Assembly (NCBI RefSeq): GCF_900101985.1
Contig: NZ_FNAR01000002.1
Location: 124,001-188,000 of the forward strand
DNA: 64,000 nucleotides
Source of the DNA: Bhargavaea beijingensis
GTDB taxonomy: Bacteria; Bacillota; Bacilli; Bacillales_A; Planococcaceae
Reading direction: 5' to 3'
This document shows, piece after piece, positions 1-64,000 of this stretch. Position numbers and translations under genes: made by a program. The stretch's first letter is position 1, and every line of letters starts with the position of its first letter. The notes beneath the pieces are model-generated. The model saw only the letters and a program-made list of their open reading frames with translations, made no database searches and had not been told where the DNA came from.

Positions 1-969
1 GAAATCTGCGATCACACTGCTGTCCGCCCTCCAGGAGGCGGATTCCTCGAAGGCATAAAGGTGCTGGACGTCACATATTATCTGCCGGGACCCTATTCGA
101 GTTACCGCCTCGCCGAGATGGGCGCCGACGTCACGAAGGTCGAGCCGCCCGGAGGGGAACCTGCCCGCCGCTTTGCCGGAGGGCTGATTCATGACAAAAA
201 GAACGCCGGAAAGACCATCGTCGAGCTGGATCTGAAGTCGGAAGGGGGCCGCACGCGGATGAACGCATTGGTCAGGGAGACGGATGTCCTGATTGAATCG
301 TTCCGTCCCGGCACATTGGAGCGCCTCGGCTTCGGCGCGGACAAGCTGTCCGCGCTTAATCCGGGACTCATCTATTGCTCAATGACCGGCTACGGCCTGG
401 AAGGCCCATACGCCAAGGCCGGCAGCCACGACCTGAATTACCTGGCGCTGTCCGGCGTGCTGTCACAGCTCACGGATGAAAACGGCCGGCCGGTCCAGCC
501 GAAAAACACGCTGGCCGACTTTGCCGGCGGGCACTTCGTCGCCGAAGCCGTCCTCGCCGCACTTGTCCGGAAGATGAAAACCGGGGAAGGCGCCCGCCTC
601 GACGTCTCGATCACCGATGGGCTCACCCATTGGCAAAGTGTCCATCAGGCATTTGAACAAGCCGGCCTGTCCGACCGCGGAGTGCCGGACCTCGACGGCT
701 CACGCGCCCGCTATGCCATCTACCCGACCGCCGACGGCCGATACGTCGCGCTCGGCGCGCTCGAAGACAAGTTCTGGCACGCCTTCTGCGACTTTGCCGG
801 CCATCCGGATTGGAAGGACCGGGACGATCACCACGAAGAAGTCGCCCGCTACTTCCAGGCGGAACCTCTCAGCCACTGGCTCGACGTCTCCCTCCGGACC
901 GACTTCTGCCTGACGCCGGTTCTCCGTCCGGGCGAACTGGACAATCATCCGCACTGGAAAAAAAGCTGA
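1..969 (+). CDS. CaiB/BaiF family CoA-transferase, 5' end outside the window and C-terminus short
   Basis: This looks like a class III CoA-transferase or acyl-CoA racemase, which moves CoA between organic acids or epimerises acyl-CoAs in the cytoplasm. The frame is open to base 1 and reads LEGIKVLDV just before the first possible start (GTG at 61). That matches the usual family N-terminus, so the true start is probably upstream. Family features seen are GPYSSYRLAEMGADVTKVE and, counting from the GTG, the likely catalytic Asp124 in SHDLNY. The protein stops directly after the TPVL...HPHW region, where relatives carry roughly 50-80 more residues. An A-run (about 958-964) lies at that point, so a C-terminal truncation or frameshift is possible. 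It lies just upstream of an acyl-CoA ligase, consistent with shared acid activation. The substrate is unknown. Confidence 0.8.
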   Translation, partial: EICDHTAVRPPGGGFLEGIKVLDVTYYLPGPYSSYRLAEMGADVTKVEPPGGEPARRFAGGLIHDKKNAGKTIVELDLKSEGGRTRMNALVRETDVLIESFRPGTLERLGFGADKLSALNPGLIYCSMTGYGLEGPYAKAGSHDLNYLALSGVLSQLTDENGRPVQPKNTLADFAGGHFVAEAVLAALVRKMKTGEGARLDVSITDGLTHWQSVHQAFEQAGLSDRGVPDLDGSRARYAIYPTADGRYVALGALEDKFWHAFCDFAGHPDWKDRDDHHEEVARYFQAEPLSHWLDVSLRTDFCLTPVLRPGELDNHPHWKKS

Positions 970-1082
970 CCCGGCGTCGGTAACACTTACAGCCGGCCAG
1001 CCGCCATACATGCCATGCCGCCTCATCCGCAACCAGACCATCACCATCGCCAAACTACCATACAAGAGGAGATGGATGTTAA

Positions 1083-2696
1083 ATGATGAAAACGCCGCTG
1101 ATCCTAAAGACGTTCGTAGATCGCGCGGAGCGCTATTTCCCGGACAAGGAGATCATCTCGAAGACCGCCACACAGACGCACCGTATCCCGTACCGCGAAT
1201 TCGCGAAACGCACCCGGAAGCTCGCATCACTCCTCACCGCACTCGGCATGGAGCGGGGGACGAAGGTCGGCTCGTTCGCATGGAACACGCACCGGCACCT
1301 GGAAGCCTACTTCGGCGTGCCTTGCGCCGGCGCAATCTTGCACATGATCAACATCCGCCTGTCGCCTGAGCATATCGTCTATGTCATCAACCATGCGGAA
1401 GACGAGATTCTGCTTGTCGACGACGACTTGTTCCCGCTGATTGAAAAGCTCGCGCCGCAGCTGAAAACGGTCAGGCACATCGTCGTCATGTCGGATTCGG
1501 ACAAGCTTGCGGACACCGCTCCGGAAAACGTCCATTCCTATGAAGCACTCATGGCAAAAGCGGCGGACGACTTCGAGTTCCCGGATGACCTCGACGAAAA
1601 CACGCCTGCCGGGATGTGCTATACAAGCGCGACGACCGGCAATCCGAAGGGCGTCGTCTACACGCACCGAGGACTCGTCCTGCACAGCTATGCGCTCGGG
1701 CTGGTTGACGGCATGGGGATTTCGGAGCGGGACATCGCGCTGTCGGTCGTCCCGATGTTCCACGCGAATGCTTGGGGCATGCCGTTCGCCGGTGTTTTCT
1801 TCGGCACCACACAGGTGCTTCCGGGACCGGGCGGATTCAACCCCGATGTCCTCCTTGACCTGATTGAACAGGAAAAAGTGACCCTCACCGCGGGCGTGCC
1901 GACCATCTGGCTTGGGGTTCTAAAGGCGCTCGAGAAGAAACCGCGCGACATCAGCTCACTTCGCGCCATTGTCTGCGGCGGCTCCGCTTCTCCGAAAGGG
2001 CTGATCAAGGCATTTGAGGAAAAGTACGGCATCCCGTTCATCGTCGGCTACGGCATGACCGAGACGTCACCGCTCGTCAGCTTGTCGAATTACACCGCTT
2101 CTGTGGCAGAACTGCCCGCAGAAGAAAGGCTCGATCTCCGTGCCTCGCAGGGCATGACCATCGCAGGCATCGACACCCGTGTGGTCAATGAACACGGCGA
2201 AGTGCCGTGGGACGGAAAGACGATGGGCGAACTGACCGTCCGCGGTCCGTGGATCGCGGACGAATACTACAAGGACGAGCGCACGAAGGAAGCATTCCGG
2301 GACGGCTGGCTCTATACCGGCGACATTGCCGTCATGACGCCGGAAGGTTATATCAAAATCACAGACCGGACCAAGGACCTGATCAAGTCGGGCGGTGAAT
2401 GGATTTCCTCAGTCGACCTCGAGAACGCGCTCATGACCCACGAAGCCGTCTTCGAAGCCGCCGTCATCGCCGTCCCGCATGAAAAGTGGCTCGAGCGCCC
2501 GCTTGCGTGCGTTGTCCTGAAAGATGGCATCGACCGGACCGATGAGAAAAAGCAGGAACTCCTCGACTATCTCGAAGGCGAATTCGCCAAATGGTGGGTT
2601 CCGGACAACGTCGTTTTTGTCGATGAAATCCCGAAAACCTCCGTCGGAAAGTTCCTCAAGGCGAAACTGCGCGAGCAGATGGGGCAGACGGTGTAA
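1083..2696 (+). CDS. AMP-dependent acyl-CoA synthetase (fatty-acyl-CoA ligase)
   Basis: A cytoplasmic ligase of the ANL superfamily that activates a carboxylic acid with ATP and then forms its CoA thioester. The 537 residues show the phosphate-binding loop [11 protein letters not shown] (about 180-190), the adenine motif GYGMTETSP (322-330), the hinge motif YTGD followed by [15 protein letters not shown] (411-440), and the C-terminal catalytic lysine K523 in [10 protein letters not shown]. This fits the medium/long-chain AlkK-like branch, though the chain length cannot be read from sequence. AGAGGAG at 1065-1071 precedes ATG 1083; ATG 1086 is an equally good start. It follows a CoA-transferase, suggesting a joint role in organic or fatty acid activation. 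Its last 58 bases are repeated at 6768-6825. Confidence 0.92.
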
Positions 2697-2698
2697 AG
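2641..2698 (+). repeat. 58-bp direct repeat, copy 1 (3' end of the acyl-CoA ligase)
   Basis: The last codons and stop of the ligase. The same 58 bases occur at 6768-6825 with one difference (2648 versus 6775). The DNA between the two copies is more A+T-rich than its surroundings and carries a transporter, an oxidoreductase and a TetR regulator. Confidence 0.9.
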
Positions 2699-2790
2699 AT
2701 TAATCGATGTTATCAAGGATTCTGCGCCGTATTTCTTGAATGGAGATATCAGTGAAAGCGATGTATTGGCGGAACTACATCAACCAAAAT

Positions 2791-2838
2791 AAGAAAACCG
2801 GTCCTCTGCGTGCAACATTGCAGGGGACCGGTTTTCTT
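2791..2838. terminator. bidirectional hairpin terminator
   Basis: A perfect 14-bp inverted repeat (2791-2804 with 2825-2838) around a 20-nt loop. It lies between the convergent ligase and MFS genes, and its right arm reaches the MFS stop codon. Confidence 0.75.
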
Positions 2839-4181
2839 TATTGATTAGCGCCCAATATAGTCTTGTTTTGAACACTTGCTTCTGTTCCGGAAAGAGCACT
2901 AGTTTCTTCCAACGACATATTGGCCGTTTCAGGAGCCCACATTATTGAGATGACTGTACCGAAAAGCAGAATGGCCGAGCCGAAAAGCATCGACGGGCCA
3001 ATTCCAATTGTCGCAATGCCAATCGGCAACAGATAGGTTCCGATAGCAGCGCCGATCCGGCTGGCACCGCTCGCAAAACCCATCGCTGTTCCGCGAATTT
3101 CTGTCGGAAACAATTCAGGCGGATAAACGGACTGCAGAACACTTTGGACCGAGTATGCCAAAGCATACACACCAAAACAAATAATAACGAATAAGCTATT
3201 GCCCTCAGGAAACAGTCCCAACAGTGTAAGTGGAATAATAGTGATAGCAAACGGAATGATCATCAATTTTCTGCGGCCAACCCTGTTAACCAAGAAACAA
3301 CCGATAACCGCTCCGAAGAGGACCAGCGCATTTAAGATGAGTTCCCCAGTTAGAGGGTCCTCGATGTTTAAACCTTCTAGTACGACCGGAACAAAGCTAA
3401 ATATCGCGAAGTATGGGGCGACCTGACAAGCCCAAAAAATTGAAGCGAACGCAAGGCGCTGACGGTATCCTTTCTGGAAAATCATTGAGTATGATGTAGG
3501 TTTGTTGATTTCGTTTCTTATGGTCTCGGGATCCAAGTCTTCACCCAGGTACTTTTTAACAACTTCTCTTGCCTCGTCAATTTTGCCTTTGTTGATAAGC
3601 CATTTAGGGGATTCAGGAATTCCCAGCCTGAGCAGGAAGATAATGATGGCCGGAATAGCGCTGGAAAGCAACATCCATCTCCAAGCGGATTCACCAATGT
3701 CTGCAAGAACAATACTGACAAGTACAGCTCCAATATAACCCACATAGAAAGAGGTCAAAACAGTTGCTAACATCGGTCCCCTGTTTCTTTTATTTGTATA
3801 TTCTGCAACAAGAGGGGAGGCCAGAGCATAGTCGGCACCGATTGCAACACCTAATAAAAATCTGAGCAACACAAGTTGGCTGACGTCTTGTACGAAAAAT
3901 TGGCAAACTGAAAGTATGACAAAGGCAGCCAGATCGAAAATCATTAATTTCTGACGACCTATTTTATCTGTAATATATCCGAATACTACAGCCCCTGCTA
4001 ATATTCCGACCAAAATGGAACTTGCCAGCAGGCCATGATCGTACGGAGAAAGCTGGAACTCAAAATTCATAGCGAGCAACACCGGGCCGATAATCCCCAA
4101 GATGTATCCATCCAGAAAATATCCTCCCGAAGCAATCAGTGTAACTTTCCATTGCATCCAGTCTGTCCTAGATAACTTCAT
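2838..4181 (-). CDS. MFS transporter, metabolite:H+ symporter type
   Basis: A 12-helix major facilitator protein of about 447 residues for uptake or exchange of a small metabolite across the cytoplasmic membrane. The family loops DKIGRQKL (between TM2 and TM3) and NRVGRRKL, plus PPELFPTEIRGTAMG before the last helices, match the sugar/organic-acid porter branch. ATG 4181 is preferred over the longer frame from 4214 because GGGAGGAG lies just upstream of it. It diverges from an FAD oxidoreductase at 4360, and both promoters carry a TTCAT-N3-ATGAA palindrome. A TetR regulator follows the oxidoreductase. The three genes lie in an A+T-richer block between 58-bp direct repeats, which suggests joint acquisition. 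The substrate is not identifiable. Confidence 0.88.
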   Translation of the reverse strand: MKLSRTDWMQWKVTLIASGGYFLDGYILGIIGPVLLAMNFEFQLSPYDHGLLASSILVGILAGAVVFGYITDKIGRQKLMIFDLAAFVILSVCQFFVQDVSQLVLLRFLLGVAIGADYALASPLVAEYTNKRNRGPMLATVLTSFYVGYIGAVLVSIVLADIGESAWRWMLLSSAIPAIIIFLLRLGIPESPKWLINKGKIDEAREVVKKYLGEDLDPETIRNEINKPTSYSMIFQKGYRQRLAFASIFWACQVAPYFAIFSFVPVVLEGLNIEDPLTGELILNALVLFGAVIGCFLVNRVGRRKLMIIPFAITIIPLTLLGLFPEGNSLFVIICFGVYALAYSVQSVLQSVYPPELFPTEIRGTAMGFASGASRIGAAIGTYLLPIGIATIGIGPSMLFGSAILLFGTVISIMWAPETANMSLEETSALSGTEASVQNKTILGANQ

Positions 4182-4213
4182 TCTGAATTCTCCTCCCTTC
4201 AGTTGAAAACGCA

Positions 4214-4226
4214 TTCATAGAATGAA
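4214..4226. promoter_or_regulatory. candidate TetR operator, MFS side
   Basis: Palindrome TTCAT-AGA-ATGAA upstream of the MFS gene. It sits in a 20-plus-bp block nearly identical to one at 4320-4343 upstream of the divergent oxidoreductase. The shared block continues into AACGTGTTTT here and AACATGTTTT in the other copy. The TetR regulator at 5746-6423 is the obvious candidate ligand (inference). Confidence 0.5.
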
Positions 4227-4321
4227 CGTGTTTTATTTTATATTAAATTTCGATGAATGTAAATAGTTGAAATATTTATTGCGCAACTTTAAATAGTCAT
4301 GATAAGATAATTCAGAACTTA

Positions 4322-4334
4322 TTCATAAAATGAA
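4322..4334. promoter_or_regulatory. candidate TetR operator, oxidoreductase side
   Basis: Palindrome TTCAT-AAA-ATGAA, the second copy of the motif at 4214-4226, immediately upstream of the ribosome site of the FAD oxidoreductase. A half-like ATGAATGTTC lies upstream of the TetR gene near 6455, so autoregulation is possible. Confidence 0.5.
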
Positions 4335-4359
4335 CATGTTTTCTGAAAGGGTGGGAATA

Positions 4360-5694
4360 ATGAAAGACGTAATTATTACCGGTGGAGGTCTTGCAGGGAT
4401 GTCGGCCGCATGGGAATTAAGGGATAAAAATATACTTTTGTTAGAATCTGAACAGCGTTTCGGAGGTCGTGTGGCTTCTGAAAGAAGGGGGAAGTACTGG
4501 CTTAATTGGGGAGGACATGTGTATAGTGGTGCAAATTCGGCAACTGACCGCCTGCTTCGGTCGGTGGGGGTAGAGGCTTCGTCGGTACCCGGTGCGGTGA
4601 CCGGTCTTGCAATGAACGGAAAAGTCTTGCTGGACGGCAGAGTGGAAACTTATCCGTTTCGCATGCCGATGTCTTGGAAATCAAGGCTTGCCATTTTAAA
4701 AGCTGGGGCAAAAGTCAGGTTAGCTGTCATGAAGTATGGGAAAGTAGTCTCTCCCAGGCCAGGTGAGGACTTTAGGCAGCATCAGGAAAGAATCTACAAT
4801 TATAAAAACGACAGGACGTTCACTGACTATGTAGGGCAACTTCCCGAAGATGCTGATGCGATTTTCCGGCCAACAGTCAGCCGTTCGGCTGGTGATCCGG
4901 AAGAAGTATCTGCAGGTGCTGGGATCGGTTACTTCCACTTGGTATGGGATAAAGGAGAAGGGCTTTCCAGAAATATTCATGGGGGGCCCTCCACACTGAT
5001 TAACACAATTGCAGAATCTCTTGGAGACAAAGTGCAAAGTGGTGCAACGGTTGAATCCGTGATTCAACAACCTAATTCCGTGCTCGTTACATACAGGCAA
5101 AACGGAAAGCTCTTCAAAGAGGAAGCCCGGTACGCGATTCTCGCAACGCCTGCCCCGGTTACAAAAAAAGTCGCAGCAAATATTGACCCTGAGATCGCCG
5201 AAGCTCTGGGAAAGATTAAATATGGACCTTATGTAAGTGCGGCTTTCTTGACTGACGAAAACCAACCGGAAATTTGGGATGACGCATATGCGATTGCTAC
5301 GCCTAAACGATCATTCAATGTTTTCTTTAACATGTCCAATTTGGTGCGTTCGTGGGAGGAACAACGTGGCAAAGGAAGCAGTATAATGACATTTTCACCG
5401 GCAACATTAGCCAGAAAGCTTATCGACAAAAGTGATGATGAAATCATTGAAACGTATTTGAGAGATATTGAAGAGATCTTCCCGGGTTTCCGTCAAAAAG
5501 TCGTTGAAGCCCAAGTGAGAAAATTCCCGCTCGGCTTGGCTTATTGTTTTCCGGGACGGGCAAAGCTGCAAAAAGCGCTTACGAAACCTGCAGGCCGTCT
5601 GTTTCTTGCAGGAGATTATTTAGGTACCTTATATACAGAAACAGCGATAAAGACAGGTTACGAAGCCGCAAGAGAAATTTTGCGTAAACTTTAA
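4360..5694 (+). CDS. FAD-dependent oxidoreductase, protoporphyrinogen oxidase/amine oxidase fold
   Basis: A flavoprotein of 444 residues. The N-terminal dinucleotide fold starts at once with IITGGGLAGMSAAWEL, continues to the LLESE strand end and then FGGRV, as in the protoporphyrinogen oxidase, phytoene desaturase and monoamine oxidase superfamily. The C-terminus has the second FAD contact LFLAGDYLGTLYTETAIKTG. Start ATG 4360 is chosen for the AAAGGGTGGGA ribosome site; an in-frame ATG at 4330 lies inside the operator. Divergent from the MFS transporter and followed by a TetR regulator, it may oxidise the compound the transporter imports (inference). A housekeeping HemY role is unlikely because no haem genes are near. 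The substrate is unknown. Confidence 0.82.
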   Translation: MKDVIITGGGLAGMSAAWELRDKNILLLESEQRFGGRVASERRGKYWLNWGGHVYSGANSATDRLLRSVGVEASSVPGAVTGLAMNGKVLLDGRVETYPFRMPMSWKSRLAILKAGAKVRLAVMKYGKVVSPRPGEDFRQHQERIYNYKNDRTFTDYVGQLPEDADAIFRPTVSRSAGDPEEVSAGAGIGYFHLVWDKGEGLSRNIHGGPSTLINTIAESLGDKVQSGATVESVIQQPNSVLVTYRQNGKLFKEEARYAILATPAPVTKKVAANIDPEIAEALGKIKYGPYVSAAFLTDENQPEIWDDAYAIATPKRSFNVFFNMSNLVRSWEEQRGKGSSIMTFSPATLARKLIDKSDDEIIETYLRDIEEIFPGFRQKVVEAQVRKFPLGLAYCFPGRAKLQKALTKPAGRLFLAGDYLGTLYTETAIKTGYEAAREILRKL

Positions 5695-5746
5695 ATAATA
5701 CTCCGGCCCGAGGCTCTCTTTGGAGATCTCGGGCCGGAGTATTATT
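5694..5746. terminator. bidirectional terminator between oxidoreductase and TetR gene
   Basis: Perfect 19-bp inverted repeat (5694-5712 with 5728-5746) with a 15-nt loop, overlapping the ends of the two convergent genes. A+T at both outer ends supplies T-rich tails on either strand. Confidence 0.85.
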
Positions 5747-6423
5747 CAATGCTCGTTCACTGTCGTGCTTTCGTTTAGAAAATGAAGGGTCAGCTCTCGC
5801 ACATATTTTCCGCCTTGTTCCGCGAGTTCTACTGGTGAGGAAGGGACGCGATTATTGATTAATGAGACCAGCATCCCTTTCCATGTCAGAATAGTAATCG
5901 ATAACAAAGAGTCAATCTGAGTTTGTGAAATGTTCCGGTCCTTCACCGCATCATAAAGGAGAGAGTGGTTTCTTGAAAATAAATCGTTTTCCAACACAAT
6001 AAATCGCAATTGTTCAGGAAGGCGGTTAAGCTCGTTTTCATAGATTGTGTAATAACGGTTAATCAGCTCATTTGGATTTGTCCCCAGGTCGGAGAGGAAG
6101 ATGATGTTGAATATGTCCGGCTTTAAAAACGAGTGCTTGTAGAAACAATCCCATGCCAAGAAATATTTCTCCAAGCTATCTTCGGCTTTGCTCATATAGT
6201 CAGCCAAGTCTTCGTTATACCCTTCCATCAGACGCATGGACGCAAAAAAGACGAGATGAGAAAATTCATCAAAGTAGTTATAAATTGTTGATCCGGTGAA
6301 GCCGGCCAGGTCGGCCACCTTTCTGACAGTAATATTTTTGGTGCCTTCTTTGCGTATGACTTCTTCTGTCGCCTCGATAAAGTAATTGTACATTCTTCTC
6401 GTCTGGAGTTCACTACGGCTCAC
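5746..6423 (-). CDS. TetR/AcrR family transcriptional regulator
   Basis: A dimeric repressor-type protein of about 225 residues. The N-terminal helix-turn-helix (about 31-51) is the typical ITVRKVADLAGF...IYNYF of the family. The C-terminal part is a helical ligand domain with no recognisable specificity. The frame can begin at GTG 6429 or GTG 6423. I prefer 6423 because GGGGGGAG is then about 6 nt away, whereas it would touch 6429. It probably controls the divergent MFS/oxidoreductase pair through the TTCAT-N3-ATGAA palindromes. It shares the A+T-rich base use of the block. Confidence 0.85.
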   Translation of the reverse strand: MSRSELQTRRMYNYFIEATEEVIRKEGTKNITVRKVADLAGFTGSTIYNYFDEFSHLVFFASMRLMEGYNEDLADYMSKAEDSLEKYFLAWDCFYKHSFLKPDIFNIIFLSDLGTNPNELINRYYTIYENELNRLPEQLRFIVLENDLFSRNHSLLYDAVKDRNISQTQIDSLLSITILTWKGMLVSLINNRVPSSPVELAEQGGKYVRELTLHFLNESTTVNEH

Positions 6424-6678
6424 AAACACTCCCCCCTATCAAATGCTGGCTGCAATGAATGTTCTAATTGTATGGTTATATTTTGGGCGCCCGAGGCGCT
6501 TATCAACAGTCTTTCTTATACTAGTTCTAAAAGTTCCTCATTCTTTACATTAAACATAGGTGTTCTTCGAACAATCTTTTCTCTATCTTATACAAAAGGT
6601 ATGAAGATTAAAAGGTATTCAAAAACTCACCTCTTCACCAAGTTATTCAGGGATTAATATTCGTGAGTTTTAATGCAA

Positions 6679-6714
6679 CATGAGTGGTTCATCTTCCTAG
6701 ATGAACCACTCATG
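6679..6714. repeat. perfect 15-bp inverted repeat, 6-nt loop
   Basis: The arms at 6679-6693 and 6700-6714 are exact complements. There is no T-run after either side, so this is a weak terminator candidate. It lies near the right edge of the A+T-rich block, about 50 bp before the ligase fragment. Confidence 0.6.
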
Positions 6715-6767
6715 CTTGTAGAGCCCGGCGAGTAAGTTGATGGTACTTAGCGCAGGCAAGGTGTTTA

Positions 6768-6825
6768 CCGTCGGCAAGTTCCTCAAGGCGAAACTGCGCG
6801 AGCAGATGGGGCAGACGGTGTAAAG
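6768..6825 (+). pseudogene. fragment of the acyl-CoA ligase 3' end (direct repeat copy 2)
   Basis: 57 of 58 bases match 2641-2698, including the ligase stop codon. Read in frame it gives [18 protein letters not shown] and then stop. No other ligase sequence precedes it. It is either a duplicated target site from insertion of the 2699-6767 block or the remnant of a second ligase copy. Confidence 0.85.
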
Positions 6826-6965
6826 GGCAACGGGAAGGCGCATGGAGTCCGGAAGTTTGCAGAAGCAGAGGAGCGGCGGAAGCGTCAAGGACATCAACGC
6901 CCGGCCTGCCTTTTTCCGCTGAACCGCTAAGCTCACACCGCTTGATCATAAAACCGCACCATACA

Positions 6966-7008
6966 AAAGCCGGCGGGGAACAGGTCCATCCTGTTCCCCG
7001 CCGGCTTT
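6966..7008. terminator. terminator of the metal ABC operon
   Basis: Perfect 19-bp inverted repeat (6966-6984 with 6990-7008) and 5-nt loop immediately after the substrate-binding protein gene. T-rich tails on both sides suggest activity in both directions. Confidence 0.85.
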
Positions 7009-7011
7009 ATT

Positions 7012-7971
7012 TTATTTCGATAATCCATCATGGATGTTCTCAATATTGTACCGGAGAAAGTCGAGGTAGGTTCCGCCTTCCGATCCGGGCTTGCCGAGTT
7101 CGTCCGAGTACAGTTCATGCACAATCGGAACACCGGTCTCCTTTGAAACGGTCTCCATCGGGCGGCGGTCGACGTTCGATTCCACGAACAGAGCCGGTAC
7201 CTCCCGTTCGCGGATCAGGTTCACAAGCGACTTGATCTGTGCGGGGGAGCCGTTTTCTTCCGTGTCGATTGCCCAGATGTAGCCTTCCTCCAGGCCGTAT
7301 GAGTTCGCCAAGTACTGGTAGGCGCGCTCGCTCGTCACGAGAATGCGGTTTTCTTCCGGAATGTCGGCGATTTTGTCTTTGTATTCCTGGTCAATGCCGC
7401 GGAGCTGGTCCAGCAGTTTTTCCGCGTTCCCCTCATATTCATCCTTGTGTGCCGGGTCCGCTTTCACGAAGGCATCCCGGGCGTTCTCGACCATTTGGAT
7501 GCCGACGGTCGGGTCGAGAAAGGCGTGCGGATTGATTTCGCCTTCCTGGCCTTTGTTGTCGGATAGATAAAGCGGCTCTACGCCTTCCATGAGTTCAAAC
7601 ACTTTCGACCCGTCTGCCCCGGTCGTATCGAGAAGGCGGAAAAACCAGCCTTCCTTGCCGCCTTCAAGGTTCAGTCCATTATAGAAGATCACATCCGCGT
7701 CCGCGGTTTTCTTCACATCTTCAGGAAGCGGTTCGTATTCATGAGGGGCGGTTCCGATTGGCACCATGCTATGGACGGAAACACGGTCGCCGCCGACTTC
7801 GTTCACGATGTCGTGGAGGATCGAGAAGGTCACGACGGCATGCAGTTTGTCTTTGCTGCCGTCCGCTGGATCCTTGGCGGGTGGGCCGGCACTATCTTTG
7901 CTGCCGCATGCACCGAGTGTGAATGCCGCCATAAGCAAAAGGACAAGCACCGCCCAATTCGATTTCTTCAA
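7012..7971 (-). CDS. metal ABC transporter substrate-binding lipoprotein (TroA/MntA type)
   Basis: A lipoprotein that captures Mn2+ or Zn2+ outside the membrane and delivers it to the ABC permease. Starting at TTG 7971 (AGAAAGGAG upstream), a signal peptide ends in the lipobox TLGAC with Cys22. Likely metal ligands of the cluster A-I fold are the histidines in APHEYEP and INPHAFLDP, the glutamate in TSERAYQYLA and the aspartate in GGTYLDFLR. There is no long His-rich loop, which favours manganese over zinc. The longer frame from 8004 has no better ribosome site. It is the last gene of an ATPase-permease-binding protein operon, with an MntR-like box before the first gene. Confidence 0.9.
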   Translation of the reverse strand: MKKSNWAVLVLLLMAAFTLGACGSKDSAGPPAKDPADGSKDKLHAVVTFSILHDIVNEVGGDRVSVHSMVPIGTAPHEYEPLPEDVKKTADADVIFYNGLNLEGGKEGWFFRLLDTTGADGSKVFELMEGVEPLYLSDNKGQEGEINPHAFLDPTVGIQMVENARDAFVKADPAHKDEYEGNAEKLLDQLRGIDQEYKDKIADIPEENRILVTSERAYQYLANSYGLEEGYIWAIDTEENGSPAQIKSLVNLIREREVPALFVESNVDRRPMETVSKETGVPIVHELYSDELGKPGSEGGTYLDFLRYNIENIHDGLSK

Positions 7972-8052
7972 TTGAAAATCTCCTTTCTTCTGGAACTCAA
8001 TCATTTATTCAGCGGGAGAGGGTTCCCTTCCAGTTCTCCGGCATGCCGGAAA

Positions 8053-8922
8053 TCAGTCGCCGGTGTATGCCGCTTTGCGGTTCCTCGAGGTGCGGACGCT
8101 CCTCCAGAGCAGTCCCTGCTTCGGCGAGAAAAACAGGGCGAGGAGGAAGAGGGCGGTCGCGGCAAGCACGATCACGGCTCCCGAGGACAGGTTGTAATTA
8201 AAACTGATATACAGCCCGATCAATGAGGAAAGTGCGCCGAACAGGGCCGACAGCCCGATCATGACGGGCAGCCGATCGGTGAGCAGGTATGCGGTCGACG
8301 CCGGCGTGATGAGCATCGCGACCACGAGAATGATGCCGACGGTCCGGAGTGAGGCGACCGTGACGAGAGTGAGCAGCACCATGACCGCGTAGTGGATAAG
8401 CCGGTTCGGCAGGCCGAAAGCCGCGGCGAGTGTCGGGTCGAACGTCGTGACGAGCAGCTCCTTATAAAACATGGTGACCGTGATCAGGACGATCACACCG
8501 ATGGCGAGCGTTGTCCACATGTCGGCGGAGCGCACCGCCAACACATTCCCGAACAAGATGCTTGTCAGATCGACGCTGCTTGCCGCTTTTGCCATGAGTA
8601 TGATCCCGAGGGCGAAAAAAGCGGAGAAGATGATGCCGATTGCCGAATCGTTCTTGATGCGGCTTTTTTCGCTGACGAAGCCGATGCCGACCGACGTCAG
8701 CACACCCGCGACAACCGCTCCGTAGAAGTAGTTGACCCCGAGCATATAGGAAATTGCGACGCCCGGCAGGACGGCGTGGGAGATGGCGTCGCCCATGAGC
8801 GACATGCCGCGCAGCACGATAAAGCAGCCGATGACCCCGCAGATGATGCCGACTATCACCGAAGTGAACATCGCCTTCTGGAGGAATCCGTAGTCAAGGA
8901 CATCTGCAAGAAAGCCGCTCAT
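8053..8922 (-). CDS. metal ABC transporter permease (ABC-3 family)
   Basis: A 289-residue membrane permease of the ZnuB/MntB type, with eight or nine hydrophobic helices and the coupling region GDAISHAVLPGVA near residue 50. Its start ATG 8922 overlaps the end of the ATPase gene by 4 nt, so the two are translationally coupled. The binding-protein gene follows after about 80 nt. Only one permease gene is present, so it presumably acts as a homodimer. The metal is inferred from the upstream MntR-like box. Confidence 0.92.
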   Translation of the reverse strand: MSGFLADVLDYGFLQKAMFTSVIVGIICGVIGCFIVLRGMSLMGDAISHAVLPGVAISYMLGVNYFYGAVVAGVLTSVGIGFVSEKSRIKNDSAIGIIFSAFFALGIILMAKAASSVDLTSILFGNVLAVRSADMWTTLAIGVIVLITVTMFYKELLVTTFDPTLAAAFGLPNRLIHYAVMVLLTLVTVASLRTVGIILVVAMLITPASTAYLLTDRLPVMIGLSALFGALSSLIGLYISFNYNLSSGAVIVLAATALFLLALFFSPKQGLLWRSVRTSRNRKAAYTGD

Positions 8923-9653
8923 CGGCTTTCACCCCCGGCAATGAGGCTGCCGAATGCGCCGTACGCCTGACCGAGGTGTTCCGGGCGGAGTACTTCCTTT
9001 GCAGGACCGTACGCCACCACCTCCCCGTTCAGCAGCAGGAGATCATCAAAGTAGGCCACTGCCTTCGACAAATCGTGGTGGACGACATAGATGCTTTTGC
9101 CGGCGTCCCGCAATTCCTTGAGCAGGCCGATGATGACGTCTTCGCTCGCTGCGTCAACACCGACAAACGGTTCGTCTAGGAACAGATGATCCGCGTGCTG
9201 GAGCAGGGCGCGGGCGAGGAACACCCGCTGCTGCTGTCCGCCTGACAGCCGGCCGATCTGCCGGGTTGCATATTCCTCCATGCCGACTTTCCGGAGGCTT
9301 TGGAGCGCTTCTTCTTTTTCCGGACGGCCCGGTCTTCGGATCAGGCCGAGCGAAGGGTAAGAACCGAGCAACACGGTGTCCCGCACGTTAATCGGAAAGT
9401 CCCAGTCGATCGAGCTTCTCTGAGGAACATATGCAATCCGGTGCCGCATCTTTTTCAGTGGCTTTCCATCGAACCGGACCGTACCGCGGTCGATGGCCAA
9501 CAAGCCGAGCACCGCTTTCATGAGCGTTGATTTCCCTGCGCCGTTCGGGCCGATGATGCCGGTCAGGCGGCCGGACGGTGCCGAAAAATGCACGTCCCGG
9601 AGCACTTCTTTGCCGTCATACGAAACGCGCAAATCGTTTACAGCAAGCGCCAT
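8919..9653 (-). CDS. metal ABC transporter ATP-binding protein
   Basis: A 244-residue ATPase that powers metal uptake with the permease encoded next. It shows Walker A GPNGAGKST (about 36-44), Q-loop VPQRSS, signature LSGGQQQR (138-145) and Walker B HLFLDEP. It is the first gene of the operon. AAAGGTGATG gives the ribosome site for ATG 9653, and a DtxR/MntR-like inverted repeat lies 30 bp upstream. Both neighbours and regulatory site point to manganese, with zinc or iron as alternatives. Confidence 0.92.
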   Translation of the reverse strand: MALAVNDLRVSYDGKEVLRDVHFSAPSGRLTGIIGPNGAGKSTLMKAVLGLLAIDRGTVRFDGKPLKKMRHRIAYVPQRSSIDWDFPINVRDTVLLGSYPSLGLIRRPGRPEKEEALQSLRKVGMEEYATRQIGRLSGGQQQRVFLARALLQHADHLFLDEPFVGVDAASEDVIIGLLKELRDAGKSIYVVHHDLSKAVAYFDDLLLLNGEVVAYGPAKEVLRPEHLGQAYGAFGSLIAGGESR

Positions 9654-9682
9654 ATTGATATCATCACCTTTGCTTTAATTAA

Positions 9683-9707
9683 AAAAGTTTCCCGTGTGCA
9701 ACTTTTT
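9683..9707 (-). promoter_or_regulatory. candidate MntR (DtxR-family) operator
   Basis: Read on the minus strand this contains AGTTGCACACGGGAAACTTT, close to the Bacillus MntR boxes of the TTTGCnnnAGGGAAACT type that I recall. AAGTT/AACTT arms make it a degenerate palindrome. It lies just upstream of the ATPase start, as expected for Mn-dependent repression. A DtxR-family iron or zinc sensor is the alternative. Confidence 0.6.
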
Positions 9708-9832
9708 GTTTTATTCTATCCCTGCTGGCGGCAAAAGTAAACTGTTTCGGTAGTTGAAAGAGAGTTAGCGGCAAAAGAAACCGCCCGCATGAGCCGTGGT
9801 ATAATCAGGAAATAAGAACAGGGGGGATATTC

Positions 9833-11137
9833 ATGCCGGCTGACATTTCGGGCAAGAGCGCGGTGTCGCGCGCGCTGACCGTCTACAACGATGGTTTCGC
9901 GCTGGTCAAGGAAACGAGGAAGCTGCCGGAGTTTCCGGCTGACGGGGTGCTGCGCTATCTGGACGTCGCACAGCGGATCGAGACCGAGTCCATTCTTGCG
10001 GAAGGGCTCGCTATCCGGGAGATGAATTATGAATACGACCTTGTGGACAAGAATAAATTATTGGAGAAGTATATCGGGAAAGAGCTCACGATCATCGCCA
10101 CGGAATCCGGCAAACGCTCGCGTTACCGCCTGTTGAGCGTCGCGAACGGGTTGGTCGTGGAGGATCTGGAGACGGGCGAGATCGTCCTTGATCCGAAAGG
10201 GCAGGTCCGCCTGCCGGAGCTGCCGGGCGGGCTGATTTTGACGCCGGCGCTTGTCTGGCATGCGAAGCCGCCCGCATCAGAGGTGGTCCGCGTCAGCTAC
10301 CTGACAAAGGGGATGTCGTGGGAGACGGACTATGTCATCTCGCTGCCTGCGGAATCAGGCGCGGAAGAAGGGTTCAGCCTGACCGGCTGGATGACGCTCC
10401 GGAATGAGTCGGGGATGACGTACGAGGATGCGGTGCTCCGGGTGCTTGCCGGTGAGGTTCACCGGGCGGAAGAGTCGGAACCGTATCTGGTTTACAGCGC
10501 TATCCCGGAGCACAGCATGCCGGAACCCGAATCATTCGCCGATTACCACCTTTATACCATCCCGGGCACCATAACGATCAAGGACCGCCAGCAAAAACAG
10601 GTCCGGCTAATCGGAGCGGAGAAAGCCAAAGGACGCACCATTTACGAAGCGGGACCGTATGACCGCAATCCGGCCATTTTCTTTGAGTTCGACAACACCG
10701 GAAAAGCCGGCCTCGGTTTCCCGCTGCCGCAGGGGACGGTGAAGTTCTACCGGAACAACCCGGCAGACGGCACGGCGGAATTCGTGGGAGAAGACCGGAT
10801 CGGGCACACCGCCAAGGGCGAGCGGGTCCGCCTCCGGCTCCGCAGCGCATTCGACATCACCGTGGATTCCGGGCGCACGTCCTCAGGGAAAGAGGGCCGT
10901 TACGACTTTGAATCCTACATGTACAACATCCGGAACGCGAAGGACGTCCCGGTCACGGTCATCGTCCGGCACCCGGTCCATGATCGCCACTGGGATATCG
11001 CCGAGTCGGATCTTCCGGCGGAGCGGAAATTCAGCGACGTCCTGCTCCCGGTTACGGTGCCGGCAAATTCCGGGAAGACCGTCCATTTCACACTCCGGAT
11101 CGACCGGTCGATCACCATTGCCGGGGAAGAGGAATAA
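9833..11137 (+). CDS. DUF4139 domain-containing protein
   Basis: A 434-residue protein matching the DUF4139 (MuiA-related) family by its C-terminal half: long beta-rich blocks with VVRVSYLTKGMSWETDY, and ETDY followed by a GWMTLRNESG strand pattern. No signal peptide or membrane segment is visible, so it is probably cytoplasmic. ATG 9833 has an ACAGGGGGGA ribosome site, and TATAAT at 9800-9805 is a possible -10 without a clear -35. The biochemical role of the family is unknown. It stands alone, divergent from the metal transporter operon. Confidence 0.8.
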   Translation: MPADISGKSAVSRALTVYNDGFALVKETRKLPEFPADGVLRYLDVAQRIETESILAEGLAIREMNYEYDLVDKNKLLEKYIGKELTIIATESGKRSRYRLLSVANGLVVEDLETGEIVLDPKGQVRLPELPGGLILTPALVWHAKPPASEVVRVSYLTKGMSWETDYVISLPAESGAEEGFSLTGWMTLRNESGMTYEDAVLRVLAGEVHRAEESEPYLVYSAIPEHSMPEPESFADYHLYTIPGTITIKDRQQKQVRLIGAEKAKGRTIYEAGPYDRNPAIFFEFDNTGKAGLGFPLPQGTVKFYRNNPADGTAEFVGEDRIGHTAKGERVRLRLRSAFDITVDSGRTSSGKEGRYDFESYMYNIRNAKDVPVTVIVRHPVHDRHWDIAESDLPAERKFSDVLLPVTVPANSGKTVHFTLRIDRSITIAGEEE

Positions 11138-11292
11138 CAGGGAACCTTCCATGGCCCGCTGCGTCTTTATGAACTCCGGAAGCGCGTCCCACGCCGCCTG
11201 CAGGCCGTCCGGCCAAAGCGGCGCACGGCCCGTCTTCCCAAAAACAGGGATGTCTAGTAAACTGTCTAAAGGCTGAAATTTGGAGGAACCCG

Positions 11293-11904
11293 ATGGAGAA
11301 TTGGATCACGGACGTCATGGAGCAGTTCGGATATGCCGGTGTGTTTGTGCTGATCATGCTGGAGAATGTGTTCCCGCCGATTCCGTCCGAGGTGATCCTG
11401 ACGTTCGGCGGGTTCATGACGACGGCCAGTTCGCTCACGAAAATCGGGGTGATCGCGGCTGCGACGGCAGGTTCCGTCGCGGGCGCCGTCATTCTGTACG
11501 GCATCGGGCTGCTGCTCGGTGTGGAGCGGCTCGGGAAGATTGTGGACCGCTGGGGAAAGGTGCTCCGCCTGACCCGGGACGACATCCATCAGGCGGATGC
11601 GTGGTTCGATAAATATGGGCCGTGGACGGTGTTTTTCTGCCGGCTCGTGCCGCTGATCCGGAGCCTGATCTCGCTCCCGGCGGGCATGTCGAACATGAAT
11701 TTCCTTCTGTTTCTCCTCCTGACGACTCTCGGCAGCCTGATCTGGAACACCGTCCTCGTGTCGCTTGGAGCCGCTGTCGGGGACAACTGGGAAAGAATTG
11801 TAGGGTATATGGATATTTATTCTAATGTTGCATATGCGATCATCACTGTGCTGGGGATCGCGGCAATAATCTGGTACATCAACTTCAGAAGAAAGCGGGC
11901 TTAA
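11293..11904 (+). CDS. DedA family membrane protein
   Basis: A 203-residue integral membrane protein of the DedA/VTT superfamily, which includes undecaprenyl-phosphate and phospholipid translocases. Features seen are LENVFPPIPSEVIL near the N-terminus and the conserved FFCRLVPLIRSLISLPAG segment with its membrane-embedded arginines. TTTGGAGGAACCCG gives a good ribosome site. The stop is only 6 nt before uppP. UppP makes undecaprenyl phosphate on the outer face, and a DedA protein could return it inward, so the pair makes functional sense in lipid carrier recycling (inference). The preceding 155-bp gap shows no gene. Confidence 0.9.
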   Translation: MENWITDVMEQFGYAGVFVLIMLENVFPPIPSEVILTFGGFMTTASSLTKIGVIAAATAGSVAGAVILYGIGLLLGVERLGKIVDRWGKVLRLTRDDIHQADAWFDKYGPWTVFFCRLVPLIRSLISLPAGMSNMNFLLFLLLTTLGSLIWNTVLVSLGAAVGDNWERIVGYMDIYSNVAYAIITVLGIAAIIWYINFRRKRA

Positions 11905-11910
11905 TGAAAT

Positions 11911-12741
11911 ATGGATTGGTTTGACCTGTTAAAAGCAATCATTTTAGGCTTCGTCGAAGGGATGACGGAGTTTGCGCCGGTCTCCTCGACCGGCCATCTG
12001 ATCATCGTCGACGACATGTGGCTGAAGACGGAAGAATTCCTCGGAAAGTACCCGGCGAACACGTTCAAGATCGTCATCCAGCTCGGGTCGATCCTGGCCG
12101 TCGTCTTTGTATTCTGGAAGCGCCTGTTCAGCCTGATCGGGCTGTACCAGGTGGAAACGCGCGAAGGCGGAAGCACGCGGTTCAACCTGATGCACGTCAT
12201 CATCGGCATGCTGCCGGCCGTCGTGCTCGGCTTCGCATTCAAGGACTTTATCGACGACCACCTGTTCAGTGTGGAGACCGTCATCTGGGCGCTTGTCGCC
12301 GGAGCGATCCTGATGATCGCGGCCGACAAATTCGGCCCGAAAACGCCGCGCGTCACGTCGCTTGACCAGCTGACGTACAAACAGGCCTTCTCGATCGGCC
12401 TCGTCCAGTGCCTCTCGCTCTGGCCGGGCTTCTCGCGCTCCGGCGCGACCATTTCCGGCGGTGTCCTGTTCGGCCTCAGCCACAAAACGGCCGCCGACTT
12501 CACCTTCATCATGGCCGTCCCGATCATGGCCGGCGCGAGCCTCGTCTCCGTCGTGAAAAACATGGACATGATGTCGATGGACTACCTGTCCTTCTACATC
12601 GTCGGCTTCGTGAGCGCGTTCGTCTTCGCCCTCCTGTCGATCAAATTTTTCCTCAAACTCATCGACCGCATCAAACTCACCCCATTCGCCATCTACCGCC
12701 TCGTCATCGCCGCGGTGCTGGCATGGATCGTGTGGATGTAA
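11911..12741 (+). CDS. uppP: undecaprenyl-diphosphatase
   Basis: An integral membrane phosphatase of the BacA/UppP family that dephosphorylates undecaprenyl pyrophosphate to recycle the cell-wall lipid carrier and confers bacitracin tolerance. The 276 residues carry both family motifs: GFVEGMTEFAPVSSTGH (about 13-29) and PGFSRSGAT with its catalytic Ser/Arg. It follows dedA by 6 nt with only a weak ribosome site, so translation is probably coupled. A strong terminator ends the unit at 12754-12778. Confidence 0.95.
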   Translation: MDWFDLLKAIILGFVEGMTEFAPVSSTGHLIIVDDMWLKTEEFLGKYPANTFKIVIQLGSILAVVFVFWKRLFSLIGLYQVETREGGSTRFNLMHVIIGMLPAVVLGFAFKDFIDDHLFSVETVIWALVAGAILMIAADKFGPKTPRVTSLDQLTYKQAFSIGLVQCLSLWPGFSRSGATISGGVLFGLSHKTAADFTFIMAVPIMAGASLVSVVKNMDMMSMDYLSFYIVGFVSAFVFALLSIKFFLKLIDRIKLTPFAIYRLVIAAVLAWIVWM

Positions 12742-12753
12742 GTTGAAAGTGAA

Positions 12754-12778
12754 AACCCCGCTGCTGCGGGGTTTTTTT
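12754..12778 (+). terminator. terminator of dedA-uppP
   Basis: Stem AACCCCGC/GCGGGGTT with a 4-nt loop and a run of seven T. Confidence 0.9.
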
Positions 12779-12791
12779 GTGGGCGGGGGCG

Positions 12792-12972
12792 TATTGAGAC
12801 ATTCAGGCGGTGTATTGAGACATTCAGGCGGTGTATTGAGACATTCATAGGCGGTATCGAGACATTCATAGGCAGTATTGAGACATTCATAGGCGGTATC
12901 GAGACATTCATAGGCAGTATCGGGACATTCAGGCGGTGTATTGAGACATTCGCAAGGGGTATCGGGACATTC
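12792..12972. repeat. 21-bp phased array A1, nine units
   Basis: Nine units start at 12792, 12813, 12834, 12855, 12876, 12897, 12918, 12939 and 12960, always exactly 21 bp apart. Each has a 13-bp core TATYGRGACATTC and 8 variable bases. On the minus strand the core reads GAATGTCYCRATA. It fills the space between uppP and the convergent NERD gene, and its last unit overlaps the NERD stop codon. It is not CRISPR-like because the spacers are only 8 bp and partly repeated. The heptapeptide frames through it have no start region and are not taken as genes. Confidence 0.95.
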
Positions 12973-13957
12973 ACCTCTCAAAGAGATCAAGTTGGCGATA
13001 GTCGATCTCGTAATAAGTCGACCGGGCGTTCCCCTTTCTCGTGAGCGGGAGCCGATTCAGCACCCGCACCCCGGTTCTCCTTGAGCACTGAAATATTATG
13101 CAGAATTGCTTTACTGTAATGGTATTGCTGCGCAGCAGAAACCAGGTCATCAAGGTTTTTATATACGGATCCTTGATACGCAGTCCACACGGGCGGCACG
13201 ACCACGTCATCTCGGAGATTTTATCAAGTAGATAGCCGCAATCGCACCTGGGGCCCCAGTCAACCCTCTCCGGATCAATTCCATATTTCCTGAACAGGGG
13301 ATAGGGAATATACGGAGAAAGGCTTGACCGGATCGTGTTGGCGAGAATCTCTACTTCTTGCAAACTCATGACAGGTATGAATTGCAATGACTTTGCAATG
13401 AAGCCGCGCAATTCGCGGAGCTTGATGACTGGCAGCCCCTTAGGAATGGTTTCGATGATCGGATTGGTCGTGAAGACAACGGAGCCGCCGATCGGTACGG
13501 AAAATCCCCGCATCCTAAGCCAAGTTTCCAAACTTGCCCGCTGGTCCTCGAATTGGGCGGCAGGGCAGTCCATGGAAAGGATGATCTTACCGTCCTCTAC
13601 TTTCTCAAGTTGCGCAGGATTTTGGACAAAGCGCAACCGGCCTGCGATTTGTTTGGTTTCGAAAATCAGAATGACTGCAGGTGTCAGGACGAGAGCATCC
13701 AACTGAATGGTTACACCCGGAATAATCTCCAAAGTGGTATCAGACAATACCACACAGTCGTTCGGCAACCCAGATGAACGGAGCACTTCCAATACCCGTT
13801 CCTCGCCCGCCAGCCCGGCTTTCCGGTTTTTCTGCTGGTGCTCCAATTCGTTTCGTTTGATCTCCCAATCGGGAAGCACTTCCAGCAAGCGCTCGTGTGC
13901 AAATACGTTCCAGTAAGTCGCCCCTTTTTTCGTGATTTCCCCCACCGTCCCTCTCAT
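12971..13957 (-). CDS. NERD-domain protein with zinc ribbon and HTH-like tail (NERD1)
   Basis: A 328-residue protein of unknown function. The NERD (nuclease-related) core has D87 in IQLDALVLTP and E100/K102 in IFETKQIAG, the D...ExK arrangement of restriction-like nucleases. A four-cysteine zinc ribbon follows (C238, C240, C254, C257), then a basic helix-turn-helix-like tail (about 278-303). This layout suggests a DNA-binding nuclease. ATG 13957 is chosen; GTG 13975 in the same frame is possible and neither has a strong ribosome site. The stop codon lies in the last unit of array A1. A second protein of the same layout lies at 60541-61497, also next to 21-bp arrays. No activity can be asserted. 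Confidence 0.8.
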   Translation of the reverse strand: MRGTVGEITKKGATYWNVFAHERLLEVLPDWEIKRNELEHQQKNRKAGLAGEERVLEVLRSSGLPNDCVVLSDTTLEIIPGVTIQLDALVLTPAVILIFETKQIAGRLRFVQNPAQLEKVEDGKIILSMDCPAAQFEDQRASLETWLRMRGFSVPIGGSVVFTTNPIIETIPKGLPVIKLRELRGFIAKSLQFIPVMSLQEVEILANTIRSSLSPYIPYPLFRKYGIDPERVDWGPRCDCGYLLDKISEMTWSCRPCGLRIKDPYIKTLMTWFLLRSNTITVKQFCIIFQCSRRTGVRVLNRLPLTRKGNARSTYYEIDYRQLDLFER

Positions 13958-14303
13958 TTTCTTCCACCGTACCACGGAATTTCCAAGCCCGAAAGAAGGG
14001 CGGAAACCGCTATGCGGCGCGGGTTTGGCCGTTGTTCAATTTTGCTTGGCCAAACGGAACCAAGATTCAATTTTTCCTATACAAAATGAGTATTTGGCCC
14101 CATCCGCTATTTATTTCGAACTACGGAATGACTCGCGGTTTCCGTCCATCGAATCACCCCGCGGCCCCTCCGTTCGGCACTTCTTTTCCCAACGATCCGA
14201 CAGCGTTCTGTATCCAAATAACTGAATATTTAAACAGGTATTGAGCAACTCCTCAATCATTGCTATTCTTGCGGTGAACAGACTTGAAGGGGTGTGGGGA
14301 CGG
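13958..14303. other. divergent intergenic region, NERD1 and M14 peptidase
   Basis: About 345 bp without a convincing gene. It contains an inverted repeat GTTTGGCC...GGCCAAAC (14023-14030 with 14048-14055) that could be an operator or hairpin. The part before 14304 is A+T-rich and presumably holds the peptidase promoter. I see no good sigma-A match for NERD1. Confidence 0.5.
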
Positions 14304-15494
14304 ATGAAGAAGTGGGTTGGCGTGACGGCGGCGATCGCCATGGCGGCAGGGATTGCCCTGCCTGCAGCACCGGGGGAGGCGCTGGCGAAGGAAGAGTCGC
14401 ATCATGAGTTTTCGATCAAAGGATTCACCGATTATGCGGAGCTGACGAAAAAGCTGCAGCAGATCGAGCAGACGAGCAAGGGACTGGTGTCGGTTGACGT
14501 GGCGGGCCAGTCAAACCAGGGCCGCGATATCTACACGGCACGGGTCGGTACCGGGGATAAGGTCGTCCTCATCCAAAGCGAGATCCACGGCAACGAAAAG
14601 ACCGGGACCGATGCGATCCTGAGTCTCCTGAAGACAGTGTCGGGCAGTTCGCCTTATGCCGGGCAGCTCCGTGAAGAGATCACGTTCGTCTTCATGCCGA
14701 TGATGAACCCGGATGCATCCGTCGGGGACAAGCGCCGCAATACGATGACGTGGGCGGATGTGGTCGAAGACTTTCCTCAGCTCAGCGGTGCACAGCCGTC
14801 GTGGAACTATCTGGACCGCGGCATCAGCCAGAGCTACGATTACGGAAAAAACCCGGGCTTCGACGTGAACCGTGACTTCAACCCGGACCTCGATTACGTC
14901 CCGCAGCCGGAAGACTTCCCGGGAAGCTCGTCCGACCCGGGCTGGTTCATCACACCGGAATCCCAGACGTCCCGTGACGTTTACAAATCGCTCGTCGGGG
15001 AGTTCGGCAAAGTCGACGTTTTCATCGACCTTCACCACCAGGGCATCTACTACGTCGAGGGCACGTCCGATGAAGTGACGCTGTCGCTGTCGGCGCAGTT
15101 TGTACCGGATCCGTCGAGTCCTGACGGCGCGGACTACGCCGGGTACGCGGACACATATAATTATGATTTTTCGCGACAGCTGAACGTGGCTGCCTATGAT
15201 GCACTACAAGCCAAGGGCGATTCAATCTTCAACAACATCACGCTCTATTCGCAGGGGCTCGACCTGCCGGGCACGGCGCTCGGTTCGTATGCGCTGAACG
15301 GCAGCGGCACCGTCCTGTTTGAAGTGACCGGCCAGACCCAGTCGTTCGGACAGAAAAAACGCGGCCAGCTTGTGAAGGCGGTGGAGACCGGGCTTCTCGG
15401 CATCGTGAACGCCGTTGCTGACGGCTCCGTCCATGACCTGAATCCGGAAGATTACGAGGAGATCCCGCTGACCGCTTATCGTCCGGCGGACTAA
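14304..15494 (+). CDS. secreted M14 family zinc carboxypeptidase
   Basis: A predicted exoenzyme of 396 residues that removes C-terminal amino acids from peptides. From ATG 14304 an N-terminal signal peptide (MKK, a hydrophobic core, then PAAPGEALAK) leads to a mature domain with the M14 zinc ligands HGNE and the later His in DLHHQG, the GRDI region, and the catalytic glutamate in LFEVTG. The longer frame from 14241 would bury the signal peptide, so it was rejected. A second M14 gene follows at 15696. A strong terminator lies after the stop, so the two are separate transcription units. Substrate preference is unknown. Confidence 0.9.
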   Translation: MKKWVGVTAAIAMAAGIALPAAPGEALAKEESHHEFSIKGFTDYAELTKKLQQIEQTSKGLVSVDVAGQSNQGRDIYTARVGTGDKVVLIQSEIHGNEKTGTDAILSLLKTVSGSSPYAGQLREEITFVFMPMMNPDASVGDKRRNTMTWADVVEDFPQLSGAQPSWNYLDRGISQSYDYGKNPGFDVNRDFNPDLDYVPQPEDFPGSSSDPGWFITPESQTSRDVYKSLVGEFGKVDVFIDLHHQGIYYVEGTSDEVTLSLSAQFVPDPSSPDGADYAGYADTYNYDFSRQLNVAAYDALQAKGDSIFNNITLYSQGLDLPGTALGSYALNGSGTVLFEVTGQTQSFGQKKRGQLVKAVETGLLGIVNAVADGSVHDLNPEDYEEIPLTAYRPAD

Positions 15495-15500
15495 AATCAG

Positions 15501-15535
15501 AGAAGAGGGCCCGGCAGCCGCCGGGCTTCTTTTTC
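15501..15535 (+). terminator. terminator after first M14 gene
   Basis: GCCCGGC-agcc-GCCGGGC stem with flanking AGAAG/CTTCT and a T-run. Confidence 0.85.
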
Positions 15536-15695
15536 AATCAAACGGCCAATGAGAGAGGATAAAAGACCCATCTTTTCTTCCCCGAAAGGTTCGTAAAGAC
15601 CCGGCGGACAAGCCCGGAAACCCGCCTAACGCCATATGGAAGCGGTTACTTTTGGCGTGTACGATAGAATCAGATAGTCGAAGGGAGTGGGGAAG

Positions 15696-16739
15696 ATGAA
15701 GAAAACGATGATATCCCTGGTTGCCGCGGGGGCGCTCGTTCTGAGTGCGGCGCCATTGCAGGCGGGCGCGGTAGGGAACGGACCGAACTACGGGGGAAAT
15801 GAGACGATCAACACGTCGATTCTCCATACGTACAGCGAGCTGGCGTCGTTCCTGCAGACGCAGGAGGCCAAGCAGAAGGACATGGAGCTTGAGGTGATCG
15901 GCCAGTCGGTCAAAGGGCGCGATCTGTATCTCGTGAAGTACATGAAGAATCCGGAAAACCCGACGATCCTGTTCCTGACGCAGCAGCACGGCAACGAGCA
16001 GCTGACGACGGAAGGCGCGATTGAGTTCATCAAGCATCTCGGGACGGGCAAGATGAAGGGCGTGACGGACAACGTCAACATCCTGATCGTGCCGATGCTG
16101 AATCCGGACGGGGCGATGGGGGATGTCGACTTTTCGCTGGATGACTATGTCGCTTCCGGGGACCGCCACCTGACGCGCTACAACGCGCTCGGCGTCGACC
16201 TGAACCGCGACCACGTCACGAAGATCCAGCCGGAAACACAGGCACTGCATTTTAATGTCATGCAGAAGTATGACATCGATTATATGATTGACCTGCACCA
16301 CCAGGGCGCGGACCGCGTGATTAACGGGGATGAGCTCGTGTCCGGCTCGATCCTGTATCCGACAACGCCGAATGTGGATCCTGAAGTTCTCGAAGGCTCG
16401 AAAAAGCTCGGCGCGGTCGTTTATGATGCCATCAATCCGAAGGGCTGGGGCACGCTGGGCAAGTATCCGGGCGGATCGGCCGAAACGATTTCCCGTAACG
16501 GCATTGCGGTCGAATACGGCATTTCCACGCTTCTCTTTGAAATGCGCGGCATGTCCGATCATGCATACGAAGACTACGTCCTCGGCCAAAAGAGCAACGG
16601 CTACCTGATCAAGCAGACGATCACGACACTGGAGTCGACCGTCAAGGCGATTGGAGACGGCTCGATTGACTCGAAAGACACGTCGTTCTGGGACACGCTT
16701 CCTGAACAGACAAGCCGCCAGTCCGAAGAAGACGAGTGA
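15696..16739 (+). CDS. secreted M14 family zinc carboxypeptidase, second copy
   Basis: A paralogue of the preceding gene, 347 residues, with signal peptide MKKTMISLVAAGALVLSA, zinc motifs HGNE and DLHHQG, and the catalytic glutamate in LLFEMRG. Start ATG 15696 follows GAAGGGAGTGGGGAAG; GTG 15687 is unlikely. The tail is acidic and there is no membrane anchor, so release into the medium is expected. The two paralogues differ in the region between the zinc ligands, which suggests different substrates. Confidence 0.9.
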   Translation: MKKTMISLVAAGALVLSAAPLQAGAVGNGPNYGGNETINTSILHTYSELASFLQTQEAKQKDMELEVIGQSVKGRDLYLVKYMKNPENPTILFLTQQHGNEQLTTEGAIEFIKHLGTGKMKGVTDNVNILIVPMLNPDGAMGDVDFSLDDYVASGDRHLTRYNALGVDLNRDHVTKIQPETQALHFNVMQKYDIDYMIDLHHQGADRVINGDELVSGSILYPTTPNVDPEVLEGSKKLGAVVYDAINPKGWGTLGKYPGGSAETISRNGIAVEYGISTLLFEMRGMSDHAYEDYVLGQKSNGYLIKQTITTLESTVKAIGDGSIDSKDTSFWDTLPEQTSRQSEEDE

Positions 16740-16747
16740 TAACTGGA

Positions 16748-16779
16748 AGCTCCTGCCCCGGGCAGGGGCTTTATTTCTT
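16748..16779 (+). terminator. terminator after second M14 gene
   Basis: CCTGCCC-CG-GGGCAGG hairpin inside a longer AGC/GCT stem, followed by a T-rich tail. Confidence 0.8.
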
Positions 16780-16801
16780 TGCGGATATTCAGGCGCGGTG
16801 G

Positions 16802-16856
16802 GAGTGTTAAGGAAACCTCTCTGAGTGTTAAGAAAAGCGCCGCGAGTGTGAAGCAG
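16802..16856 (+). repeat. 21-bp phased array C1, three units
   Basis: Units at 16802, 16823 and 16844, exactly 21 bp apart: GAGTGTTAAGGAA, GAGTGTTAAGAAA and GAGTGTGAAGCAG, separated by 8 variable bases. It has the 5+8+8 plan of the other arrays but a different 8-nt block. It follows a terminator, so it is probably not part of the M14 messenger. Confidence 0.85.
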
Positions 16857-17047
16857 ATCTTCGACCTTCCAGTCCAGGCCGGATCTCCCCCGGGCCCTCA
16901 GATTGCAAAGGTTCCCCCAATTCTCCCAATTAGAACATATTGAAACCGCCTTCATTTCTTTCCCGGTCCGCGATATACTGACCAAAGCGTAATTTTCCGA
17001 ACGCTAAAATGACTGAATATTAATTGTCATCTAAGAAAGGAGAAAAC

Positions 17048-18586
17048 ATGGAAGCGAACAAGAAAAAAGGGTTCGTCCAAAAATTCCTCGATATGATCGA
17101 AACGGTCGGGAACAAGCTGCCCCATCCGGTCACGCTGTTCGCCGGGCTGGCACTTCTTGTGCTGGTCCTTTCAGCGATCGTCTCGTCCTTCGGCATCTCG
17201 GTAGAGCACCCGGGCAAAGAAGGGGAGATCATCGAGGTCAAGAACCTTCTCAATAAAGAGGGAATCCACTACATATTCACGAGCATGACCGATAACTTCA
17301 TCGGTTTTGCGCCGCTCGGCGTCGTCCTCCTCACGATGCTCGGCATCGGGGTCGCGGAACATTCCGGCCTCATCTCCGCGCTCCTGCGCGGCTTCGTCAT
17401 GTCGGTGCCGAAGCGTCTGATCACGCTCGGCCTGGTGTTCGCGGGGGTCATGTCGTCCGTCGCATCCGATGCGGGCTATGTCGTCCTGCCGCCGCTCGGC
17501 GCGGTCATCTTCGCCGCGCTCGGCCGGCACCCGCTGGCGGGCCTTGCCGCCGCATTTGCCGGGGTATCCGGAGGGTTCAGCGCGAACCTGCTTTTGTCGG
17601 GCACGGACGCGCTGCTCGGTGAGCTGACGATCCTCGGCGCAGCCATCATGGACCCGGCGTACGCCGACGGCATGAATATTGCCATGAACTACTACTTCAT
17701 CATCATCTCTGTCTTTGTCCTGACATTCGTCGGGGCATGGGTCACGGAGAAAATCGTCGAGCCGCGTCTCGGCGAATATAAGGGCGAGTTCCGCGAAAGC
17801 ATGGACAAGCTCACGGCTGTTGAGAAAAAGGGCCTTGTGTGGGCAACTGTTTCCCTTCTCGTCGCAGCGGCACTGATGGCACTGCTCGTCCTGATTCCGG
17901 GCGCGCCTCTCCGCGGGGATGAAGGGGATATGCCGATCATTCGCTCGCCGTTCATGAGCTCGCTCGTTCCGATCATCGCCATTCTGTTCTTTATCCCGGG
18001 CGTGGTCTACGGAGTGGTCACCAAAGCGATCCGCAGCGACAAAGACGTCGCCGAAATGATGGGCAAGACGATGGCGACGATGGGAATGTTCATCGTCCTC
18101 AGCTTTACCGCCGCCCAGTTCGTCGCTTACTTCTCCGAGTCGGGTATGGGTCTCGTCCTCGGCGTCTACGGCGCAGAATTCCTGCAGAGCATCAAGCTGG
18201 AAGGCATTCCGCTCGTCCTGCTGTTTATCGCGATTGCCGCGTTCATCAACCTGTTCATCGGCTCCGCTTCGGCAAAGTGGGCCATGATGGCACCGATCTT
18301 CGTGCCGATCATGATGCAGCTCGGCTACTCGCCGGAGCTCACGCAGATGGCGTACCGCGTCGCGGACTCCTCGACCAACATCATCTCGCCGCTCATGACG
18401 TACTTTGCCATCATCATCGCATTCGCACAAAAGTACGATAAGAAAATGGGGATCGGGACACTCGTCTCCACGATGTTCCCTTACTCCATGGCGTTCCTGA
18501 TCGTCTGGTCGGCCGTCCTCATCATCTGGATGGTCCTCGGCCTTCCGCTCGGTCCGGACGCACCGATCTACTACAACGGAAACTGA
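17048..18586 (+). CDS. AbgT family transporter
   Basis: A 512-residue membrane protein of the AbgT family (p-aminobenzoyl-glutamate importers and antimetabolite exporters). It has 11-13 hydrophobic segments, the N-terminal block GNKLPHPVTLFAG, SDAGYVVLPPLGA, and the C-terminal hairpin with LFIGSASAKWAMMAPIFVP followed by ADSSTNIISPLMTYF. AAGGAGAAAAC precedes ATG 17048. It is convergent with the IclR gene. An M20 amidohydrolase of the AbgB type lies at 61740-62942, far away, so the link is only suggestive. Whether it imports or exports cannot be told. Confidence 0.9.
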   Translation: MEANKKKGFVQKFLDMIETVGNKLPHPVTLFAGLALLVLVLSAIVSSFGISVEHPGKEGEIIEVKNLLNKEGIHYIFTSMTDNFIGFAPLGVVLLTMLGIGVAEHSGLISALLRGFVMSVPKRLITLGLVFAGVMSSVASDAGYVVLPPLGAVIFAALGRHPLAGLAAAFAGVSGGFSANLLLSGTDALLGELTILGAAIMDPAYADGMNIAMNYYFIIISVFVLTFVGAWVTEKIVEPRLGEYKGEFRESMDKLTAVEKKGLVWATVSLLVAAALMALLVLIPGAPLRGDEGDMPIIRSPFMSSLVPIIAILFFIPGVVYGVVTKAIRSDKDVAEMMGKTMATMGMFIVLSFTAAQFVAYFSESGMGLVLGVYGAEFLQSIKLEGIPLVLLFIAIAAFINLFIGSASAKWAMMAPIFVPIMMQLGYSPELTQMAYRVADSSTNIISPLMTYFAIIIAFAQKYDKKMGIGTLVSTMFPYSMAFLIVWSAVLIIWMVLGLPLGPDAPIYYNGN

Positions 18587-18596
18587 TCATAAGAAG

Positions 18597-18626
18597 AACC
18601 CCCTCGCTTCGGCGAGGGGGTTTTGC
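18597..18626 (+). terminator. terminator after AbgT-like gene
   Basis: Stem AACCCCCTCGC/GCGAGGGGGTT with TTCG loop and T-run. Confidence 0.9.
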
Positions 18627-18635
18627 TGTGTTGGG

Positions 18636-18669
18636 GATGAGCAAGAAAGGCGCCACGAGTGTTAAGCAA
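18636..18669 (+). repeat. array C2, one clear and one degenerate unit
   Basis: GAGTGTTAAGCAA at 18657-18669 is a class C core. Exactly 21 bp before it, GATGAGCAAGAAA matches class C at 8 of 13 positions. It sits between the convergent AbgT-like and IclR genes. Confidence 0.55.
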
Positions 18670-18672
18670 ACC

Positions 18673-19404
18673 TCACCCAGCCCCCAGTTTCCTCCCGATC
18701 CGGTCACCCGCTTCCATCACCTTCTCCGACAGATAAGCAAGCCGTTCGTTCTCCAGCCCGTAGTCGAGGAAGCCGATTGAGACGGCGCCGATCACCTCGC
18801 CGAGCCCGTCCTTGACGGCGACGGCGACGGAAGCGGTGCCTGGGGTGCGTTCGCCGTGGCTTTCGGCAAAGCCGGCATCGCGGATTTGCTGAAGTTTGAT
18901 GTAGAAGTCGTCCCGCTTTTCTTCAGGAATGAGGGTTTCGACGATCCGCCTGACGCGGTCTTCCGGCATGGCCGCCAGGATCGCCTTATTGGCCGCTCCG
19001 ATATGGAGAGGGATCCGGATGCCGAGCGGGTCATTGATGCGGATCGGGTTTTCCTCGCTGTCGATGCGCTCCATGACAATCGCCTCATTGCCGGACGGCC
19101 GGCTCAGATAAACGCTTTCCTTGACTTCCCGTGACAGCCGCTCGAGCTCGGGGCGGATTTTCGTGACGTAGTCCATCGAATCATAGAGCCGCAGGCCGTA
19201 TTCCATCCACACCGGACCGAGGCGGTACAGTTTGGTTTGCTCGTCCTGCTCCACCATACGCTGCCGGGCCATTCCCTGAAGAATCCGGTGCATCGTGCTG
19301 AGCGCAAGCCCGCTTTGGGCGGACAGCTCGGAAATGCTCATCTCCCCCTGATCAGCGTCTGATAAAAGCGCCGCTATTTTCATCGATCGTTCAAGTGCCT
19401 GCAT
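18673..19404 (-). CDS. IclR family transcriptional regulator
   Basis: A 243-residue regulator. The N-terminal winged helix (about 5-65, with ISELSAQSGLALSTMHRIL) is followed by an IclR effector domain carrying GAANKAILAAMPED and GTASVAVAVKDGLGEVIGAVSIG. ATG 19404 fits the usual IclR start, MQALERSMKIAALL. It diverges from the DDAH/RocB operon, and both sides of the shared promoter region carry TTTCCG-N5-CGGAAA palindromes. It is therefore the likely local regulator, sensing perhaps an arginine derivative (inference). It is convergent with the AbgT-like gene. Confidence 0.9.
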   Translation of the reverse strand: MQALERSMKIAALLSDADQGEMSISELSAQSGLALSTMHRILQGMARQRMVEQDEQTKLYRLGPVWMEYGLRLYDSMDYVTKIRPELERLSREVKESVYLSRPSGNEAIVMERIDSEENPIRINDPLGIRIPLHIGAANKAILAAMPEDRVRRIVETLIPEEKRDDFYIKLQQIRDAGFAESHGERTPGTASVAVAVKDGLGEVIGAVSIGFLDYGLENERLAYLSEKVMEAGDRIGRKLGAG

Positions 19405-19423
19405 GGGTAGGTGATCCCTCACT

Positions 19424-19440
19424 TTTCCGCCAAGCGGAAA
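19424..19440. promoter_or_regulatory. candidate IclR operator 1
   Basis: Perfect palindrome TTTCCG-CCAAG-CGGAAA, 20 bp upstream of the iclR-like start. Confidence 0.65.
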
Positions 19441-19452
19441 TTTCAAAATATA

Positions 19453-19481
19453 TTGACAGTATAGCATGCATTGACTATATT
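19453..19481 (+). promoter_or_regulatory. sigma-A-type promoter of the DDAH/RocB operon
   Basis: -35 TTGACA (19453-19458), 17-bp spacer, -10 TATATT (19476-19481). Transcription would start near 19488, between the two palindromes. On the opposite strand TATACT (19463-19458) is a possible -10 for the regulator. Confidence 0.7.
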
Positions 19482-19513
19482 GAGAACAATAAGTTTCCAA
19501 TCAATGAAATTGC

Positions 19514-19530
19514 TTTCCGTTTATCGGAAA
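19514..19530. promoter_or_regulatory. candidate IclR operator 2
   Basis: Perfect palindrome TTTCCG-TTTAT-CGGAAA, identical in both arms to operator 1. It lies about 30 bp downstream of the predicted transcription start and partly overlaps the ribosome site region of the first operon gene, which suits repression. Confidence 0.65.
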
Positions 19531-19545
19531 AAGGAGGGCCTGATC

Positions 19546-20421
19546 ATGTCTTATCTTTCATCGATGTATCAACCGATGCAACGGGTCATCGTCAAGCGGC
19601 CGCAAGAAGCGTTCAAGAGCCAGGAGCACCTTGATGAACACTGGCGGACATTCAACTACGTGAGCGTTCCGGATTATGCGGAAGCGCTCCGTGAATATGA
19701 AACGTTCCTCGGAATACTGGAAAAGCACGTTCCGCAGATTGACTATCTGCCGGAGGCGGAGGAGACGGGGCTCGACTCCCTCTACGCGCATGACCCGGTC
19801 AAGTTCACGCCGGCGGGGGCCATCATCCTGAAGTCCGGAAAATCGCTCCGGCAGCCGGAAGCGCCCGTCTACAAACGGTTCCTGGAGGAAAAAGGCATAC
19901 CGGTCATCGGCGAGCTCGAAGGAGACGCAGTTTCCGACGGCGGGGATATCGTCTGGGTCGATGACCGGACGATTGCAGTCGGCAGGGGCTACCGGACGAA
20001 TGATGAAGCGATCCGACAACTGCGGGAAATCACAGCGCCTTTCGTTGATGATTTCATCGAAGTCCAGCTTCCGCATGACCGCGGGGAGGCGGAGTGCCTG
20101 CACCTGATGTCTTTCCTCAGCATTGTCGACAAGGACCTGGCCGTCGTTTATTCGCCGCTCATGCCGGTGTTCCTCCGCCAGCGTCTGGTCGAAAACGGGG
20201 TCCGGCTGATCGAAGTTCCGCAGGACGAGTACGACAAGATCGGCTGCAACGTACTGGCGCTTGCCCCGCGCATCGTGGTGATTCCGGCGGGCAATCCCGT
20301 GACGAAAGCGGGCCTGGAGGAAGCCGGTGCCACGGTTTATGAATACAAAGGAGACGAGATTTCCTACAAGGGGACCGGCGGGCCGACTTGCCTGACCTGT
20401 CCGGTCGTGAGACGGCCATGA
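19546..20421 (+). CDS. dimethylarginine dimethylaminohydrolase-like protein, first copy
   Basis: A 291-residue member of the guanidine-modifying superfamily (DDAH, arginine deiminase). These enzymes attack a guanidinium carbon with a cysteine and give citrulline plus an amine. The catalytic pair is H186 in ECLHLMSF and C282 in GGPTCLTCP. Acidic guanidinium-binding residues are expected near SDGGDIVW. AAAAAGGAGGGCC sits just before ATG 19546. It is the first gene of an IclR-controlled operon with a RocB-like hydrolase and a second DDAH-like gene, suggesting use of N-methylarginine or a related compound. The exact substrate is open. Confidence 0.85.
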   Translation: MSYLSSMYQPMQRVIVKRPQEAFKSQEHLDEHWRTFNYVSVPDYAEALREYETFLGILEKHVPQIDYLPEAEETGLDSLYAHDPVKFTPAGAIILKSGKSLRQPEAPVYKRFLEEKGIPVIGELEGDAVSDGGDIVWVDDRTIAVGRGYRTNDEAIRQLREITAPFVDDFIEVQLPHDRGEAECLHLMSFLSIVDKDLAVVYSPLMPVFLRQRLVENGVRLIEVPQDEYDKIGCNVLALAPRIVVIPAGNPVTKAGLEEAGATVYEYKGDEISYKGTGGPTCLTCPVVRRP

Positions 20422-20465
20422 CGCTGATCCATGAAAAAAAGTCATCCAGCAAGGGGGAACAGCCG

Positions 20466-22073
20466 ATGGGACGCCGATGGGATACACCGGAAGCGCGCCG
20501 CGCGCTTTTTTGCGAGCTTGTGAGCTGGGACAGCAGGACACTGTCGGAGGGGGAGCGGCTGTTTGCGCAGCGGCTTGAGACCAAACTCCGCGACATGCCC
20601 TATTTTTCGCAGCACCCGGACCGGGTCGGGCTTCATGACGCCGGCCTCGGCCGCCATGCGGTGACCGCGCTGTACAGGCACCCGGATGCCGACGAGACGG
20701 TCGTTCTCATCAGTCACTTCGACACGGTCCAGACCGACGAATATGGAAGCCTTCAGGCGCTGTCCACGCTGCCGGAAGAACTGACAGCGAAGCTTCATGA
20801 GTGGAAGCACACGCTGCACAAGGAAGCGCGTGCCGACCTGGAATCGGGCGAGTACCTGTTCGGCCGCGGCACGATGGACATGAAGGCGGGGCTCACCGCA
20901 CATCTCGCGCTGGTCGAACAGGCCATCGGCGAAAAGTGGCCGGTGAACCTGCTGCTCCTCACCGTACCGGATGAAGAAGTCAATTCCGCGGGAATGAGGG
21001 CGGCGGTGGATGTCCTGACCGATCTTGAAAGGAAACACGGCCTCTCCTACAGCCTGTTCCTGAACGGCGAGCCGTCTTTTACACAGGAACCGGGGGACAC
21101 GAAGGAATACATCTATTCAGGCACGATCGGCAAAATCATGCCGGCTGCGCTGTTCTACGGCAAGGAAACCCACGTCGGGGAACCGCTCCAGGGACTGACC
21201 GCGAACTACATCGCTTCCTATCTGACGCAACAGATGGAATTCAGCGCCCTATTCGAGGAAACGGCTTACGGGGAAAAAACGCCGCTTCCGGTGTCGCTTT
21301 ACCAGCGGGACCTGAAAGATCAGTATTCCACCCAGACACCGTACCGCGCTGCCGCACTCTACAATGTTTTCCTGTATAAACGCACGGCGGCGGATGTCAT
21401 GGAAAGGTTCGAGCAGACCGCAAGAGACGCGGCGTCCGCGTGCAACACAGCCTACCGCGAGCTGTGCCGACGCAACGGCGTGGGCGGGATCGGCGAGGTC
21501 AGTGTCTGCCGGTACGAGCAGCTTGTCGCCCATGCCGATGAAAAACTCGGGGCGGATGCCGTCCGGAAACTCAAGGAGGACGCGATCGCCAAGGCCGGCA
21601 GCGACGAGCGGGAGCAGAGCTTCGCGGTGGCGGACCGGCTCATGATCGAGTGCCAGGAACTGGCGCCGGCAATTGTCCTGCTGTACGCGCCGCCTTATTA
21701 CCCGGCGGTCAACTCGACGGAAGACCCGCTCGTCAGACAGGCGGTCACGCTCATGCAGGAAACCGCACGCACGCTAGGAAGCGAACTGGGCCAGGTCCAC
21801 TACTTCAACGGCATCTGCGATCTGAGCTATGTCAACTACACGGACGATGGCGACGGCTGGCAGGCCTACGAGCGGAACACACCCGTATGGGGAGACACAT
21901 ACAGCATCCCGTTCGAAGGCATGAAGCAGCTGCAGGCTCCCGTGCTGAATATCGGTCCGCTTGGCCGCGATGCCCATCAGCGCACCGAACGGCTCCATAT
22001 CGACAGCGCCTTCCGGAGGCTCCCGATCATGCTGGAGACGCTCATCCGAGAACTGTTTATTAATAAGAAATAA
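20466..22073 (+). CDS. M20-family hydrolase, RocB-like
   Basis: A 535-residue zinc hydrolase similar in length and layout to RocB of arginine catabolism. Metal and catalytic residues are visible in LISHFDTV (H84, D86), GTMDMKAGL (D138) and DEEVNS (E170/E171). The frame extends upstream to an ATG at 20418 overlapping the previous stop. ATG 20466, with AAGGGGGAACAG before it, is preferred and fits family N-termini. The gene sits between two DDAH-like genes, which points to an arginine-derivative pathway. The precise reaction of RocB proteins is not well defined to my knowledge. Confidence 0.82.
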   Translation: MGRRWDTPEARRALFCELVSWDSRTLSEGERLFAQRLETKLRDMPYFSQHPDRVGLHDAGLGRHAVTALYRHPDADETVVLISHFDTVQTDEYGSLQALSTLPEELTAKLHEWKHTLHKEARADLESGEYLFGRGTMDMKAGLTAHLALVEQAIGEKWPVNLLLLTVPDEEVNSAGMRAAVDVLTDLERKHGLSYSLFLNGEPSFTQEPGDTKEYIYSGTIGKIMPAALFYGKETHVGEPLQGLTANYIASYLTQQMEFSALFEETAYGEKTPLPVSLYQRDLKDQYSTQTPYRAAALYNVFLYKRTAADVMERFEQTARDAASACNTAYRELCRRNGVGGIGEVSVCRYEQLVAHADEKLGADAVRKLKEDAIAKAGSDEREQSFAVADRLMIECQELAPAIVLLYAPPYYPAVNSTEDPLVRQAVTLMQETARTLGSELGQVHYFNGICDLSYVNYTDDGDGWQAYERNTPVWGDTYSIPFEGMKQLQAPVLNIGPLGRDAHQRTERLHIDSAFRRLPIMLETLIRELFINKK

Positions 22074-22100
22074 AATCGCATCCAGAAAGGAAAATCCTCC

Positions 22101-22868
22101 ATGTCCCAATTCCAGAACGTCATCGTCAAGGCACCCGCAACAAGTTATGTCAACGGCCTGACCACGTCCGACCTCGGCACGCCCGACTATGAAAAAGTGG
22201 TCGCACAGCACCATGCATACGTGGAAGCGCTGAAAACCTGCGGTGTTGAAGTCACCGAGCTGCCGGCGGATGAACAGTATCCGGACTCCGTTTTTGTCGA
22301 GGATCCGGCTGTTCTTACAAAGGAATTTGCCGTCATCGCCAACCCGGGTGCCGACTCCCGCAACGGGGAAAAAGAGGCGATCGGGGAAGCACTGAAAAAC
22401 TTCTACAATAAGTTCTACCACATTGAAGCCCCGGGTTATCTGGACGGGGGAGATGTCCTCCAGGCGGACAACCGGTTCTACATCGGTTTGTCGGAGCGGA
22501 CAAACGAAGAAGGGGCCCGCCAGCTCAAGGAGATTCTGGAGAAGGAAGGCTACGAAGCCGATATCCTGCAGCTCAAGGAATTTTTCCACCTGAAGACGGG
22601 CATCGCCTATCTCGGCAACAACCATTTGATCGTCGCCGGTGAATTCGTCGGCCATCCGGCCTTCGGGGACTACAACCAGATCGTCATCAGCAAAGAAGAC
22701 GAGTACTCCGCGAACTGCATCCGTGTGAACGATTACGTCCTCATCCCCGCCGGTTACCCGGAGACCAAACGCAAAATCGAGGAAGCCGGCTATCAGACAA
22801 TCGAACTCGACATGAGTGAAATCCGGAAGCAGGACGGCGGCCTGAGCTGTTTATCGCTCCGGTTCTGA
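22101..22868 (+). CDS. dimethylarginine dimethylaminohydrolase-like protein, second copy
   Basis: A 255-residue guanidine-modifying hydrolase closer to compact bacterial DDAH. Residues expected for catalysis are H163 in FFHLKTGIAYL and C250 in GGLSCLSLRF near the C-terminus. YPDSVFVEDP (60-69) and LDGGDVL provide the acidic guanidinium contacts. AGAAAGGAAAATCC precedes ATG 22101. It is the last gene before a terminator. Its divergence from the first copy suggests division of labour, for example between methylated and unmethylated arginine. Confidence 0.88.
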   Translation: MSQFQNVIVKAPATSYVNGLTTSDLGTPDYEKVVAQHHAYVEALKTCGVEVTELPADEQYPDSVFVEDPAVLTKEFAVIANPGADSRNGEKEAIGEALKNFYNKFYHIEAPGYLDGGDVLQADNRFYIGLSERTNEEGARQLKEILEKEGYEADILQLKEFFHLKTGIAYLGNNHLIVAGEFVGHPAFGDYNQIVISKEDEYSANCIRVNDYVLIPAGYPETKRKIEEAGYQTIELDMSEIRKQDGGLSCLSLRF

Positions 22869-22884
22869 AACCATGCATCAGGAA

Positions 22885-22914
22885 AAGCCCGCACACCAAG
22901 GGGGATGCGGGCTT
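22885..22914 (+). terminator. terminator after the DDAH/RocB operon
   Basis: Stem AAGCCCGCA/TGCGGGCTT with 12-nt loop and a modest T-rich tail. It separates the operon from the amino-acid permease gene. Confidence 0.75.
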
Positions 22915-23033
22915 CCCTTAAACAATCAAGAAACTGAAAATTGGTTCTATTGACCATTTATGTAAGCGCGTTCAGGGAAATTAAAACCAGGCGGTTCATC
23001 GGAAGGGGACGGGCCGCCGGTCAGGGGGATAAC

Positions 23034-24446
23034 ATGAACGATCCAAGCAATCTCATGATGCCGCAGGAACTGAATCGGTCAATGAAAAGCCGGCATCTGC
23101 TCATGCTGAGTCTCGGCGGGGTGATCGGGACCGGGCTGTTCCTGAACGCCGGTTATACGATCAACCAGGCGGGACCGGGCGGAGCCATTCTCGGCTACCT
23201 TGTCGGCGGCCTGATTCTCTACATGGTCATGACGTGCCTCGGGGAACTCGCGACCCATATGCCGGTCACCGGTTCTTTCCAGACATACGCCACGAAATTC
23301 ATCAGCCCGTCGGCCGGATTCTCGCTCGGCTGGATGTACTTTGTCGGGTCCGCGGCAACCGCGGGCGTGGAGTTCACCGCAGCGGGCATCCTGATGCAGC
23401 ACTGGTTCCCGGATGTGCCGGTCTGGATCTGGTGCGCGGCCTTCATGCTGCTCCTGTTCGGGCTGAACGCGCTGTCGACACGGGGCTTCGCGGAAGCGGA
23501 GTTCTGGTTTGCCGGCATCAAGGTGCTCGCGGTGATCGCCTTCATCGTCATCGGGGTGCTGGCCATCTCCGGAGCGGTCCCGCTCGCCGACCGCCCGGCG
23601 CCGGGACTCGGCAATCTCGCGCCGGCCGGCTTGTTCCCGGCGGGGATTGCCATCGTCTTTGTGACGATGATGAACGTCATTTTCTCCTACCAGGGATCGG
23701 AACTGGTAGGGGTCGCGGCAGGGGAAACGGAAAACCCGGAGAAAAACATCCCGCGGGCAATCCGCACGATCCTCGTCCGCATCATCCTGTTTTACATTGC
23801 GTCGATCATCATCTTGTCCTCCATCTTTCCGGCGTCCGAACTCGGCCTTCTGGAAAGCCCATTTGTCACACTCATGACGATTGCCGGGGTGCCGTTTGCG
23901 GCGGACATCATGAACTTCATCATCCTGACGGCCATCCTGTCCGTCGGCAACTCCTGCCTCTACGCTTCGACACGCCTTCTCTGGTCGATGGCAGGGGAAG
24001 GGATGGCACCGGCGACGTTCCGCAAGCTGACCAAGCGGAAAGTCCCGCTGAACGCACTGCTCTTCACGATGGTCTTCTCGCTCCTGTCGCTCCTGACGAG
24101 CTTCATGGAAGCCGACGCCGTCTTTGTCCTCCTCATGTCGGTCGCCGGCATTTCCGTGACCATCTCCTGGATGGGCATCGCCGCCAGCCAGTTCATGTTC
24201 CGGAGAAAATACGTGCGGGACGGCGGCCGCATCGAAGACCTGAAGTTCAAAGCGCCGCTTTACCCGATCCTGCCGCTGTTCTGCATCGCCTTCTGCCTGC
24301 TGATCCTGGGCTTCCTGTTCGTCGACCCGACACAGCGCATCGGCCTCCTCTACGGCGTCGGCTTCTTTATCGCCTGCATGGTGTTCTACAAGATGAAGGA
24401 ACTGCGCGCGAAGAAAGTCATGGCGGAAGCACCGGCGGCAGAATGA
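23034..24446 (+). CDS. APC-family amino acid permease (RocE-like)
   Basis: A 470-residue, 12-helix amino acid permease. It has the family start region LNRSMKSRHLLMLSLGGVIG, the unwound TM1 glycine motif GGVIGTGLFLNAG, and the later GETENPEKNIPRAIR loop typical of the AAT subgroup (RocE, LysP, AnsP). ATG 23034 follows CAGGGGGATAAC. The position behind an arginine-derivative operon suggests arginine, ornithine or citrulline transport, but a terminator lies between, so it probably has its own promoter. Confidence 0.88.
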   Translation: MNDPSNLMMPQELNRSMKSRHLLMLSLGGVIGTGLFLNAGYTINQAGPGGAILGYLVGGLILYMVMTCLGELATHMPVTGSFQTYATKFISPSAGFSLGWMYFVGSAATAGVEFTAAGILMQHWFPDVPVWIWCAAFMLLLFGLNALSTRGFAEAEFWFAGIKVLAVIAFIVIGVLAISGAVPLADRPAPGLGNLAPAGLFPAGIAIVFVTMMNVIFSYQGSELVGVAAGETENPEKNIPRAIRTILVRIILFYIASIIILSSIFPASELGLLESPFVTLMTIAGVPFAADIMNFIILTAILSVGNSCLYASTRLLWSMAGEGMAPATFRKLTKRKVPLNALLFTMVFSLLSLLTSFMEADAVFVLLMSVAGISVTISWMGIAASQFMFRRKYVRDGGRIEDLKFKAPLYPILPLFCIAFCLLILGFLFVDPTQRIGLLYGVGFFIACMVFYKMKELRAKKVMAEAPAAE

Positions 24447-24464
24447 GGACGCTGTGCCTGTGTG

Positions 24465-24477
24465 TTTCTTAACACGC
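24465..24477 (-). repeat. single class C unit (C5)
   Basis: Minus-strand GCGTGTTAAGAAA, one base off the class C core GAGTGTTAAGAAA. No neighbouring unit is in 21-bp register. It may be an isolated remnant or chance. Confidence 0.35.
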
Positions 24478-24530
24478 ACTCTTCATCGCCCTAAAATCGA
24501 ATTTTAATGGAAGTCATGACACGATAAAAA

Positions 24531-24578
24531 AGCAAACGGCACGGACTCTGGTCTTACCTGGGGTCCGTGCCGTTTGCT
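24531..24578. terminator. terminator between permease and yjdM
   Basis: Perfect 16-bp stem (24531-24546 with 24563-24578). On the minus strand it is followed by TTTTTT, so it mainly serves yjdM. Confidence 0.85.
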
Positions 24579-24582
24579 GTAT

Positions 24583-24918
24583 TCAGGCCTTTTTTACAAA
24601 TTCAGATTTCAGTTGCATGGCACCAAATCCATCGATCCTGCAATCAATATTGTGGTCACCATCAACGATACGGATCCCTTTTACTTTCGTACCGATTTTG
24701 AGGACTGATGAACTGCCCTTCACTTTTAAATCTTTAATGACGGTCACCGTATCTCCGTCTTTCAAACTATTGCCGTGGACGTCTTTTACAACGTTTTCCT
24801 CACTTTTTTGTTCATCTTCAAGTGTCCACTCATTTGCACATTCAGGACATACGAATACATCGCGGTCCTCGTAAGTATACTCCGACTGGCATTTGGGGCA
24901 ATTCGGCAAAACAGCCAT
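24583..24918 (-). CDS. yjdM: zinc ribbon protein YjdM (PhnA family)
   Basis: A 111-residue cytoplasmic protein. The N-terminal zinc ribbon (CPKC and CPEC, about 8-29) is followed by a small beta domain with [14 protein letters not shown], the usual PhnA/YjdM layout and length. TTAAGGAGGATAAGC gives a strong ribosome site for ATG 24918. Despite the old name, no role in phosphonate breakdown is established for this family. It is monocistronic, with terminators on both sides. Confidence 0.93.
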
Positions 24919-25023
24919 GATCGCTTATCCTCCTTAACCTTAGATGAAAATTAATATAAATGTCTGCAGCACCAACTACAACATTCTATAGGATTAGCCA
25001 GAAATAGCAAATTAGACCCACAA

Positions 25024-25065
25024 AGAAAAGGGTTCCGCCATCCCCTCCCGGCGGAACCCTTTTCT
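25024..25065. terminator. bidirectional terminator
   Basis: Perfect 16-bp stem (25024-25039 with 25050-25065) between yjdM and the end of the metallo-hydrolase gene. Confidence 0.85.
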
Positions 25066-25799
25066 CATACTTCTATGACCTCTCCCGCTGCCGCGAGCCG
25101 CGCGCTCCCGCCGAATGCTTCCTGGGCGGCGGATAAAATCAGCTGCACGTCGCCGTCCTGGGGCAGGTGGGTCAGAAGCAGCCGCTTCACACCCGCGAGA
25201 CGCGCAAGCTCGCCGGCCTCGCTGCCCGCCATATGCCCCGGCGACTTGCCCTTGTATTCCTCATACAGATTCGCTTCGCTCACAAGAAGGTCCGCACCCG
25301 ATGCAAACTCCGCGAGCGGCTCGTGGAACTCGGTGTCCGCAGTGAACACGGCCGTTTTGCCATCCGCCTCAAACCGCGCCGCCAGGCAATACACCGGATG
25401 CACCGTCTCGGCGAACGTCACCGAAAACGGCCCGATTTCATACGTTTCACCCGGCGACACCGCATGCCCCTCGGCGACTTCCTTATATGTCAGCCTCCCG
25501 AAGCCGTCCGCATCGCGGTCATGCCCGTAAAACGTCAGCTTCCGGAGCGGGCGCCCCGTATAGTACGCGATCAGATGATGATACTGCAGGCTCCCGACAT
25601 CCGCCACATGATCCGCATGATAATGGCTGATCACGACCGCATTGATCTCATCGAGCGTGATGTACCGCTGCACCTGCGCCAGTACCCCGCTCCCGCAGTC
25701 GAACAGCACCCGGAACCCCTCATGCTCGATCAGGAACGCCGACGTCGCCGACTCCGCCTTCGGATAGCCGCCCCAGATCCCGACAGGAATCACGTTCAT
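25065..25799 (-). CDS. MBL-fold metallo-hydrolase (YhfI-like)
   Basis: A 244-residue metallo-beta-lactamase-fold enzyme related to RNase Z-type hydrolases and of the same length as Bacillus YhfI as I recall it. The metal site is clear: HYHADH (about 61-66), a later His in ETVHPVY, the bridging Asp in FTADTEF, and a C-terminal His in LLLTHLP. Start ATG 25799 has GAGGAGGGG upstream; the longer frame to 25889 lacks support. The RNase Z exosite is not evident, so it is more likely a phosphodiesterase or small-molecule hydrolase. It diverges from the YkoG-like regulator. Confidence 0.85.
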   Translation of the reverse strand: MNVIPVGIWGGYPKAESATSAFLIEHEGFRVLFDCGSGVLAQVQRYITLDEINAVVISHYHADHVADVGSLQYHHLIAYYTGRPLRKLTFYGHDRDADGFGRLTYKEVAEGHAVSPGETYEIGPFSVTFAETVHPVYCLAARFEADGKTAVFTADTEFHEPLAEFASGADLLVSEANLYEEYKGKSPGHMAGSEAGELARLAGVKRLLLTHLPQDGDVQLILSAAQEAFGGSARLAAAGEVIEV

Positions 25800-25985
25800 C
25801 CAAAACCCCTCCTCAGAAAACTCGTTATCAACAGTGTACCACCGGAGCGCCCGGTGAACCCTTTTGGTGAGAAATGCCGTGCGCCGCACGCCCTCTGCGA
25901 CCTGCAGGCTTTGAGCCCTTCCGCCCTTGACGCCTTAATCCGCCGCCATCATAGTAATAGGTAGAAAGTGAAGGAGGCGGACGGC

Positions 25986-26678
25986 ATGGCAGAACGGATC
26001 CTGATTGTGGAGGACGAGGAAAACATCGCGCGGGTGCTGCAGCTCGAGCTGGAGTTTGAGGGCTACGAGGCTGGGGTGGCACACGCGGGAGATGAGGGGC
26101 TGATCAAGTTCCGCGATGGCGGATGGGATCTTGTGCTGCTCGATCTGATGCTTCCCGGGCTGTCCGGGCTGGATGTGCTCCGCCGCATCCGGGCGAGCGA
26201 TACGGCCGTTCCGGTCATCCTCCTCACGGCGAAGAGTGATGTGGAAGACAAAGTGGCGGGACTTGATCTCGGAGCGAACGATTACGTCACGAAGCCGTTC
26301 GAGATCGAAGAACTTCTCGCGCGCATCCGGGCGACGCTGCGCGTGGCGAAAGCGTTGTCAGCACCGAAAGAGGAAACGCCTGAGCATATCCATTCATTCG
26401 CAGGGCTCTCCATTAATGAAGAAACACGCGACGTGACCCGTGACGGGCGCGCCATCGAGCTGACCCCGCGGGAGTATGATCTGCTGCTGTATTTCCTGAA
26501 GCATCCGAACCGCGTGTTCGAGCGCGAGCAGCTGCTGGATGCGGTATGGGGATTTGATTATTACGGCGACACGAACGTCGTCGACGTGTATGTCCGTTAC
26601 GTGCGCAAGAAGATCGGTGACGGGCTCATCCATACGGTCCGCGGAGTCGGCTATGTGCTGAAGGAAGCACCGAAATGA
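25986..26678 (+). CDS. OmpR-family response regulator (YkoG-like)
   Basis: A 230-residue regulator. The receiver domain has the acidic pair E9/D10, phosphoacceptor D53 in LVLLDLMLPG, T81 and K103 in YVTKPF. The C-terminal winged helix contains LTPREYDLLLYFLKHPNRVF and VDVYVRYVRKKIG. AAGGAGGCGGACGGC precedes ATG 25986. The stop overlaps the kinase gene by 4 nt, so they are coupled. Two PepSY-protein genes follow the kinase, the same order as the Bacillus ykoG-ykoH-ykoI/J region. Its binding site may be the shared box upstream of both PepSY genes. Confidence 0.9.
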   Translation: MAERILIVEDEENIARVLQLELEFEGYEAGVAHAGDEGLIKFRDGGWDLVLLDLMLPGLSGLDVLRRIRASDTAVPVILLTAKSDVEDKVAGLDLGANDYVTKPFEIEELLARIRATLRVAKALSAPKEETPEHIHSFAGLSINEETRDVTRDGRAIELTPREYDLLLYFLKHPNRVFEREQLLDAVWGFDYYGDTNVVDVYVRYVRKKIGDGLIHTVRGVGYVLKEAPK

Positions 26679-28042
26679 AGCTGAAAACGAGGATTCACGT
26701 ATTCACGACACTTCTCATGTTCTTCATTCTCGCCGGGCTCAGCATCGGCATTTATTTCCTGTTCGAGAAAATGACATACGAACGGCAGGCGGGTCAGCTG
26801 ATGGCAAGGGGGGAGAAGCTGACCGCCGAGCTGAATGAAATCGCTCCGGCAGATGCGAACATGGTCATCCGGGCCTACATGCCGCCGGACGGCGCGCTGC
26901 ACATCATCGGGGCGGACGGGCGGGTGATCCGCAAAGTGGAGAGTGACAGCCGGCTGCGCAATTTCACGGCTGAACCGTCCGGCAACGGCCCGTACACCAT
27001 CACCGACATAAAAGGCGTGCCCGCCGTGACGGTGGCCATGCCATTTATCAGCACAGGCGGGGAAGTGGCCGAACTCCGCATCACCCAGCTTGCGGACGAC
27101 ATTGCGCACGAGCTGTCCTTGCTCCGGCTGATTCTCACCGGGCTCACCGCCGCCGCGATGATACCGGTCATCGTATCGAGCGTCGCGCTGGGCCGCATCG
27201 TCACCCGGCCGATCAACGTGCTCACCGGCACGATGCGCGAAAACCGGGAAAAGGGCGCCTATGAGAAGATCGATGAAGGCCATGGACGGGACGAACTGCA
27301 TGAGATGGCGCTTGCCTACAACGACATGATGGACCAACTGGGACGGAACTACGAAAAGCAGGAGCGCTTCGTTTCCGATGCCTCCCATGAGCTGAAAACG
27401 CCGATCACTGTCATCGAAAGCTACGCGCGCCTGCTGAAGCGGCGCGGATTCGATGACCGGAACGTCGCGGATGAGGCCGTCGGCGCCATTTTGTCGCAGG
27501 CCGTCCGCATGAAAGAGCTGACCGCACAGCTCCTGGACCTTGCCCGGTCCGACCGGGCAGCCGCTTATTCGTTTAAACAGGCGGATATCCGGGACATTGC
27601 CGAAGAAACCGTCCGCCCGATGCGGCAGGCATACGGCAGGGAGTTTGTGGTCGAAGGACCGGAGAAACTCCTTGCCGACACCGACCCGGACAAACTTCGC
27701 CAACTGCTGTTCATCCTTTTGGATAACGCACGGAAATACAGTGACGGCGATGTGAGGCTCGCATTGGAAAAAACAGACGGCCGCGTCGAACTCTCTGTCG
27801 CCGACCACGGCCCGGGCATCCCCGAAGCGGACCTGCCGCACCTGTTCGACCGCTTTTACCGCGTCAACAGTGACCGGAACCGAAAAACCGGAGGCACCGG
27901 CCTCGGACTCGCACTCGCCAAGGAAATCGCGGACGGGCTCGGGGCAGAACTGACTGTGGAAAGCGTCATCGGCGTCGGCACGGTATTCAGGATCTGTTTT
28001 GCTTCAAGCCGTCCTAAAAGGCACCACGCCGTGACGGAATAA
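26675..28042 (+). CDS. sensor histidine kinase (YkoH-like)
   Basis: A 455-residue membrane kinase. TM1 (about 9-30) and TM2 (about 150-172) bracket an extracytoplasmic sensor domain of some 120 residues. Then come a HAMP linker (RIVTRPINVLTGTM), a HisKA domain with H238 in SDASHELKTPIT, and an ATPase domain with the N box LDNARKYS and G boxes DHGPGIP and GGTGLGLAL. It is coupled to the response regulator. PepSY proteins downstream could modulate it or be its targets. The stimulus is unknown, possibly cell-envelope stress. Confidence 0.9.
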   Translation: MKLKTRIHVFTTLLMFFILAGLSIGIYFLFEKMTYERQAGQLMARGEKLTAELNEIAPADANMVIRAYMPPDGALHIIGADGRVIRKVESDSRLRNFTAEPSGNGPYTITDIKGVPAVTVAMPFISTGGEVAELRITQLADDIAHELSLLRLILTGLTAAAMIPVIVSSVALGRIVTRPINVLTGTMRENREKGAYEKIDEGHGRDELHEMALAYNDMMDQLGRNYEKQERFVSDASHELKTPITVIESYARLLKRRGFDDRNVADEAVGAILSQAVRMKELTAQLLDLARSDRAAAYSFKQADIRDIAEETVRPMRQAYGREFVVEGPEKLLADTDPDKLRQLLFILLDNARKYSDGDVRLALEKTDGRVELSVADHGPGIPEADLPHLFDRFYRVNSDRNRKTGGTGLGLALAKEIADGLGAELTVESVIGVGTVFRICFASSRPKRHHAVTE

Positions 28043-28053
28043 CCATCCGGTTC

Positions 28054-28084
28054 TCACCGTTTTTTAATGTTTGCTTTGTATAAT
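28054..28084 (+). promoter_or_regulatory. candidate YkoG-type box and -10 of first PepSY gene
   Basis: TCACCGTTTTTTAAT (28054-28068), then 10 bp, then -10 TATAAT (28079-28084), with no good -35. The same arrangement occurs at 29062-29092 upstream of the second PepSY gene. Confidence 0.5.
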
Positions 28085-28111
28085 AGGCGAAAAGGAGGGG
28101 GGTCGTTCATC

Positions 28112-28810
28112 ATGGAAAAACGGAAATGGCTATGGCCCTCGGCGATCGGAGCGGCGGCTTTGATTGTGATCATTGTGGCTGTCATGGCGCTTCGCGGTGG
28201 CGGGGAGGCGATGGCGGCGGCTGACGCCGAAGACAAGCTGAAACAGATGTACGGAGGCGAAGTCCGGGAAATCGTGCAGGACGGCGACGTCTACCGTGTC
28301 ACGCTCGAGCGCATCGACGGCGTGTTCGAAGCGGTCGTCGACAGCGATGACGGCGCGATCATCTCGCTGGAAAAGACCAAGAGCGTCGACCCGATCCCGG
28401 AAGCGGACATGAAAGAGAAAATCACGGAGCAGTATGGCTCGGAGCCGTCATCCATCGTATTTAAAGATCACGTCTACAACGCCACCATCGAAGATGAGAC
28501 AAGTCTGACAGAAGCAGAATACGATGCCGTCACCGGTGAGCAGATAAAAGAAAAGGTAACGGAAAAAGAATCCTCGGAAACGCCTCCCGACAAAGAGGAA
28601 CCGTTAAAGCCTTCCGTCCGGCTCACCTCAAAGGAAGCGGCATCGATTGTCCTGAAAGAGTTCCCGGGTGAACTGGATGATGTCGAATTTGAGGAAAGCA
28701 GTGACGGCGGCTACTATCTCGTCCAGGTGGAAACTCCTGACGACCGGGAAGTCGAAGTCCAGATCCACGCCATTTCCGGCGACATCCTGACATGGATCTG
28801 GGATGACTGA
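28112..28810 (+). CDS. membrane-anchored PepSY-domain protein, first
   Basis: A 232-residue protein with an N-terminal membrane anchor (about 6-28) and PepSY-like repeats outside the membrane. The C-terminal repeat (about 172-232) contains SKEAASIVLKEFPG and ends VQIHAISGDILTW. A linker rich in E, K and P (about 150-172) precedes it. The start is ATG 28112, behind AAAGGAGGGGGG. It follows the YkoGH-like genes and ends in its own terminator. PepSY domains are thought to inhibit or sense proteases or bind envelope ligands; the role here is unknown. Confidence 0.82.
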   Translation: MEKRKWLWPSAIGAAALIVIIVAVMALRGGGEAMAAADAEDKLKQMYGGEVREIVQDGDVYRVTLERIDGVFEAVVDSDDGAIISLEKTKSVDPIPEADMKEKITEQYGSEPSSIVFKDHVYNATIEDETSLTEAEYDAVTGEQIKEKVTEKESSETPPDKEEPLKPSVRLTSKEAASIVLKEFPGELDDVEFEESSDGGYYLVQVETPDDREVEVQIHAISGDILTWIWDD

Positions 28811-28839
28811 GCGTGCATCTGCCTCAACAGAAGAAACGC

Positions 28840-28866
28840 AAGGGCCGGGCGATCCCCGGCCCTTCT
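28840..28866 (+). terminator. terminator after first PepSY gene
   Basis: Stem AAGGGCCGGG/CCCGGCCCTT followed by a short T-rich tail. Confidence 0.75.
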
Positions 28867-28885
28867 CTTATGGAATTTCCAAGAC

Positions 28886-29023
28886 GGTTTCGTCATTCGG
28901 CCGTCTGATTTCATCATTCGGGAGGAAAGTTTCGTCATTTGCTTAATGAATGATGAAACCTGGACGCCGAATGACGAGACTAAGGCGATGAATGACGAAA
29001 CCAACGTATTAAATGACGAAACC
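28886..29023. repeat. 21-bp phased array B1, seven units (3 reverse, 4 forward)
   Basis: Reverse units GRTTTCRTCATTY start at 28886, 28907 and 28928. Forward units RAATGAYGARACY start at 28948, 28969, 28990 and 29011. All steps within each orientation are 21 bp. The orientation switches across 7 bp, so a transcript could fold into an interrupted hairpin. It fills most of the 314-bp gap between the PepSY genes, after the terminator and before the promoter of the second. Confidence 0.93.
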
Positions 29024-29061
29024 TATGCTTTCTCCACTCTCACCAAACTCTAATCTTCTCC

Positions 29062-29092
29062 TCACTGTCCCTTAATCAGAAAGGGATAGAAT
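29062..29092 (+). promoter_or_regulatory. candidate YkoG-type box and -10 of second PepSY gene
   Basis: TCACTGTCCCTTAAT (29062-29076), 10 bp, -10 TAGAAT (29087-29092). The box matches the one at 28054 in 11 of 15 positions with identical spacing to the -10. Confidence 0.5.
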
Positions 29093-29124
29093 AAAGACAA
29101 TAAGAAAACGAGGAGGAAACAAAC

Positions 29125-29697
29125 ATGAAAAAACGTTGGGTAATCGCACCGGTCGCAGCAGGAATTCTGGCAATTGGAGGCATGGCCGCATTCGCGGAAG
29201 ACACCGGGAAACTTGTCCAGGCCGACACGGCTGAAGCGAAAGTGAAACAGGCGGCATCCGGATGGATCTCCGCAGATGAGGCAAAATCGATCGCACTTGA
29301 AGCGGCTGGCGGCGGGGAAGTCCGCGAGATGGAACTGGACCGCGATGACCGTGAGTATGAATTTGAAATTCTCGGCGAATCCGGCGAAGTGGATGTTAAA
29401 ATCGATGCAAAATCCGGCAAGGTGCTGGAGACGGAGCAAGACGATCAGGACGATGACCGGGACGACCAGGATGACGATCACCAGGCGGCACCCGACAACC
29501 TGATTTCCGAGGAAGAAGCGATCCGGATCGCGAAAGACAAGACCGGTTCGGCTGCTGAAGTCACTGAAGCAGAGCTCGACGAAGAAGACGGCCGCTGGCA
29601 CTATGAGCTGGAACTTCGCGACGACCGCCACGAGTATGATGTCGACGTAGACGCAGAAAGCGGAGACGTTATCGACTTTGAAAAAGACGAAAACTAA
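29125..29697 (+). CDS. secreted PepSY-domain protein, second
   Basis: A 190-residue exported protein. Signal peptide MKKRWVIAPVAAGILAIGG...AFA is followed by two PepSY domains (about 48-100 and 128-188), each with the ISxDEAxxIAxxxxG helix start and a VDxxSGxV-type end. An Asp-rich linker (about 104-118) separates them. The overall charge is very acidic. GAGGAGGAAACAAAC precedes ATG 29125. It is close to Bacillus YkoI-type proteins and probably belongs to the YkoG-like regulon by its promoter box. Confidence 0.85.
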   Translation: MKKRWVIAPVAAGILAIGGMAAFAEDTGKLVQADTAEAKVKQAASGWISADEAKSIALEAAGGGEVREMELDRDDREYEFEILGESGEVDVKIDAKSGKVLETEQDDQDDDRDDQDDDHQAAPDNLISEEEAIRIAKDKTGSAAEVTEAELDEEDGRWHYELELRDDRHEYDVDVDAESGDVIDFEKDEN

Positions 29698-29706
29698 GTT
29701 TCACAG

Positions 29707-29745
29707 AAAGACCGCTTCCCAATCGGGACAGCGGTCTTTTTTTAC
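29707..29745 (+). terminator. terminator after second PepSY gene
   Basis: Stem AAAGACCGCT/AGCGGTCTTT followed by a T-run. Confidence 0.9.
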
Positions 29746-29906
29746 AGGAAAAATATTTTATATTAAGGGAAATCTTTGAAGGAATTCAATCGCGCTAGGT
29801 CGAATAGAGTAGGTCAAACCGGGAAGATTGCCCTACCGACTGAATCAGCGGACGTGCGTATCACCGGTCTATCAAAATAAGTACTTGATGGAAAGGAAGC
29901 GTACGC

Positions 29907-32255
29907 ATGAACCCGCTCAACCGTAAGAAAACAGAAGGCAGCCGGATCAGAAAGACATCCGCAGTTGCAGGAATTGCCGCAGCCCTAGTATTTAGCACAA
30001 TCCCGTTCGGAGGGCCGAACCGGACGTTTGCGGAGCAGTCTGAAGGCGCACTTCAGCTGGAGGCTGCCGTACATGACATGGACACGCACTACAGCCTTGA
30101 TCTGCACCTTACAGGAAACGCGGATGAACAGGAAGGATCCGCCCAGGCCGTTGCCTTTTATTCCCCCTTCCTCTCGGAAAAATGGTCAGCGACCGGAGCG
30201 GTGAACACGGCGATCCGGCCGTCCGCAGTCACAATCTCTCAGCTGCCGGCACTTAAAGAAGGGCTGGACCCGATTGCTGAGAAAGCCCGGGAGATCACCG
30301 GGAAACTGACTGCGAAGCTTTCCGAGGAAGTTGTGTCGGAAGACCCGGAAACCGGTGAAACAGAAACCGTGACAGTTTCCGACCTGATTGCAATAGCAGG
30401 ACTTCCTGAGGTCGAGACAGCCGCCGCTTCTCTTGCAGATCCAAGCGGACTTGCGTCTCTGCCGGTGTATGAGAAAGAGATACCGGTTTCGGCTTACGGA
30501 GAAGCGTTCCTTGCCGATTTCTCGGAAGGACTGGACCAACACTTGGAAACAAAGATTGAGAGTGTCGTCTGGGATTCCGTTGAAGGGGTCCGGGCGAATG
30601 TGGAAGCGCTCGAACTGATTATGAAGGAACAGTCGGAAGCGGCAGATGCCCCTCAGTCGGAAACCGGTCAGCTGATCGATGAAATCAACGCCGAAATCAT
30701 TGAGCCCGGCAAAGAACAACTGGAGACGTTGATTGAACAAGCCCATGCTGCCATCCAAGGGGAAGACTCCGAGTGGACAGGCGTCCTGGACGAGCTGCGC
30801 AAAGTGGACTCCATCGAGGCCGGGACGACCATGCGGGTGGAAAAGCCTGTTGGGGCCGATAATCCGGTGACCATCCAGGCCGGACTGACAAGCACCTCCC
30901 CGGGCCAAGATGAATTGGCGTTTCTGGAAGCAAAGGCCGAAGCGGACTTTGGGGAAAAAGGGGACCCTGTCAAACTCCCTAAAGGGCCGGCTAATATTTA
31001 CTTGTTCGCAGGGGAACCGTTCGCTTTTGGCGAGGGACTGGCCGGGGCGACGGTATTCGCCAGGACTCAGTCCGGTAAAGACCACCTCGGCTCTGCCGTC
31101 GTAGAGCCGCCAATTTTTTATTTTGCAGACGAAATAGAGATCGAGAATAATGGTTTCTTTGGAATGGAACTGCAGCGCCCTCTGATTCAAGGGGAAGTCA
31201 TTGAGTTTTACCAGAGAACGGAAGACGGGCAGACAAGTGAGTCCGTATTTGTCGAAGTCCTTCCGGCTCCGGGCGATGACGAATGGGAACCGACACTCGA
31301 GATGCCTGTGGTCGATGATATCTACGATATCGACTATGTCATCACGGGAACAGCGGATCCGGGGAATCTGGTCGCCGCTGTTGATCTGGGGATGGAAGAG
31401 GTGATCGGTTTTGCTGACGTGGAAGAAGACGGATCATTCTGGATGGAGTTGGAAGAGCCTCTGGAGGCGGGAACCGAAGTCGGCTTTATCCAAGTGAATG
31501 AAGAAGAATACAGTGACCTTGCCATCAAAACGGTTCTGAAGGCGGAAATGTCACTGGACCCTCCGACAGTGGACCCGCTGGATGACGATGATCTCAGCAT
31601 CACCGGTGCTGCCGGCGCCGGCAACGTTGTCCTGGCAGGAATCGGAGAAGAGCTGATCGGAATTGCGGAAGTGGAAGAAGACGGCCGATTTGACATTGAA
31701 CTTGCCGAACCTCTTGAAGCAGGAACAGTCGTGGAACTGTACCAGCTTTCCGAAGACGGCCAGTATAGTGACACGGTATCGGTAACAGTCCAGAAAGCCG
31801 GGGATGCAGTCGTTCAAAAGCCGACGGTCAACGCGATCACCGATAAAGACCGGGCAGTGACGGGCAAAGGCCTTCCGGGCCATACCGTCATCGGTTATTC
31901 GGACAATGAGGAAATCGGCAAAGCGGAAGTCGGCAAAGACGGCACATTCAGCATTGGGCTGGAAAACCCGTTTTCTGCAGGCACCGTGCTGGAATTCCGG
32001 CAGGCTGATGAGGATGGGAAGCTGAGCGAACCGGTCCAAGTGACCGTTGGGAAAGCCGAATCCGGCACAGCCTCGGACAGCAAAGGGAATTCAGAAACCG
32101 AGTCCGGATCCAAGGGGACGAACGGAAGCAGTTCCGGACAGAAGCTTCCGAAAACCGCGACAGCAACCGGCGCTATGGGACTTGCCGGAGGCGGCGTGCT
32201 CCTGGCCGGCCTTCTGATGAGGCGTTTTGCAAGAAAGGCCAGAAGCAGCCAATAA
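29907..32255 (+). CDS. LPXTA cell-wall-anchored surface protein with Ig-like repeats
   Basis: A 782-residue surface protein. It starts with a signal peptide (positively charged start, hydrophobic AVAGIAAALVFSTIPFGG) and a largely helical N-terminal region. Three clear beta-sandwich repeats of about 85 residues follow (roughly 462-718), plus a degenerate one before them. Each repeat carries a TGxxxPGN-type turn and an EVEEDGxFxxELxxPLEAGTxV block. A Ser/Gly/Glu-rich linker leads to the sorting signal LPKTA (747-751), a hydrophobic segment and a basic tail. A class D sortase gene follows 40 bp downstream. LPXTA rather than LPXTG matches the class D preference. The ligand or role is unknown. Confidence 0.9.
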   Translation: MNPLNRKKTEGSRIRKTSAVAGIAAALVFSTIPFGGPNRTFAEQSEGALQLEAAVHDMDTHYSLDLHLTGNADEQEGSAQAVAFYSPFLSEKWSATGAVNTAIRPSAVTISQLPALKEGLDPIAEKAREITGKLTAKLSEEVVSEDPETGETETVTVSDLIAIAGLPEVETAAASLADPSGLASLPVYEKEIPVSAYGEAFLADFSEGLDQHLETKIESVVWDSVEGVRANVEALELIMKEQSEAADAPQSETGQLIDEINAEIIEPGKEQLETLIEQAHAAIQGEDSEWTGVLDELRKVDSIEAGTTMRVEKPVGADNPVTIQAGLTSTSPGQDELAFLEAKAEADFGEKGDPVKLPKGPANIYLFAGEPFAFGEGLAGATVFARTQSGKDHLGSAVVEPPIFYFADEIEIENNGFFGMELQRPLIQGEVIEFYQRTEDGQTSESVFVEVLPAPGDDEWEPTLEMPVVDDIYDIDYVITGTADPGNLVAAVDLGMEEVIGFADVEEDGSFWMELEEPLEAGTEVGFIQVNEEEYSDLAIKTVLKAEMSLDPPTVDPLDDDDLSITGAAGAGNVVLAGIGEELIGIAEVEEDGRFDIELAEPLEAGTVVELYQLSEDGQYSDTVSVTVQKAGDAVVQKPTVNAITDKDRAVTGKGLPGHTVIGYSDNEEIGKAEVGKDGTFSIGLENPFSAGTVLEFRQADEDGKLSEPVQVTVGKAESGTASDSKGNSETESGSKGTNGSSSGQKLPKTATATGAMGLAGGGVLLAGLLMRRFARKARSSQ

Positions 32256-32295
32256 TGCTGCGGGTGAACAATTCCTTCGAAGGGAGGAGAAGCGC

Positions 32296-32868
32296 ATGAA
32301 ATGGATCAGCAACATCTTGATTATCATCGGAGCGGCAGCGCTCGTGTTTGCGGGCTGGTCCTATTTCAGCCACTCGAAAGCGCAGGAACAGTCGCTCTTG
32401 GAAGCCCAGGAACGGCTGGAAAAAGGCCAAAGCGGCACAGATCCGGATGCAGGCCCAGAGGATTTCAAAGCCGCATATGGAGACGCGATTGGTCTGCTGC
32501 AAGTGCCGAAGCTCGGCAAGGAATTGCCGATCGTCGAAGGCACCGACCCGGACGCCCTGATGAAAGGTGTGGGGCACTTGACGGAATCGGTGTTCCCGGG
32601 ACAAAACGAGCAGATTTTGCTTGCCGGCCATCGCGACACGGTGTTCAAGAGATTCGCGGAACTCTCGATCGGCGACACGTTCAACGTCCAATTGCCGTAC
32701 GGTGAGTTCGAGTACGAGATCCGGGACACGGAAATCGTGGATGCCGAAGATACCTCCGTGATCCGCAGCATGGGCGAGGAAGTCCTCGTTGTCTCGACAT
32801 GCTACCCGTTCGATGCACTGGGCTCAGCTCCTGAACGGTTCGTCTTTTACGCGTACCCCGTGAACTGA
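32296..32868 (+). CDS. class D sortase
   Basis: A 190-residue membrane-anchored transpeptidase (TM about 6-22) that would attach the upstream LPKTA protein to the cell wall. The catalytic triad is visible: H112 in LLAGHRDTVF, C169 in VVSTCYPF and R181 in APERFVFYAYP. GAAGGGAGGAGAAGC precedes ATG 32296. Being next to a single substrate gene suggests a dedicated pair. A terminator follows. Confidence 0.93.
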   Translation: MKWISNILIIIGAAALVFAGWSYFSHSKAQEQSLLEAQERLEKGQSGTDPDAGPEDFKAAYGDAIGLLQVPKLGKELPIVEGTDPDALMKGVGHLTESVFPGQNEQILLAGHRDTVFKRFAELSIGDTFNVQLPYGEFEYEIRDTEIVDAEDTSVIRSMGEEVLVVSTCYPFDALGSAPERFVFYAYPVN

Positions 32869-32879
32869 CTGGAAACACT

Positions 32880-32916
32880 AACCCTCCATCTTCTTTTGTT
32901 CTTTTGATGGAGGGTT
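32880..32916 (+). terminator. terminator after the sortase gene
   Basis: Perfect 11-bp stem AACCCTCCATC/GATGGAGGGTT with a 15-nt loop. Confidence 0.85.
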
Positions 32917-32930
32917 ATTTGCTGCAAAAA

Positions 32931-33185
32931 AAGATCCGCCGACAACCGGGCGGATCAAAAGACCTGCATCTCTAAAAGGGGGAAATAGAGAAGTGGGGCT
33001 GATCATAGGATACCCGGTCCGCCGGATCTTAATCCCGGAACGTGAAATTTTCTTTAATGCCCCGCCCTTCCCTTCTTATTTCTCAAAAAAATACCCGCCG
33101 ACATCGCCGGCGGGCCAGGACCTGCATTCTCTAAAAGGGGGAAATAGAGAAGTGGGGTTGCTAATAGGTTACCCGCCTTTCGGGG
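32931..33185 (+). ncRNA. tandem duplicated structured-RNA candidate in the leader of the BceR-like gene
   Basis: Two similar elements (about 32931-33030 and 33091-33185). Each starts with a GC-rich hairpin (GATCCGCC/GGCGGATC in copy 1; CCCGCCG-type in copy 2). Then come the shared words GACCTGCAT and CTCTAAAAGGGGGAAATAGAG (the latter able to pair CTCT with AGAG), AGTGGGG, and ATAGGNTACCCG leading into a closing hairpin. Loop and joining sequences are conserved while stem bases change compensatorily, as in an RNA. The frame through it is open but its protein does not resemble the regulator N-terminus. I do not recognise the RNA class. It occupies most of the 385-bp gap before 33254. Confidence 0.5.
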
Positions 33186-33253
33186 AGTTATTCATGTTTT
33201 TCCAAAAAACTCTCGGAGTTTCCGGTAAACTGGTGGAAAAGGGGGTCTTCGTA

Positions 33254-33949
33254 ATGGCGTTCACAGTGTTTATGGTGGAGGATGACGAGGCGATTTTCCG
33301 GTCGCTGTCCGAAAAGCTCGGGCAGTGGGGGCTGTCGGTCACGGGCCCTGACGATTTTCACCGGGTGATGGAAGCGTTCCGGGCGGCCGGTCCCCATCTG
33401 GTGATTCTCGACATCGGACTGCCGGCGTTTGACGGATACCACTGGTGCCGCGAGATCCGTGCGGAGTCGAACGTGCCAATCGTCTTTTTGTCGTCGCGCG
33501 ACCATCCGATGGACCAGGTGATGGCAATGTCGATGGGCGCAGACGACTTTATCCGTAAACCCTTCCATTCAGATGTCCTTTTGGCGAAGCTCCAGGCCAT
33601 TCTGCGGCGCACATATGCCTACGCCGACGAAAAGCCGGACGTTGCGGAATGGAACGGAGCGGTGCTTGACCTAAAGCGGGGCATCATCCGCTCCGGCGGC
33701 AAGGAGGTCGAGCTGACGAAAAACGAATTCTTCATCCTCGCTGTTCTCGTCGAATCGCGAAACGAAATCCTTTCCCGTGACGAACTGATCCGCAAACTCT
33801 GGGACGACGAGCGTTTCGTGAACGACAACACCCTCACGGTTAACATCAACCGGTTGCGGAACAAGCTTGAAGAAATCGGGCTCGGGGATAAGATTGTGAC
33901 GAAAAAGGGACTGGGGTATGTGGCGGTGGAGAACGGTTCGCCTGACTGA
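33254..33949 (+). CDS. OmpR-family response regulator (BceR-like)
   Basis: A 231-residue regulator with receiver domain (E9/D10/D11, phosphoacceptor D53 in VILDIGLPAFDG, and Lys in FIRKPFHSD) and winged-helix domain (VELTKNEFFILAVLVESRNEIL...NTLTVNINRLRNKLEEIG). This matches the BceR group, which controls bacitracin-type exporters. ATG 33254 has AAAGGGGG upstream, and longer readings would run through the structured leader. The kinase gene follows after 118 bp, a gap filled by array D. A BceAB-like exporter lies at 47188-49921 and could be a target (inference). Confidence 0.9.
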   Translation: MAFTVFMVEDDEAIFRSLSEKLGQWGLSVTGPDDFHRVMEAFRAAGPHLVILDIGLPAFDGYHWCREIRAESNVPIVFLSSRDHPMDQVMAMSMGADDFIRKPFHSDVLLAKLQAILRRTYAYADEKPDVAEWNGAVLDLKRGIIRSGGKEVELTKNEFFILAVLVESRNEILSRDELIRKLWDDERFVNDNTLTVNINRLRNKLEEIGLGDKIVTKKGLGYVAVENGSPD

Positions 33950-33966
33950 ACACTCAGTCAAACCGG

Positions 33967-34042
33967 TTATCACCCATTTCCCCAAAGATATCGCTCGTTT
34001 TTATCCGGATATCGAACACTTTTGAAAAGATATCAACCACTC
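33967..34042 (-). repeat. 21-bp phased array D, four units
   Basis: On the minus strand the units read GAGTGGTTGATAT (34042-34030), AAGTGTTCGATAT (34021-34009), AAACGAGCGATAT (34000-33988) and AAATGGGTGATAA (33979-33967), exactly 21 bp apart. The GATAT end is conserved and the GARTG end degenerates leftwards. The array separates the response regulator from its kinase gene, leaving the kinase ribosome site intact. Confidence 0.85.
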
Positions 34043-34067
34043 CCGCCCAGAAGGAGGCAAGTTCAAC

Positions 34068-35093
34068 ATGCTCATCCCCTATCTAAAATCTCGTCTCCCA
34101 TGGATCCTTTTCTTCCTCGGCGCTCTCCTTCTCGGGGACCTGATCATCATCATCGATGACGGGATCGAGATCGAAGCGGCCTCCGTCCTGTATATGAACG
34201 TCCTTTTAGCCGCGGCATTCGCTCTCTTCGTCCTCTGGCGGTGGCGGCAGGAGACGGCGTTCCTTCGGAAAGCATCGAGCCTGACAGATCAATTGCTCCG
34301 GGATTGGGAGGAGCTGTTGCCTGAGCCTCCATCCGATCTTGACCAAATAACGGCGGAACTACTCACCGCAGCTTCCCGTTCTCATCGGGAGGAGCTGGCG
34401 AAGGTGGCTGATGCACAGTATCTGGAGACGGATTACCTGGCAGCGTGGGTGCATGAGGCGAAGGCGCCGCTGACGGCGATCAAGCTGATTGTGGATGAAC
34501 ACCGGGGCAATCCGGCCATGCGCAGGCTTGAGGCGGAGTGGCTCCGGCTTCATCTGCTGATCGACCGGCAGTTGTATATCTCGCGCATGCCGACGCTCGC
34601 GGCCGACTTTCTTCCCGGGACGGCAAGCGTGCGCTCGCTCAACGCGCCCGAGATCCGCGAACTCGCCGCCTGGTGCATGGAAAAGGACGTAGCGGTCGAA
34701 CTGGAAGGAGAGGACTACCTCGTTCGCACCGACGAAAAATGGGCGCGGTTCATCATCCGGCAGATCCTGACGAACGCCGTGAAATACAGCCCGGCCGGCG
34801 CCACAATCACCATCACAGCCGATCGGTCTTCCAAGGGGAATGTCCGGGTCCGAATCAAAGACGAAGGGCCCGGCATCCCTGCACACGACCTGCCGCGGAT
34901 CTTCGAAAAAAGCTTCACGGGCAGCACCGGCCGCATCCACAATGCCGCCACGGGTCTCGGCCTGTATCTCGCAAATACGGTAGCCGCAAGGCTGGGCATC
35001 CACCTGTCCGCCGTTTCGAAACAAGGACAGGGCACCGTCCTCACGCTGACCTTCCCGAAAGATAATGAGTTTGATCGGATCATGGGTGGCTAA
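34068..35093 (+). CDS. intramembrane-sensing histidine kinase (BceS-like)
   Basis: A 341-residue kinase with two TM helices (about 10-29 and 38-57) joined by a very short outer loop, as in BceS-type kinases that sense through a partner ABC transporter. Phosphoacceptor H129 lies in AAWVHEAKAPLTAIK. The ATPase domain has LTNAVKYSPAGA, DEGPGIP and TGLGLYLA. AGAAGGAGGCAAG precedes ATG 34068. No ABC transporter gene adjoins it; the BceAB-like pair 12 kb downstream is a candidate partner. Confidence 0.88.
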   Translation: MLIPYLKSRLPWILFFLGALLLGDLIIIIDDGIEIEAASVLYMNVLLAAAFALFVLWRWRQETAFLRKASSLTDQLLRDWEELLPEPPSDLDQITAELLTAASRSHREELAKVADAQYLETDYLAAWVHEAKAPLTAIKLIVDEHRGNPAMRRLEAEWLRLHLLIDRQLYISRMPTLAADFLPGTASVRSLNAPEIRELAAWCMEKDVAVELEGEDYLVRTDEKWARFIIRQILTNAVKYSPAGATITITADRSSKGNVRVRIKDEGPGIPAHDLPRIFEKSFTGSTGRIHNAATGLGLYLANTVAARLGIHLSAVSKQGQGTVLTLTFPKDNEFDRIMGG

Positions 35094-35262
35094 ATCTTCA
35101 CACTTTTCCCTGAAGCGGCAGCCGGACAGATTCCATCATGACCCCTGACGTGATTCTCGCGAGGAAGAGGATCGTTTCCAGCCGGATGCCGTTCCCCTTG
35201 AAAGACAGGCACCCACTCCAGTCAGCGAATCAGGGGCCTTCATCTGTATATCAGCTTTGAGC

Positions 35263-35287
35263 ATCCGGGAAATCCCGGATTTTTTTT
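35263..35287 (+). terminator. terminator downstream of the BceS-like gene
   Basis: Stem ATCCGGGA/TCCCGGAT with 2-nt loop and eight T. Confidence 0.9.
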
Positions 35288-35433
35288 CGGTGAAAACCAA
35301 TAGTGCACTTGAATATCAGGTCTTTTGGCGTGCGTCTTAATGCTTAGAGGAAGAAAAGCAAATAGTCAAATGGTTAGATTAAAAATATTCAGACTATATG
35401 TATACTAAACCGAAAGAGAGCACTCATCTTTAG

Positions 35434-35458
35434 TTAGTTAGTAACCTTTACTAACTAA
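35434..35458. promoter_or_regulatory. ROK/XylR-type operator upstream of PIG-L gene
   Basis: Perfect 11-bp inverted repeat TTAGTTAGTAA-CCT-TTACTAACTAA. It resembles XylR-type operators and a similar site lies before the ROK gene at 38135-38161. Confidence 0.75.
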
Positions 35459-35505
35459 TGTGAATGCGCTTTCTCTTGAAACCATTTGATGAAGGGGCGA
35501 GATAT

Positions 35506-38004
35506 GTGAAGAGGCTTTGGTATGGGATGATGTCCATCTTATTGGTGCTGTCCGTGCTGCCACAGGTTGTTCTGGGAGAAAACCAGGATGGACACGATGT
35601 GGAACTGTGGAATGCGGTGAAGCCGCTGGATACAACGGTCACGTTCCTCAATACAGGGGCCCACCCGGATGACGAGCGCAGTGATTTCCTCGCATATTTG
35701 TCGAGAGGGCTTGGGGTGAAGACGGCCAGCCTGATCGCCAACCGCGGGGAGGGCGGGCAGAATGCCATCGGAAATGAACTGGGGAACGGTCTCGGTATCA
35801 TCCGTTCCAACGAAATGATTGAAGCGGCAAAAGTCAACGGGGTTAAAGCCTACCACCTGAGCGATACCACGTCGGATGCCATCTATGACTTTGGATTCTC
35901 AAAATCTCCGGAGGAAACACTGGAGAAATGGGGAGAGGAAGTCACTTATTCCCGTCTCATTGAGTTCATCCGCACCTACCAGCCGGATGTGGTGATGCCT
36001 TCCTTCCTGAACGTGGACAGCCAGCATGGACACCACCGCGCGATCAATGTCCTGTCTGTGAAGGCATTTGAGGATGCGGCCGATCCTGCAGTCTTCCCCG
36101 AGCAAATCAAGAACGGACTGGAACCTTGGCAAATCAAAAAGCTGTACCTCCCGGTTTCCCGGGATGAAGCGACCGTATCCATTGAGATCGGTGACTACGA
36201 TCCGGTTTACGGGATGAGTTATCCACAGTTAGGTGAAGCGTCACGCTATCTGCATAAGAGTCAGGGCATGGGACGTGATATTCCTGTGGAGCCTCGCCAG
36301 GTTCACTTGAAACTTGCGGAGTCTGCTGTGCCGGAGAATTCGGATAAGCTGTTCGAAGGTATCCCTTATGATTTTGCAGCATGGGCGGATAAAGTCTCTG
36401 ACAAAGAACTCAGCGAATCTCTCGGTTCTCTTCAGCAAAAATTGGACCGGATCGTTGAACTTTATCCAGACCGCGGAGCCATCCTACCAGATTCTCAGAA
36501 GGCACTGCGTGATGTAAGGGAACTGGCCGGGAAAGTGGCTGCTTCCAAGCTGGATCAGGACGTCAAGAATGACCTTCTTCATAAACTGGAGCTGAAAGAG
36601 GAGCAACTTCTCGAAGTAAGCCGGGTGGCTTCCGAATTGTCGGTGGACATTTCAATCGGCTCTTACGTGCTGACCCAGGGTGAGCAGACGGAAGTGGAAG
36701 TGACAGTCACGAATGAAGGAAACCAAAAACTTCATCATATCGAAGCAGCCCTTCTGACCCCGGAGAACTGGAAACATGAAAAAGCTGTTAAGCTCAAGCA
36801 TCTGAAACCGGGTGAATCCAAGACAGCCAGCTTCACTGTAAAAGTGCCGGATGATGCGGAGTACTTTGAGCCTTATGCCGAAGCTTCTATCCAAGCGCAG
36901 CTTTCATTCAAGGAAAATGGAGTGGACACGACATTTGGCAGCGACCTTGATAACACGGTCAGTGTCTTGCCTGAACTGGGCGTGACGCCGGATCCGGCCA
37001 ATATTACGGTGAACACGGCTGATGTGCAGGAAACGATTCCGGTCAGCGTGAAAGTGAAAAACTACGCTGACGCTTCTCAGGAAGCAACGGTTTCTCTGAA
37101 CCTTCCCGCAGGGTGGAGCAGTGAGCCGGCAATGGCAGAAGTGAATCTGGAAAAGCGATTTGACGAAAGAAGCGTTTCCTTCAATCTGATTCCGCCATCT
37201 GAGGTGGAGGAAGGCGACTTTACAATCAGGGCCATAGCCAAAGCGAATGGGAAAACCCATCACACAACTGTCCAGGAGATCAAGTACGAGCACGTCAACG
37301 ACTCGTATTACTTGTATCCTTCCTCCATTAACGGCGTTGCATTTGAACTCCTGAAGCCGGAGAATCTGAAGGTCGGATACATCGACAGCGGTTTTGATTC
37401 GATCGCCGATTCGTTCATCAATGCCGGTTTCGACATCACCAAGCTGACGCCCGAAGACCTGGCTTCAGCAGATCTTTCACAATATGACACAATCGTGACG
37501 GGTATCCGCGCGACACTCGGCAGGGAGGACCTGCTCGCAAATAACGATCGGATCAAAGAGTACGTGCATAATGGCGGGCACTTCGTTATGCAATATGTGA
37601 CCGCTTCCGATCCTTGGGATGCAGAGCTGACAGCCCCTTACCGACTGAAAATCGGAACCCCGTCCATCCGCTGGCGCGTGACAGACGAGAATGCAGACGT
37701 GACGGTGACCAAGCCGGATCACCCGCTATTCAATTATCCGAACAAAATTGCGGACAGTGATTGGGACAACTGGGTACAGGAACGCGGACTGTATTTCCCG
37801 ATGGAATGGGATGAGCGGTACGAGACATTCGTGTCGATGGCCGACCCGGGAGAGGATCCATTCACGAGCGGAATCCTCATGGCTGAGTACGGAGAAGGGA
37901 CCTATCTGTACACGAACCTGGTATTCTATCGTCAGATCGGAGCCCAGGTTCCGGGTGGATATCGTATTTTTGCTAACCTGATCAGTTACGGAGCCGATCG
38001 ATAA
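35506..38004 (+). CDS. secreted PIG-L family deacetylase with C-terminal beta domains
   Basis: An 832-residue exported protein. From GTG 35506 (GAAGGGGCGAG upstream) there is a clear signal peptide, MKRLWYGMMSILLVLSVLPQ. The frame also begins at ATG 35464, which would spoil the signal. The PIG-L domain (about 45-235) has zinc motifs HPDDE (53-57) and HGHH (174-177), as in de-N-acetylases of amino sugars. Two Ig-like/NEW3-type domains (about 380-590) and a C-terminal domain (about 605-832) follow. The ROK operator just upstream suggests sugar-responsive control together with the downstream ABC genes. The substrate is unknown, perhaps an N-acetylated glycan. Confidence 0.85.
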   Translation: MKRLWYGMMSILLVLSVLPQVVLGENQDGHDVELWNAVKPLDTTVTFLNTGAHPDDERSDFLAYLSRGLGVKTASLIANRGEGGQNAIGNELGNGLGIIRSNEMIEAAKVNGVKAYHLSDTTSDAIYDFGFSKSPEETLEKWGEEVTYSRLIEFIRTYQPDVVMPSFLNVDSQHGHHRAINVLSVKAFEDAADPAVFPEQIKNGLEPWQIKKLYLPVSRDEATVSIEIGDYDPVYGMSYPQLGEASRYLHKSQGMGRDIPVEPRQVHLKLAESAVPENSDKLFEGIPYDFAAWADKVSDKELSESLGSLQQKLDRIVELYPDRGAILPDSQKALRDVRELAGKVAASKLDQDVKNDLLHKLELKEEQLLEVSRVASELSVDISIGSYVLTQGEQTEVEVTVTNEGNQKLHHIEAALLTPENWKHEKAVKLKHLKPGESKTASFTVKVPDDAEYFEPYAEASIQAQLSFKENGVDTTFGSDLDNTVSVLPELGVTPDPANITVNTADVQETIPVSVKVKNYADASQEATVSLNLPAGWSSEPAMAEVNLEKRFDERSVSFNLIPPSEVEEGDFTIRAIAKANGKTHHTTVQEIKYEHVNDSYYLYPSSINGVAFELLKPENLKVGYIDSGFDSIADSFINAGFDITKLTPEDLASADLSQYDTIVTGIRATLGREDLLANNDRIKEYVHNGGHFVMQYVTASDPWDAELTAPYRLKIGTPSIRWRVTDENADVTVTKPDHPLFNYPNKIADSDWDNWVQERGLYFPMEWDERYETFVSMADPGEDPFTSGILMAEYGEGTYLYTNLVFYRQIGAQVPGGYRIFANLISYGADR

Positions 38005-38028
38005 AATGGTTCGCCTTAAACATAGACT

Positions 38029-38060
38029 GCATAGACCGTATTTACGGTCTATGCTTTTTT
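38029..38060 (+). terminator. terminator after PIG-L gene
   Basis: Stem GCATAGACCGTA/TACGGTCTATGC, 2-nt loop, T-run. Confidence 0.92.
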
Positions 38061-38134
38061 AGGAAGAAAATCAAAAAAGTTCATTGAAAGCGGTTTACAA
38101 TTACAGAATCATTGATTACAATGTTTTCAGACAA

Positions 38135-38161
38135 GTTAGTAAGTTAAGTTAACAAACTAAC
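38135..38161. promoter_or_regulatory. ROK operator upstream of the ROK regulator gene
   Basis: Imperfect inverted repeat GTTAGTAAGTTAA-G-TTAACAAACTAAC, 11 of 13 positions paired. It ends 17 bp before the regulator start, suggesting autoregulation. Confidence 0.7.
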
Positions 38162-38178
38162 CATTTAGGGGCAGTGCC

Positions 38179-39342
38179 ATGCAATATGTGAATGACGAAT
38201 CAAATATCAACCGCAATGCACGGCAGGTGCTCAGGTGTGTCTTGGAAACAGAACCGACGACCCGGACGGCGATTGCAAAAAAGCTGTCTCTCAGTAAGCC
38301 AACCGTATCCGCGGCCATCACCAGGCTCATTGATGAAGGCTGGGTCACCGAGACAGGCAGCGGGGAGGCCTCCGCTAGCGGAGGGCGCAAACCGGTCAAC
38401 TTGATGTTCAACCCGAAAAAGGCACGCTGTATCGGGATTGATATCGGAGGCACAAAGGTGGCTGTCGGCATCACCGACTTGAAAGGGGAGCTTGAAAGTT
38501 ACCGGACCTTTCCTACCCAACAATACTTGAACGAGGATTTCTTTCCTGCAATCCGGAGAATGACCGAAGATATGATGATGGAGCTGTCTCTGGAAAAAGA
38601 AGAAATCCTGGGCATCGGTGCCGGTATCCCAGGAGTGACCAACGTACAAACCGGTATCGTGGAAGAAGCACCGGCTTTGAAATGGAGAGATTATCCGGTT
38701 CGTGAAAAGCTGGAAGAAGTGTTTCCTTACCCCGTGTACGTTGACAATGACGTGAATATCGGAGTGCTTGGGGAGCACTGGACGGGACGGGGCAAAGGCA
38801 AGCAAAACCTGATCTATATTGCCATAGGGACGGGGATCGGCAGCGGAATCATTTTGAACGGCCAGCTGTTCCGGGGAAGCCACTACAGTGCGGGGGAGCT
38901 CGGTTATATGGTGACAGACAGGAATCTTGCAAAAACGTATCGTCCTTCCTATGAAGGCTATGGATTCCTTGAAAGCGTTGCGGGCGGAACATCTGTCGGC
39001 ACGGCATTGTCTGAGCGCCTTGATAGAGAAGTGACAGCTGCAGAAGCGTTCAATTTGTACCGATCAGGAGACAGAGATGCCGCCGAAATCCTTGGGAATG
39101 TACTGGAACAACTCGGGATTGCAGTGGCAAATTACGTATCGCTGCTGAATCCGGAGATGATTATTTTAGGAGGTGGTCTGTCACAGTCTTTCGATGTGAT
39201 CCAGCCGATTGTCTCAGACAATGTAAAGCGGTACGCACCGAAAGAATGTGAAATCGTCAAGACGGCATTCGGTCAAGAAGCTGGCGTAATCGGCGCGGTT
39301 GCTCTGTTGCTGAAAGAGCACGAGGGACTGTACAACATTTGA
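38179..39342 (+). CDS. ROK family transcriptional regulator (XylR/NagC type)
   Basis: A 387-residue regulator. The N-terminal winged helix (about 10-72, TRTAIAKKLSLSKPTVSAAI) is followed by a ROK sugar-kinase-like domain with phosphate motif GIDIGGTKVAVGI and the sugar-loop segment YVDNDVNIGVLGEHW. The usual ROK zinc motif (CxCGxxGCxE) is missing: the region reads RPSYEGYGFLES with no cysteines. Together with the HTH this argues for a pure regulator without kinase activity. It probably binds the two TTAGT/ACTAA palindromes at 35434 and 38135. It heads an operon with the ABC importer; the gap to the next gene is 17 bp. Confidence 0.9.
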   Translation: MQYVNDESNINRNARQVLRCVLETEPTTRTAIAKKLSLSKPTVSAAITRLIDEGWVTETGSGEASASGGRKPVNLMFNPKKARCIGIDIGGTKVAVGITDLKGELESYRTFPTQQYLNEDFFPAIRRMTEDMMMELSLEKEEILGIGAGIPGVTNVQTGIVEEAPALKWRDYPVREKLEEVFPYPVYVDNDVNIGVLGEHWTGRGKGKQNLIYIAIGTGIGSGIILNGQLFRGSHYSAGELGYMVTDRNLAKTYRPSYEGYGFLESVAGGTSVGTALSERLDREVTAAEAFNLYRSGDRDAAEILGNVLEQLGIAVANYVSLLNPEMIILGGGLSQSFDVIQPIVSDNVKRYAPKECEIVKTAFGQEAGVIGAVALLLKEHEGLYNI

Positions 39343-39359
39343 AAAAGGGGGCAGTTTGA

Positions 39360-40487
39360 ATGGGGAAATGGATGAAGAGAAGTTGGTTGCTCGTTATGGC
39401 GGCACTGTTTGCACTTGCTTTGGCAGGATGTATGGCCGGTTCCGGCGGAGGAGAGGAAGAGGATGCTTCCGGAACCCCATCGGATGATGCGGGCGGCGAA
39501 GCCGACAAGTCGGAAGACCTTGAGGAAAAGGTTGTTATTTACTCTCCACACGGCAGTGATATTTTGGGGGACTTCAAACAACGTTTTGAAGAAGAATATG
39601 GCATAAAGATGGAGTTCCTGGACATGGGCTCCCAGGAAATTCTTGACCGGATCCGCTCCGAGAAAAACAATACACAGGCTGACGTCTGGTGGGGCGCGCC
39701 TCAAGTGAACTTCGATCAGGCAAAGGACGAAGGGCTGCTTGCTGAATATAAGCCGTCCTACGCGGATGCGCTGGATGACATGTATTATGACGAAGACTGG
39801 ATGTGGACCGGCACATCGATGACGCCTGAAGTCATCATGTACAACAACAAGGAAATCTCCGAAGAAGAAGCGCCGAAAGACTGGGATGACCTGATTGATC
39901 CGAAATGGCAGGATGAGCTGATCATCCGCTATCCGCTCGCATCCGGCACGATGCGAACCATCTATTCGGCCATGATCTACCGGACATACAAAGACACGGA
40001 AGATACGAAGGAAGGCTACGAATGGCTTGAGAAGCTGGACAACAACACGAAAGAATACTCGGCCAACCCAGAACTGATGTACAACCAGCTCGCAAAAGGC
40101 GTCGGCTCCCTGACCGTCTGGAATATGCCGGATGCCGTCATGCTTGCGGAAGAAAAGGGTTATCCGTTCGGCTATGTCCTGCCGGCAAGCGGAACACCGG
40201 TCCTGACCGAAGGTATTGCGATCGTCAAGGATGCGCCTCATCCGAAAGCGGCAGAAGCGTTCTATGAGTTCGTCAACACACCGGAAGCAGCAAAGCTGCT
40301 CGCGGAAAAATACTACCGCATTCCAACGCGGGATGATGTGACCGACCTTCCGGAATGGATCACTGAAGCTGAAGATGATATCAAGCCGATGGACATTGAT
40401 TGGGCACTGTTCCAGGAAAAATCCGATGAGTGGATGGACCATTGGGATAATCAGATCAAGAACGCAGAAAAAGAAACTGGCGAGTAA
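39360..40487 (+). CDS. ABC transporter substrate-binding lipoprotein (Fe3+/organophosphonate type)
   Basis: A 375-residue lipoprotein with lipobox LAGC (Cys24), an acidic low-complexity linker (about 30-55), then a type II periplasmic-binding-protein fold beginning VVIYSPHGSDILGDF. The FbpA/PotD-like region WWGAPQVNFDQA and the later NTPEAAKLLAEKYYRIPTR fit the group that binds ferric iron, thiamine, polyamines or aminoethylphosphonate. AAAAAGGGGGCAG precedes ATG 39360. It is followed by a hairpin, the ATPase and a fused permease. Specificity cannot be read. The ROK regulator and ArgH-like lyase suggest an organic compound or chelate. Confidence 0.85.
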   Translation: MGKWMKRSWLLVMAALFALALAGCMAGSGGGEEEDASGTPSDDAGGEADKSEDLEEKVVIYSPHGSDILGDFKQRFEEEYGIKMEFLDMGSQEILDRIRSEKNNTQADVWWGAPQVNFDQAKDEGLLAEYKPSYADALDDMYYDEDWMWTGTSMTPEVIMYNNKEISEEEAPKDWDDLIDPKWQDELIIRYPLASGTMRTIYSAMIYRTYKDTEDTKEGYEWLEKLDNNTKEYSANPELMYNQLAKGVGSLTVWNMPDAVMLAEEKGYPFGYVLPASGTPVLTEGIAIVKDAPHPKAAEAFYEFVNTPEAAKLLAEKYYRIPTRDDVTDLPEWITEAEDDIKPMDIDWALFQEKSDEWMDHWDNQIKNAEKETGE

Positions 40488-40530
40488 CCTGCAGGCGGCA
40501 TGGGCTCCATATAGCGTTTACTTTTGACGT

Positions 40531-40573
40531 TGGACTATCGCAGGGAGCAATGCCTGCGATAGTCCAGTGTTTT
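40531..40573 (+). terminator. intra-operon hairpin between binding protein and ATPase genes
   Basis: Perfect 14-bp stem (40531-40544 with 40553-40566) followed by GTGTTTTT. It is probably a partial terminator or mRNA-stabilising structure giving more binding protein than membrane components. Confidence 0.75.
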
Positions 40574-40595
40574 TACAGGGAAGGGAGTGGTTGCT

Positions 40596-41693
40596 GTGTC
40601 AACCGTTCATTTATCAGCGATTACCAAGCAGTTCGGCAAAGTCACGGCGGTGGAGGATCTGGACCTCCTGATCAAAGAGGGGGAATTCTTTACTTTTCTC
40701 GGGCCGAGCGGCTGCGGCAAAACAACGACACTCCGTATGGTTGCCGGGTTCTATTACCCGACCAAAGGGGTGGTGAAGTTTAACGACCGGGTCATGACAA
40801 CCGTCCCGCCTGAAAAACGGAATACCGGCATGGTGTTCCAGAACTATGCACTGTTCCCGCATATGACAGTTTTCGAGAATGTCGCATTCGGCCTGAAAGT
40901 CCGGAAAATGAGCAAAGAAGAGACGAAAAAACGGGTGGAAGATGTATTGCGCAAAGTTCGGCTTGACCAGTATGCCGAACGTCAGGTAAGCCAGCTTTCA
41001 GGAGGCCAGCAACAACGGGTGGCTTTGGCGCGTGCGCTCGTCATCGAGCCGGATATCCTGCTGCTGGATGAGCCGCTCAGTAACCTGGATGCTCGGCTTC
41101 GGGATGAAATGCGCGCGGAAATTCTCCGGCTGCAGAAAGAATATAAAATTACGACGATCTACGTCACGCATGACCAGGTTGAGGCCCTGACGATGAGCGA
41201 TCGGATTGCTGTCTTCAACTCCGGCAAATGCCAGCAGGTCGGCACGCCGACTGAAATCTACAATGAACCGGTCAACGACTTTGTCGCTGAATTTATCGGT
41301 GAGACGAATCTGCTGGGTGTCAGCGAAGCCGGCTTGGGAGAAAACCACCGGTTATACCATGTGGATGCGCTGGGCAGTAAGGTGAAGGTAAACAACACTT
41401 CCTTGAATGTTGCCGGGTATACCGAAAATGATGAACTGCGGTTATCGGTCAGGCCGGAGGCGATAGAGGTCTCCGCCCAGCCGGTCGCGGGGGAAAATGT
41501 TTTTCCCGGCAAGGTGAAATTGGTCCAATTCACCGGGGCGGCTGTACATACCTATGTAGAGATGAACGATCGGCTGACACTTGTCGGAACCGCTCTTAAC
41601 CAGGGGCCAAGCACTTATCTGAAGGAAGGTGCGGAAGTCTATGTCCGCCTTCCGGAAGACCAGATCCGGATTGTGCCGAAAGCGGGGGTGTGA
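40596..41693 (+). CDS. ABC transporter ATP-binding protein (FbpC/PotA type)
   Basis: A 365-residue ATPase with Walker [12 protein letters not shown]-loop [20 protein letters not shown], signature LSGGQQQR, Walker B ILLLDEP and H-loop YVTHDQ, then a C-terminal TOBE regulatory domain (about 240-365). GGGAGTGG lies 6 nt before GTG 40596; GTG 40587 would overlap it. It forms an importer with the binding protein upstream and the two-domain permease downstream. Confidence 0.92.
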
Positions 41694-41742
41694 TTCATGG
41701 AAAATTGGAATCCGCACGCCTTTTGGAAGGGAGGACACCATC

Positions 41743-43431
41743 ATGCTGAATGCTGAAAAAAGAAGGACTCTGGTGCTTCTCATCCCGGTTGTCCTCATTC
41801 TCACCGGCTATGTGCTTTATCCGACATTAAGGACTGCCTATGAGAGTTTCCTGCATAACGGCGTTCCTTCCTTCCAGAACTATGAAGACTTCTTCGGTTC
41901 AAAGGCAAAGGCCAACCTGCAAGCGCTATGGAATTCGGTCTGGATATCCCTGCTATCGGTTTTGTTCAGCGCGCTGATCGGTGTTCCGCTTGCCTATATC
42001 TTCAATCGCTATGAATTTCCGGGCCGCCGGTTTTTCTCCAACATTGCGATCATGCCGATCGTTCTGCCATCCCTTGTTGGGGTGATGGCGTTCATGTTCC
42101 TTTACGGTGAGGCAGGCCTCATACCGAATGCGATCAAAGACCTGCTGAATCTCTCAGAAGTGCCGTTCAAGATCGGCGGGATATCAGGCATCCTGATTGT
42201 CCATGCCTATACGATGTATCCGTACTTCTACATGACGACGGCATCCGCGTTATCCAACTTGGATCTCTCACTTGAGGAAGCGGCTTCCAACCTTGGCGCG
42301 AACCGTTTCAAGGTGTTCTGGCAGGTCACTTTCCCGCTTCTGACTCCAGGGTTCGTGGCGGCATCGCTCCTGGTCTTCATGGTCTCAATGGCCAGCTTCA
42401 GCGCGCCGTTCCTGCTTGCAGGGGGCTTCCGGGTGCTGAGCCTCCAGATCTACTTCTCAAAAATCAATGGCGATCTGGAGATGGCGGCCACTCAGTCTGT
42501 TATTTTGTCAATCGTGTCGATTGCGTTCCTCCTGTTTATGCGCTGGTATCAAGGCAGGAAGGACTACAGGATGGCATCCAAGGGAATTGGTGCCCATCGC
42601 AGTGAAGTCAACAATCCGATGCTCAAGTGGACCATGGTCACGCTCGGTGTCTTCGCCGTGATTATCCTGCTTCTGCCGCATGCAACACTGCTCATCCTGT
42701 CGCTCGTTCCTGAAGGGACCTGGACCTGGCAGACGTACCCGGCTGTATTCAATCTGGAAAACTATAAAATGCTGTTTGACACACCATACATCTGGGAGCC
42801 TGTGCGCAACAGCCTGATCATGGCAGTTATCGCCTGTTTCGGTGTGTTTGTCTTTGGGATCTTCACGTCCTATGCGCTTGTGAAGCGGAACTTCATCGGG
42901 AAGAACCTTTTAGACATACTGGTCATGATCCCTTGGGCGCTCCCGGCAACGGTGATCGGGATGAATCTGATTCTGGCGTTTAACTCACCAAACCCGTTCT
43001 CGTTCGGACAGATCCTGGTCGGGACGTTCTGGATTTTACCACTCGCCTACTTTATCCGTTTTCTGCCGCTTGTTGTCCGCTCAACCAACGCGGTGCTGGA
43101 ACAACTGGATGACTCCATTGAGGAAGCGGCTCAGAATCTGGGGGCCAAGTGGTTTTATACATTCCGGAAAGTTGTCATTCCGATCATCATGCCTGGTGTA
43201 CTGAGCGGTACGTTGCTTGCCTTTGTCCAGGCGGTCGGGGAGTTCCCGACATCCGTCCTTCTCTACACAATCGGAAATCGGCCGATTTCAATTGAAATCA
43301 TGAACCAGCTCCGCATGTTCAACATCGGGCAGGCCGCTGCATATGGCATGATCCAAGTCGCGCTGATTGCAGTCGTCATGTTCATCTCCAGCAGGTTCCT
43401 TGGGGTCAAAGCAGAAAAGTCTCTCGGTTAA
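41743..43431 (+). CDS. ABC transporter permease, two fused membrane domains (FbpB type)
   Basis: A 562-residue permease made of two homologous halves, each with six helices and an EAA loop: EEAASNLGANRFKVFWQVTFP in the first half and EEAAQNLGAKWFYTFRKVVIP in the second. This layout is usual for Fe3+-type and thiamine-type importers. GGAAGGGAGGACACC precedes ATG 41743; an apparent extension upstream overlaps the ATPase gene and is rejected. It completes the importer. Confidence 0.92.
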   Translation: MLNAEKRRTLVLLIPVVLILTGYVLYPTLRTAYESFLHNGVPSFQNYEDFFGSKAKANLQALWNSVWISLLSVLFSALIGVPLAYIFNRYEFPGRRFFSNIAIMPIVLPSLVGVMAFMFLYGEAGLIPNAIKDLLNLSEVPFKIGGISGILIVHAYTMYPYFYMTTASALSNLDLSLEEAASNLGANRFKVFWQVTFPLLTPGFVAASLLVFMVSMASFSAPFLLAGGFRVLSLQIYFSKINGDLEMAATQSVILSIVSIAFLLFMRWYQGRKDYRMASKGIGAHRSEVNNPMLKWTMVTLGVFAVIILLLPHATLLILSLVPEGTWTWQTYPAVFNLENYKMLFDTPYIWEPVRNSLIMAVIACFGVFVFGIFTSYALVKRNFIGKNLLDILVMIPWALPATVIGMNLILAFNSPNPFSFGQILVGTFWILPLAYFIRFLPLVVRSTNAVLEQLDDSIEEAAQNLGAKWFYTFRKVVIPIIMPGVLSGTLLAFVQAVGEFPTSVLLYTIGNRPISIEIMNQLRMFNIGQAAAYGMIQVALIAVVMFISSRFLGVKAEKSLG

Positions 43432-43457
43432 TAAAATGAATTCGAGGTGCCAGCAAT

Positions 43458-44858
43458 ATGAGTGCTTGGAAAAAAGAATTTGTTGTGGCGGACGGAGACG
43501 TTTTCCCCGGAAAAACATATGTGGACGTTCTTCTCCGCCCTGTGTTCAATGACCAACGTGATTACCTATTTGACGCGATGTTTGAGGTCCACGCTGCCCA
43601 CACCCAGATGCTCGCCGAACAGAAGATTTTGGCCGAATCGGAGGCCGGCAAGATTCTGAACGCCATCCGGGAAGTCTGGAAGATGGACCGGGCTGAACTC
43701 AAATATTCCGCGGAGCATGAAGACCTGTTTTTCCTCGTGGAGTCGGAGATCGGCGAACTGATCGGTGAGGAACTGGCGGGGAAGATGCATATCGCAAAAA
43801 GCCGGAACGATATGGGCGAGGCGATGTACCGGATTGTTCTCCGCAAGTATTTGGCTGAGACGGTCGAACAGGCAGAGGCATTGGCGGAAGCGCTGCTCGC
43901 GCAGGCGGAGGAACATGTGGAGTCCGTCATGCCGGCGCACACGCACACACAGCCCGCCCAGCCGACGACGTTCGGGCATTATCTGGTCGCGATTTACGAC
44001 AATCTGATCCGGGACATCGAACGGCTGAAGCACGCCCGCCATACCGTGAACCAGTCCCCGATGGGCGCGGCCGCGATTACGACAACGGGCTTCCCGATCA
44101 GCCGGGAGCGGATGGTGGAGCTGCTCGGATTTGAGGGGATGATCGAGAACTCGTATGATGCCATCGGTACGGGGGATTATCTGATCGAAGCCGCCCAGAG
44201 CCTGGTGAGCCTCATGACGAACATGGGCCGCTGGATCCAGGAATTCCTCCGCATGGCGTCCAAGGAAGTCGGCCTGCTTCGGGTGGCGGATGCGTACGTG
44301 CAAATCTCGAGCATCATGCCGCAAAAGCGGAACCCGGTGTCGATGGAGCACTCCCGCGCGCTCGCTTCAAGTGCCGCTTCGGAAGGCCTCGCGGTCATCC
44401 ATATGATCCACAACACGCCGTACGGCGACATCAACGACACCGAGGATGACCTCCAGCCGCATCTCTATGCAGGATTCGAAAAAGCCAACCGTGTTCTCCG
44501 GCTGATGCACGCGGTCGTGACCACGCTCACGTTCAACAAAGACCGTGCCCTCCGGCAGGCAAGAGAGAATATGATCACCATCACCGAATTGGCGGACGTG
44601 CTCGCCAGAGACTACGGTGTGTCGTTCCGCCGGGCCCATCACAAGGCGAGCCTCATCGCCCGCGAAGCCGACCGACAGGAAAAGGAACTGTACGAAATCC
44701 CGCTTGAAACAGTCAATGGCTGGCTCGGCGATGTCCAACTCACCGCCGAGGACTGGAATGCCATCGCCGACCCCGTCGCCTTCGTCGAACGCCGCCGCAT
44801 CACCGGCGGACCGGCACCGGATGTGGTGCGGGGAATGATTGCAAAACGGAAAAAGTGA
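43458..44858 (+). CDS. fumarate-lyase superfamily enzyme, argininosuccinate lyase-like
   Basis: A 466-residue lyase that should cleave a C-N bond and release fumarate. Superfamily regions are KSRNDMGEA (114-122), HTHTQPAQP (161-169) and the signature SSIMPQKRNP (284-293) with catalytic Ser near 285. True ArgH normally reads SRNDQ in the first region; here it is SRNDM, which hints at a different substrate. It sits 26 bp behind an ABC importer rather than with argG, so a role in breaking down an imported N-succinyl-type compound is more likely than arginine synthesis. EDDS lyase is a known ArgH relative of that kind. The ribosome site is GAGGTG, and a terminator follows. Confidence 0.8.
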   Translation: MSAWKKEFVVADGDVFPGKTYVDVLLRPVFNDQRDYLFDAMFEVHAAHTQMLAEQKILAESEAGKILNAIREVWKMDRAELKYSAEHEDLFFLVESEIGELIGEELAGKMHIAKSRNDMGEAMYRIVLRKYLAETVEQAEALAEALLAQAEEHVESVMPAHTHTQPAQPTTFGHYLVAIYDNLIRDIERLKHARHTVNQSPMGAAAITTTGFPISRERMVELLGFEGMIENSYDAIGTGDYLIEAAQSLVSLMTNMGRWIQEFLRMASKEVGLLRVADAYVQISSIMPQKRNPVSMEHSRALASSAASEGLAVIHMIHNTPYGDINDTEDDLQPHLYAGFEKANRVLRLMHAVVTTLTFNKDRALRQARENMITITELADVLARDYGVSFRRAHHKASLIAREADRQEKELYEIPLETVNGWLGDVQLTAEDWNAIADPVAFVERRRITGGPAPDVVRGMIAKRKK

Positions 44859-44883
44859 AGCGATGCCGCGGCATCGCTTTTTC
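44859..44883 (+). terminator. terminator after the lyase gene
   Basis: Self-complementary AGCGATGCCGCGGCATCGCT followed by TTTTT. Confidence 0.9.
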
Positions 44884-44906
44884 TGGTAGGGGCGGCGCGC
44901 AGGGGC

Positions 44907-44919
44907 TTGCTTAACACTC
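44907..44919 (-). repeat. single class C unit (C4)
   Basis: Minus-strand GAGTGTTAAGCAA, a perfect class C core, about 30 bp after a terminator. No second unit in register. Confidence 0.55.
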
Positions 44920-45051
44920 GCCCAATGCCCGGTGGCAGGAAGTCGAATTGACGTGTATACACAGGAAGACTATACTTTTTAACAGAAACAGCCAAGTCTC
45001 CGACGGATCCCGCATCCGTCTTTTTTCAGTAGAACAAAAGGAGTCCTCATC

Positions 45052-46263
45052 ATGAAAACCCTCTATAACCGGGTGTTCGGCCAGTATTGGAACCCCGTCA
45101 TGACGCTGGTGGTCGCCGGCATCTTCAGCGCGGCCTACTTCGGGCTCACCGGTACGGTGTGGGCAGTGACGGGTGAGTTTACAAGGCTCGGCGGCCATGT
45201 CGTCGAATTTTTCGGAGGCGATGTCTCGGGCTGGGCTTATTTTGACCTTGTCCACCTGGAAGGCTCGTCGTTCGCCCGCTCCGACGGCTGGATCGTCTGG
45301 GGGATGCTGATCGGCGCGCTTATCACCGTCCTTCTCGCCAACAACTTCAAGATCCGCAAACCTCAACAAAAACGGCGCTACGTTCAGGGCCTGATCGGCG
45401 GCGCGATCGCCGGGTTCGGCGCGCGCCTCGCGATGGGCTGCAACCTTGCCGCATTCTTTACCGGCGTCCCGCAGTTCTCGTTTCACTCTTGGATTTTCAT
45501 TGTCGCAACCGGTATCGGCACCTTTATGGGCGTAAAAGTTGCCAAGACCAAATGGTGGAAAGGCAAGCCGAAGCTCATGAAAGGCGGTCCCGCACCCGTC
45601 CCGAAGCGGGAAAAACGGATTGTCCAGCCATATGTCGGCGGTCTGATTGCCCTGCTTTACGCAGCACTGATCGTCTGGTTCTTCGTGACCGGACGTCCGC
45701 TCCTCGGCACCGCCGCTATCTTTGGCGCCATCTTCGGCATCCTGATCGAGCGCGGCCAGATCTGCTTTACATCGGCATTCCGCGACCTGTGGCTTACCGG
45801 CCGCACACTCATGGCGAAAGCGATTGTCATCGCCATGGCCGTCAGCTCGTTGCTGACCATCCTCATCATCGCGAACACCGGCATGACGCCAATCACCCAG
45901 GTCGCTTCCATCGGCACGTTCGTCGGCGGCTTCCTGTTCGGCCTCGGCATCGTGCTTGCCAGCAGTTGTGAGACCGGCATGATGTACCGCCTCATGGAAG
46001 GCCAGGTGCTGTACCTGTTTGTCTTCGCCGGCAATCTCATCGGCGTCACCGCGCTCGCCTTTGCCTGGGACCACCTCGGCGTTTACAACGTGCTTGTGGC
46101 CGGAGGCGAGAAACTGAACCTCATTCCGGCAATGGGACCGGGCTGGGCGATCATCGCCACGCTCACCATGCTCGCCGGATGCTACCTGTTCATCGTCATC
46201 TATTCAAAACACAAACGCGGCACACTCATCCTGCCGAAAGGGGAAAAACAAATTGTCAGCTGA
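45052..46263 (+). CDS. YeeE/YedE family sulfur transporter (TsuA-like)
   Basis: A 403-residue membrane protein of the YeeE/YedE family, which imports thiosulfate or handles selenium/sulfur species. The conserved cysteines expected to relay thiosulfate are present in MGCNLAAFFTG, GQICFTSAFRD and SSCETGMMYR. AAAGGAGTCCTCATC precedes ATG 45052. The following TusA-like gene overlaps its end by 11 nt, and the pair is a common arrangement in which TusA takes over the sulfur inside. Confidence 0.9.
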   Translation: MKTLYNRVFGQYWNPVMTLVVAGIFSAAYFGLTGTVWAVTGEFTRLGGHVVEFFGGDVSGWAYFDLVHLEGSSFARSDGWIVWGMLIGALITVLLANNFKIRKPQQKRRYVQGLIGGAIAGFGARLAMGCNLAAFFTGVPQFSFHSWIFIVATGIGTFMGVKVAKTKWWKGKPKLMKGGPAPVPKREKRIVQPYVGGLIALLYAALIVWFFVTGRPLLGTAAIFGAIFGILIERGQICFTSAFRDLWLTGRTLMAKAIVIAMAVSSLLTILIIANTGMTPITQVASIGTFVGGFLFGLGIVLASSCETGMMYRLMEGQVLYLFVFAGNLIGVTALAFAWDHLGVYNVLVAGGEKLNLIPAMGPGWAIIATLTMLAGCYLFIVIYSKHKRGTLILPKGEKQIVS

Positions 46264-46480
46264 TTTCACACTCGACCTGCGCGGCGAATCCTGCCCGTAC
46301 CCGGTCATCTACACACTTGATGCATTAAAGGACATGCAGAAAGGCCAGATTCTCCACGTCGTCACCGACTGCCCCGGCTCGTTCCGCAACGTCCCGGAAG
46401 AAGTCGTCAGCGCCGGCTACAAACTGGCGAAAGAACCCGAAAAAGCGGGACAGGAATACCTGTTTTATATTGAAGCATGA
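46253..46480 (+). CDS. TusA-family sulfur carrier protein
   Basis: A 75-residue cytoplasmic protein with the TusA motif CPYPVI; its Cys would carry persulfide sulfur. The start is TTG 46253 behind GAAAGGGGAAAAAC, overlapping the stop of the transporter gene, so translation is coupled. It probably receives sulfur from thiosulfate imported by the YeeE-like protein, or serves selenium metabolism as YedF does. A strong terminator follows. Confidence 0.9.
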   Translation: MSADFTLDLRGESCPYPVIYTLDALKDMQKGQILHVVTDCPGSFRNVPEEVVSAGYKLAKEPEKAGQEYLFYIEA

Positions 46481-46481
46481 A

Positions 46482-46510
46482 AAAAGGGACGCCGCGATGG
46501 CGTCCCTTTT
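46482..46510. terminator. bidirectional terminator
   Basis: Stem AAAAGGGACGCC/GGCGTCCCTTTT with 5-nt loop between the convergent TusA-like and VOC genes. Confidence 0.9.
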
Positions 46511-46526
46511 CTTCGTATTTAACACA

Positions 46527-46925
46527 TCACGGCAAGTTAATCTGCCAAGACACGCCGAACCGATCATTGATCCAGCCGAATTTCCGGCTGAAGCCGTGGT
46601 TGCCGAGTGCCATCAATTCCTGGCCGCCTTCTGCAAGCCTGCTGTACAGATGGTCGATTTCCTCCTCGGTGTCGGCGTCCACATAAACGGAAAACGATGG
46701 AGTGAAGTCGAACTGGTGGCGGATGCTGCTGTCGATACATTTGAATTCGCGGCCGTTCAGTGTGAATGTCGCGAGCATGACGGTTCCTTCCTCGCCGCCC
46801 GGCATGTCGGGGCCGTAGCGGACGATGTTTGTGATCTCGGAGTTCTTGAAAAGCGAGGTGTAGAAGTTCATCGCTTCTTCCGCGTCTTTGTTCTGGAACA
46901 TGAGGAACGGGGTGATGGTGGTCAT
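46527..46925 (-). CDS. VOC family protein (PhnB-like)
   Basis: A 132-residue protein of the vicinal oxygen chelate fold, PhnB/3-demethylubiquinone-methyltransferase-like subgroup: start TPFLMFQNKDAEEAMNFY, central GREFKCIDS, end FGWINDRFGVSWQ. AAAAGGAGATGCGCC precedes ATG 46925. Members vary between dioxygenases, glyoxalases and resistance proteins, and nothing here fixes the substrate. A related gene lies at 59610-60026. Confidence 0.88.
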   Translation of the reverse strand: MTTITPFLMFQNKDAEEAMNFYTSLFKNSEITNIVRYGPDMPGGEEGTVMLATFTLNGREFKCIDSSIRHQFDFTPSFSVYVDADTEEEIDHLYSRLAEGGQELMALGNHGFSRKFGWINDRFGVSWQINLP

Positions 46926-46978
46926 GGCGCATCTCCTTTTCAAATGATTTTCCGGGGCTTCTCTTGAAAGGATACCAT

Positions 46979-47033
46979 GAATGTCCCGATACCCTGCGTG
47001 AAAGTCTCAATTCCTCCGATGAATGTCGCGATT
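46979..47033 (+). repeat. 21-bp phased array A2, three units
   Basis: Units at 46979, 47000 and 47021, exactly 21 bp apart: GAATGTCCCGATA, GAAAGTCTCAATT, GAATGTCGCGATT. This is the class A core seen beside NERD1 34 kb away, here in the gap before the BceA-like gene. Confidence 0.85.
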
Positions 47034-47187
47034 CTCACGCACGCCACCCACGACCTTACAAAATCGTCACTTACGGCTCCGCTATTGTCACCCATTTCAA
47101 ACGACCGCAGTCGTCTCTGCGCGCTATGATAAACTCAATAAATCGGGCGGGATAACACCAGCAATCCCGCCGCCGGGAGGAATCATC

Positions 47188-47982
47188 ATGGTGACAGATA
47201 CCAACCAGATACAAGCCCGAACGGTGCTCCAAGCACATCAGGTCCGCAAGTCGTTCGGCTCGAAACTGAATTCAACCGAAGTGCTGAAGGGGATTAATCT
47301 TCAGGTTCGGGAAGGGGAGTTTGTCGGGATCATGGGGCCGTCGGGCGCGGGGAAGACGACGCTTCTGAATGTGCTTGCGACGATTGACCGGCCGACCTCG
47401 GGAACGATCATGATTGACGGTCAGGAGACATCCAAGATGAAGGATGCGCAACTGTCAACGTTCCGCCGTGACAAACTCGGCTTCATCTTCCAGGATTACA
47501 ATCTGCTGGATACGCTCACAGTCAAGGAAAACATCCTGCTTCCTGCATCGCTCGGCGGACTCTCGAAAAAAGCCGCAGAGGAGCAGTTCAACGACATCGC
47601 GGGCATTCTTGGCATCAAGGAGCACGGCCACAAATACCCGCATGAAATCTCCGGCGGGCAGAAACAGCGGACATCCGCCGCGCGTGCCCTCGTCAACCAG
47701 CCGTCCATGGTGTTCGCCGATGAGCCAACCGGGGCGCTCGACTCCAAGTCGGCCGCGGCGCTACTCGGGACACTTGAAGACGTCAACAAATCCCGCGGCG
47801 TGACCATCATGATGGTCACGCACGATGCGGTCGCTTCCAGCTACTGCAACCGCGTCATTTTCCTGAAGGACGGGGCGATGTATTCCGAGCTATACCGGGG
47901 CGACAAGCAGCGCCAGGCGTTTTTCCAGGATATCCTGAACGTGCAGGCTGTGCTCGGGGGTGACCGCGTTGACGCTCGCTGA
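47188..47982 (+). CDS. BceA-type ABC transporter ATP-binding protein
   Basis: A 264-residue ATPase of the macrolide/bacitracin exporter type: Walker [11 protein letters not shown]-loop [10 protein letters not shown], signature ISGGQKQR, Walker [14 protein letters not shown], His in MVTHD. CCGGGAGGAATCATC precedes ATG 47188. The permease gene overlaps the end. BceAB modules protect against cell-wall-active peptides such as bacitracin. The usual adjacent BceRS genes are absent here, but a BceRS-like pair lies at 33254-35093. Confidence 0.92.
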
Positions 47983-49921
47983 CCTCGTCCTCCGCAGTAT
48001 GCGGAAGAACCTGAAGCACTATTATCTGTATTTCTTTGCCTTGATTTTCGGCGTGACCCTGTTCTTCATCTTCTCGACGCTCCAGCATGACCATGCGGTG
48101 ATGGAAGAGACGGCGCTGTCCGCCAAGATGGCGTCAGGGTTCCAGGCTGCGACGGTTCTGCTGTTTGCAATCCTGCTGATCTTTGTGACGTATGCCAACG
48201 ACTTGTTCCTGAAAAGAAGGAGCCGGGAAATCGGTTTGTATCAATTGGTCGGCCTGACGAAAGCCGGTGTCACTCGGCTGCTGATCATCGAGAATGCGCT
48301 TCTCGGCGCAGGTGCATTGGTTATCGGCATCGGAGCAGGTCTTCTCGTCTCCAGGCTCTTTCTCCTCTTGCTCATGAAGCTTGTCGGCTATAGCGGCTTT
48401 GTCAATCTGACGTTTTCCCCCCAGGCCTTCGTTGAAACAGTTGTTGTGTTTGCCGTTTTAATCGTCATCACGTCATTCCGGATGTTTTGGAAAGTGAGAA
48501 AATCGAATCTGATTGATCTGTTCAATGATGAGAGGAAAGATGAACATCCGAAACATCCGAAACCGCTCCGCTCCGGTTTTCTTGGCCTTCTCGGTCTTGC
48601 GATGATCATCACGGGTTACTGGTTCGCCAACTCATCGTACATGCTGAATATGTTCCTCATGCTGAATATGCTGCTTGTCTTGGCCCTTGTCATTACCGGC
48701 ACGTATCTCGTGTTCCGAGTGACGATCGGCTGGTTTCTGACGCTCATCCGCCGCAGAAAAAACGGTCACATCGGCCTCCCGGGGGCACTGTCCATTGCTC
48801 CATTGATGCACCGGATGAAGGCCAATGCCAAGTCGCTTACCGTGATCACCACCTTGTCAGCGATGACGCTCGCGATGATCGGATTTGCCTACTCGCTCTA
48901 CTACTCGACGGAGCAGGAAACGCGCGCCGTCATCCCGCATGATTTCATGTTCGATGAAATGGAACAGGGTGCAGCGCTCCCGCCGGAGGAAGCGGCAGAG
49001 CAATTCAGTGCCGAGCTTGACAAAGCCGGCATCGGGTATGAATCTGCACCGCTCACCTACATCACAACAGTCGGTTCGTTCAGCGGAGACAACCTGCCGG
49101 ACATCCTCGGGCTCGAAGGCCGGACGCTCGAAGCGCTCCTCTTCGATGCCGGCCAGCTCCGCGCATCCGGCTTGGATGTACGGGAACCGCAGAAGGGCGA
49201 GGCTGTTCTTCATGACTCTTCCATCAGCTGGGTCATGAAAGACAGCTCATTCCCGTTCACCGCAACACTTGCCGCCGGTGAAGAAAAAGCCGAGCTTAAC
49301 GTTGAACAGCTCGGAGAGGGAGATGTGGCAAGTGGCTGGCCGGGTGTCCTCACCCAACTGGTCGTGGATGGGGACACTTACAGCCGGCTGGCAGCCGCTG
49401 CTCCCCCTGAAGCCCTGCATACCGTTGTCGCTTTCAACCTCACCGACAAGGATGACCTGAAGGAAGCATCGGAACTTTTTAGGCAGTTTGAGCCGGGTGA
49501 TTTTAAGGCCGATTACTTTGCCTCTTACGAAGATGCCATCGCCTCCAACGGCATCATCATTTTTATCACCGGCTTCCTCGGTCTTGCATTCCTTGTCTCT
49601 ACCGGCAGCATCCTGTACTTCAAACAGATGGGTGAAGCGGAACAGGAGAAGAGAAGCTACACAACCCTTCGCCAGCTTGGCTTTAAAACGGGTGAGATCA
49701 TGAAGGGCATCCGCAGAAAGCAGACGTTCGTCTTCGGTATCCCGCTCCTGATCGGGATCGCCCATTCGATTTTCGCCATCAAATCCGTCTCCATCTTCTT
49801 CATGACGACGGATATCAAGCTGCCGGTCGCCATCGCCATGACTGCCTATGCGCTGATCTACTTGGTGTTTGCATTTCTTACCATCGGATACTACAGAAAA
49901 ATGGTGCGCGCCGCATTATAA
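47969..49921 (+). CDS. BceB-type ABC transporter permease (FtsX-like domains)
   Basis: A permease of about 650 residues with TM helices grouped near the N-terminus (about 20-40, 55-75, 105-155), a middle pair near 200-245, TM near 290-310, an extracellular domain of about 200 residues (310-515) and three C-terminal helices. [20 protein letters not shown] is the FtsX-like coupling segment. The start is TTG 47969 behind GGGGGTGA, overlapping the ATPase gene; GTG 47960 is less likely. Layout and size match BceB, which senses and detoxifies antimicrobial peptides. A strong terminator follows. Confidence 0.9.
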
Positions 49922-49923
49922 CT

Positions 49924-49956
49924 AAAACACCTTTTCCGACTCGGAAAAGGTGTTTT
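49924..49956 (+). terminator. terminator after BceB-like gene
   Basis: Long stem AAAACACCTTTTCCGA/TCGGAAAAGGTGTTTT. Confidence 0.92.
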
Positions 49957-50064
49957 CGACATTTCCCGGGAAATAAAGTCGGAAATTGTCGTGATTTTTG
50001 TGTCTTTACACCTGTAAACTAGAGGGGTAAGATGAAGCTAACTATCATCCGGGAGGCATGCAAC

Positions 50065-51399
50065 ATGGGCAAAGGAATGGTTCTGGGAACGATGATTCAC
50101 GGAGCGGGGGAGCGGCGGACGGATTGGCGGCATCCGGCGATTCCGGCTGATGCGAGTGTCGACTTTGATTTCTACAAAGACCAGGCACTTGTGTCGGAAC
50201 GCGGGAAATTCGATTTCGTCTTTGTGGCGGATGCGATGTACATCACGCCGCAGTCCGCTCCACACTACCTGAACCGGTTTGAGCCGCTCACCATTTTGTC
50301 TGCGCTTGCGGCGGTCACTTCAAGAATCGGGCTTGTCGCCACCCTTTCAACTACGTATAGCGAGCCATACGCCGCTGCCCGGCAATTGTCCTCGCTCGAC
50401 ATGCTGAGCGGCGGGCGCGCAGGATGGAATGCCGTCACATCCGGACTCGGCGGAACCGCATTGAATTTCGGACACCGCCGGGACATGCACCCGGAGCACA
50501 ATATTCGCTACCGGATGGCCGCCGAATTTACGGAAGTGGTCCGGAAGCTGTGGGATTCATGGGAGGACGATGCATTTGTCCGGGACAAGGTGAGCGGTGA
50601 ATTCTTCGATCCGGAAAAGATGCATGAGGCGGACCATGACGGCGAGTTCTTCTCGGTAAAGGGCGCGCTCAATATCGCCCGGTCGCCGCAGGGCCAGCCT
50701 GTTATTTTCCAGGCCGGCAAGTCGGAGGATGGGCGCCGGTTCGCGGCGGAAACGGCGGATGTCGTATTCGCCATCGACGGGGAGATCGGCGCGGCCCGCG
50801 AATACTACGCCGATATGAAAAAGCGGGCTGCAAGTGCCGGCCGGAATCCGGACGAGCTGCTCGTCATCCAGGGCATCAGCCCGATTGTCGCGGAGACCGA
50901 GGAAAAAGCGTTCCGCATCCGCGAAGAACTCACCGCCACCGTCTCGCTCGAGGAGGCGCTCGCGGACCTCGGCCGCCACTTCGACCATCATGACTTCAGC
51001 CAATACGACCCGGACGCGCCGTTTCCGGATCTGAATGGCCTGGGCGCGAACGGATTCCAGAGCGATACCGAGCGCATCATCCTTGGGGCCCGCCGCGACG
51101 GCCTCACCCTGAGGGAAGCGGCGATGCGTGAAGCCGCTCCGAGAACGCCGTTCATCGGCACCCCGGAACAGGTCGCCGAGCGGATCGGAGAATGGTACCG
51201 GAGCGGTGCCGCAGACGGCTTTATGCTGATCGCCAATCTTCCGGGCCTTCTCGAGAGCTTCGTGGACGGTGTCGTCCCAATCCTCACGGAGCGCGGCCTG
51301 TTCAGGGGAGAGTACGAGAACATGACCTTACGTGATCATCTTGGATTACCGTTCAGGGAAAACCGCCATGCACGGCTCAAGGAGGCAAGCCTCGTCTGA
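50065..51399 (+). CDS. FMN-dependent monooxygenase, NtaA/SnaA/DszA family
   Basis: A 444-residue luciferase-like flavin monooxygenase that needs FMNH2 from a reductase. Family features are FDFVFVADAMY, NRFEPLTILSALAAVTSRIGL, SGGRAGWNAVTS and the insert NIARSPQGQPVIFQAGKSEDGR. Relatives attack nitrilotriacetate, EDTA, dibenzothiophene sulfone or pristinamycin, so the substrate is open. CCGGGAGGCATGC lies before ATG 50065; ATG 50032 is rejected. It appears to be a single-gene unit, and no partner flavin reductase is adjacent. Confidence 0.9.
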   Translation: MGKGMVLGTMIHGAGERRTDWRHPAIPADASVDFDFYKDQALVSERGKFDFVFVADAMYITPQSAPHYLNRFEPLTILSALAAVTSRIGLVATLSTTYSEPYAAARQLSSLDMLSGGRAGWNAVTSGLGGTALNFGHRRDMHPEHNIRYRMAAEFTEVVRKLWDSWEDDAFVRDKVSGEFFDPEKMHEADHDGEFFSVKGALNIARSPQGQPVIFQAGKSEDGRRFAAETADVVFAIDGEIGAAREYYADMKKRAASAGRNPDELLVIQGISPIVAETEEKAFRIREELTATVSLEEALADLGRHFDHHDFSQYDPDAPFPDLNGLGANGFQSDTERIILGARRDGLTLREAAMREAAPRTPFIGTPEQVAERIGEWYRSGAADGFMLIANLPGLLESFVDGVVPILTERGLFRGEYENMTLRDHLGLPFRENRHARLKEASLV

Positions 51400-51408
51400 G
51401 GAAGCGCG

Positions 51409-51437
51409 GTGAAAACTCGCCGCCTTTTTGCTATAAT
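51409..51437 (+). promoter_or_regulatory. promoter of the guanidine-exporter transcript
   Basis: -35 GTGAAA (51409-51414), 17-bp spacer, -10 TATAAT (51432-51437). Start expected near 51444, just ahead of the riboswitch. Confidence 0.65.
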
Positions 51438-51459
51438 GAACTCAACCTCATATGAATAT

Positions 51460-51590
51460 GCCCCCTAGGGTTCCGCGGCGCCGAGCGCGCCGGACTGGTC
51501 CGAGAGGGGGCACACGGCGAAGTTTGCCGTGCCACGGAAGGACAAAAGCCTGGGAGATGCTGTCGGATCAGCATGCTCCCGGGCTTTTTT
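51460..51590 (+). ncRNA. guanidine-I riboswitch with terminator
   Basis: The hallmarks of the guanidine-I (ykkC) riboswitch are present in order: CTAGGGTTCCG, ACTGGTCCGAGAG, the ACACGGCGAAG...CCGTG arm, ACGGAAGGACAAAAGCCTGG and GGGAGA. The 3' part (AGCCTGGGAG...CTCCCGGGCT, then TTTTTT, about 51547-51590) is an intrinsic terminator that competes with the ligand-bound fold. Guanidine should switch on the two SMR genes that follow. Confidence 0.95.
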
Positions 51591-51646
51591 GGTTGGAGTG
51601 GGTGCTGAACCGGCGGGATGAGGAAACCGCAAGAGGAGGAAGCCAC

Positions 51647-51991
51647 ATGAAAGAATGGGGAAAAATCATCATCGCGGCCGTCTTTGAAGTCGGCTGGGTG
51701 ATCGGGCTCAAACACGCGGACAGCGCTTTGGAATGGCTCGCCACCGCGGCGGCCATCTGGGCAAGTTTCCACTTGCTCATCGTCGCCGGGCGCACGCTTC
51801 CGGTCGGCACCGCCTATGTCGTCTTTGTCGGGCTCGGCGCGGTCGGCACCGTCATCGCCGAAATCATCCTGCTCGGCGTGCCGGTCAATCCGGCCAAGCT
51901 GATCCTGATCGCCGTCCTGCTAGCCGGAGTGGTCGGGCTGAAAGCTGTCACGGATCAAGGAGGGAAAAAAGAATGGCATGGCTCTCACTGA
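51647..51991 (+). CDS. gdnC: SMR family guanidinium exporter subunit (GdnC-like)
   Basis: A 114-residue small multidrug resistance protein with four TM helices and the membrane glutamate in [13 protein letters not shown] (about position 14) that binds substrate and protons. The guanidine-I riboswitch directly upstream identifies it as a Gdx-type guanidinium exporter rather than a broad drug pump. AAGAGGAGGAAGCC precedes ATG 51647. The partner gene overlaps its end by 19 nt, as in paired heterodimeric SMR genes. Confidence 0.92.
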
Positions 51992-52287
51992 TCGCCGCCG
52001 GCCTGTGTGAAACAGCCGGCGTCATGACCATCAGCCGCCTCAACCAGCAACGCGACGCCCGGTCGTTCCTGCTGCTGCTGGGCGCATTCGGCGCAAGCTT
52101 CATTTTGCTCGCCTACGCCATGGCATTCATCCCGATGTCAACGGCCTACGCCATCTGGACCGGCATCGGTGCATCCGGCGGCGCACTTGCCGGTATGTGG
52201 CTTTACGGAGAGTCGAAAGACTGGCGCCGGGTGCTGTTCATCCTGATGATCCTTGGGGCTGCGGTCGGGCTGAAACTGGTGGAATGA
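51973..52287 (+). CDS. gdnD: SMR family guanidinium exporter subunit (GdnD-like)
   Basis: A 104-residue SMR protein with four TM helices and the conserved glutamate in [16 protein letters not shown] (Glu13). CAAGGAGGGAAAAAAG precedes ATG 51973, inside the end of gdnC. It probably forms an antiparallel heterodimer with GdnC and exports guanidinium against protons. Confidence 0.92.
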
Positions 52288-52375
52288 GGGCAGCAGAATC
52301 GTAACGGCTAGAGAAGGTTCTTCCATTTTATTTCCTCCTTCAAGTATAATGGAAGTTAAAAAAGGGGGCGGAGGC

Positions 52376-52879
52376 ATGGAGGCAGCCAGTCCGATCGATG
52401 AGAAGGCCATGACCCGCGAGGAAAAGTTGCTGTACCTATATGTCGGTGGAAAAGCGGATGTGTACGAGAAAAAATGGGAAAAAGGCCGATTTTCCTGGAA
52501 CTGGGCGGCTTTCATCTTCGGACTCTTATGGCTCGGATATCGGAAAATGTACGTCCCGCTCCTCGTCATCCTTGGCCTTTTCCTGCTGTTTGATGCGGCG
52601 GCCTATCTGATGGGGGACTTTGAGGCGAGCTGGGATTTCGGCATCGGATTCGTGGTTTCCGCAGTTTTGGGAATTGGCGGCAACCAGCTTTACCGACAGG
52701 ACGCTGAACGGAAAATCCGGAAAATACAGACCAGTCACCGGCCGGAGCATGTGGAAACGGCTGTGATGAAAAAGGGCGGAGCCGGCTTCGTCAGCCTTTT
52801 GCTCGGTTTCCTGCTTTTGTTGGCGTACGGATTGATCACGGGGGCGCTTTCGGTTTTCATGGAATGGATGTATCTCTGA
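52376..52879 (+). CDS. DUF2628-like membrane protein
   Basis: A 167-residue protein. The N-terminal segment YVGGKADVYEKKWEK, followed by FSWNWAAFIFGLLWLGYRKMY, is typical of the DUF2628 family, with two helices, a loop with basic residues (about 115-132) and a last helix (about 140-162). AAAGGGGGCGGAGGC precedes ATG 52376. The function is unknown. It stands alone between the guanidine genes and the ribonucleotide reductase leader. Confidence 0.8.
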   Translation: MEAASPIDEKAMTREEKLLYLYVGGKADVYEKKWEKGRFSWNWAAFIFGLLWLGYRKMYVPLLVILGLFLLFDAAAYLMGDFEASWDFGIGFVVSAVLGIGGNQLYRQDAERKIRKIQTSHRPEHVETAVMKKGGAGFVSLLLGFLLLLAYGLITGALSVFMEWMYL

Positions 52880-53019
52880 GTTGAGGGCTGCCATGGAGGG
52901 GAAACCCGTGGAATAACCGAACCCACTTGCGGAGCGACTCTCGTCTGGTATAGTAGAAACCGCGTGTGGCTGACACGTTTCGACGATTTTCATAGCCTTT
53001 CGTCCTATTTAGGTTTGAA

Positions 53020-53067
53020 ACACAATATGTTAGGCTATATGAGCGTTAACAACACTATATATTGTAG
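53020..53067. promoter_or_regulatory. two NrdR boxes
   Basis: ACACAATATGTTAGGC (53020-53035) and ACACTATATATTGTAG (53052-53067) match the NrdR consensus ACACWATATMTTGTGT. They start 32 bp apart, about three helical turns, the usual spacing for cooperative NrdR binding, and overlap the likely promoter. Confidence 0.85.
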
Positions 53068-53072
53068 TCACG

Positions 53073-53228
53073 ATGGGTTGGTACCGATCGCGGTTTAATA
53101 GGGAATCCGGAAAAGCCGGAGCTGTCCCCGCAACTGTGAGCGCCGACGACCGCCAAAAAAGCCACTGCAGCGATGCTGCGGGAAGGCCGGCGGGAGAGAG
53201 AAGCGCGAGCCAGTAGACCTGCCTTCCC
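53073..53228 (+). ncRNA. cobalamin riboswitch
   Basis: Conserved blocks occur in order: GGTTGGT, TTAATAGGGAA, GGAGCTGTCCCCGCAACTGT (the B12 box), GCCACTG, GGGAAGG, and AGCCAGTAGACCTGCC. It precedes a hairpin terminator at 53357-53394, so adenosylcobalamin should stop transcription of the class I reductase operon. Confidence 0.95.
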
Positions 53229-53356
53229 ATCGCAAGCGACACTTTCTTCGGGGGTTGAGAGGTGGAAGCGAACGGGCGCCGGCCTTTCATATTTTTCATT
53301 CATCCATTTATTCATCCCCGGCCCCGATCTTCCATTACCCACACGCCAAAAAGCGG

Positions 53357-53394
53357 AAGCCCCGCCGAAGACTATTCTTCGGATGGGGCTTTTG
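53357..53394 (+). terminator. riboswitch expression-platform terminator
   Basis: Stem AAGCCCCGCCGAAG with CTTCGGATGGGGCTT, followed by TT and G-C rich sequence. It is the likely B12-controlled terminator upstream of nrdE. Confidence 0.75.
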
Positions 53395-53437
53395 CGCGTC
53401 TGCCGGAAGGGAGTGCTTGGAAAGCCGGATGAGGGCC

Positions 53438-53534
53438 GCTTCCCCCACTCAGGGGGACAGCGGATGCACCCAAAGTCACTTTCAACGCACTCATGTTCCT
53501 TTACGAACCACTCGCGCTCCACTTGAACGCACTC
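53438..53534 (-). repeat. 21-bp phased array E, five units
   Basis: On the minus strand GAGTG blocks start at 53534, 53513, 53492, 53471 (GGGTG) and 53450, exactly 21 bp apart. Cores include GAGTGCGTTCAAG, GAGTGGTTCGTAA and GAGTGCGTTGAAA. The array lies in the transcribed leader of nrdE between riboswitch terminator and ribosome site, oriented against the operon. Confidence 0.85.
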
Positions 53535-53567
53535 ATATCCCCGCACCCATCAAAAGGAGGAATTCCC

Positions 53568-55769
53568 ATGGTCACCACCAAACCGACAGATCAGCTCGAC
53601 ATCCTCACCATGCTTGAACAGGAATTCACGTCAGAAAAAGTCGCCCCGCTCCGCCGCGCGGCTGAAGGTTATAACGGCCCGTCCCTCACGCAGCACCTGA
53701 TCCGGGAGGCGCTCGGCCGCGTGGATGAATCGGAAACGTACTGGACCGATGTGGCGGCGCGCGTGCTGCTAACCCAACTGTACCGCGACCAGCAGGAGCG
53801 CCGCGGCACCAAAGACGTTTATGGGGATTTTGCGCGCCATGTCCGCACGCAGGTCGAAGCCGGCCTCTACACATCTGCGCTCACCGAACAATACACCGAC
53901 CGCGAACTGGAGGAAATCGGCACATTCCTCGAGCCGTCGCGCGACCTTCTGTTCACGTACACCGGCCTGAAGACGCTGACCGACCGCTACGTGGCGACGG
54001 ATTTCAATAAACAACCGGTCGAGCTGCCGCAGGAGCGCTGGCTCGTGATCGCCATGACCCTGATGAGAAACGAAACCGAAGACCGCCTAGGGAAAGTCAG
54101 CGAAGCGTACTGGGCACTTTCGAACCTTTATATGACGGTCGCGACGCCGACACTCGCGAACGCCGGGAAACCGCACGGCCAGCTGTCGTCATGCTTTATC
54201 GACACCGTCGATGATTCGCTTCAGGGGATTTACGACTCGAACACCGACATTGCGAACCTGTCCAAATACGGCGGCGGAATCGGCGTCTACATGGGGAAGG
54301 TCCGCTCCCGCGGGGCCGCAATCCGCGGATTCAAGGGCGCGTCATCCGGCGTGCTTCCGTGGATCAAACAGTTGAACAACACCGCGGTATCCGTCGATCA
54401 GCTCGGCCAGCGCCAAGGCGCGGTCGCCGTCTACCTTGATGTTTGGCACAAGGATATCCTGACGTTCCTCGATCTCAAACTGAACAATGGCGACGAGCGC
54501 CTGCGCGCCCATGACATCTTCACCGGTGTCTGCCTGCCGGACCTTTTCATGGAGCAGGTCGAGGCGCGCGGCGACTGGCACTTGTTCGACCCGCACGAAG
54601 TGCGCGCCATCATGGGATGGTCGCTTGAGGACTTTTACGATGAATCATTCGGGGCCGGCTCGTTCCGCGAGCGGTATGCCGAATGCGTCGCCCACCCGGA
54701 TATCCATTCCGAAAAGGTGCCGGCAATCGACATCATGAAGCGCATCATGCGCAGCCAGCTCGAGACCGGCGTACCGTTCATGTTTTACCGCGACGAGGTC
54801 AACCGGATGAACCCGAACAAGCATGAGGGCCTCATCTATTCGTCCAATCTGTGCTCGGAAATCGCCCAGAACATGAGCGCGACAAGTGCCTCGCAGGAAG
54901 TGCTGGAAGACGGTGTCATCGTCAGCCGCCGCACCCCGGGCGACTTCGTCGTCTGCAACCTGTCTTCCGTCAACCTCGGGAAAGCCGTTCCGGCTGGCGT
55001 CCTCGGCAGGCTGATCGACATTCAGGTGCGCATGCTCGATAACGTCATCGATCTAAACCAGATTCCTGTCCTGCAGGCGCAAGTGACGAACCAGCGCTAC
55101 CGCGGCATCGGTCTCGGCACATTCGGCTGGCACCACCTGCTGGCGCAGAAAAACATCCAGTGGGAGTCGGAAGAGGCCGTCGAATTCGCAGACAAGCTGT
55201 ATGAGGATATCGCCTACTACACGATCCGCGCGTCCGCGAAGCTGGCCGGGGAGAAGGGCGGGTATCCGCTTTTCTCCGGATCGGACTGGCAGACCGGCGC
55301 ATATTTCGAACGCCGCGGATATAAAGGTGACCGATGGGAGGCACTCCGGGAGAAAGTCGGACAAAGCGGCGTCCGCAACGGCTATATGATGGCGGTCGCC
55401 CCGAACTCCTCGACCTCCGTCATCGCGGGTTCCACCGCTTCAATCGATCCGGTCTTCAAGCCGTTTTATCACGAGGAAAAGAAGGACTATAAGCTGCCGG
55501 TCGTGGCACCGGACCTTGACCACCGGACTTACGACGTCTACCGTCGCTCTGCCTACATCGTCGACCAGCGCTGGAGCGTCCGGCAAAACGCCGCCCGCCA
55601 GCGCCACATCGACCAGTCGATTTCGTTTAACCTGTACGTCCCGAACACCATCCGCGCCAGCGTGCTGCTGAATCTCCATCTCCAGGCATGGAAATCGGGC
55701 CTGAAGACGACCTATTACACCCGCTCCACCGCGAGCGACATTGAAGAGTGCGAGTGGTGCCAGTCGTAA
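53568..55769 (+). CDS. nrdE: class I ribonucleotide reductase large subunit
   Basis: A 733-residue catalytic subunit that reduces ribonucleotides to deoxyribonucleotides. Features: the first active-site Cys in GQLSSCFIDTVDDS, SKYGGGIGVYMGK, the radical-transfer asparagine/cysteine region SNLCSEIAQ, APNSSTSVIAGST, and the C-terminal redox cysteines CEWCQ. AAAAGGAGGAATTCCC precedes ATG 53568. The N-terminal ATP cone is short, and the operon has an intervening flavodoxin gene as in class Ib. Control is by NrdR boxes and a cobalamin riboswitch, implying a B12-dependent class II enzyme elsewhere in the genome. Confidence 0.93.
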   Translation: MVTTKPTDQLDILTMLEQEFTSEKVAPLRRAAEGYNGPSLTQHLIREALGRVDESETYWTDVAARVLLTQLYRDQQERRGTKDVYGDFARHVRTQVEAGLYTSALTEQYTDRELEEIGTFLEPSRDLLFTYTGLKTLTDRYVATDFNKQPVELPQERWLVIAMTLMRNETEDRLGKVSEAYWALSNLYMTVATPTLANAGKPHGQLSSCFIDTVDDSLQGIYDSNTDIANLSKYGGGIGVYMGKVRSRGAAIRGFKGASSGVLPWIKQLNNTAVSVDQLGQRQGAVAVYLDVWHKDILTFLDLKLNNGDERLRAHDIFTGVCLPDLFMEQVEARGDWHLFDPHEVRAIMGWSLEDFYDESFGAGSFRERYAECVAHPDIHSEKVPAIDIMKRIMRSQLETGVPFMFYRDEVNRMNPNKHEGLIYSSNLCSEIAQNMSATSASQEVLEDGVIVSRRTPGDFVVCNLSSVNLGKAVPAGVLGRLIDIQVRMLDNVIDLNQIPVLQAQVTNQRYRGIGLGTFGWHHLLAQKNIQWESEEAVEFADKLYEDIAYYTIRASAKLAGEKGGYPLFSGSDWQTGAYFERRGYKGDRWEALREKVGQSGVRNGYMMAVAPNSSTSVIAGSTASIDPVFKPFYHEEKKDYKLPVVAPDLDHRTYDVYRRSAYIVDQRWSVRQNAARQRHIDQSISFNLYVPNTIRASVLLNLHLQAWKSGLKTTYYTRSTASDIEECEWCQS

Positions 55770-55787
55770 GGGACGGGGTCTTCGGGC

Positions 55788-55821
55788 GAGTGTTGAGAAA
55801 ACCATGCTGAGTATTAAGCAA
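55788..55821 (+). repeat. 21-bp phased array C3, two units
   Basis: GAGTGTTGAGAAA at 55788 and GAGTATTAAGCAA at 55809, 21 bp apart, with 8 variable bases between. It lies inside the operon, in the 81-bp gap between nrdE and the flavodoxin gene. Confidence 0.75.
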
Positions 55822-55850
55822 ATCCGCCCACTGCCAGAGGAGGGAGATCG

Positions 55851-56348
55851 ATGAGATTTCTGATCGCCTACGCCACTTATAGCGGCAACACGAAAGAAGC
55901 GGCTGAGCTGATCGCAGACTTTCTTGAAAAAGCCGGACATGCCGTCGAATTCCACTGGATCGGCGGGGAGCCCGTCCCGGACGTTTCGGAGCATGATGCG
56001 CTAATATTAGGCTCATTTACCTGGGCGGAAGGCAGCGTTCCCGAGGAAGTGAAGGATTTTATCCTGGATGTCGGCCATAAGCCGCCCAACACCTTCATCT
56101 TCGGGACCGGCGATACCCAGTTCGGGGGTGACGCGCTGTTCTGCAGGGCCGCCGTCAAATTGGCCCGGTTTTACGAGTCCCCGCTGCCGCCGCTCAAGAT
56201 TGAACAGAGTCCCCGAGGCGGGCAGCAGGAAGCTGTCCGGGTATGGACGTCCCAAGTGGCGGAGCGGGCAGGCCGGGAATCAGGTATCCTACTGAACGCT
56301 CGCTCGGCCCAACATCGTTGCACATCAGAAAGGAGCCACCAATCATGA
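55851..56348 (+). CDS. flavodoxin-like protein of the ribonucleotide reductase operon (NrdI-like role)
   Basis: A 165-residue flavodoxin-fold protein: FMN phosphate loop ATYSGNTKEAAE (about 8-19), then LGSFTWAEGSVP and FGTGDTQFGGDALFC around the isoalloxazine sites. GAGGAGGGAGATCG precedes ATG 55851. Its position between the two reductase subunits suggests it assembles the metal-radical cofactor of NrdF or reduces it, as NrdI does. The sequence is closer to ordinary flavodoxins than to short NrdI, and the last 25-30 residues look unrelated. The stop overlaps nrdF by 4 nt. Confidence 0.85.
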   Translation: MRFLIAYATYSGNTKEAAELIADFLEKAGHAVEFHWIGGEPVPDVSEHDALILGSFTWAEGSVPEEVKDFILDVGHKPPNTFIFGTGDTQFGGDALFCRAAVKLARFYESPLPPLKIEQSPRGGQQEAVRVWTSQVAERAGRESGILLNARSAQHRCTSERSHQS

Positions 56349-57397
56349 CTACACAATCCACCGGACTGCTGACCCGCGTGAAGGTGCTGGACCCGGTCAA
56401 GCCGAACCGGGCGACGGCGATCTTCGGCGGGGAGGCAAGCGGCATTCTGAACTGGAATGACCTGAAGTATCCGCATTTTTATAAGCTCCGCCAGCGGATC
56501 CGGTCTTTGTTCTGGACGGCCAATGAGGTCGACATGACACAAGACGTGAAGCAGTTTCCGAACCTCTCCCAAAATGAACAGGAGGCGTTCCTGAAAATCA
56601 TCGGCCTTTTGGCGACGCTTGATGGGCCGCAGACGGACGTTGCGGCAAAGCTTGCGCATTATGTGACGGATCCTTCGGTCAAATCCCTTTTCGCAACGAT
56701 CGCTGACCAGGAAAGCGAGCACAACCACAGCTACGCGTATGTGTTGAGCTCGGTCACGACGTTCGACAACCAGGTCCGTTCTTTTGAGACCGGCCGCCAC
56801 GACCCGGTCCTCCTGAAGCGGAACGAGCGGATCGCCGAAGTCTACAATGATTTCGCGACCGAACCGACCACCGAAAATGCGCTCAAGGCGATGGTGTACA
56901 CGACGCTTCTGGAAGGCCTGTTCTTTTACTCCGGTTTCGCGTTCTTCTATAATCTCGCCCGCAACGGGAAGATGGTCGGCACGTCGACGATGATCAGCTA
57001 CATCAACCGAGACGAGCTTGAGCACGGGAAGGCGATGAGTGATGTGTTCCGGGCGGCGATGGGGGAGAATCCGGAACTGAACACGCCGGAATTCGCGGAT
57101 TGGATCTATGACGCCTACCGCCATTCGGTCGGGCAGGAAACCTTGTGGAGCCGCTATGTGCTGGACGGCGTGGACGGCATCGATCCGGAAGAGATGGAAG
57201 GCTACATTAAATACAGGGCCAATAAAATGCTCCGGATGCTCGGCCTGTCGGAGTTGTATCCGGAACACACGGACAATCCGATGAAATGGATCCGCGCCTA
57301 TGTCGACAGTTTTGACGATACAAAAACGGATTTTTTCGAGCAGACTTCCCGGCAGTACACGAAAACAAGCGACCTGAACGGGTTCGACGACCTGTAA
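56345..57397 (+). CDS. nrdF: class I ribonucleotide reductase small subunit
   Basis: A 350-residue radical-generating subunit. Metal ligands are visible as an aspartate in LLATLDGPQTD, E and H in DQESEHNHSYAY (ExxH with the radical tyrosine four residues after the histidine), a glutamate in TLLEGLFFYSGFAFF and ExxH in NRDELEHGKAM. The tyrosine is kept, so a normal tyrosyl radical is expected. ATG 56345 overlaps the previous stop (ATGA). It is the last gene of the B12- and NrdR-controlled operon. Confidence 0.93.
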   Translation: MTTQSTGLLTRVKVLDPVKPNRATAIFGGEASGILNWNDLKYPHFYKLRQRIRSLFWTANEVDMTQDVKQFPNLSQNEQEAFLKIIGLLATLDGPQTDVAAKLAHYVTDPSVKSLFATIADQESEHNHSYAYVLSSVTTFDNQVRSFETGRHDPVLLKRNERIAEVYNDFATEPTTENALKAMVYTTLLEGLFFYSGFAFFYNLARNGKMVGTSTMISYINRDELEHGKAMSDVFRAAMGENPELNTPEFADWIYDAYRHSVGQETLWSRYVLDGVDGIDPEEMEGYIKYRANKMLRMLGLSELYPEHTDNPMKWIRAYVDSFDDTKTDFFEQTSRQYTKTSDLNGFDDL

Positions 57398-57520
57398 TCC
57401 CTTTTTATCAGTCCAAATTCCTGCAGAAAAAATGCAATTTCCTCCTATAAGTATGGACATTTTACATCATCAATTTGTTATAATTGCGTCAATGATAATT
57501 TGTTCAAGGGGGAGAACTGC

Positions 57521-58195
57521 ATGGCGGCTAACGTGATGGAAGACAAAGAAGCCAAACCACAAAAAACATTTGAGGAAAGGCTCCGCGCGGTGAATGAAGT
57601 CTTTGAAAAGAAGCGGAAAAAGGGAGCGGTCGCCCGTGAATTCGGCGTCCATCCGAACACGCTGAAAAACTGGCTTGATGCCTATGAGGAATCCGGTGAG
57701 GAGGGCCTCATCCCGAAAAAACGCGGCCGCCAGCCGAAATCCCCGGGCATCGATCCGAACCGTCGCCTCCGCGAGCTGGAGCGCGAAGTGCGCCGGCTGC
57801 GCGAGGAAAATGAGATCCTGAAGAAATTCACGTCGATGGTCGACGTGAAGAAGACCGAGCGTTTTGATGCCATCCATGAAATGAAGGATGAACACAAGGT
57901 CCGCCGGCTCTGCATGACGCTCGACGTGTCGGAAAGCGGGTATTACAACTACGTGAACCGGCCGGAAAACAAGCTATCCGAGCGCGACCGTGAAGACATC
58001 GCCCTGATGCGCCACCTGATGGAGCAGGAAGATGTACTGGATCCGGACTGGATTTTGCTTGAGCTGAGAAAAGCCGGACGCACGATCAACCGCCGGCGCC
58101 TTCTCCGCCTTCTCGACCAGATTGACGAAGTCGAGGTGGTGGAGGTCGAAGAAGACGACCATTCCGAGGAAAAGGAAGCCGTCGCGGCCAAATAA
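57521..58195 (+). CDS. IS3-type HTH protein lacking the DDE domain (domesticated or truncated transposase)
   Basis: A 224-residue protein. The N-terminal helix-turn-helix (about 16-55, GAVAREFGVHPNTLKNWLDAY) plus a coiled coil (about 78-100, RRLRELEREVRRLREENEIL) are as in IS3-family OrfA. The next part (about 115-205) resembles the N-terminal HTH region of OrfB (DVSESGYYNYVNRP, LDPDWILLELRKAGRTINRRR). The catalytic integrase core is absent and the protein ends in an acidic tail. AAGGGGGAGAACTGC precedes ATG 57521. It has a tidy terminator and no inverted repeats around it, so it looks kept as a DNA-binding protein. The function is unknown. Confidence 0.8.
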   Translation: MAANVMEDKEAKPQKTFEERLRAVNEVFEKKRKKGAVAREFGVHPNTLKNWLDAYEESGEEGLIPKKRGRQPKSPGIDPNRRLRELEREVRRLREENEILKKFTSMVDVKKTERFDAIHEMKDEHKVRRLCMTLDVSESGYYNYVNRPENKLSERDREDIALMRHLMEQEDVLDPDWILLELRKAGRTINRRRLLRLLDQIDEVEVVEVEEDDHSEEKEAVAAK

Positions 58196-58204
58196 TACGG
58201 ACCC

Positions 58205-58236
58205 AAACCGCCGGAATCCAAGTTCCGGCGGTTTTT
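58205..58236 (+). terminator. terminator after the HTH protein gene
   Basis: Stem AAACCGCCGGAA/TTCCGGCGGTTT, 6-nt loop, T-run. Confidence 0.92.
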
Positions 58237-58263
58237 CACCATGATCGAAAGGGGATGCGGGGA

Positions 58264-59223
58264 ATGAGGAAAGTATTTATCACAAGAAAGTTGCCGGAAG
58301 AGGCGGTCAAAGGGCTGCGGGAAGCATTCGAAGTGGACATGTGGGAGAGCGAGGACGAGGTTCCGCCGAAAAAAGTGCTCATCGAGAAGGCGAAGACGGC
58401 CCACGCGCTCTGGACGAATGTGGCCGATACCGTCGACCGGGACGTGATTGAAGCAGGGGAAACGCTCCAGGTCATCGCAAACCTTGCCGTCGGCTATAAC
58501 AATGTCGACATGGATGCGGCCAAGGAACACGGAATCTTCGTGACGAACACGCCCGGCGTCCTGACGGAGACGACCGCGGACCTGGCGTTCACGCTCATGC
58601 TCGCAGCGGCGAGGCAAACCGGCCAGGCGGAGCGCTTCCTGCGCGAGGGCAAGTGGACGTCCTGGTCGCCGATGGGCTTCACCGGCATGGACATTTTCGG
58701 TGCCACACTGGGCATCGTCGGCATGGGCCGCATCGGTGAAGGCGTCGCGCGCCGCGCCGCCGGCTTCGACATGGACGTGCTCTACCACAACCGTACGCGC
58801 AAGCCGGAGGCCGAGTCGATGTTCGGCTTCCGGTACGCGGAGTTGGATGCCTTGCTTGGGCAGTCCGACTTCGTCGTCATCCTCACCCCGCTCACCGACG
58901 AAACCCGCGGCATGATCGGCGAACGCGAGCTCGGCCTCATGAAGGAAACCGCCGTCCTCGTCAACGCCGCACGCGGCGGCATCGTCGACGAAGATGCCTT
59001 ATATGATGCCCTGAAAAACGGCGGCATCTGGGCTGCCGGACTCGACGTCTTCGAAGGGGAACCGATCGGATCCGACCACAAGCTCCTCGCCTTGCCGAAC
59101 GTGACTGCACTCCCGCATATTGGCAGCGCCAGCGTCAAAACCCGCCTCGCCATGATGCGCATGAACGCGGAAGACATTGAAGCGGTGCTGTCGGGCCGCG
59201 CCCCTGAAAACCGGGTGGTGTAA
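58264..59223 (+). CDS. D-2-hydroxyacid dehydrogenase (glyoxylate/hydroxypyruvate reductase type)
   Basis: A 319-residue NAD(P)-dependent dehydrogenase. Substrate-binding region VIANLAVGYNNVDMDAA, dinucleotide loop GIVGMGRIGEGVARRA, basic HNRTRKPEAE after strand 2 (suggesting NADP), catalytic Arg in NAARGGIVDEDAL, Glu in GLDVFEGEP and His in LPHIGSAS are all present. AAAGGGG before ATG 58264 favours this start over 58255. It probably reduces glyoxylate or hydroxypyruvate. It appears to be a single-gene unit. Confidence 0.92.
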   Translation: MRKVFITRKLPEEAVKGLREAFEVDMWESEDEVPPKKVLIEKAKTAHALWTNVADTVDRDVIEAGETLQVIANLAVGYNNVDMDAAKEHGIFVTNTPGVLTETTADLAFTLMLAAARQTGQAERFLREGKWTSWSPMGFTGMDIFGATLGIVGMGRIGEGVARRAAGFDMDVLYHNRTRKPEAESMFGFRYAELDALLGQSDFVVILTPLTDETRGMIGERELGLMKETAVLVNAARGGIVDEDALYDALKNGGIWAAGLDVFEGEPIGSDHKLLALPNVTALPHIGSASVKTRLAMMRMNAEDIEAVLSGRAPENRVV

Positions 59224-59327
59224 AGATGCAGAAACTCCTGGTGGCCGGGCTGGTCACACTGGCCGGCGTGCTTCTGAAGCCGAGGAAGGTACAGTCAGGC
59301 CGAATCAGATAAAAGAGGAGAGACACC

Positions 59328-59537
59328 ATGGTCCAAACCAGACACATGATCGGCATTCTCGCAGTCACCCTCCTGCTCGCGGCGGCCATTCTCCTGGCCG
59401 CGCAACACCACTTCACCAAACAGGAGATCAGCGCCCTGACCGAAGGCTGCCTGGACAATGGGGGAACGGTTGACCTTACGATCTATAGCACGATAACCAA
59501 TTCGTATGAGTTTGCCTGTGTGAAGCCCCGGCGTTAA
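59328..59537 (+). CDS. small single-span membrane or exported protein
   Basis: A 69-residue protein with one N-terminal hydrophobic helix (about 7-25, MIGILAVTLLLAAAILLAA) and a short outer domain with two cysteines (EGCLDNGG and EFACVK) that could form a disulfide. AAAAGAGGAGAGACACC is an excellent ribosome site for ATG 59328. I recognise no family. It follows the dehydrogenase gene by about 100 bp. Confidence 0.65.
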   Translation: MVQTRHMIGILAVTLLLAAAILLAAQHHFTKQEISALTEGCLDNGGTVDLTIYSTITNSYEFACVKPRR

Positions 59538-59609
59538 TGACTTGTCAGCCACGGAATCGGGTATCCTATAAGAGTCAAGACAAATAGAAATGAAAGCGGG
59601 GCGGATTTC

Positions 59610-60026
59610 ATGAAAGAATGCATCACACCTTATCTCACATTCTATGGCCGGGCAAAGGAAGCGGCCGTGTTTTATTCGGACTTGTTCGGAATGGAGAATC
59701 TCGGCATCCAAACCTACGGCGAAGCCGACTTCCCCACACCCGAAGGCGCCGAGGAATTTGTCATCCATTGCCACCTGAAGCGCGGCAGCTTCCAGCTTAT
59801 GCTCGCCGACTCCACCGAGCCGCAGCCGGAAGTTCCCGTCCGCAGCATCTCCCTCGTTATCGACTGCGACTCCGAAGAGGAACTCCGCCGCCTCTACAAC
59901 GCGCTCCTCGACGAAGGCCGCCGGATCATGGAACTCCAGGAAACGTTCTGGGGCGCGATCTACGCGAAAGTCGAGGACCGGTTCGGATTTACTTGGGATT
60001 TGAATTATTCAAAGGACCAGGAGTAA
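59610..60026 (+). CDS. VOC family protein (PhnB-like), second copy
   Basis: A 138-residue protein of the vicinal oxygen chelate fold: ITPYLTFYGRAKEAAVFYSDLF at the start, HLKRGSFQLMLADS in the middle and AKVEDRFGFTWDLN at the end. It belongs to the same subgroup as the protein at 46527-46925 but is clearly diverged. AAAGCGGGGCGG is the probable ribosome site before ATG 59610. The substrate is unknown. Confidence 0.88.
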   Translation: MKECITPYLTFYGRAKEAAVFYSDLFGMENLGIQTYGEADFPTPEGAEEFVIHCHLKRGSFQLMLADSTEPQPEVPVRSISLVIDCDSEEELRRLYNALLDEGRRIMELQETFWGAIYAKVEDRFGFTWDLNYSKDQE

Positions 60027-60097
60027 AAGCTGATGTGTCTGGGAGATGACAAACCGGCTGGCGATGCGGCCGCAGAGATTGCGGCTAATATGGAAGG

Positions 60098-60136
60098 ACC
60101 CCGCTCACTTCCCGGATGGGAGATGGCGGGGTTTTT
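60098..60136 (+). terminator. terminator after the VOC gene
   Basis: ACCCCGC...GCGGGGT outer stem with an inner TCCC/GGGA hairpin and TTTTT. Confidence 0.8.
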
Positions 60137-60148
60137 GTATGGGAATGC

Positions 60149-60332
60149 GAATGGCGAGTCTTCGTGCGGGAATGACGAAACTTTGAATGGGAATGAGGAA
60201 ATTGGAACGGCGAATGCGGAAACTGCATCCAAGGCAAATGCCGAAACCTCGCCGCTGAATGATGAAACTGGCGCAGTGAATGAAGAAACTAAATGCGTGA
60301 ATGATGAAACCAAAGCTGTGAATGCCGAAACC
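60149..60332 (+). repeat. 21-bp phased array B2, nine units
   Basis: Forward units start at 60149, 60170, 60191, 60212, 60236, 60257, 60278, 60299 and 60320. All steps are 21 bp except one of 24. The consensus is GAATGNNGAAACY plus 8 variable bases. It lies between the VOC terminator and the promoter of the second NERD gene. A 102-codon frame from 60033 runs through it as an NxET heptapeptide repeat, but it crosses the terminator and lacks a family match, so it is not called a gene. Confidence 0.93.
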
Positions 60333-60507
60333 ACCATGTGAGCCGGTGCCAATTGTGACTTTGTTAACCCGGCAAAATCTCATTTTGATACACTTCCCAG
60401 ATCATATTTCCAATTTGGCATCAAGAAATGCCCCAATTTGTGATCTCTCCGAGCTGAGTATCTTGCTGATTCCCGGCGTGATAGGGTTTTACAAAGGGGG
60501 GATTGAA

Positions 60508-60535
60508 TTGGGGGTACGGCCATATCCATTATAAT
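60508..60535 (+). promoter_or_regulatory. possible promoter of the second NERD gene
   Basis: -35 TTGGGG (60508-60513), 16-bp spacer, -10 TATAAT (60530-60535). Transcription would begin at about 60541-60543, on the ATG itself. The same bases also lie behind AAAGGGGGG (60493-60501), which would instead serve TTG 60508. Confidence 0.4.
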
Positions 60536-60540
60536 TGCTG

Positions 60541-61497
60541 ATGTTGGAATGCATGCAGAGGAGATTATATCCGGGCCATCGGGAACTGGAGAGGATTGGC
60601 GATCAGATCAGGAGGCTGGAAGCAGGATTCAGCGGGGAACAAAAGGTTGATCAATATCTGGAAGGGTTACGGCTGCCGAGGGAATGGTGGGTTCTCCGGG
60701 ATATCCGTCTCAGGATGAATAAGTCGCATGTCGCGCAGTTTGACACATTGATGGTGACGGATCGCGGAATCGGCATCATTGAATCAAAGCTGTTCAAGGG
60801 GACACTTCGCTATCAGGAGAACCCCCGCAGGCTGGAACGCATCGAGGAAGACGGCTCGATTCTCACGTTCGACTGCCCGATCATCCAGCTTGAAAATCAA
60901 AAGGAGGCTCTGATCGAATGGCTTCGCCAAAGAGAACTGATGACGAGTGTCAAAGGCGTGGTGGCCTTTGCCTCCCGCAACACGTGGCTCGGCTTGCCTG
61001 AACATGCCCCGTTCGTCTCGGTAAAGGAATTGCCCTACATCATGCGGCGGGACTTCGGGACAACTGCCGCAACCGGCGGCACCCCTGCTCATATGATTGT
61101 GAACCGGATCCTTGCAGAGCAGTTGGGTCCTGAGTGGGTGCGGGCCGATCGGCGATATGATATCCATCCTGATGACTATAAAAGAGGTCTCTTATGCGAA
61201 ACCTGCCATAACATTTTGGGGTGGAAGACCAGAAGAACCCTGGACTGTCCGCAATGCGGACAACCAACGGGCAATCCGTATCGGGACGCCTTGCTGGACT
61301 GCTTCTTGCTGATCAACCCCGTCATCACAACCCGGGACTACTGCAATTTTACTGGGATCCCCTCGGTATCGACCGGACATCGGCATCTGAGCAGTTTTGA
61401 GCTGGACGTACTCGGAAGCACCTGCAAACAGGCTTTCCGGTTTGATCCGAAGAGGCATCTGGCAGGAAAATCACTGATTCAGAAACGGAGCCGCTGA
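60541..61497 (+). CDS. NERD-domain protein with zinc ribbon and HTH-like tail (NERD2), N-terminus possibly interrupted
   Basis: A 318-residue paralogue of NERD1 in layout. The NERD core has D68 in AQFDTLMVTD and E81/K83 in GIIESKLFKG, a zinc ribbon C219, C222, C236, C239, and an HTH-like tail (about 261-285). No ribosome site precedes ATG 60541 or TTG 60535. In the same frame a strong AAAGGGGGG site precedes TTG 60508, which reads MGVRPYPL and then TAA (60532), directly joined to LLMLECMQRRL. NERD proteins I recall begin with a similar PL...LE.LLRRL pattern, so the stop may be a nonsense mutation bypassed by re-initiation. Arrays B2 and B3 flank the gene; B3 begins 2 bp after the stop codon. 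Confidence 0.75.
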   Translation: MLECMQRRLYPGHRELERIGDQIRRLEAGFSGEQKVDQYLEGLRLPREWWVLRDIRLRMNKSHVAQFDTLMVTDRGIGIIESKLFKGTLRYQENPRRLERIEEDGSILTFDCPIIQLENQKEALIEWLRQRELMTSVKGVVAFASRNTWLGLPEHAPFVSVKELPYIMRRDFGTTAATGGTPAHMIVNRILAEQLGPEWVRADRRYDIHPDDYKRGLLCETCHNILGWKTRRTLDCPQCGQPTGNPYRDALLDCFLLINPVITTRDYCNFTGIPSVSTGHRHLSSFELDVLGSTCKQAFRFDPKRHLAGKSLIQKRSR

Positions 61498-61498
61498 C

Positions 61499-61667
61499 GG
61501 TTTCGTCATTCGTCCGTCCGGTTTCGTCATTCGTTAAGCCAGTTTCGTCATTCGTCCGAACAGTTTCGTCATTCATGTCCAGGAGGAGGATGAATGACGA
61601 AACCACTGCCGCGAATGACGAAACCGCAACCCCGAATGACGAAACCACAACCCCGAATGACGAAACC
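61499..61667. repeat. 21-bp phased array B3, eight units (4 reverse, 4 forward)
   Basis: Reverse units RGTTTCGTCATTC start at 61499, 61520, 61541 and 61562. Forward units GAATGACGAAACC start at 61592, 61613, 61634 and 61655, all in 21-bp steps. The two halves face each other across 17 bp containing AGGAGGAGGA, forming a symmetric inverted repeat of 13-bp blocks. It starts 2 bp after the NERD2 stop codon. Confidence 0.95.
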
Positions 61668-61703
61668 ATCATCACCACCGCCACTCCAGCCCCACATCAA
61701 AAT

Positions 61704-61731
61704 CCCCGCTCCAGCAAAAGCCGGAGCGGGG
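61704..61731. terminator. terminator of the M20 amidohydrolase gene
   Basis: Stem CCCCGCTCC/GGAGCGGGG with 10-nt loop just beyond the minus-strand stop codon. On the minus strand it is followed by TTTTGATG. Confidence 0.75.
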
Positions 61732-61739
61732 GAAATCTA

Positions 61740-62942
61740 TCACCCACCCTTCGCCGCAAGCGCCCGCTCGAATTCCTCCCGGATCTTCCGGAGCAGCGGT
61801 TCTTCCGTCAGCAGCCGATAGCCTGCCGCGGCAAGGGCTTTGGCGCCGCGGATGAGGGCTTCGTCGCCCATAGGGGAGGCGGCGGCTTCGCGGAATTCGA
61901 ACGTGTGGCCGATCAGGTCGTCCGGCCCGATCTTGATGTGCGGGTGGGCGGTCGGGACCGCGTAGCTGATGTTGCCGGCATCGGTGGAGCCCTTGCCGGA
62001 GCGTGTTTCATGGACGACATGCTCGCCGACCGCTGACAGTTCCTGCCCGATCGCCTCATCAAGCACGCGGTTCAAGACAAAGTCGCGGACTTCGTTCTGG
62101 AAACGCTCGATCTTGACCGTGGCACCGGTCGAGAGGGCTGCACCTTCCGCGACGGCGCGGACTTTCGCGGTAACTTCTTCGGTCCGGGCCCAGGTTTCCG
62201 CGCGGATAAAGAAGCGGGCGGAGGCATAGTCCGGGATGATGTTCGGTGCGTCGCCGCCGTGTGTGATGATGCCATGGATCCGGACATCTGCAGGCAACTG
62301 CTGGCGGAGTGCGCTGATGCCGTTGAACAGGCCGATGACGGCGTCCAGCGCGTTGATGCCTTTTTCCGGGGAGCCGGAGGCATGCGCGGAGCGGCCGTAA
62401 AAATGGAAATCAAGCGGATCGACGGCAAGCGTTTCGCCGGTCGGGGATGTCTTGGCGCCCGGATGGATCATCATGGCGACGTCGACATCCTCCAGGAAGC
62501 CGTGGCGGACAAAGCTTCCTTTCGCGCTGCCGTTCGGGCCGCCTTCTTCGGCCGGCGTGCCCAAAACGACGACCCGTCCTCCGGTTTCATCCAGACGTTC
62601 CCCGAGGGCAATTGCCGCGGCAACACTCGTTGTCCCGATGATGTTGTGCCCGCAGGCATGTCCCAGTCCCGGGAGCGCATCATATTCCGCCAGGTAAGCA
62701 ACGGACGGGCCTTTTTTTCCGCTGTCTTTCACGGCGTGGAACGCCGTTTCATGGCCGGCGACATCCTTCGTAACGGTGAAACCGGCTTCCTCAAGCAGTG
62801 CGGACAGCCGGCCGCTCGCATACACTTCCTCATTCCCGATCTCGGGCCGGGCATGGATATCATGGCTTACCCCGATATAACGCTCGCGGTTCTCATCGAT
62901 CGTCTCCCAAACTTTCCCTCTCACATCCTGAACAATGGTCAT
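61740..62942 (-). CDS. M20D-family amidohydrolase (AbgB/amino-acyl hydrolase type)
   Basis: A 400-residue metal-dependent hydrolase. The metal-binding segments are EYDALPGLGHACGHNIIGT (residues near 85-104) and the EEGGPNGSAKG region, with later His in MMIHPGA and SAHASGSPEKG in the lid domain. The M20D group includes AbgB, which cleaves p-aminobenzoyl-glutamate, and various N-acyl amino acid hydrolases. GGGGAGGAAACCG precedes ATG 62942. It is cotranscribed behind MetQ lipoprotein genes (19-bp gap), so hydrolysis of an imported N-acyl or dipeptide-like methionine compound is plausible. Confidence 0.88.
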   Translation of the reverse strand: MTIVQDVRGKVWETIDENRERYIGVSHDIHARPEIGNEEVYASGRLSALLEEAGFTVTKDVAGHETAFHAVKDSGKKGPSVAYLAEYDALPGLGHACGHNIIGTTSVAAAIALGERLDETGGRVVVLGTPAEEGGPNGSAKGSFVRHGFLEDVDVAMMIHPGAKTSPTGETLAVDPLDFHFYGRSAHASGSPEKGINALDAVIGLFNGISALRQQLPADVRIHGIITHGGDAPNIIPDYASARFFIRAETWARTEEVTAKVRAVAEGAALSTGATVKIERFQNEVRDFVLNRVLDEAIGQELSAVGEHVVHETRSGKGSTDAGNISYAVPTAHPHIKIGPDDLIGHTFEFREAAASPMGDEALIRGAKALAAAGYRLLTEEPLLRKIREEFERALAAKGG

Positions 62943-62961
62943 TCCGGTTTCCTCCCCTAAA

Positions 62962-63828
62962 TCACTTTTTCAGATCTTCAAATGCCTTGTCGAGTTCTTC
63001 CTGGGTGAGTTCGACGAGGATGGATCCGTCGTTCGTGTCTTCCTTGACGGCCTCGGCGATGTCTTTTTCCTGATAAAGCTCTGCGATGCGCTTGTACGTT
63101 TCATTGTCTTTGTCCTCGGCGCGTGCCGCGATGATGTTGACGTACGGGTGGACGTTTTCGTCGGTTTCATCTTCCACGAAGATCGCATCTTCTGCAGGGG
63201 AGAAGCCGGCCTGTCCGGCTACGCCGTTGTTGATGACCGAAGCGGCGACGTCAGGCAGGACGCGCGGCGTCTGCTGGGCGTTCATCGGAAGAATCTCAAG
63301 GTTCAGCTTGTTTTCCGCAATCTTGGACGGGTCGCCGAACATGCCGAAGTCGTCTGCCAGGGTGATCAGACCGGCACTCTCAAGAAGAAGGAGCGCGCGT
63401 GCCTGGTTGGACGGGTCATCCGGGATGGCGATCTTGTCGCCTTCCTCCAGTTCGGCAATGTCGGAGATCTTCTCGGCATACAGGCCCATCGGAGCGAACA
63501 TCGTGGAACCGATCGGGATGATGTCATGGCCGCTTTCCGTGACGTACTGGCCGAGGAACGCAATGTGCTGGAAGGCGTTCAGGTGGATGTCCTTCTGGGC
63601 GAGGGCGTTGTTCGGAAGCGTGTAGTCGGCGAACTCGACCAGTTCGATCTCGATGCCTTCTTTTGCCGCCTTTTCCTTCAGGAGCGGCCACTGCGCGCCG
63701 TCCGCGCCGTTGACGCCGATCTTCACTTTGACCGTTTCCCCGTCTGTTTCTTCTCCGCTTGCGCCGCCGCATGCCGCAAGGGCGAGGGAGGCGATGAGGG
63801 CAATAGCCAGAACCCCAATTTTCTTCAT
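62962..63828 (-). CDS. MetQ/NlpA family substrate-binding lipoprotein
   Basis: A 288-residue lipoprotein: signal peptide with lipobox ALAAC, then a mature domain with VKIGVNGADGAQWPLLKEKA, DIHLNAFQHIAFLGQY and IPDDPSNQARALLLLE, typical of methionine-binding proteins of the MetNIQ importer. ATG 63828 has AAAGGAG at the right distance; ATG 63834 is too close. The N-terminal glycine-rich linker is short. A close paralogue lies immediately upstream, and an amidohydrolase gene follows in the same direction. Confidence 0.9.
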   Translation of the reverse strand: MKKIGVLAIALIASLALAACGGASGEETDGETVKVKIGVNGADGAQWPLLKEKAAKEGIEIELVEFADYTLPNNALAQKDIHLNAFQHIAFLGQYVTESGHDIIPIGSTMFAPMGLYAEKISDIAELEEGDKIAIPDDPSNQARALLLLESAGLITLADDFGMFGDPSKIAENKLNLEILPMNAQQTPRVLPDVAASVINNGVAGQAGFSPAEDAIFVEDETDENVHPYVNIIAARAEDKDNETYKRIAELYQEKDIAEAVKEDTNDGSILVELTQEELDKAFEDLKK

Positions 63829-63844
63829 CGTCATTCTCCTTTTA

Positions 63845-64000
63845 TCAATCGTTTTTTAATCTGTCGTATGATTCATCAAGCTGCTCCCGGCTGAGATTAA
63901 TCAGGATCGAGCCGCCGTTCGTGTCTTCTTTAACTGCCTGTTCAATGTCCTCTTCCTGATAAAGTTCGGCGATGCGCCGGTAGGCTTCGTTGTCTTTGTC
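63845..64000 (-). CDS. second MetQ-like lipoprotein, C-terminal part only
   Basis: The minus strand encodes 51 residues ending KND, with DKDNEAYRRIAELYQEEDIE and then KEDTNGGSILINLS. This is nearly the same as the C-terminus of the neighbouring MetQ-like protein. The gene continues beyond base 64000. The stop is 16 bp before the next start, so the two copies are in tandem in one operon. Only the C-terminus is visible. Confidence 0.85.
   Translation of the reverse strand, partial: DKDNEAYRRIAELYQEEDIEQAVKEDTNGGSILINLSREQLDESYDRLKND

Follow-up and report, generated by a model that had tools for sequence, protein, structure and literature searches.

Passages of Bertels and Rainey (2011, PMC3116915) describe the REPIN-RAYT systems, in which short extragenic repeats are dispersed through the genome, distinct groups of repeats lie near specific single genes, and the repeats are sometimes arranged as inverted doublets. 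The passages of PMC4213456 report MIRU repeats between senX3 and regX3 of Mycobacterium tuberculosis, with units of 77 and 53 bp; this repeat array also lies in the spacer of a two-component operon and is limited to one lineage. Among the non-CRISPR interspaced repeat arrays of Altae-Tran et al. (2023, PMC10910872), the comparison covered the AddB-like and GGDEF systems (two of six). In the passages on these two, conserved repeats and variable spacers adjoin a predicted nuclease gene, and neither system is a NERD gene with 21-bp arrays.

Array D lies between the response-regulator and sensor-kinase genes of a two-component operon in the window, the whole 64,000-nucleotide stretch of Bhargavaea beijingensis DNA analysed here (genome G000: 2.99 Mb, 43 contigs, assembly 99.8% complete). 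The NERD-linked family of arrays was defined by a 21-bp period, a sequence type (flavour) close to that of NERD flanks, and a cognate NERD gene in the same genome. Array D has the period and the flavour, and no cognate gene was found in its genome or in G007. With regard to CRISPR arrays, for which adjoining cas genes are the criterion, the gene beside the arrays here was repeatedly a NERD gene. As in the REPIN-RAYT passages, each group of NERD-linked repeats is tied to one specific gene. The REPIN-RAYT partner in those passages is a tyrosine (HuH) transposase, whereas here it is a PF08378 protein with GxxGE, D and ExK in 97–98% of 115 aligned rows. The repeats here are 21-bp tandem arrays, and the gene usually has such arrays on one side or both, no more than a few hundred bases away, unlike in the REPIN-RAYT passages. 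In contrast to the hairpin-forming palindromic doublets of REPINs described there, the units of array D all point the same way and their fold does not surpass that of shuffled sequences, while 21 of 31 clusters of the S2 flavour are diverging pairs. Array D also differs from the MIRU repeats of the passages cited, with a period of 21 bp against 53–77 bp and no promoter-like site. Unlike the two interspaced-repeat systems compared, the arrays here are dispersed through the genome in both orientations.

The partner genes of the arrays belong to the NERD family (PF08378) by sequence, but form a subfamily with four cysteines and a predicted winged-helix-like tail. Iterons of plasmid replicons are direct repeats about two helical turns apart that are bound by a winged-helix protein; unlike iterons, the arrays described here are chromosomal, occupy many loci, belong to no replicon and have a NERD partner. 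The NERD domain was reportedly described by Grynberg and Godzik in 2004.

According to passages of PMC9040797, the function of the NERD domain was unstudied before SmdA. No description of NERD-linked arrays was found in the open-licence literature; because the coverage was of open-licence sources only, this absence is weak evidence. The NERD passages of PMC10910872, PMC10952713, PMC12458937 and PMC9040797 mention no linkage to arrays, the open-licence repeat literature on Planococcaceae, Sporosarcina and Bacillales held nothing on such arrays, and searching that literature with the array sequences as text words gave nothing on bacterial repeats among the matches listed.

Array D and the spacer of its operon

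The features of the window are listed in Table 1. Array D was best read on the minus strand. Its lag-21 agreement was 25 of 42 positions in a 42-base window, which none of 5000 dinucleotide shuffles reached; when any lag from 12 to 33 was allowed, the score was equalled in 2 of 1000 shuffles. Tandem Repeats Finder, run with a minimum score of 30, did not list array D. From unit 1 to unit 4 the first box reads GAGTG, AAGTG, AAACG and AAATG; the second box reads GATAT except in unit 4, where it is GATAA, and GATATC is intact in three of the four. The sequence-only reading had claimed that four 21-bp units fill the spacer, that they decay from GAGTG to AAATG while GATAT stays, and that the ribosome site of the kinase is spared. 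The array and the intact ribosome site of the kinase were confirmed, and so was the decay of the first box, but the constancy of GATAT holds for three units out of four. Upstream of the response regulator, 48-bp copies (32969–33016 and 33128–33175) were 92% identical to each other and had no Rfam match.

Table 1. Positions of array D, its operon, and further arrays and NERD-family genes in the window
Feature	Position	Strand	Remarks
Array D, flavour RAGTG-N3-GATATC (S3) with 7-bp linker	33959..34042	-	Four 21-bp units; also in G007
Array D unit 1, GAGTGGTTGATATCTTTTCAA	34042–34022	-	
Array D unit 2, AAGTGTTCGATATCCGGATAA	34021–34001	-	
Array D unit 3, AAACGAGCGATATCTTTGGGG	34000–33980	-	
Array D unit 4, AAATGGGTGATAACCGGTTTG	33979–33959	-	
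Regulator/kinase spacer, 118 bp	33950..34067	.	Regulator stop 33949, kinase start 34068
Kinase ribosome site AAGGAGG, intact	34051..34057	+	Identical letters precede the kinase start in congener loci L004–L010 (7/7)
OmpR-type response regulator gene	33194..33949	+	Pfam Response_reg and Trans_reg_C; start uncertain, ATG 33254 also possible
Sensor kinase gene	34068..35093	+	Pfam HATPase_c; best NCBIfam match SapS, under cut-off
NERD-family gene (ATG 60541), between GAATGACGAAAC arrays	60535..61497	+	PF08378 E 4.7e-14
S2 (GAATGACGAAAC) array upstream of NERD gene 60535–61497	60149..60331	+	Nine units; one step 24, others 21
S2 array directly downstream of NERD gene 60535–61497	61500..61574	-	Four units, minus half of a diverging pair
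S2 array	61592..61666	+	Four units, plus half of the diverging pair with 61500..61574
Second NERD-family gene	12971..13975	-	PF08378 search (G000:C41:137469)
GAATGTCTCRATAC (S4) array directly downstream of NERD gene 12971–13975	12766..12980	-	
Dispersed S2 element	28887..29022	.	Three minus units, then four plus units
Dispersed S4 array	46976..47040	+	Same array in G007
Dispersed GAGTGTTAAGAAAAC (S6) array	16790..16869	+	About three units

A total of 80 kinase loci were fetched, and spacers were measured in L004–L050, the more distant L051–L083 being left out. Outside Bhargavaea (L011–L050), the spacer was -7 to 45 bp in all 39 loci measured (L048 gave no regulator); at 45 bp or less these homologous spacers are too short for an array and are thus array-free. 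In the seven congener loci the spacer was 122–339 bp. Arrays with lag 21 (score of at least 25) were present at the site in seven of eight Bhargavaea genomes, the window included; the spacer of G006 held none above the threshold (score 20). These lengths support the earlier proposal that the spacer of the operon acquired an array.

At least three sequence types occupy the site within the genus: S3 in the window and G007, GAATGACGAAAC (S2) arrays in both orientations in G001, G002, G004 and G005, and arrays of a third type in G003. The sequence-only reading had named orthologues with the same spacer and unrelated sequence as the observation that would count against it. This was found in part, since the sequence type differs between congeners but the arrays are all of the 21-bp kind; what is conserved at the site is therefore the class of array, not its sequence type.

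Dispersed 21-bp arrays and NERD-family genes

Bhargavaea genomes contain many intergenic arrays with a conserved 12–15-bp core, drifting linkers and a 21-bp period. The lag survey covered 279 intergenic segments in eight syntenic blocks of 48–64 kb, with segments shorter than 63 bp or longer than 1000 bp left out. Genes were called by a custom script, which missed the NERD gene at 12971–13975; an array miscalled as a gene (60033–60341) was removed before counting. The survey revealed 62 arrays at lag 21, 41 at lag 42 and 19 at lag 63, with 0–2 at each other lag from 13 to 63, while shuffled segments gave 0.0 lag-21 arrays. Arrays were present in 19/39 convergent, 29/192 codirectional and 3/48 divergent segments. 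In other orthologous gaps, such as 18586–18673 and 12741–14304, the flavours differed or arrays were absent. Window positions 18640–18660 and 55790–55835 hold one or two degenerate GAGTGTTAAG (S6) units, where the arrays of congeners are fuller (and of another flavour at the first). Two riboswitches were also found in the window: a Guanidine-I riboswitch (51454–51558) preceding a pair of small genes (51647–52287), and a cobalamin riboswitch (53062–53240).

The S2 flavour formed 124 unit pairs in G000, with none for the reversed-pattern control. Of the S2 clusters in the fetched G000 stretches, 21/31 consisted of diverging halves; the steps were nearly always 21, the consensus was YGAATGACGAAACYG, and the linkers were near-random. 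The centre step of the diverging pairs was 29 in 15/21 and 17–21 in 6/21, a helical quantisation that agrees with a DNA-binding protein, as judged from 21 elements. An exact-match scan of viral contigs with three flavour patterns, that of array D left out, gave no match for any of them, and a viral origin was rejected on these three flavours. CIRCE, Ter and Spo0A boxes were considered as the identity of the core and dropped as chance resemblances, because the other flavours do not contain those words.

The extra gene adjoining S10 arrays (GAGTTTGAAGATTAG) in G001, G002, G004 and G005 encodes a NERD protein. S10 arrays cluster regionally round their NERD gene in the blocks of these four genomes, with four arrays within about 21 kb in G005. 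A PF08378 profile search gave 73 matches across the eight Bhargavaea genomes, of which 66 loci could be analysed; five matches in frames of about 650 aa, one weak partial match and L304 (no ORF) were left out, and L308–L310, which repeat NERD loci already in the set, were counted once. Arrays lay at -450..+350 of 49/66 Bhargavaea loci and of 27/49 loci from 12 genomes of a Sporosarcina-type genus (49 of 61 PF08378 matches analysed). In the syntenic blocks, an array was beside 13/13 NERD genes versus 75/397 other genes (p=1e-9). No nuclease gene is known to flank the MIRU repeats.

The 17/66 Bhargavaea loci with no array in the tested interval included all nine members of orthologue groups 0 and 4. 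Group 6 had arrays in 1/3 members, the 13 other multi-member groups in every member, and singletons in 10/16. Among the 22/49 Sporosarcina-type loci with no array was L356, whose protein is 76% identical to the RAGTGGTGATAA-flanked clade. In Sporosarcina locus L012, an entire array together with its leader, about 160 bp in all, is repeated so that four copies stand in tandem (4652–5263) downstream of the NERD gene at 3694–4635. Locus L393 (G000:C38) holds a broken C-terminal half of a NERD gene (1986–2695) that lies between GAGAGTGACGATT arrays; G007, G002 and G004 have longer relatives.

Profile search of 250 genomes of the class found the subfamily (E <=1e-20) in 40 genomes and 23/105 genera. 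Outside the genus, 47 loci among the matches listed were analysed (28 best-of-genome, 19 hand-picked). Lag-21 arrays lay within 700 bp of 36/47 of these listed loci, in several bacterial families; lag 20 occurred in five, of which four lacked lag 21, lag 18 in one, lag 24 in one, and the remaining lags from 17 to 26 in none. The arrays of L379, L395, L400 and L403, from other families, step by 20 bp instead of 21. The pairing of NERD genes and arrays seems to extend through many Bacillus relatives.

The array-flanked proteins are mostly 310–370 aa long, with conserved PD-(D/E)XK residues and four cysteines. The window protein (60541–61494) scored 53.3 bits against PF08378, compared with a curated cut-off of 22.1, and has the catalytic motif. 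In the alignment of 115 NERD proteins, G31, G34-E35, D70 and E83-x-K85 (numbered on the ORF at 60535–61497) were present in 97–98%, and the four cysteines were kept in 91–98%. Judged by sequence, these residues are those that an active PD-(D/E)XK enzyme carrying a zinc site should have. The AlphaFold model had moderate confidence (pLDDT 73.6, pTM 0.55); after the cysteines it shows the order helix-strand-helix-helix-strand-strand, a predicted C-terminal tail that we call winged-helix-like. Foldseek matches to the model were weak (best E 5e-3) and included Can2, Bax1, McrBC and Hjc, which we take to be PD-(D/E)XK nucleases, as well as PF0095 and AspA at E 0.45–0.77. A sequence search of solved structures gave nothing below E 0.35. 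Three NERD proteins had no match to PADLOC defence models, and in NCBIfam two of these three had only a weak MADS6 match, far under the cut-off.

Where arrays lay on both sides of a gene, their flavours agreed in 34/34 genes, with a median similarity of 0.83, against a median of 0.30 (95th percentile 0.45) for arrays of different genes (n=543). The motif similarity rose with protein identity: the median was 0.33–0.35 at 20–40% identity, then 0.38, 0.47, 0.59, 0.84 and 0.90 in ten-point bins from 40% to 90%, and 0.83 for the two pairs above 90%. For pairs at 50–75% identity the mean motif similarity was 0.585 versus 0.36 after permutation (0/1000). The C-terminal part predicted the motif with rho 0.71, and the NERD part slightly less well (rho 0.66). 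The flanking arrays are linked to the gene, so part of this co-variation reflects common descent.

Unit pairs were also counted genome-wide. The S2 flavour had 54–128 pairs in five genomes with a cognate NERD gene and 0, 0 and 99 in the three without; S10 had 11–22 in four genomes with the gene and 0, 0, 0 and 4 in the four without; S6 had 53 and 46 in two genomes with the gene and 0–6 in the six without. For these three flavours, arrays were abundant (11–128 pairs) in 11/11 cases with a cognate gene and in 1/13 without, the other 12/13 having 0–6 pairs. In G005, which has 99 S2 pairs, an S2-type NERD gene was not found (NERD loci L248, L253, L261, L268, L275, L293, L303 and L307). The S2 arrays of G005 are either an exception to the pairing or the result of recent gene loss.

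Readings of array D

Our preferred reading, at a probability of about 0.7, is that the units of array D, one of many dispersed arrays, are recognition sites of a DNA-binding, nuclease-like protein of the NERD family, and that the array is most probably an orphan relic today. Besides array D, G000 has the S3 flavour at one more place and G007 at two more, and a search with the S3 pattern did not find it in the six remaining Bhargavaea genomes. No NERD gene was found in the loci of about 3 kb round these other S3 arrays. For the four S3 arrays tested (D included), the top five of 76 matches were the flanks of the same five NERD genes of the Sporosarcina-type genus (L335, L351, L354, L358 and L359). 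The similarity of array D to these flanks was 0.71–0.79, compared with 0.51 for the next best match and 0.45 for the control 95th percentile. No S3-flanked NERD gene was found in G007 or among eight of the nine PF08378 matches of G000; the ninth, a weak partial match at C33:247170, was left out of the flank check. Since the flavour of array D matches that of a clade with no close homologue in G000, array D is probably an orphan relic of the NERD-linked family, as far as sequence comparison indicates.

Between the window and G007, arrays other than D had 283/314 identical core positions versus 150/199 in linkers (p=1e-5), while array D showed no difference (core 46/56 versus linker 22/28, p=0.77). 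The contrast between the core of array D and all other array cores pooled was not significant (p=0.10), and the contrast with one other array gave p=0.004, so its weaker core conservation is only suggestive. Because the core of array D is no better kept than its linker, unlike in the other arrays, a relic is the better reading, though not a proven one.

It is unlikely, but the strongest of the competing readings, that array D is a working array, with a cognate NERD gene that was missed: it may be hidden in an assembly gap, or S3 may be read by a divergent paralogue. The assembly is in 43 contigs, the G000 NERD locus L244 ends at a contig end 59 bp past the gene, 2/8 examined G000 NERD loci have no array, GATATC persists in most units of array D, and S3 recurs in G000 and G007. 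However, the assembly is nearly complete (99.8%), none of the eight examined G000 NERD genes is flanked by S3 (0/8), and the best G000 homologue of the S3-type clade is only 32% identical and is flanked by another flavour.

Slippage could also have produced array D and its kin as ordinary tandem repeats that have no protein partner and stand close to NERD genes only through the hitch-hiking of linked repeats. Identical neighbouring units do occur in some arrays, for example the repeated linkers at G001:C1:29137–29235, and this reading would also fit the unremarkable core of array D and the S2 arrays that G005 retains with no S2-type NERD gene found. We nevertheless consider it improbable, because one period of 21 bp recurs across nearly all flavours and genera (62 arrays at lag 21), cores are conserved while linkers drift, the same flavour stands on both sides in 34/34 genes and co-varies with the protein, and the NERD association spans several bacterial families.

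Still less probable is an action of array D on the RNA or transcription of the operon, as an attenuator, a terminator, a processing site or an internal promoter of the kinase gene. The spacer is probably transcribed, and the passages of PMC4213456 report that a MIRU array between two-component genes is able to drive the gene that follows it. However, the region 33850–34120 yielded no site resembling a promoter or a terminator, the RNA fold of array D was no better than that of shuffles (z +1.04) and array D had no Rfam match; on these grounds an RNA-level role was rejected. In addition, orientation and flavour at the site vary between congeners, and arrays of this class often stand between convergent genes (in 19/39 such segments). 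Taken together with the partner protein, the orientation-independence, the intergenic placement, the cores conserved over linkers and the period of two turns make binding to double-stranded DNA a better reading than an RNA role. Operator sites for the response regulator of the operon itself, which the position inside the operon might suggest, are highly improbable, since the site shows at least three flavours although the kinase is conserved (65–84% identity among congeners), and S3 also occurs at another locus beside unrelated genes.

In the preferred reading of array D as part of a NERD-linked family, the NERD protein would bind each unit, and its C-terminal winged-helix-like part would probably make the contact. 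With a step of 21 bp, or two helical turns, successive monomers would sit on one face of the DNA, so that an array may act as a scaffold for cooperative binding. Arrays would spread into permissive intergenic gaps and be kept or replaced there, which would explain the presence of one in the regulator/kinase spacer and the different flavours seen there from species to species. As an orphan, array D would make the spacer longer, with no known consequence. The putative binding might serve self-marking, restraint of the nuclease or the spread of the family.

A broader proposal, to which we give even odds, is that this NERD subfamily of Bacilli consists of diversifying sequence-specific DNA-binding nucleases, each with its own flavour of helically phased 21-bp arrays, in a RAYT/REPIN-like and possibly selfish or self-marking arrangement, and that array D is a fossil of the flavour of a lost gene. 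The arrays round the gene and across the genome might then either guide the spread of the family or restrain the nuclease on host DNA. The protein and its motif would evolve together, and such pairs may supply natural data from which a new DNA-recognition code could be read.

NERD domains are widespread and have almost no known function. If the pairing is true, it would give NERD proteins a candidate substrate and may show what they recognise, and it would offer dozens of natural protein/motif pairs (76 loci and 36 more) for the recognition code. The pairing would further enlarge the small set of dispersed repeats in bacteria whose partner gene is known, and would explain lineage-specific repeats within operons, such as the two-component operon that carries array D.
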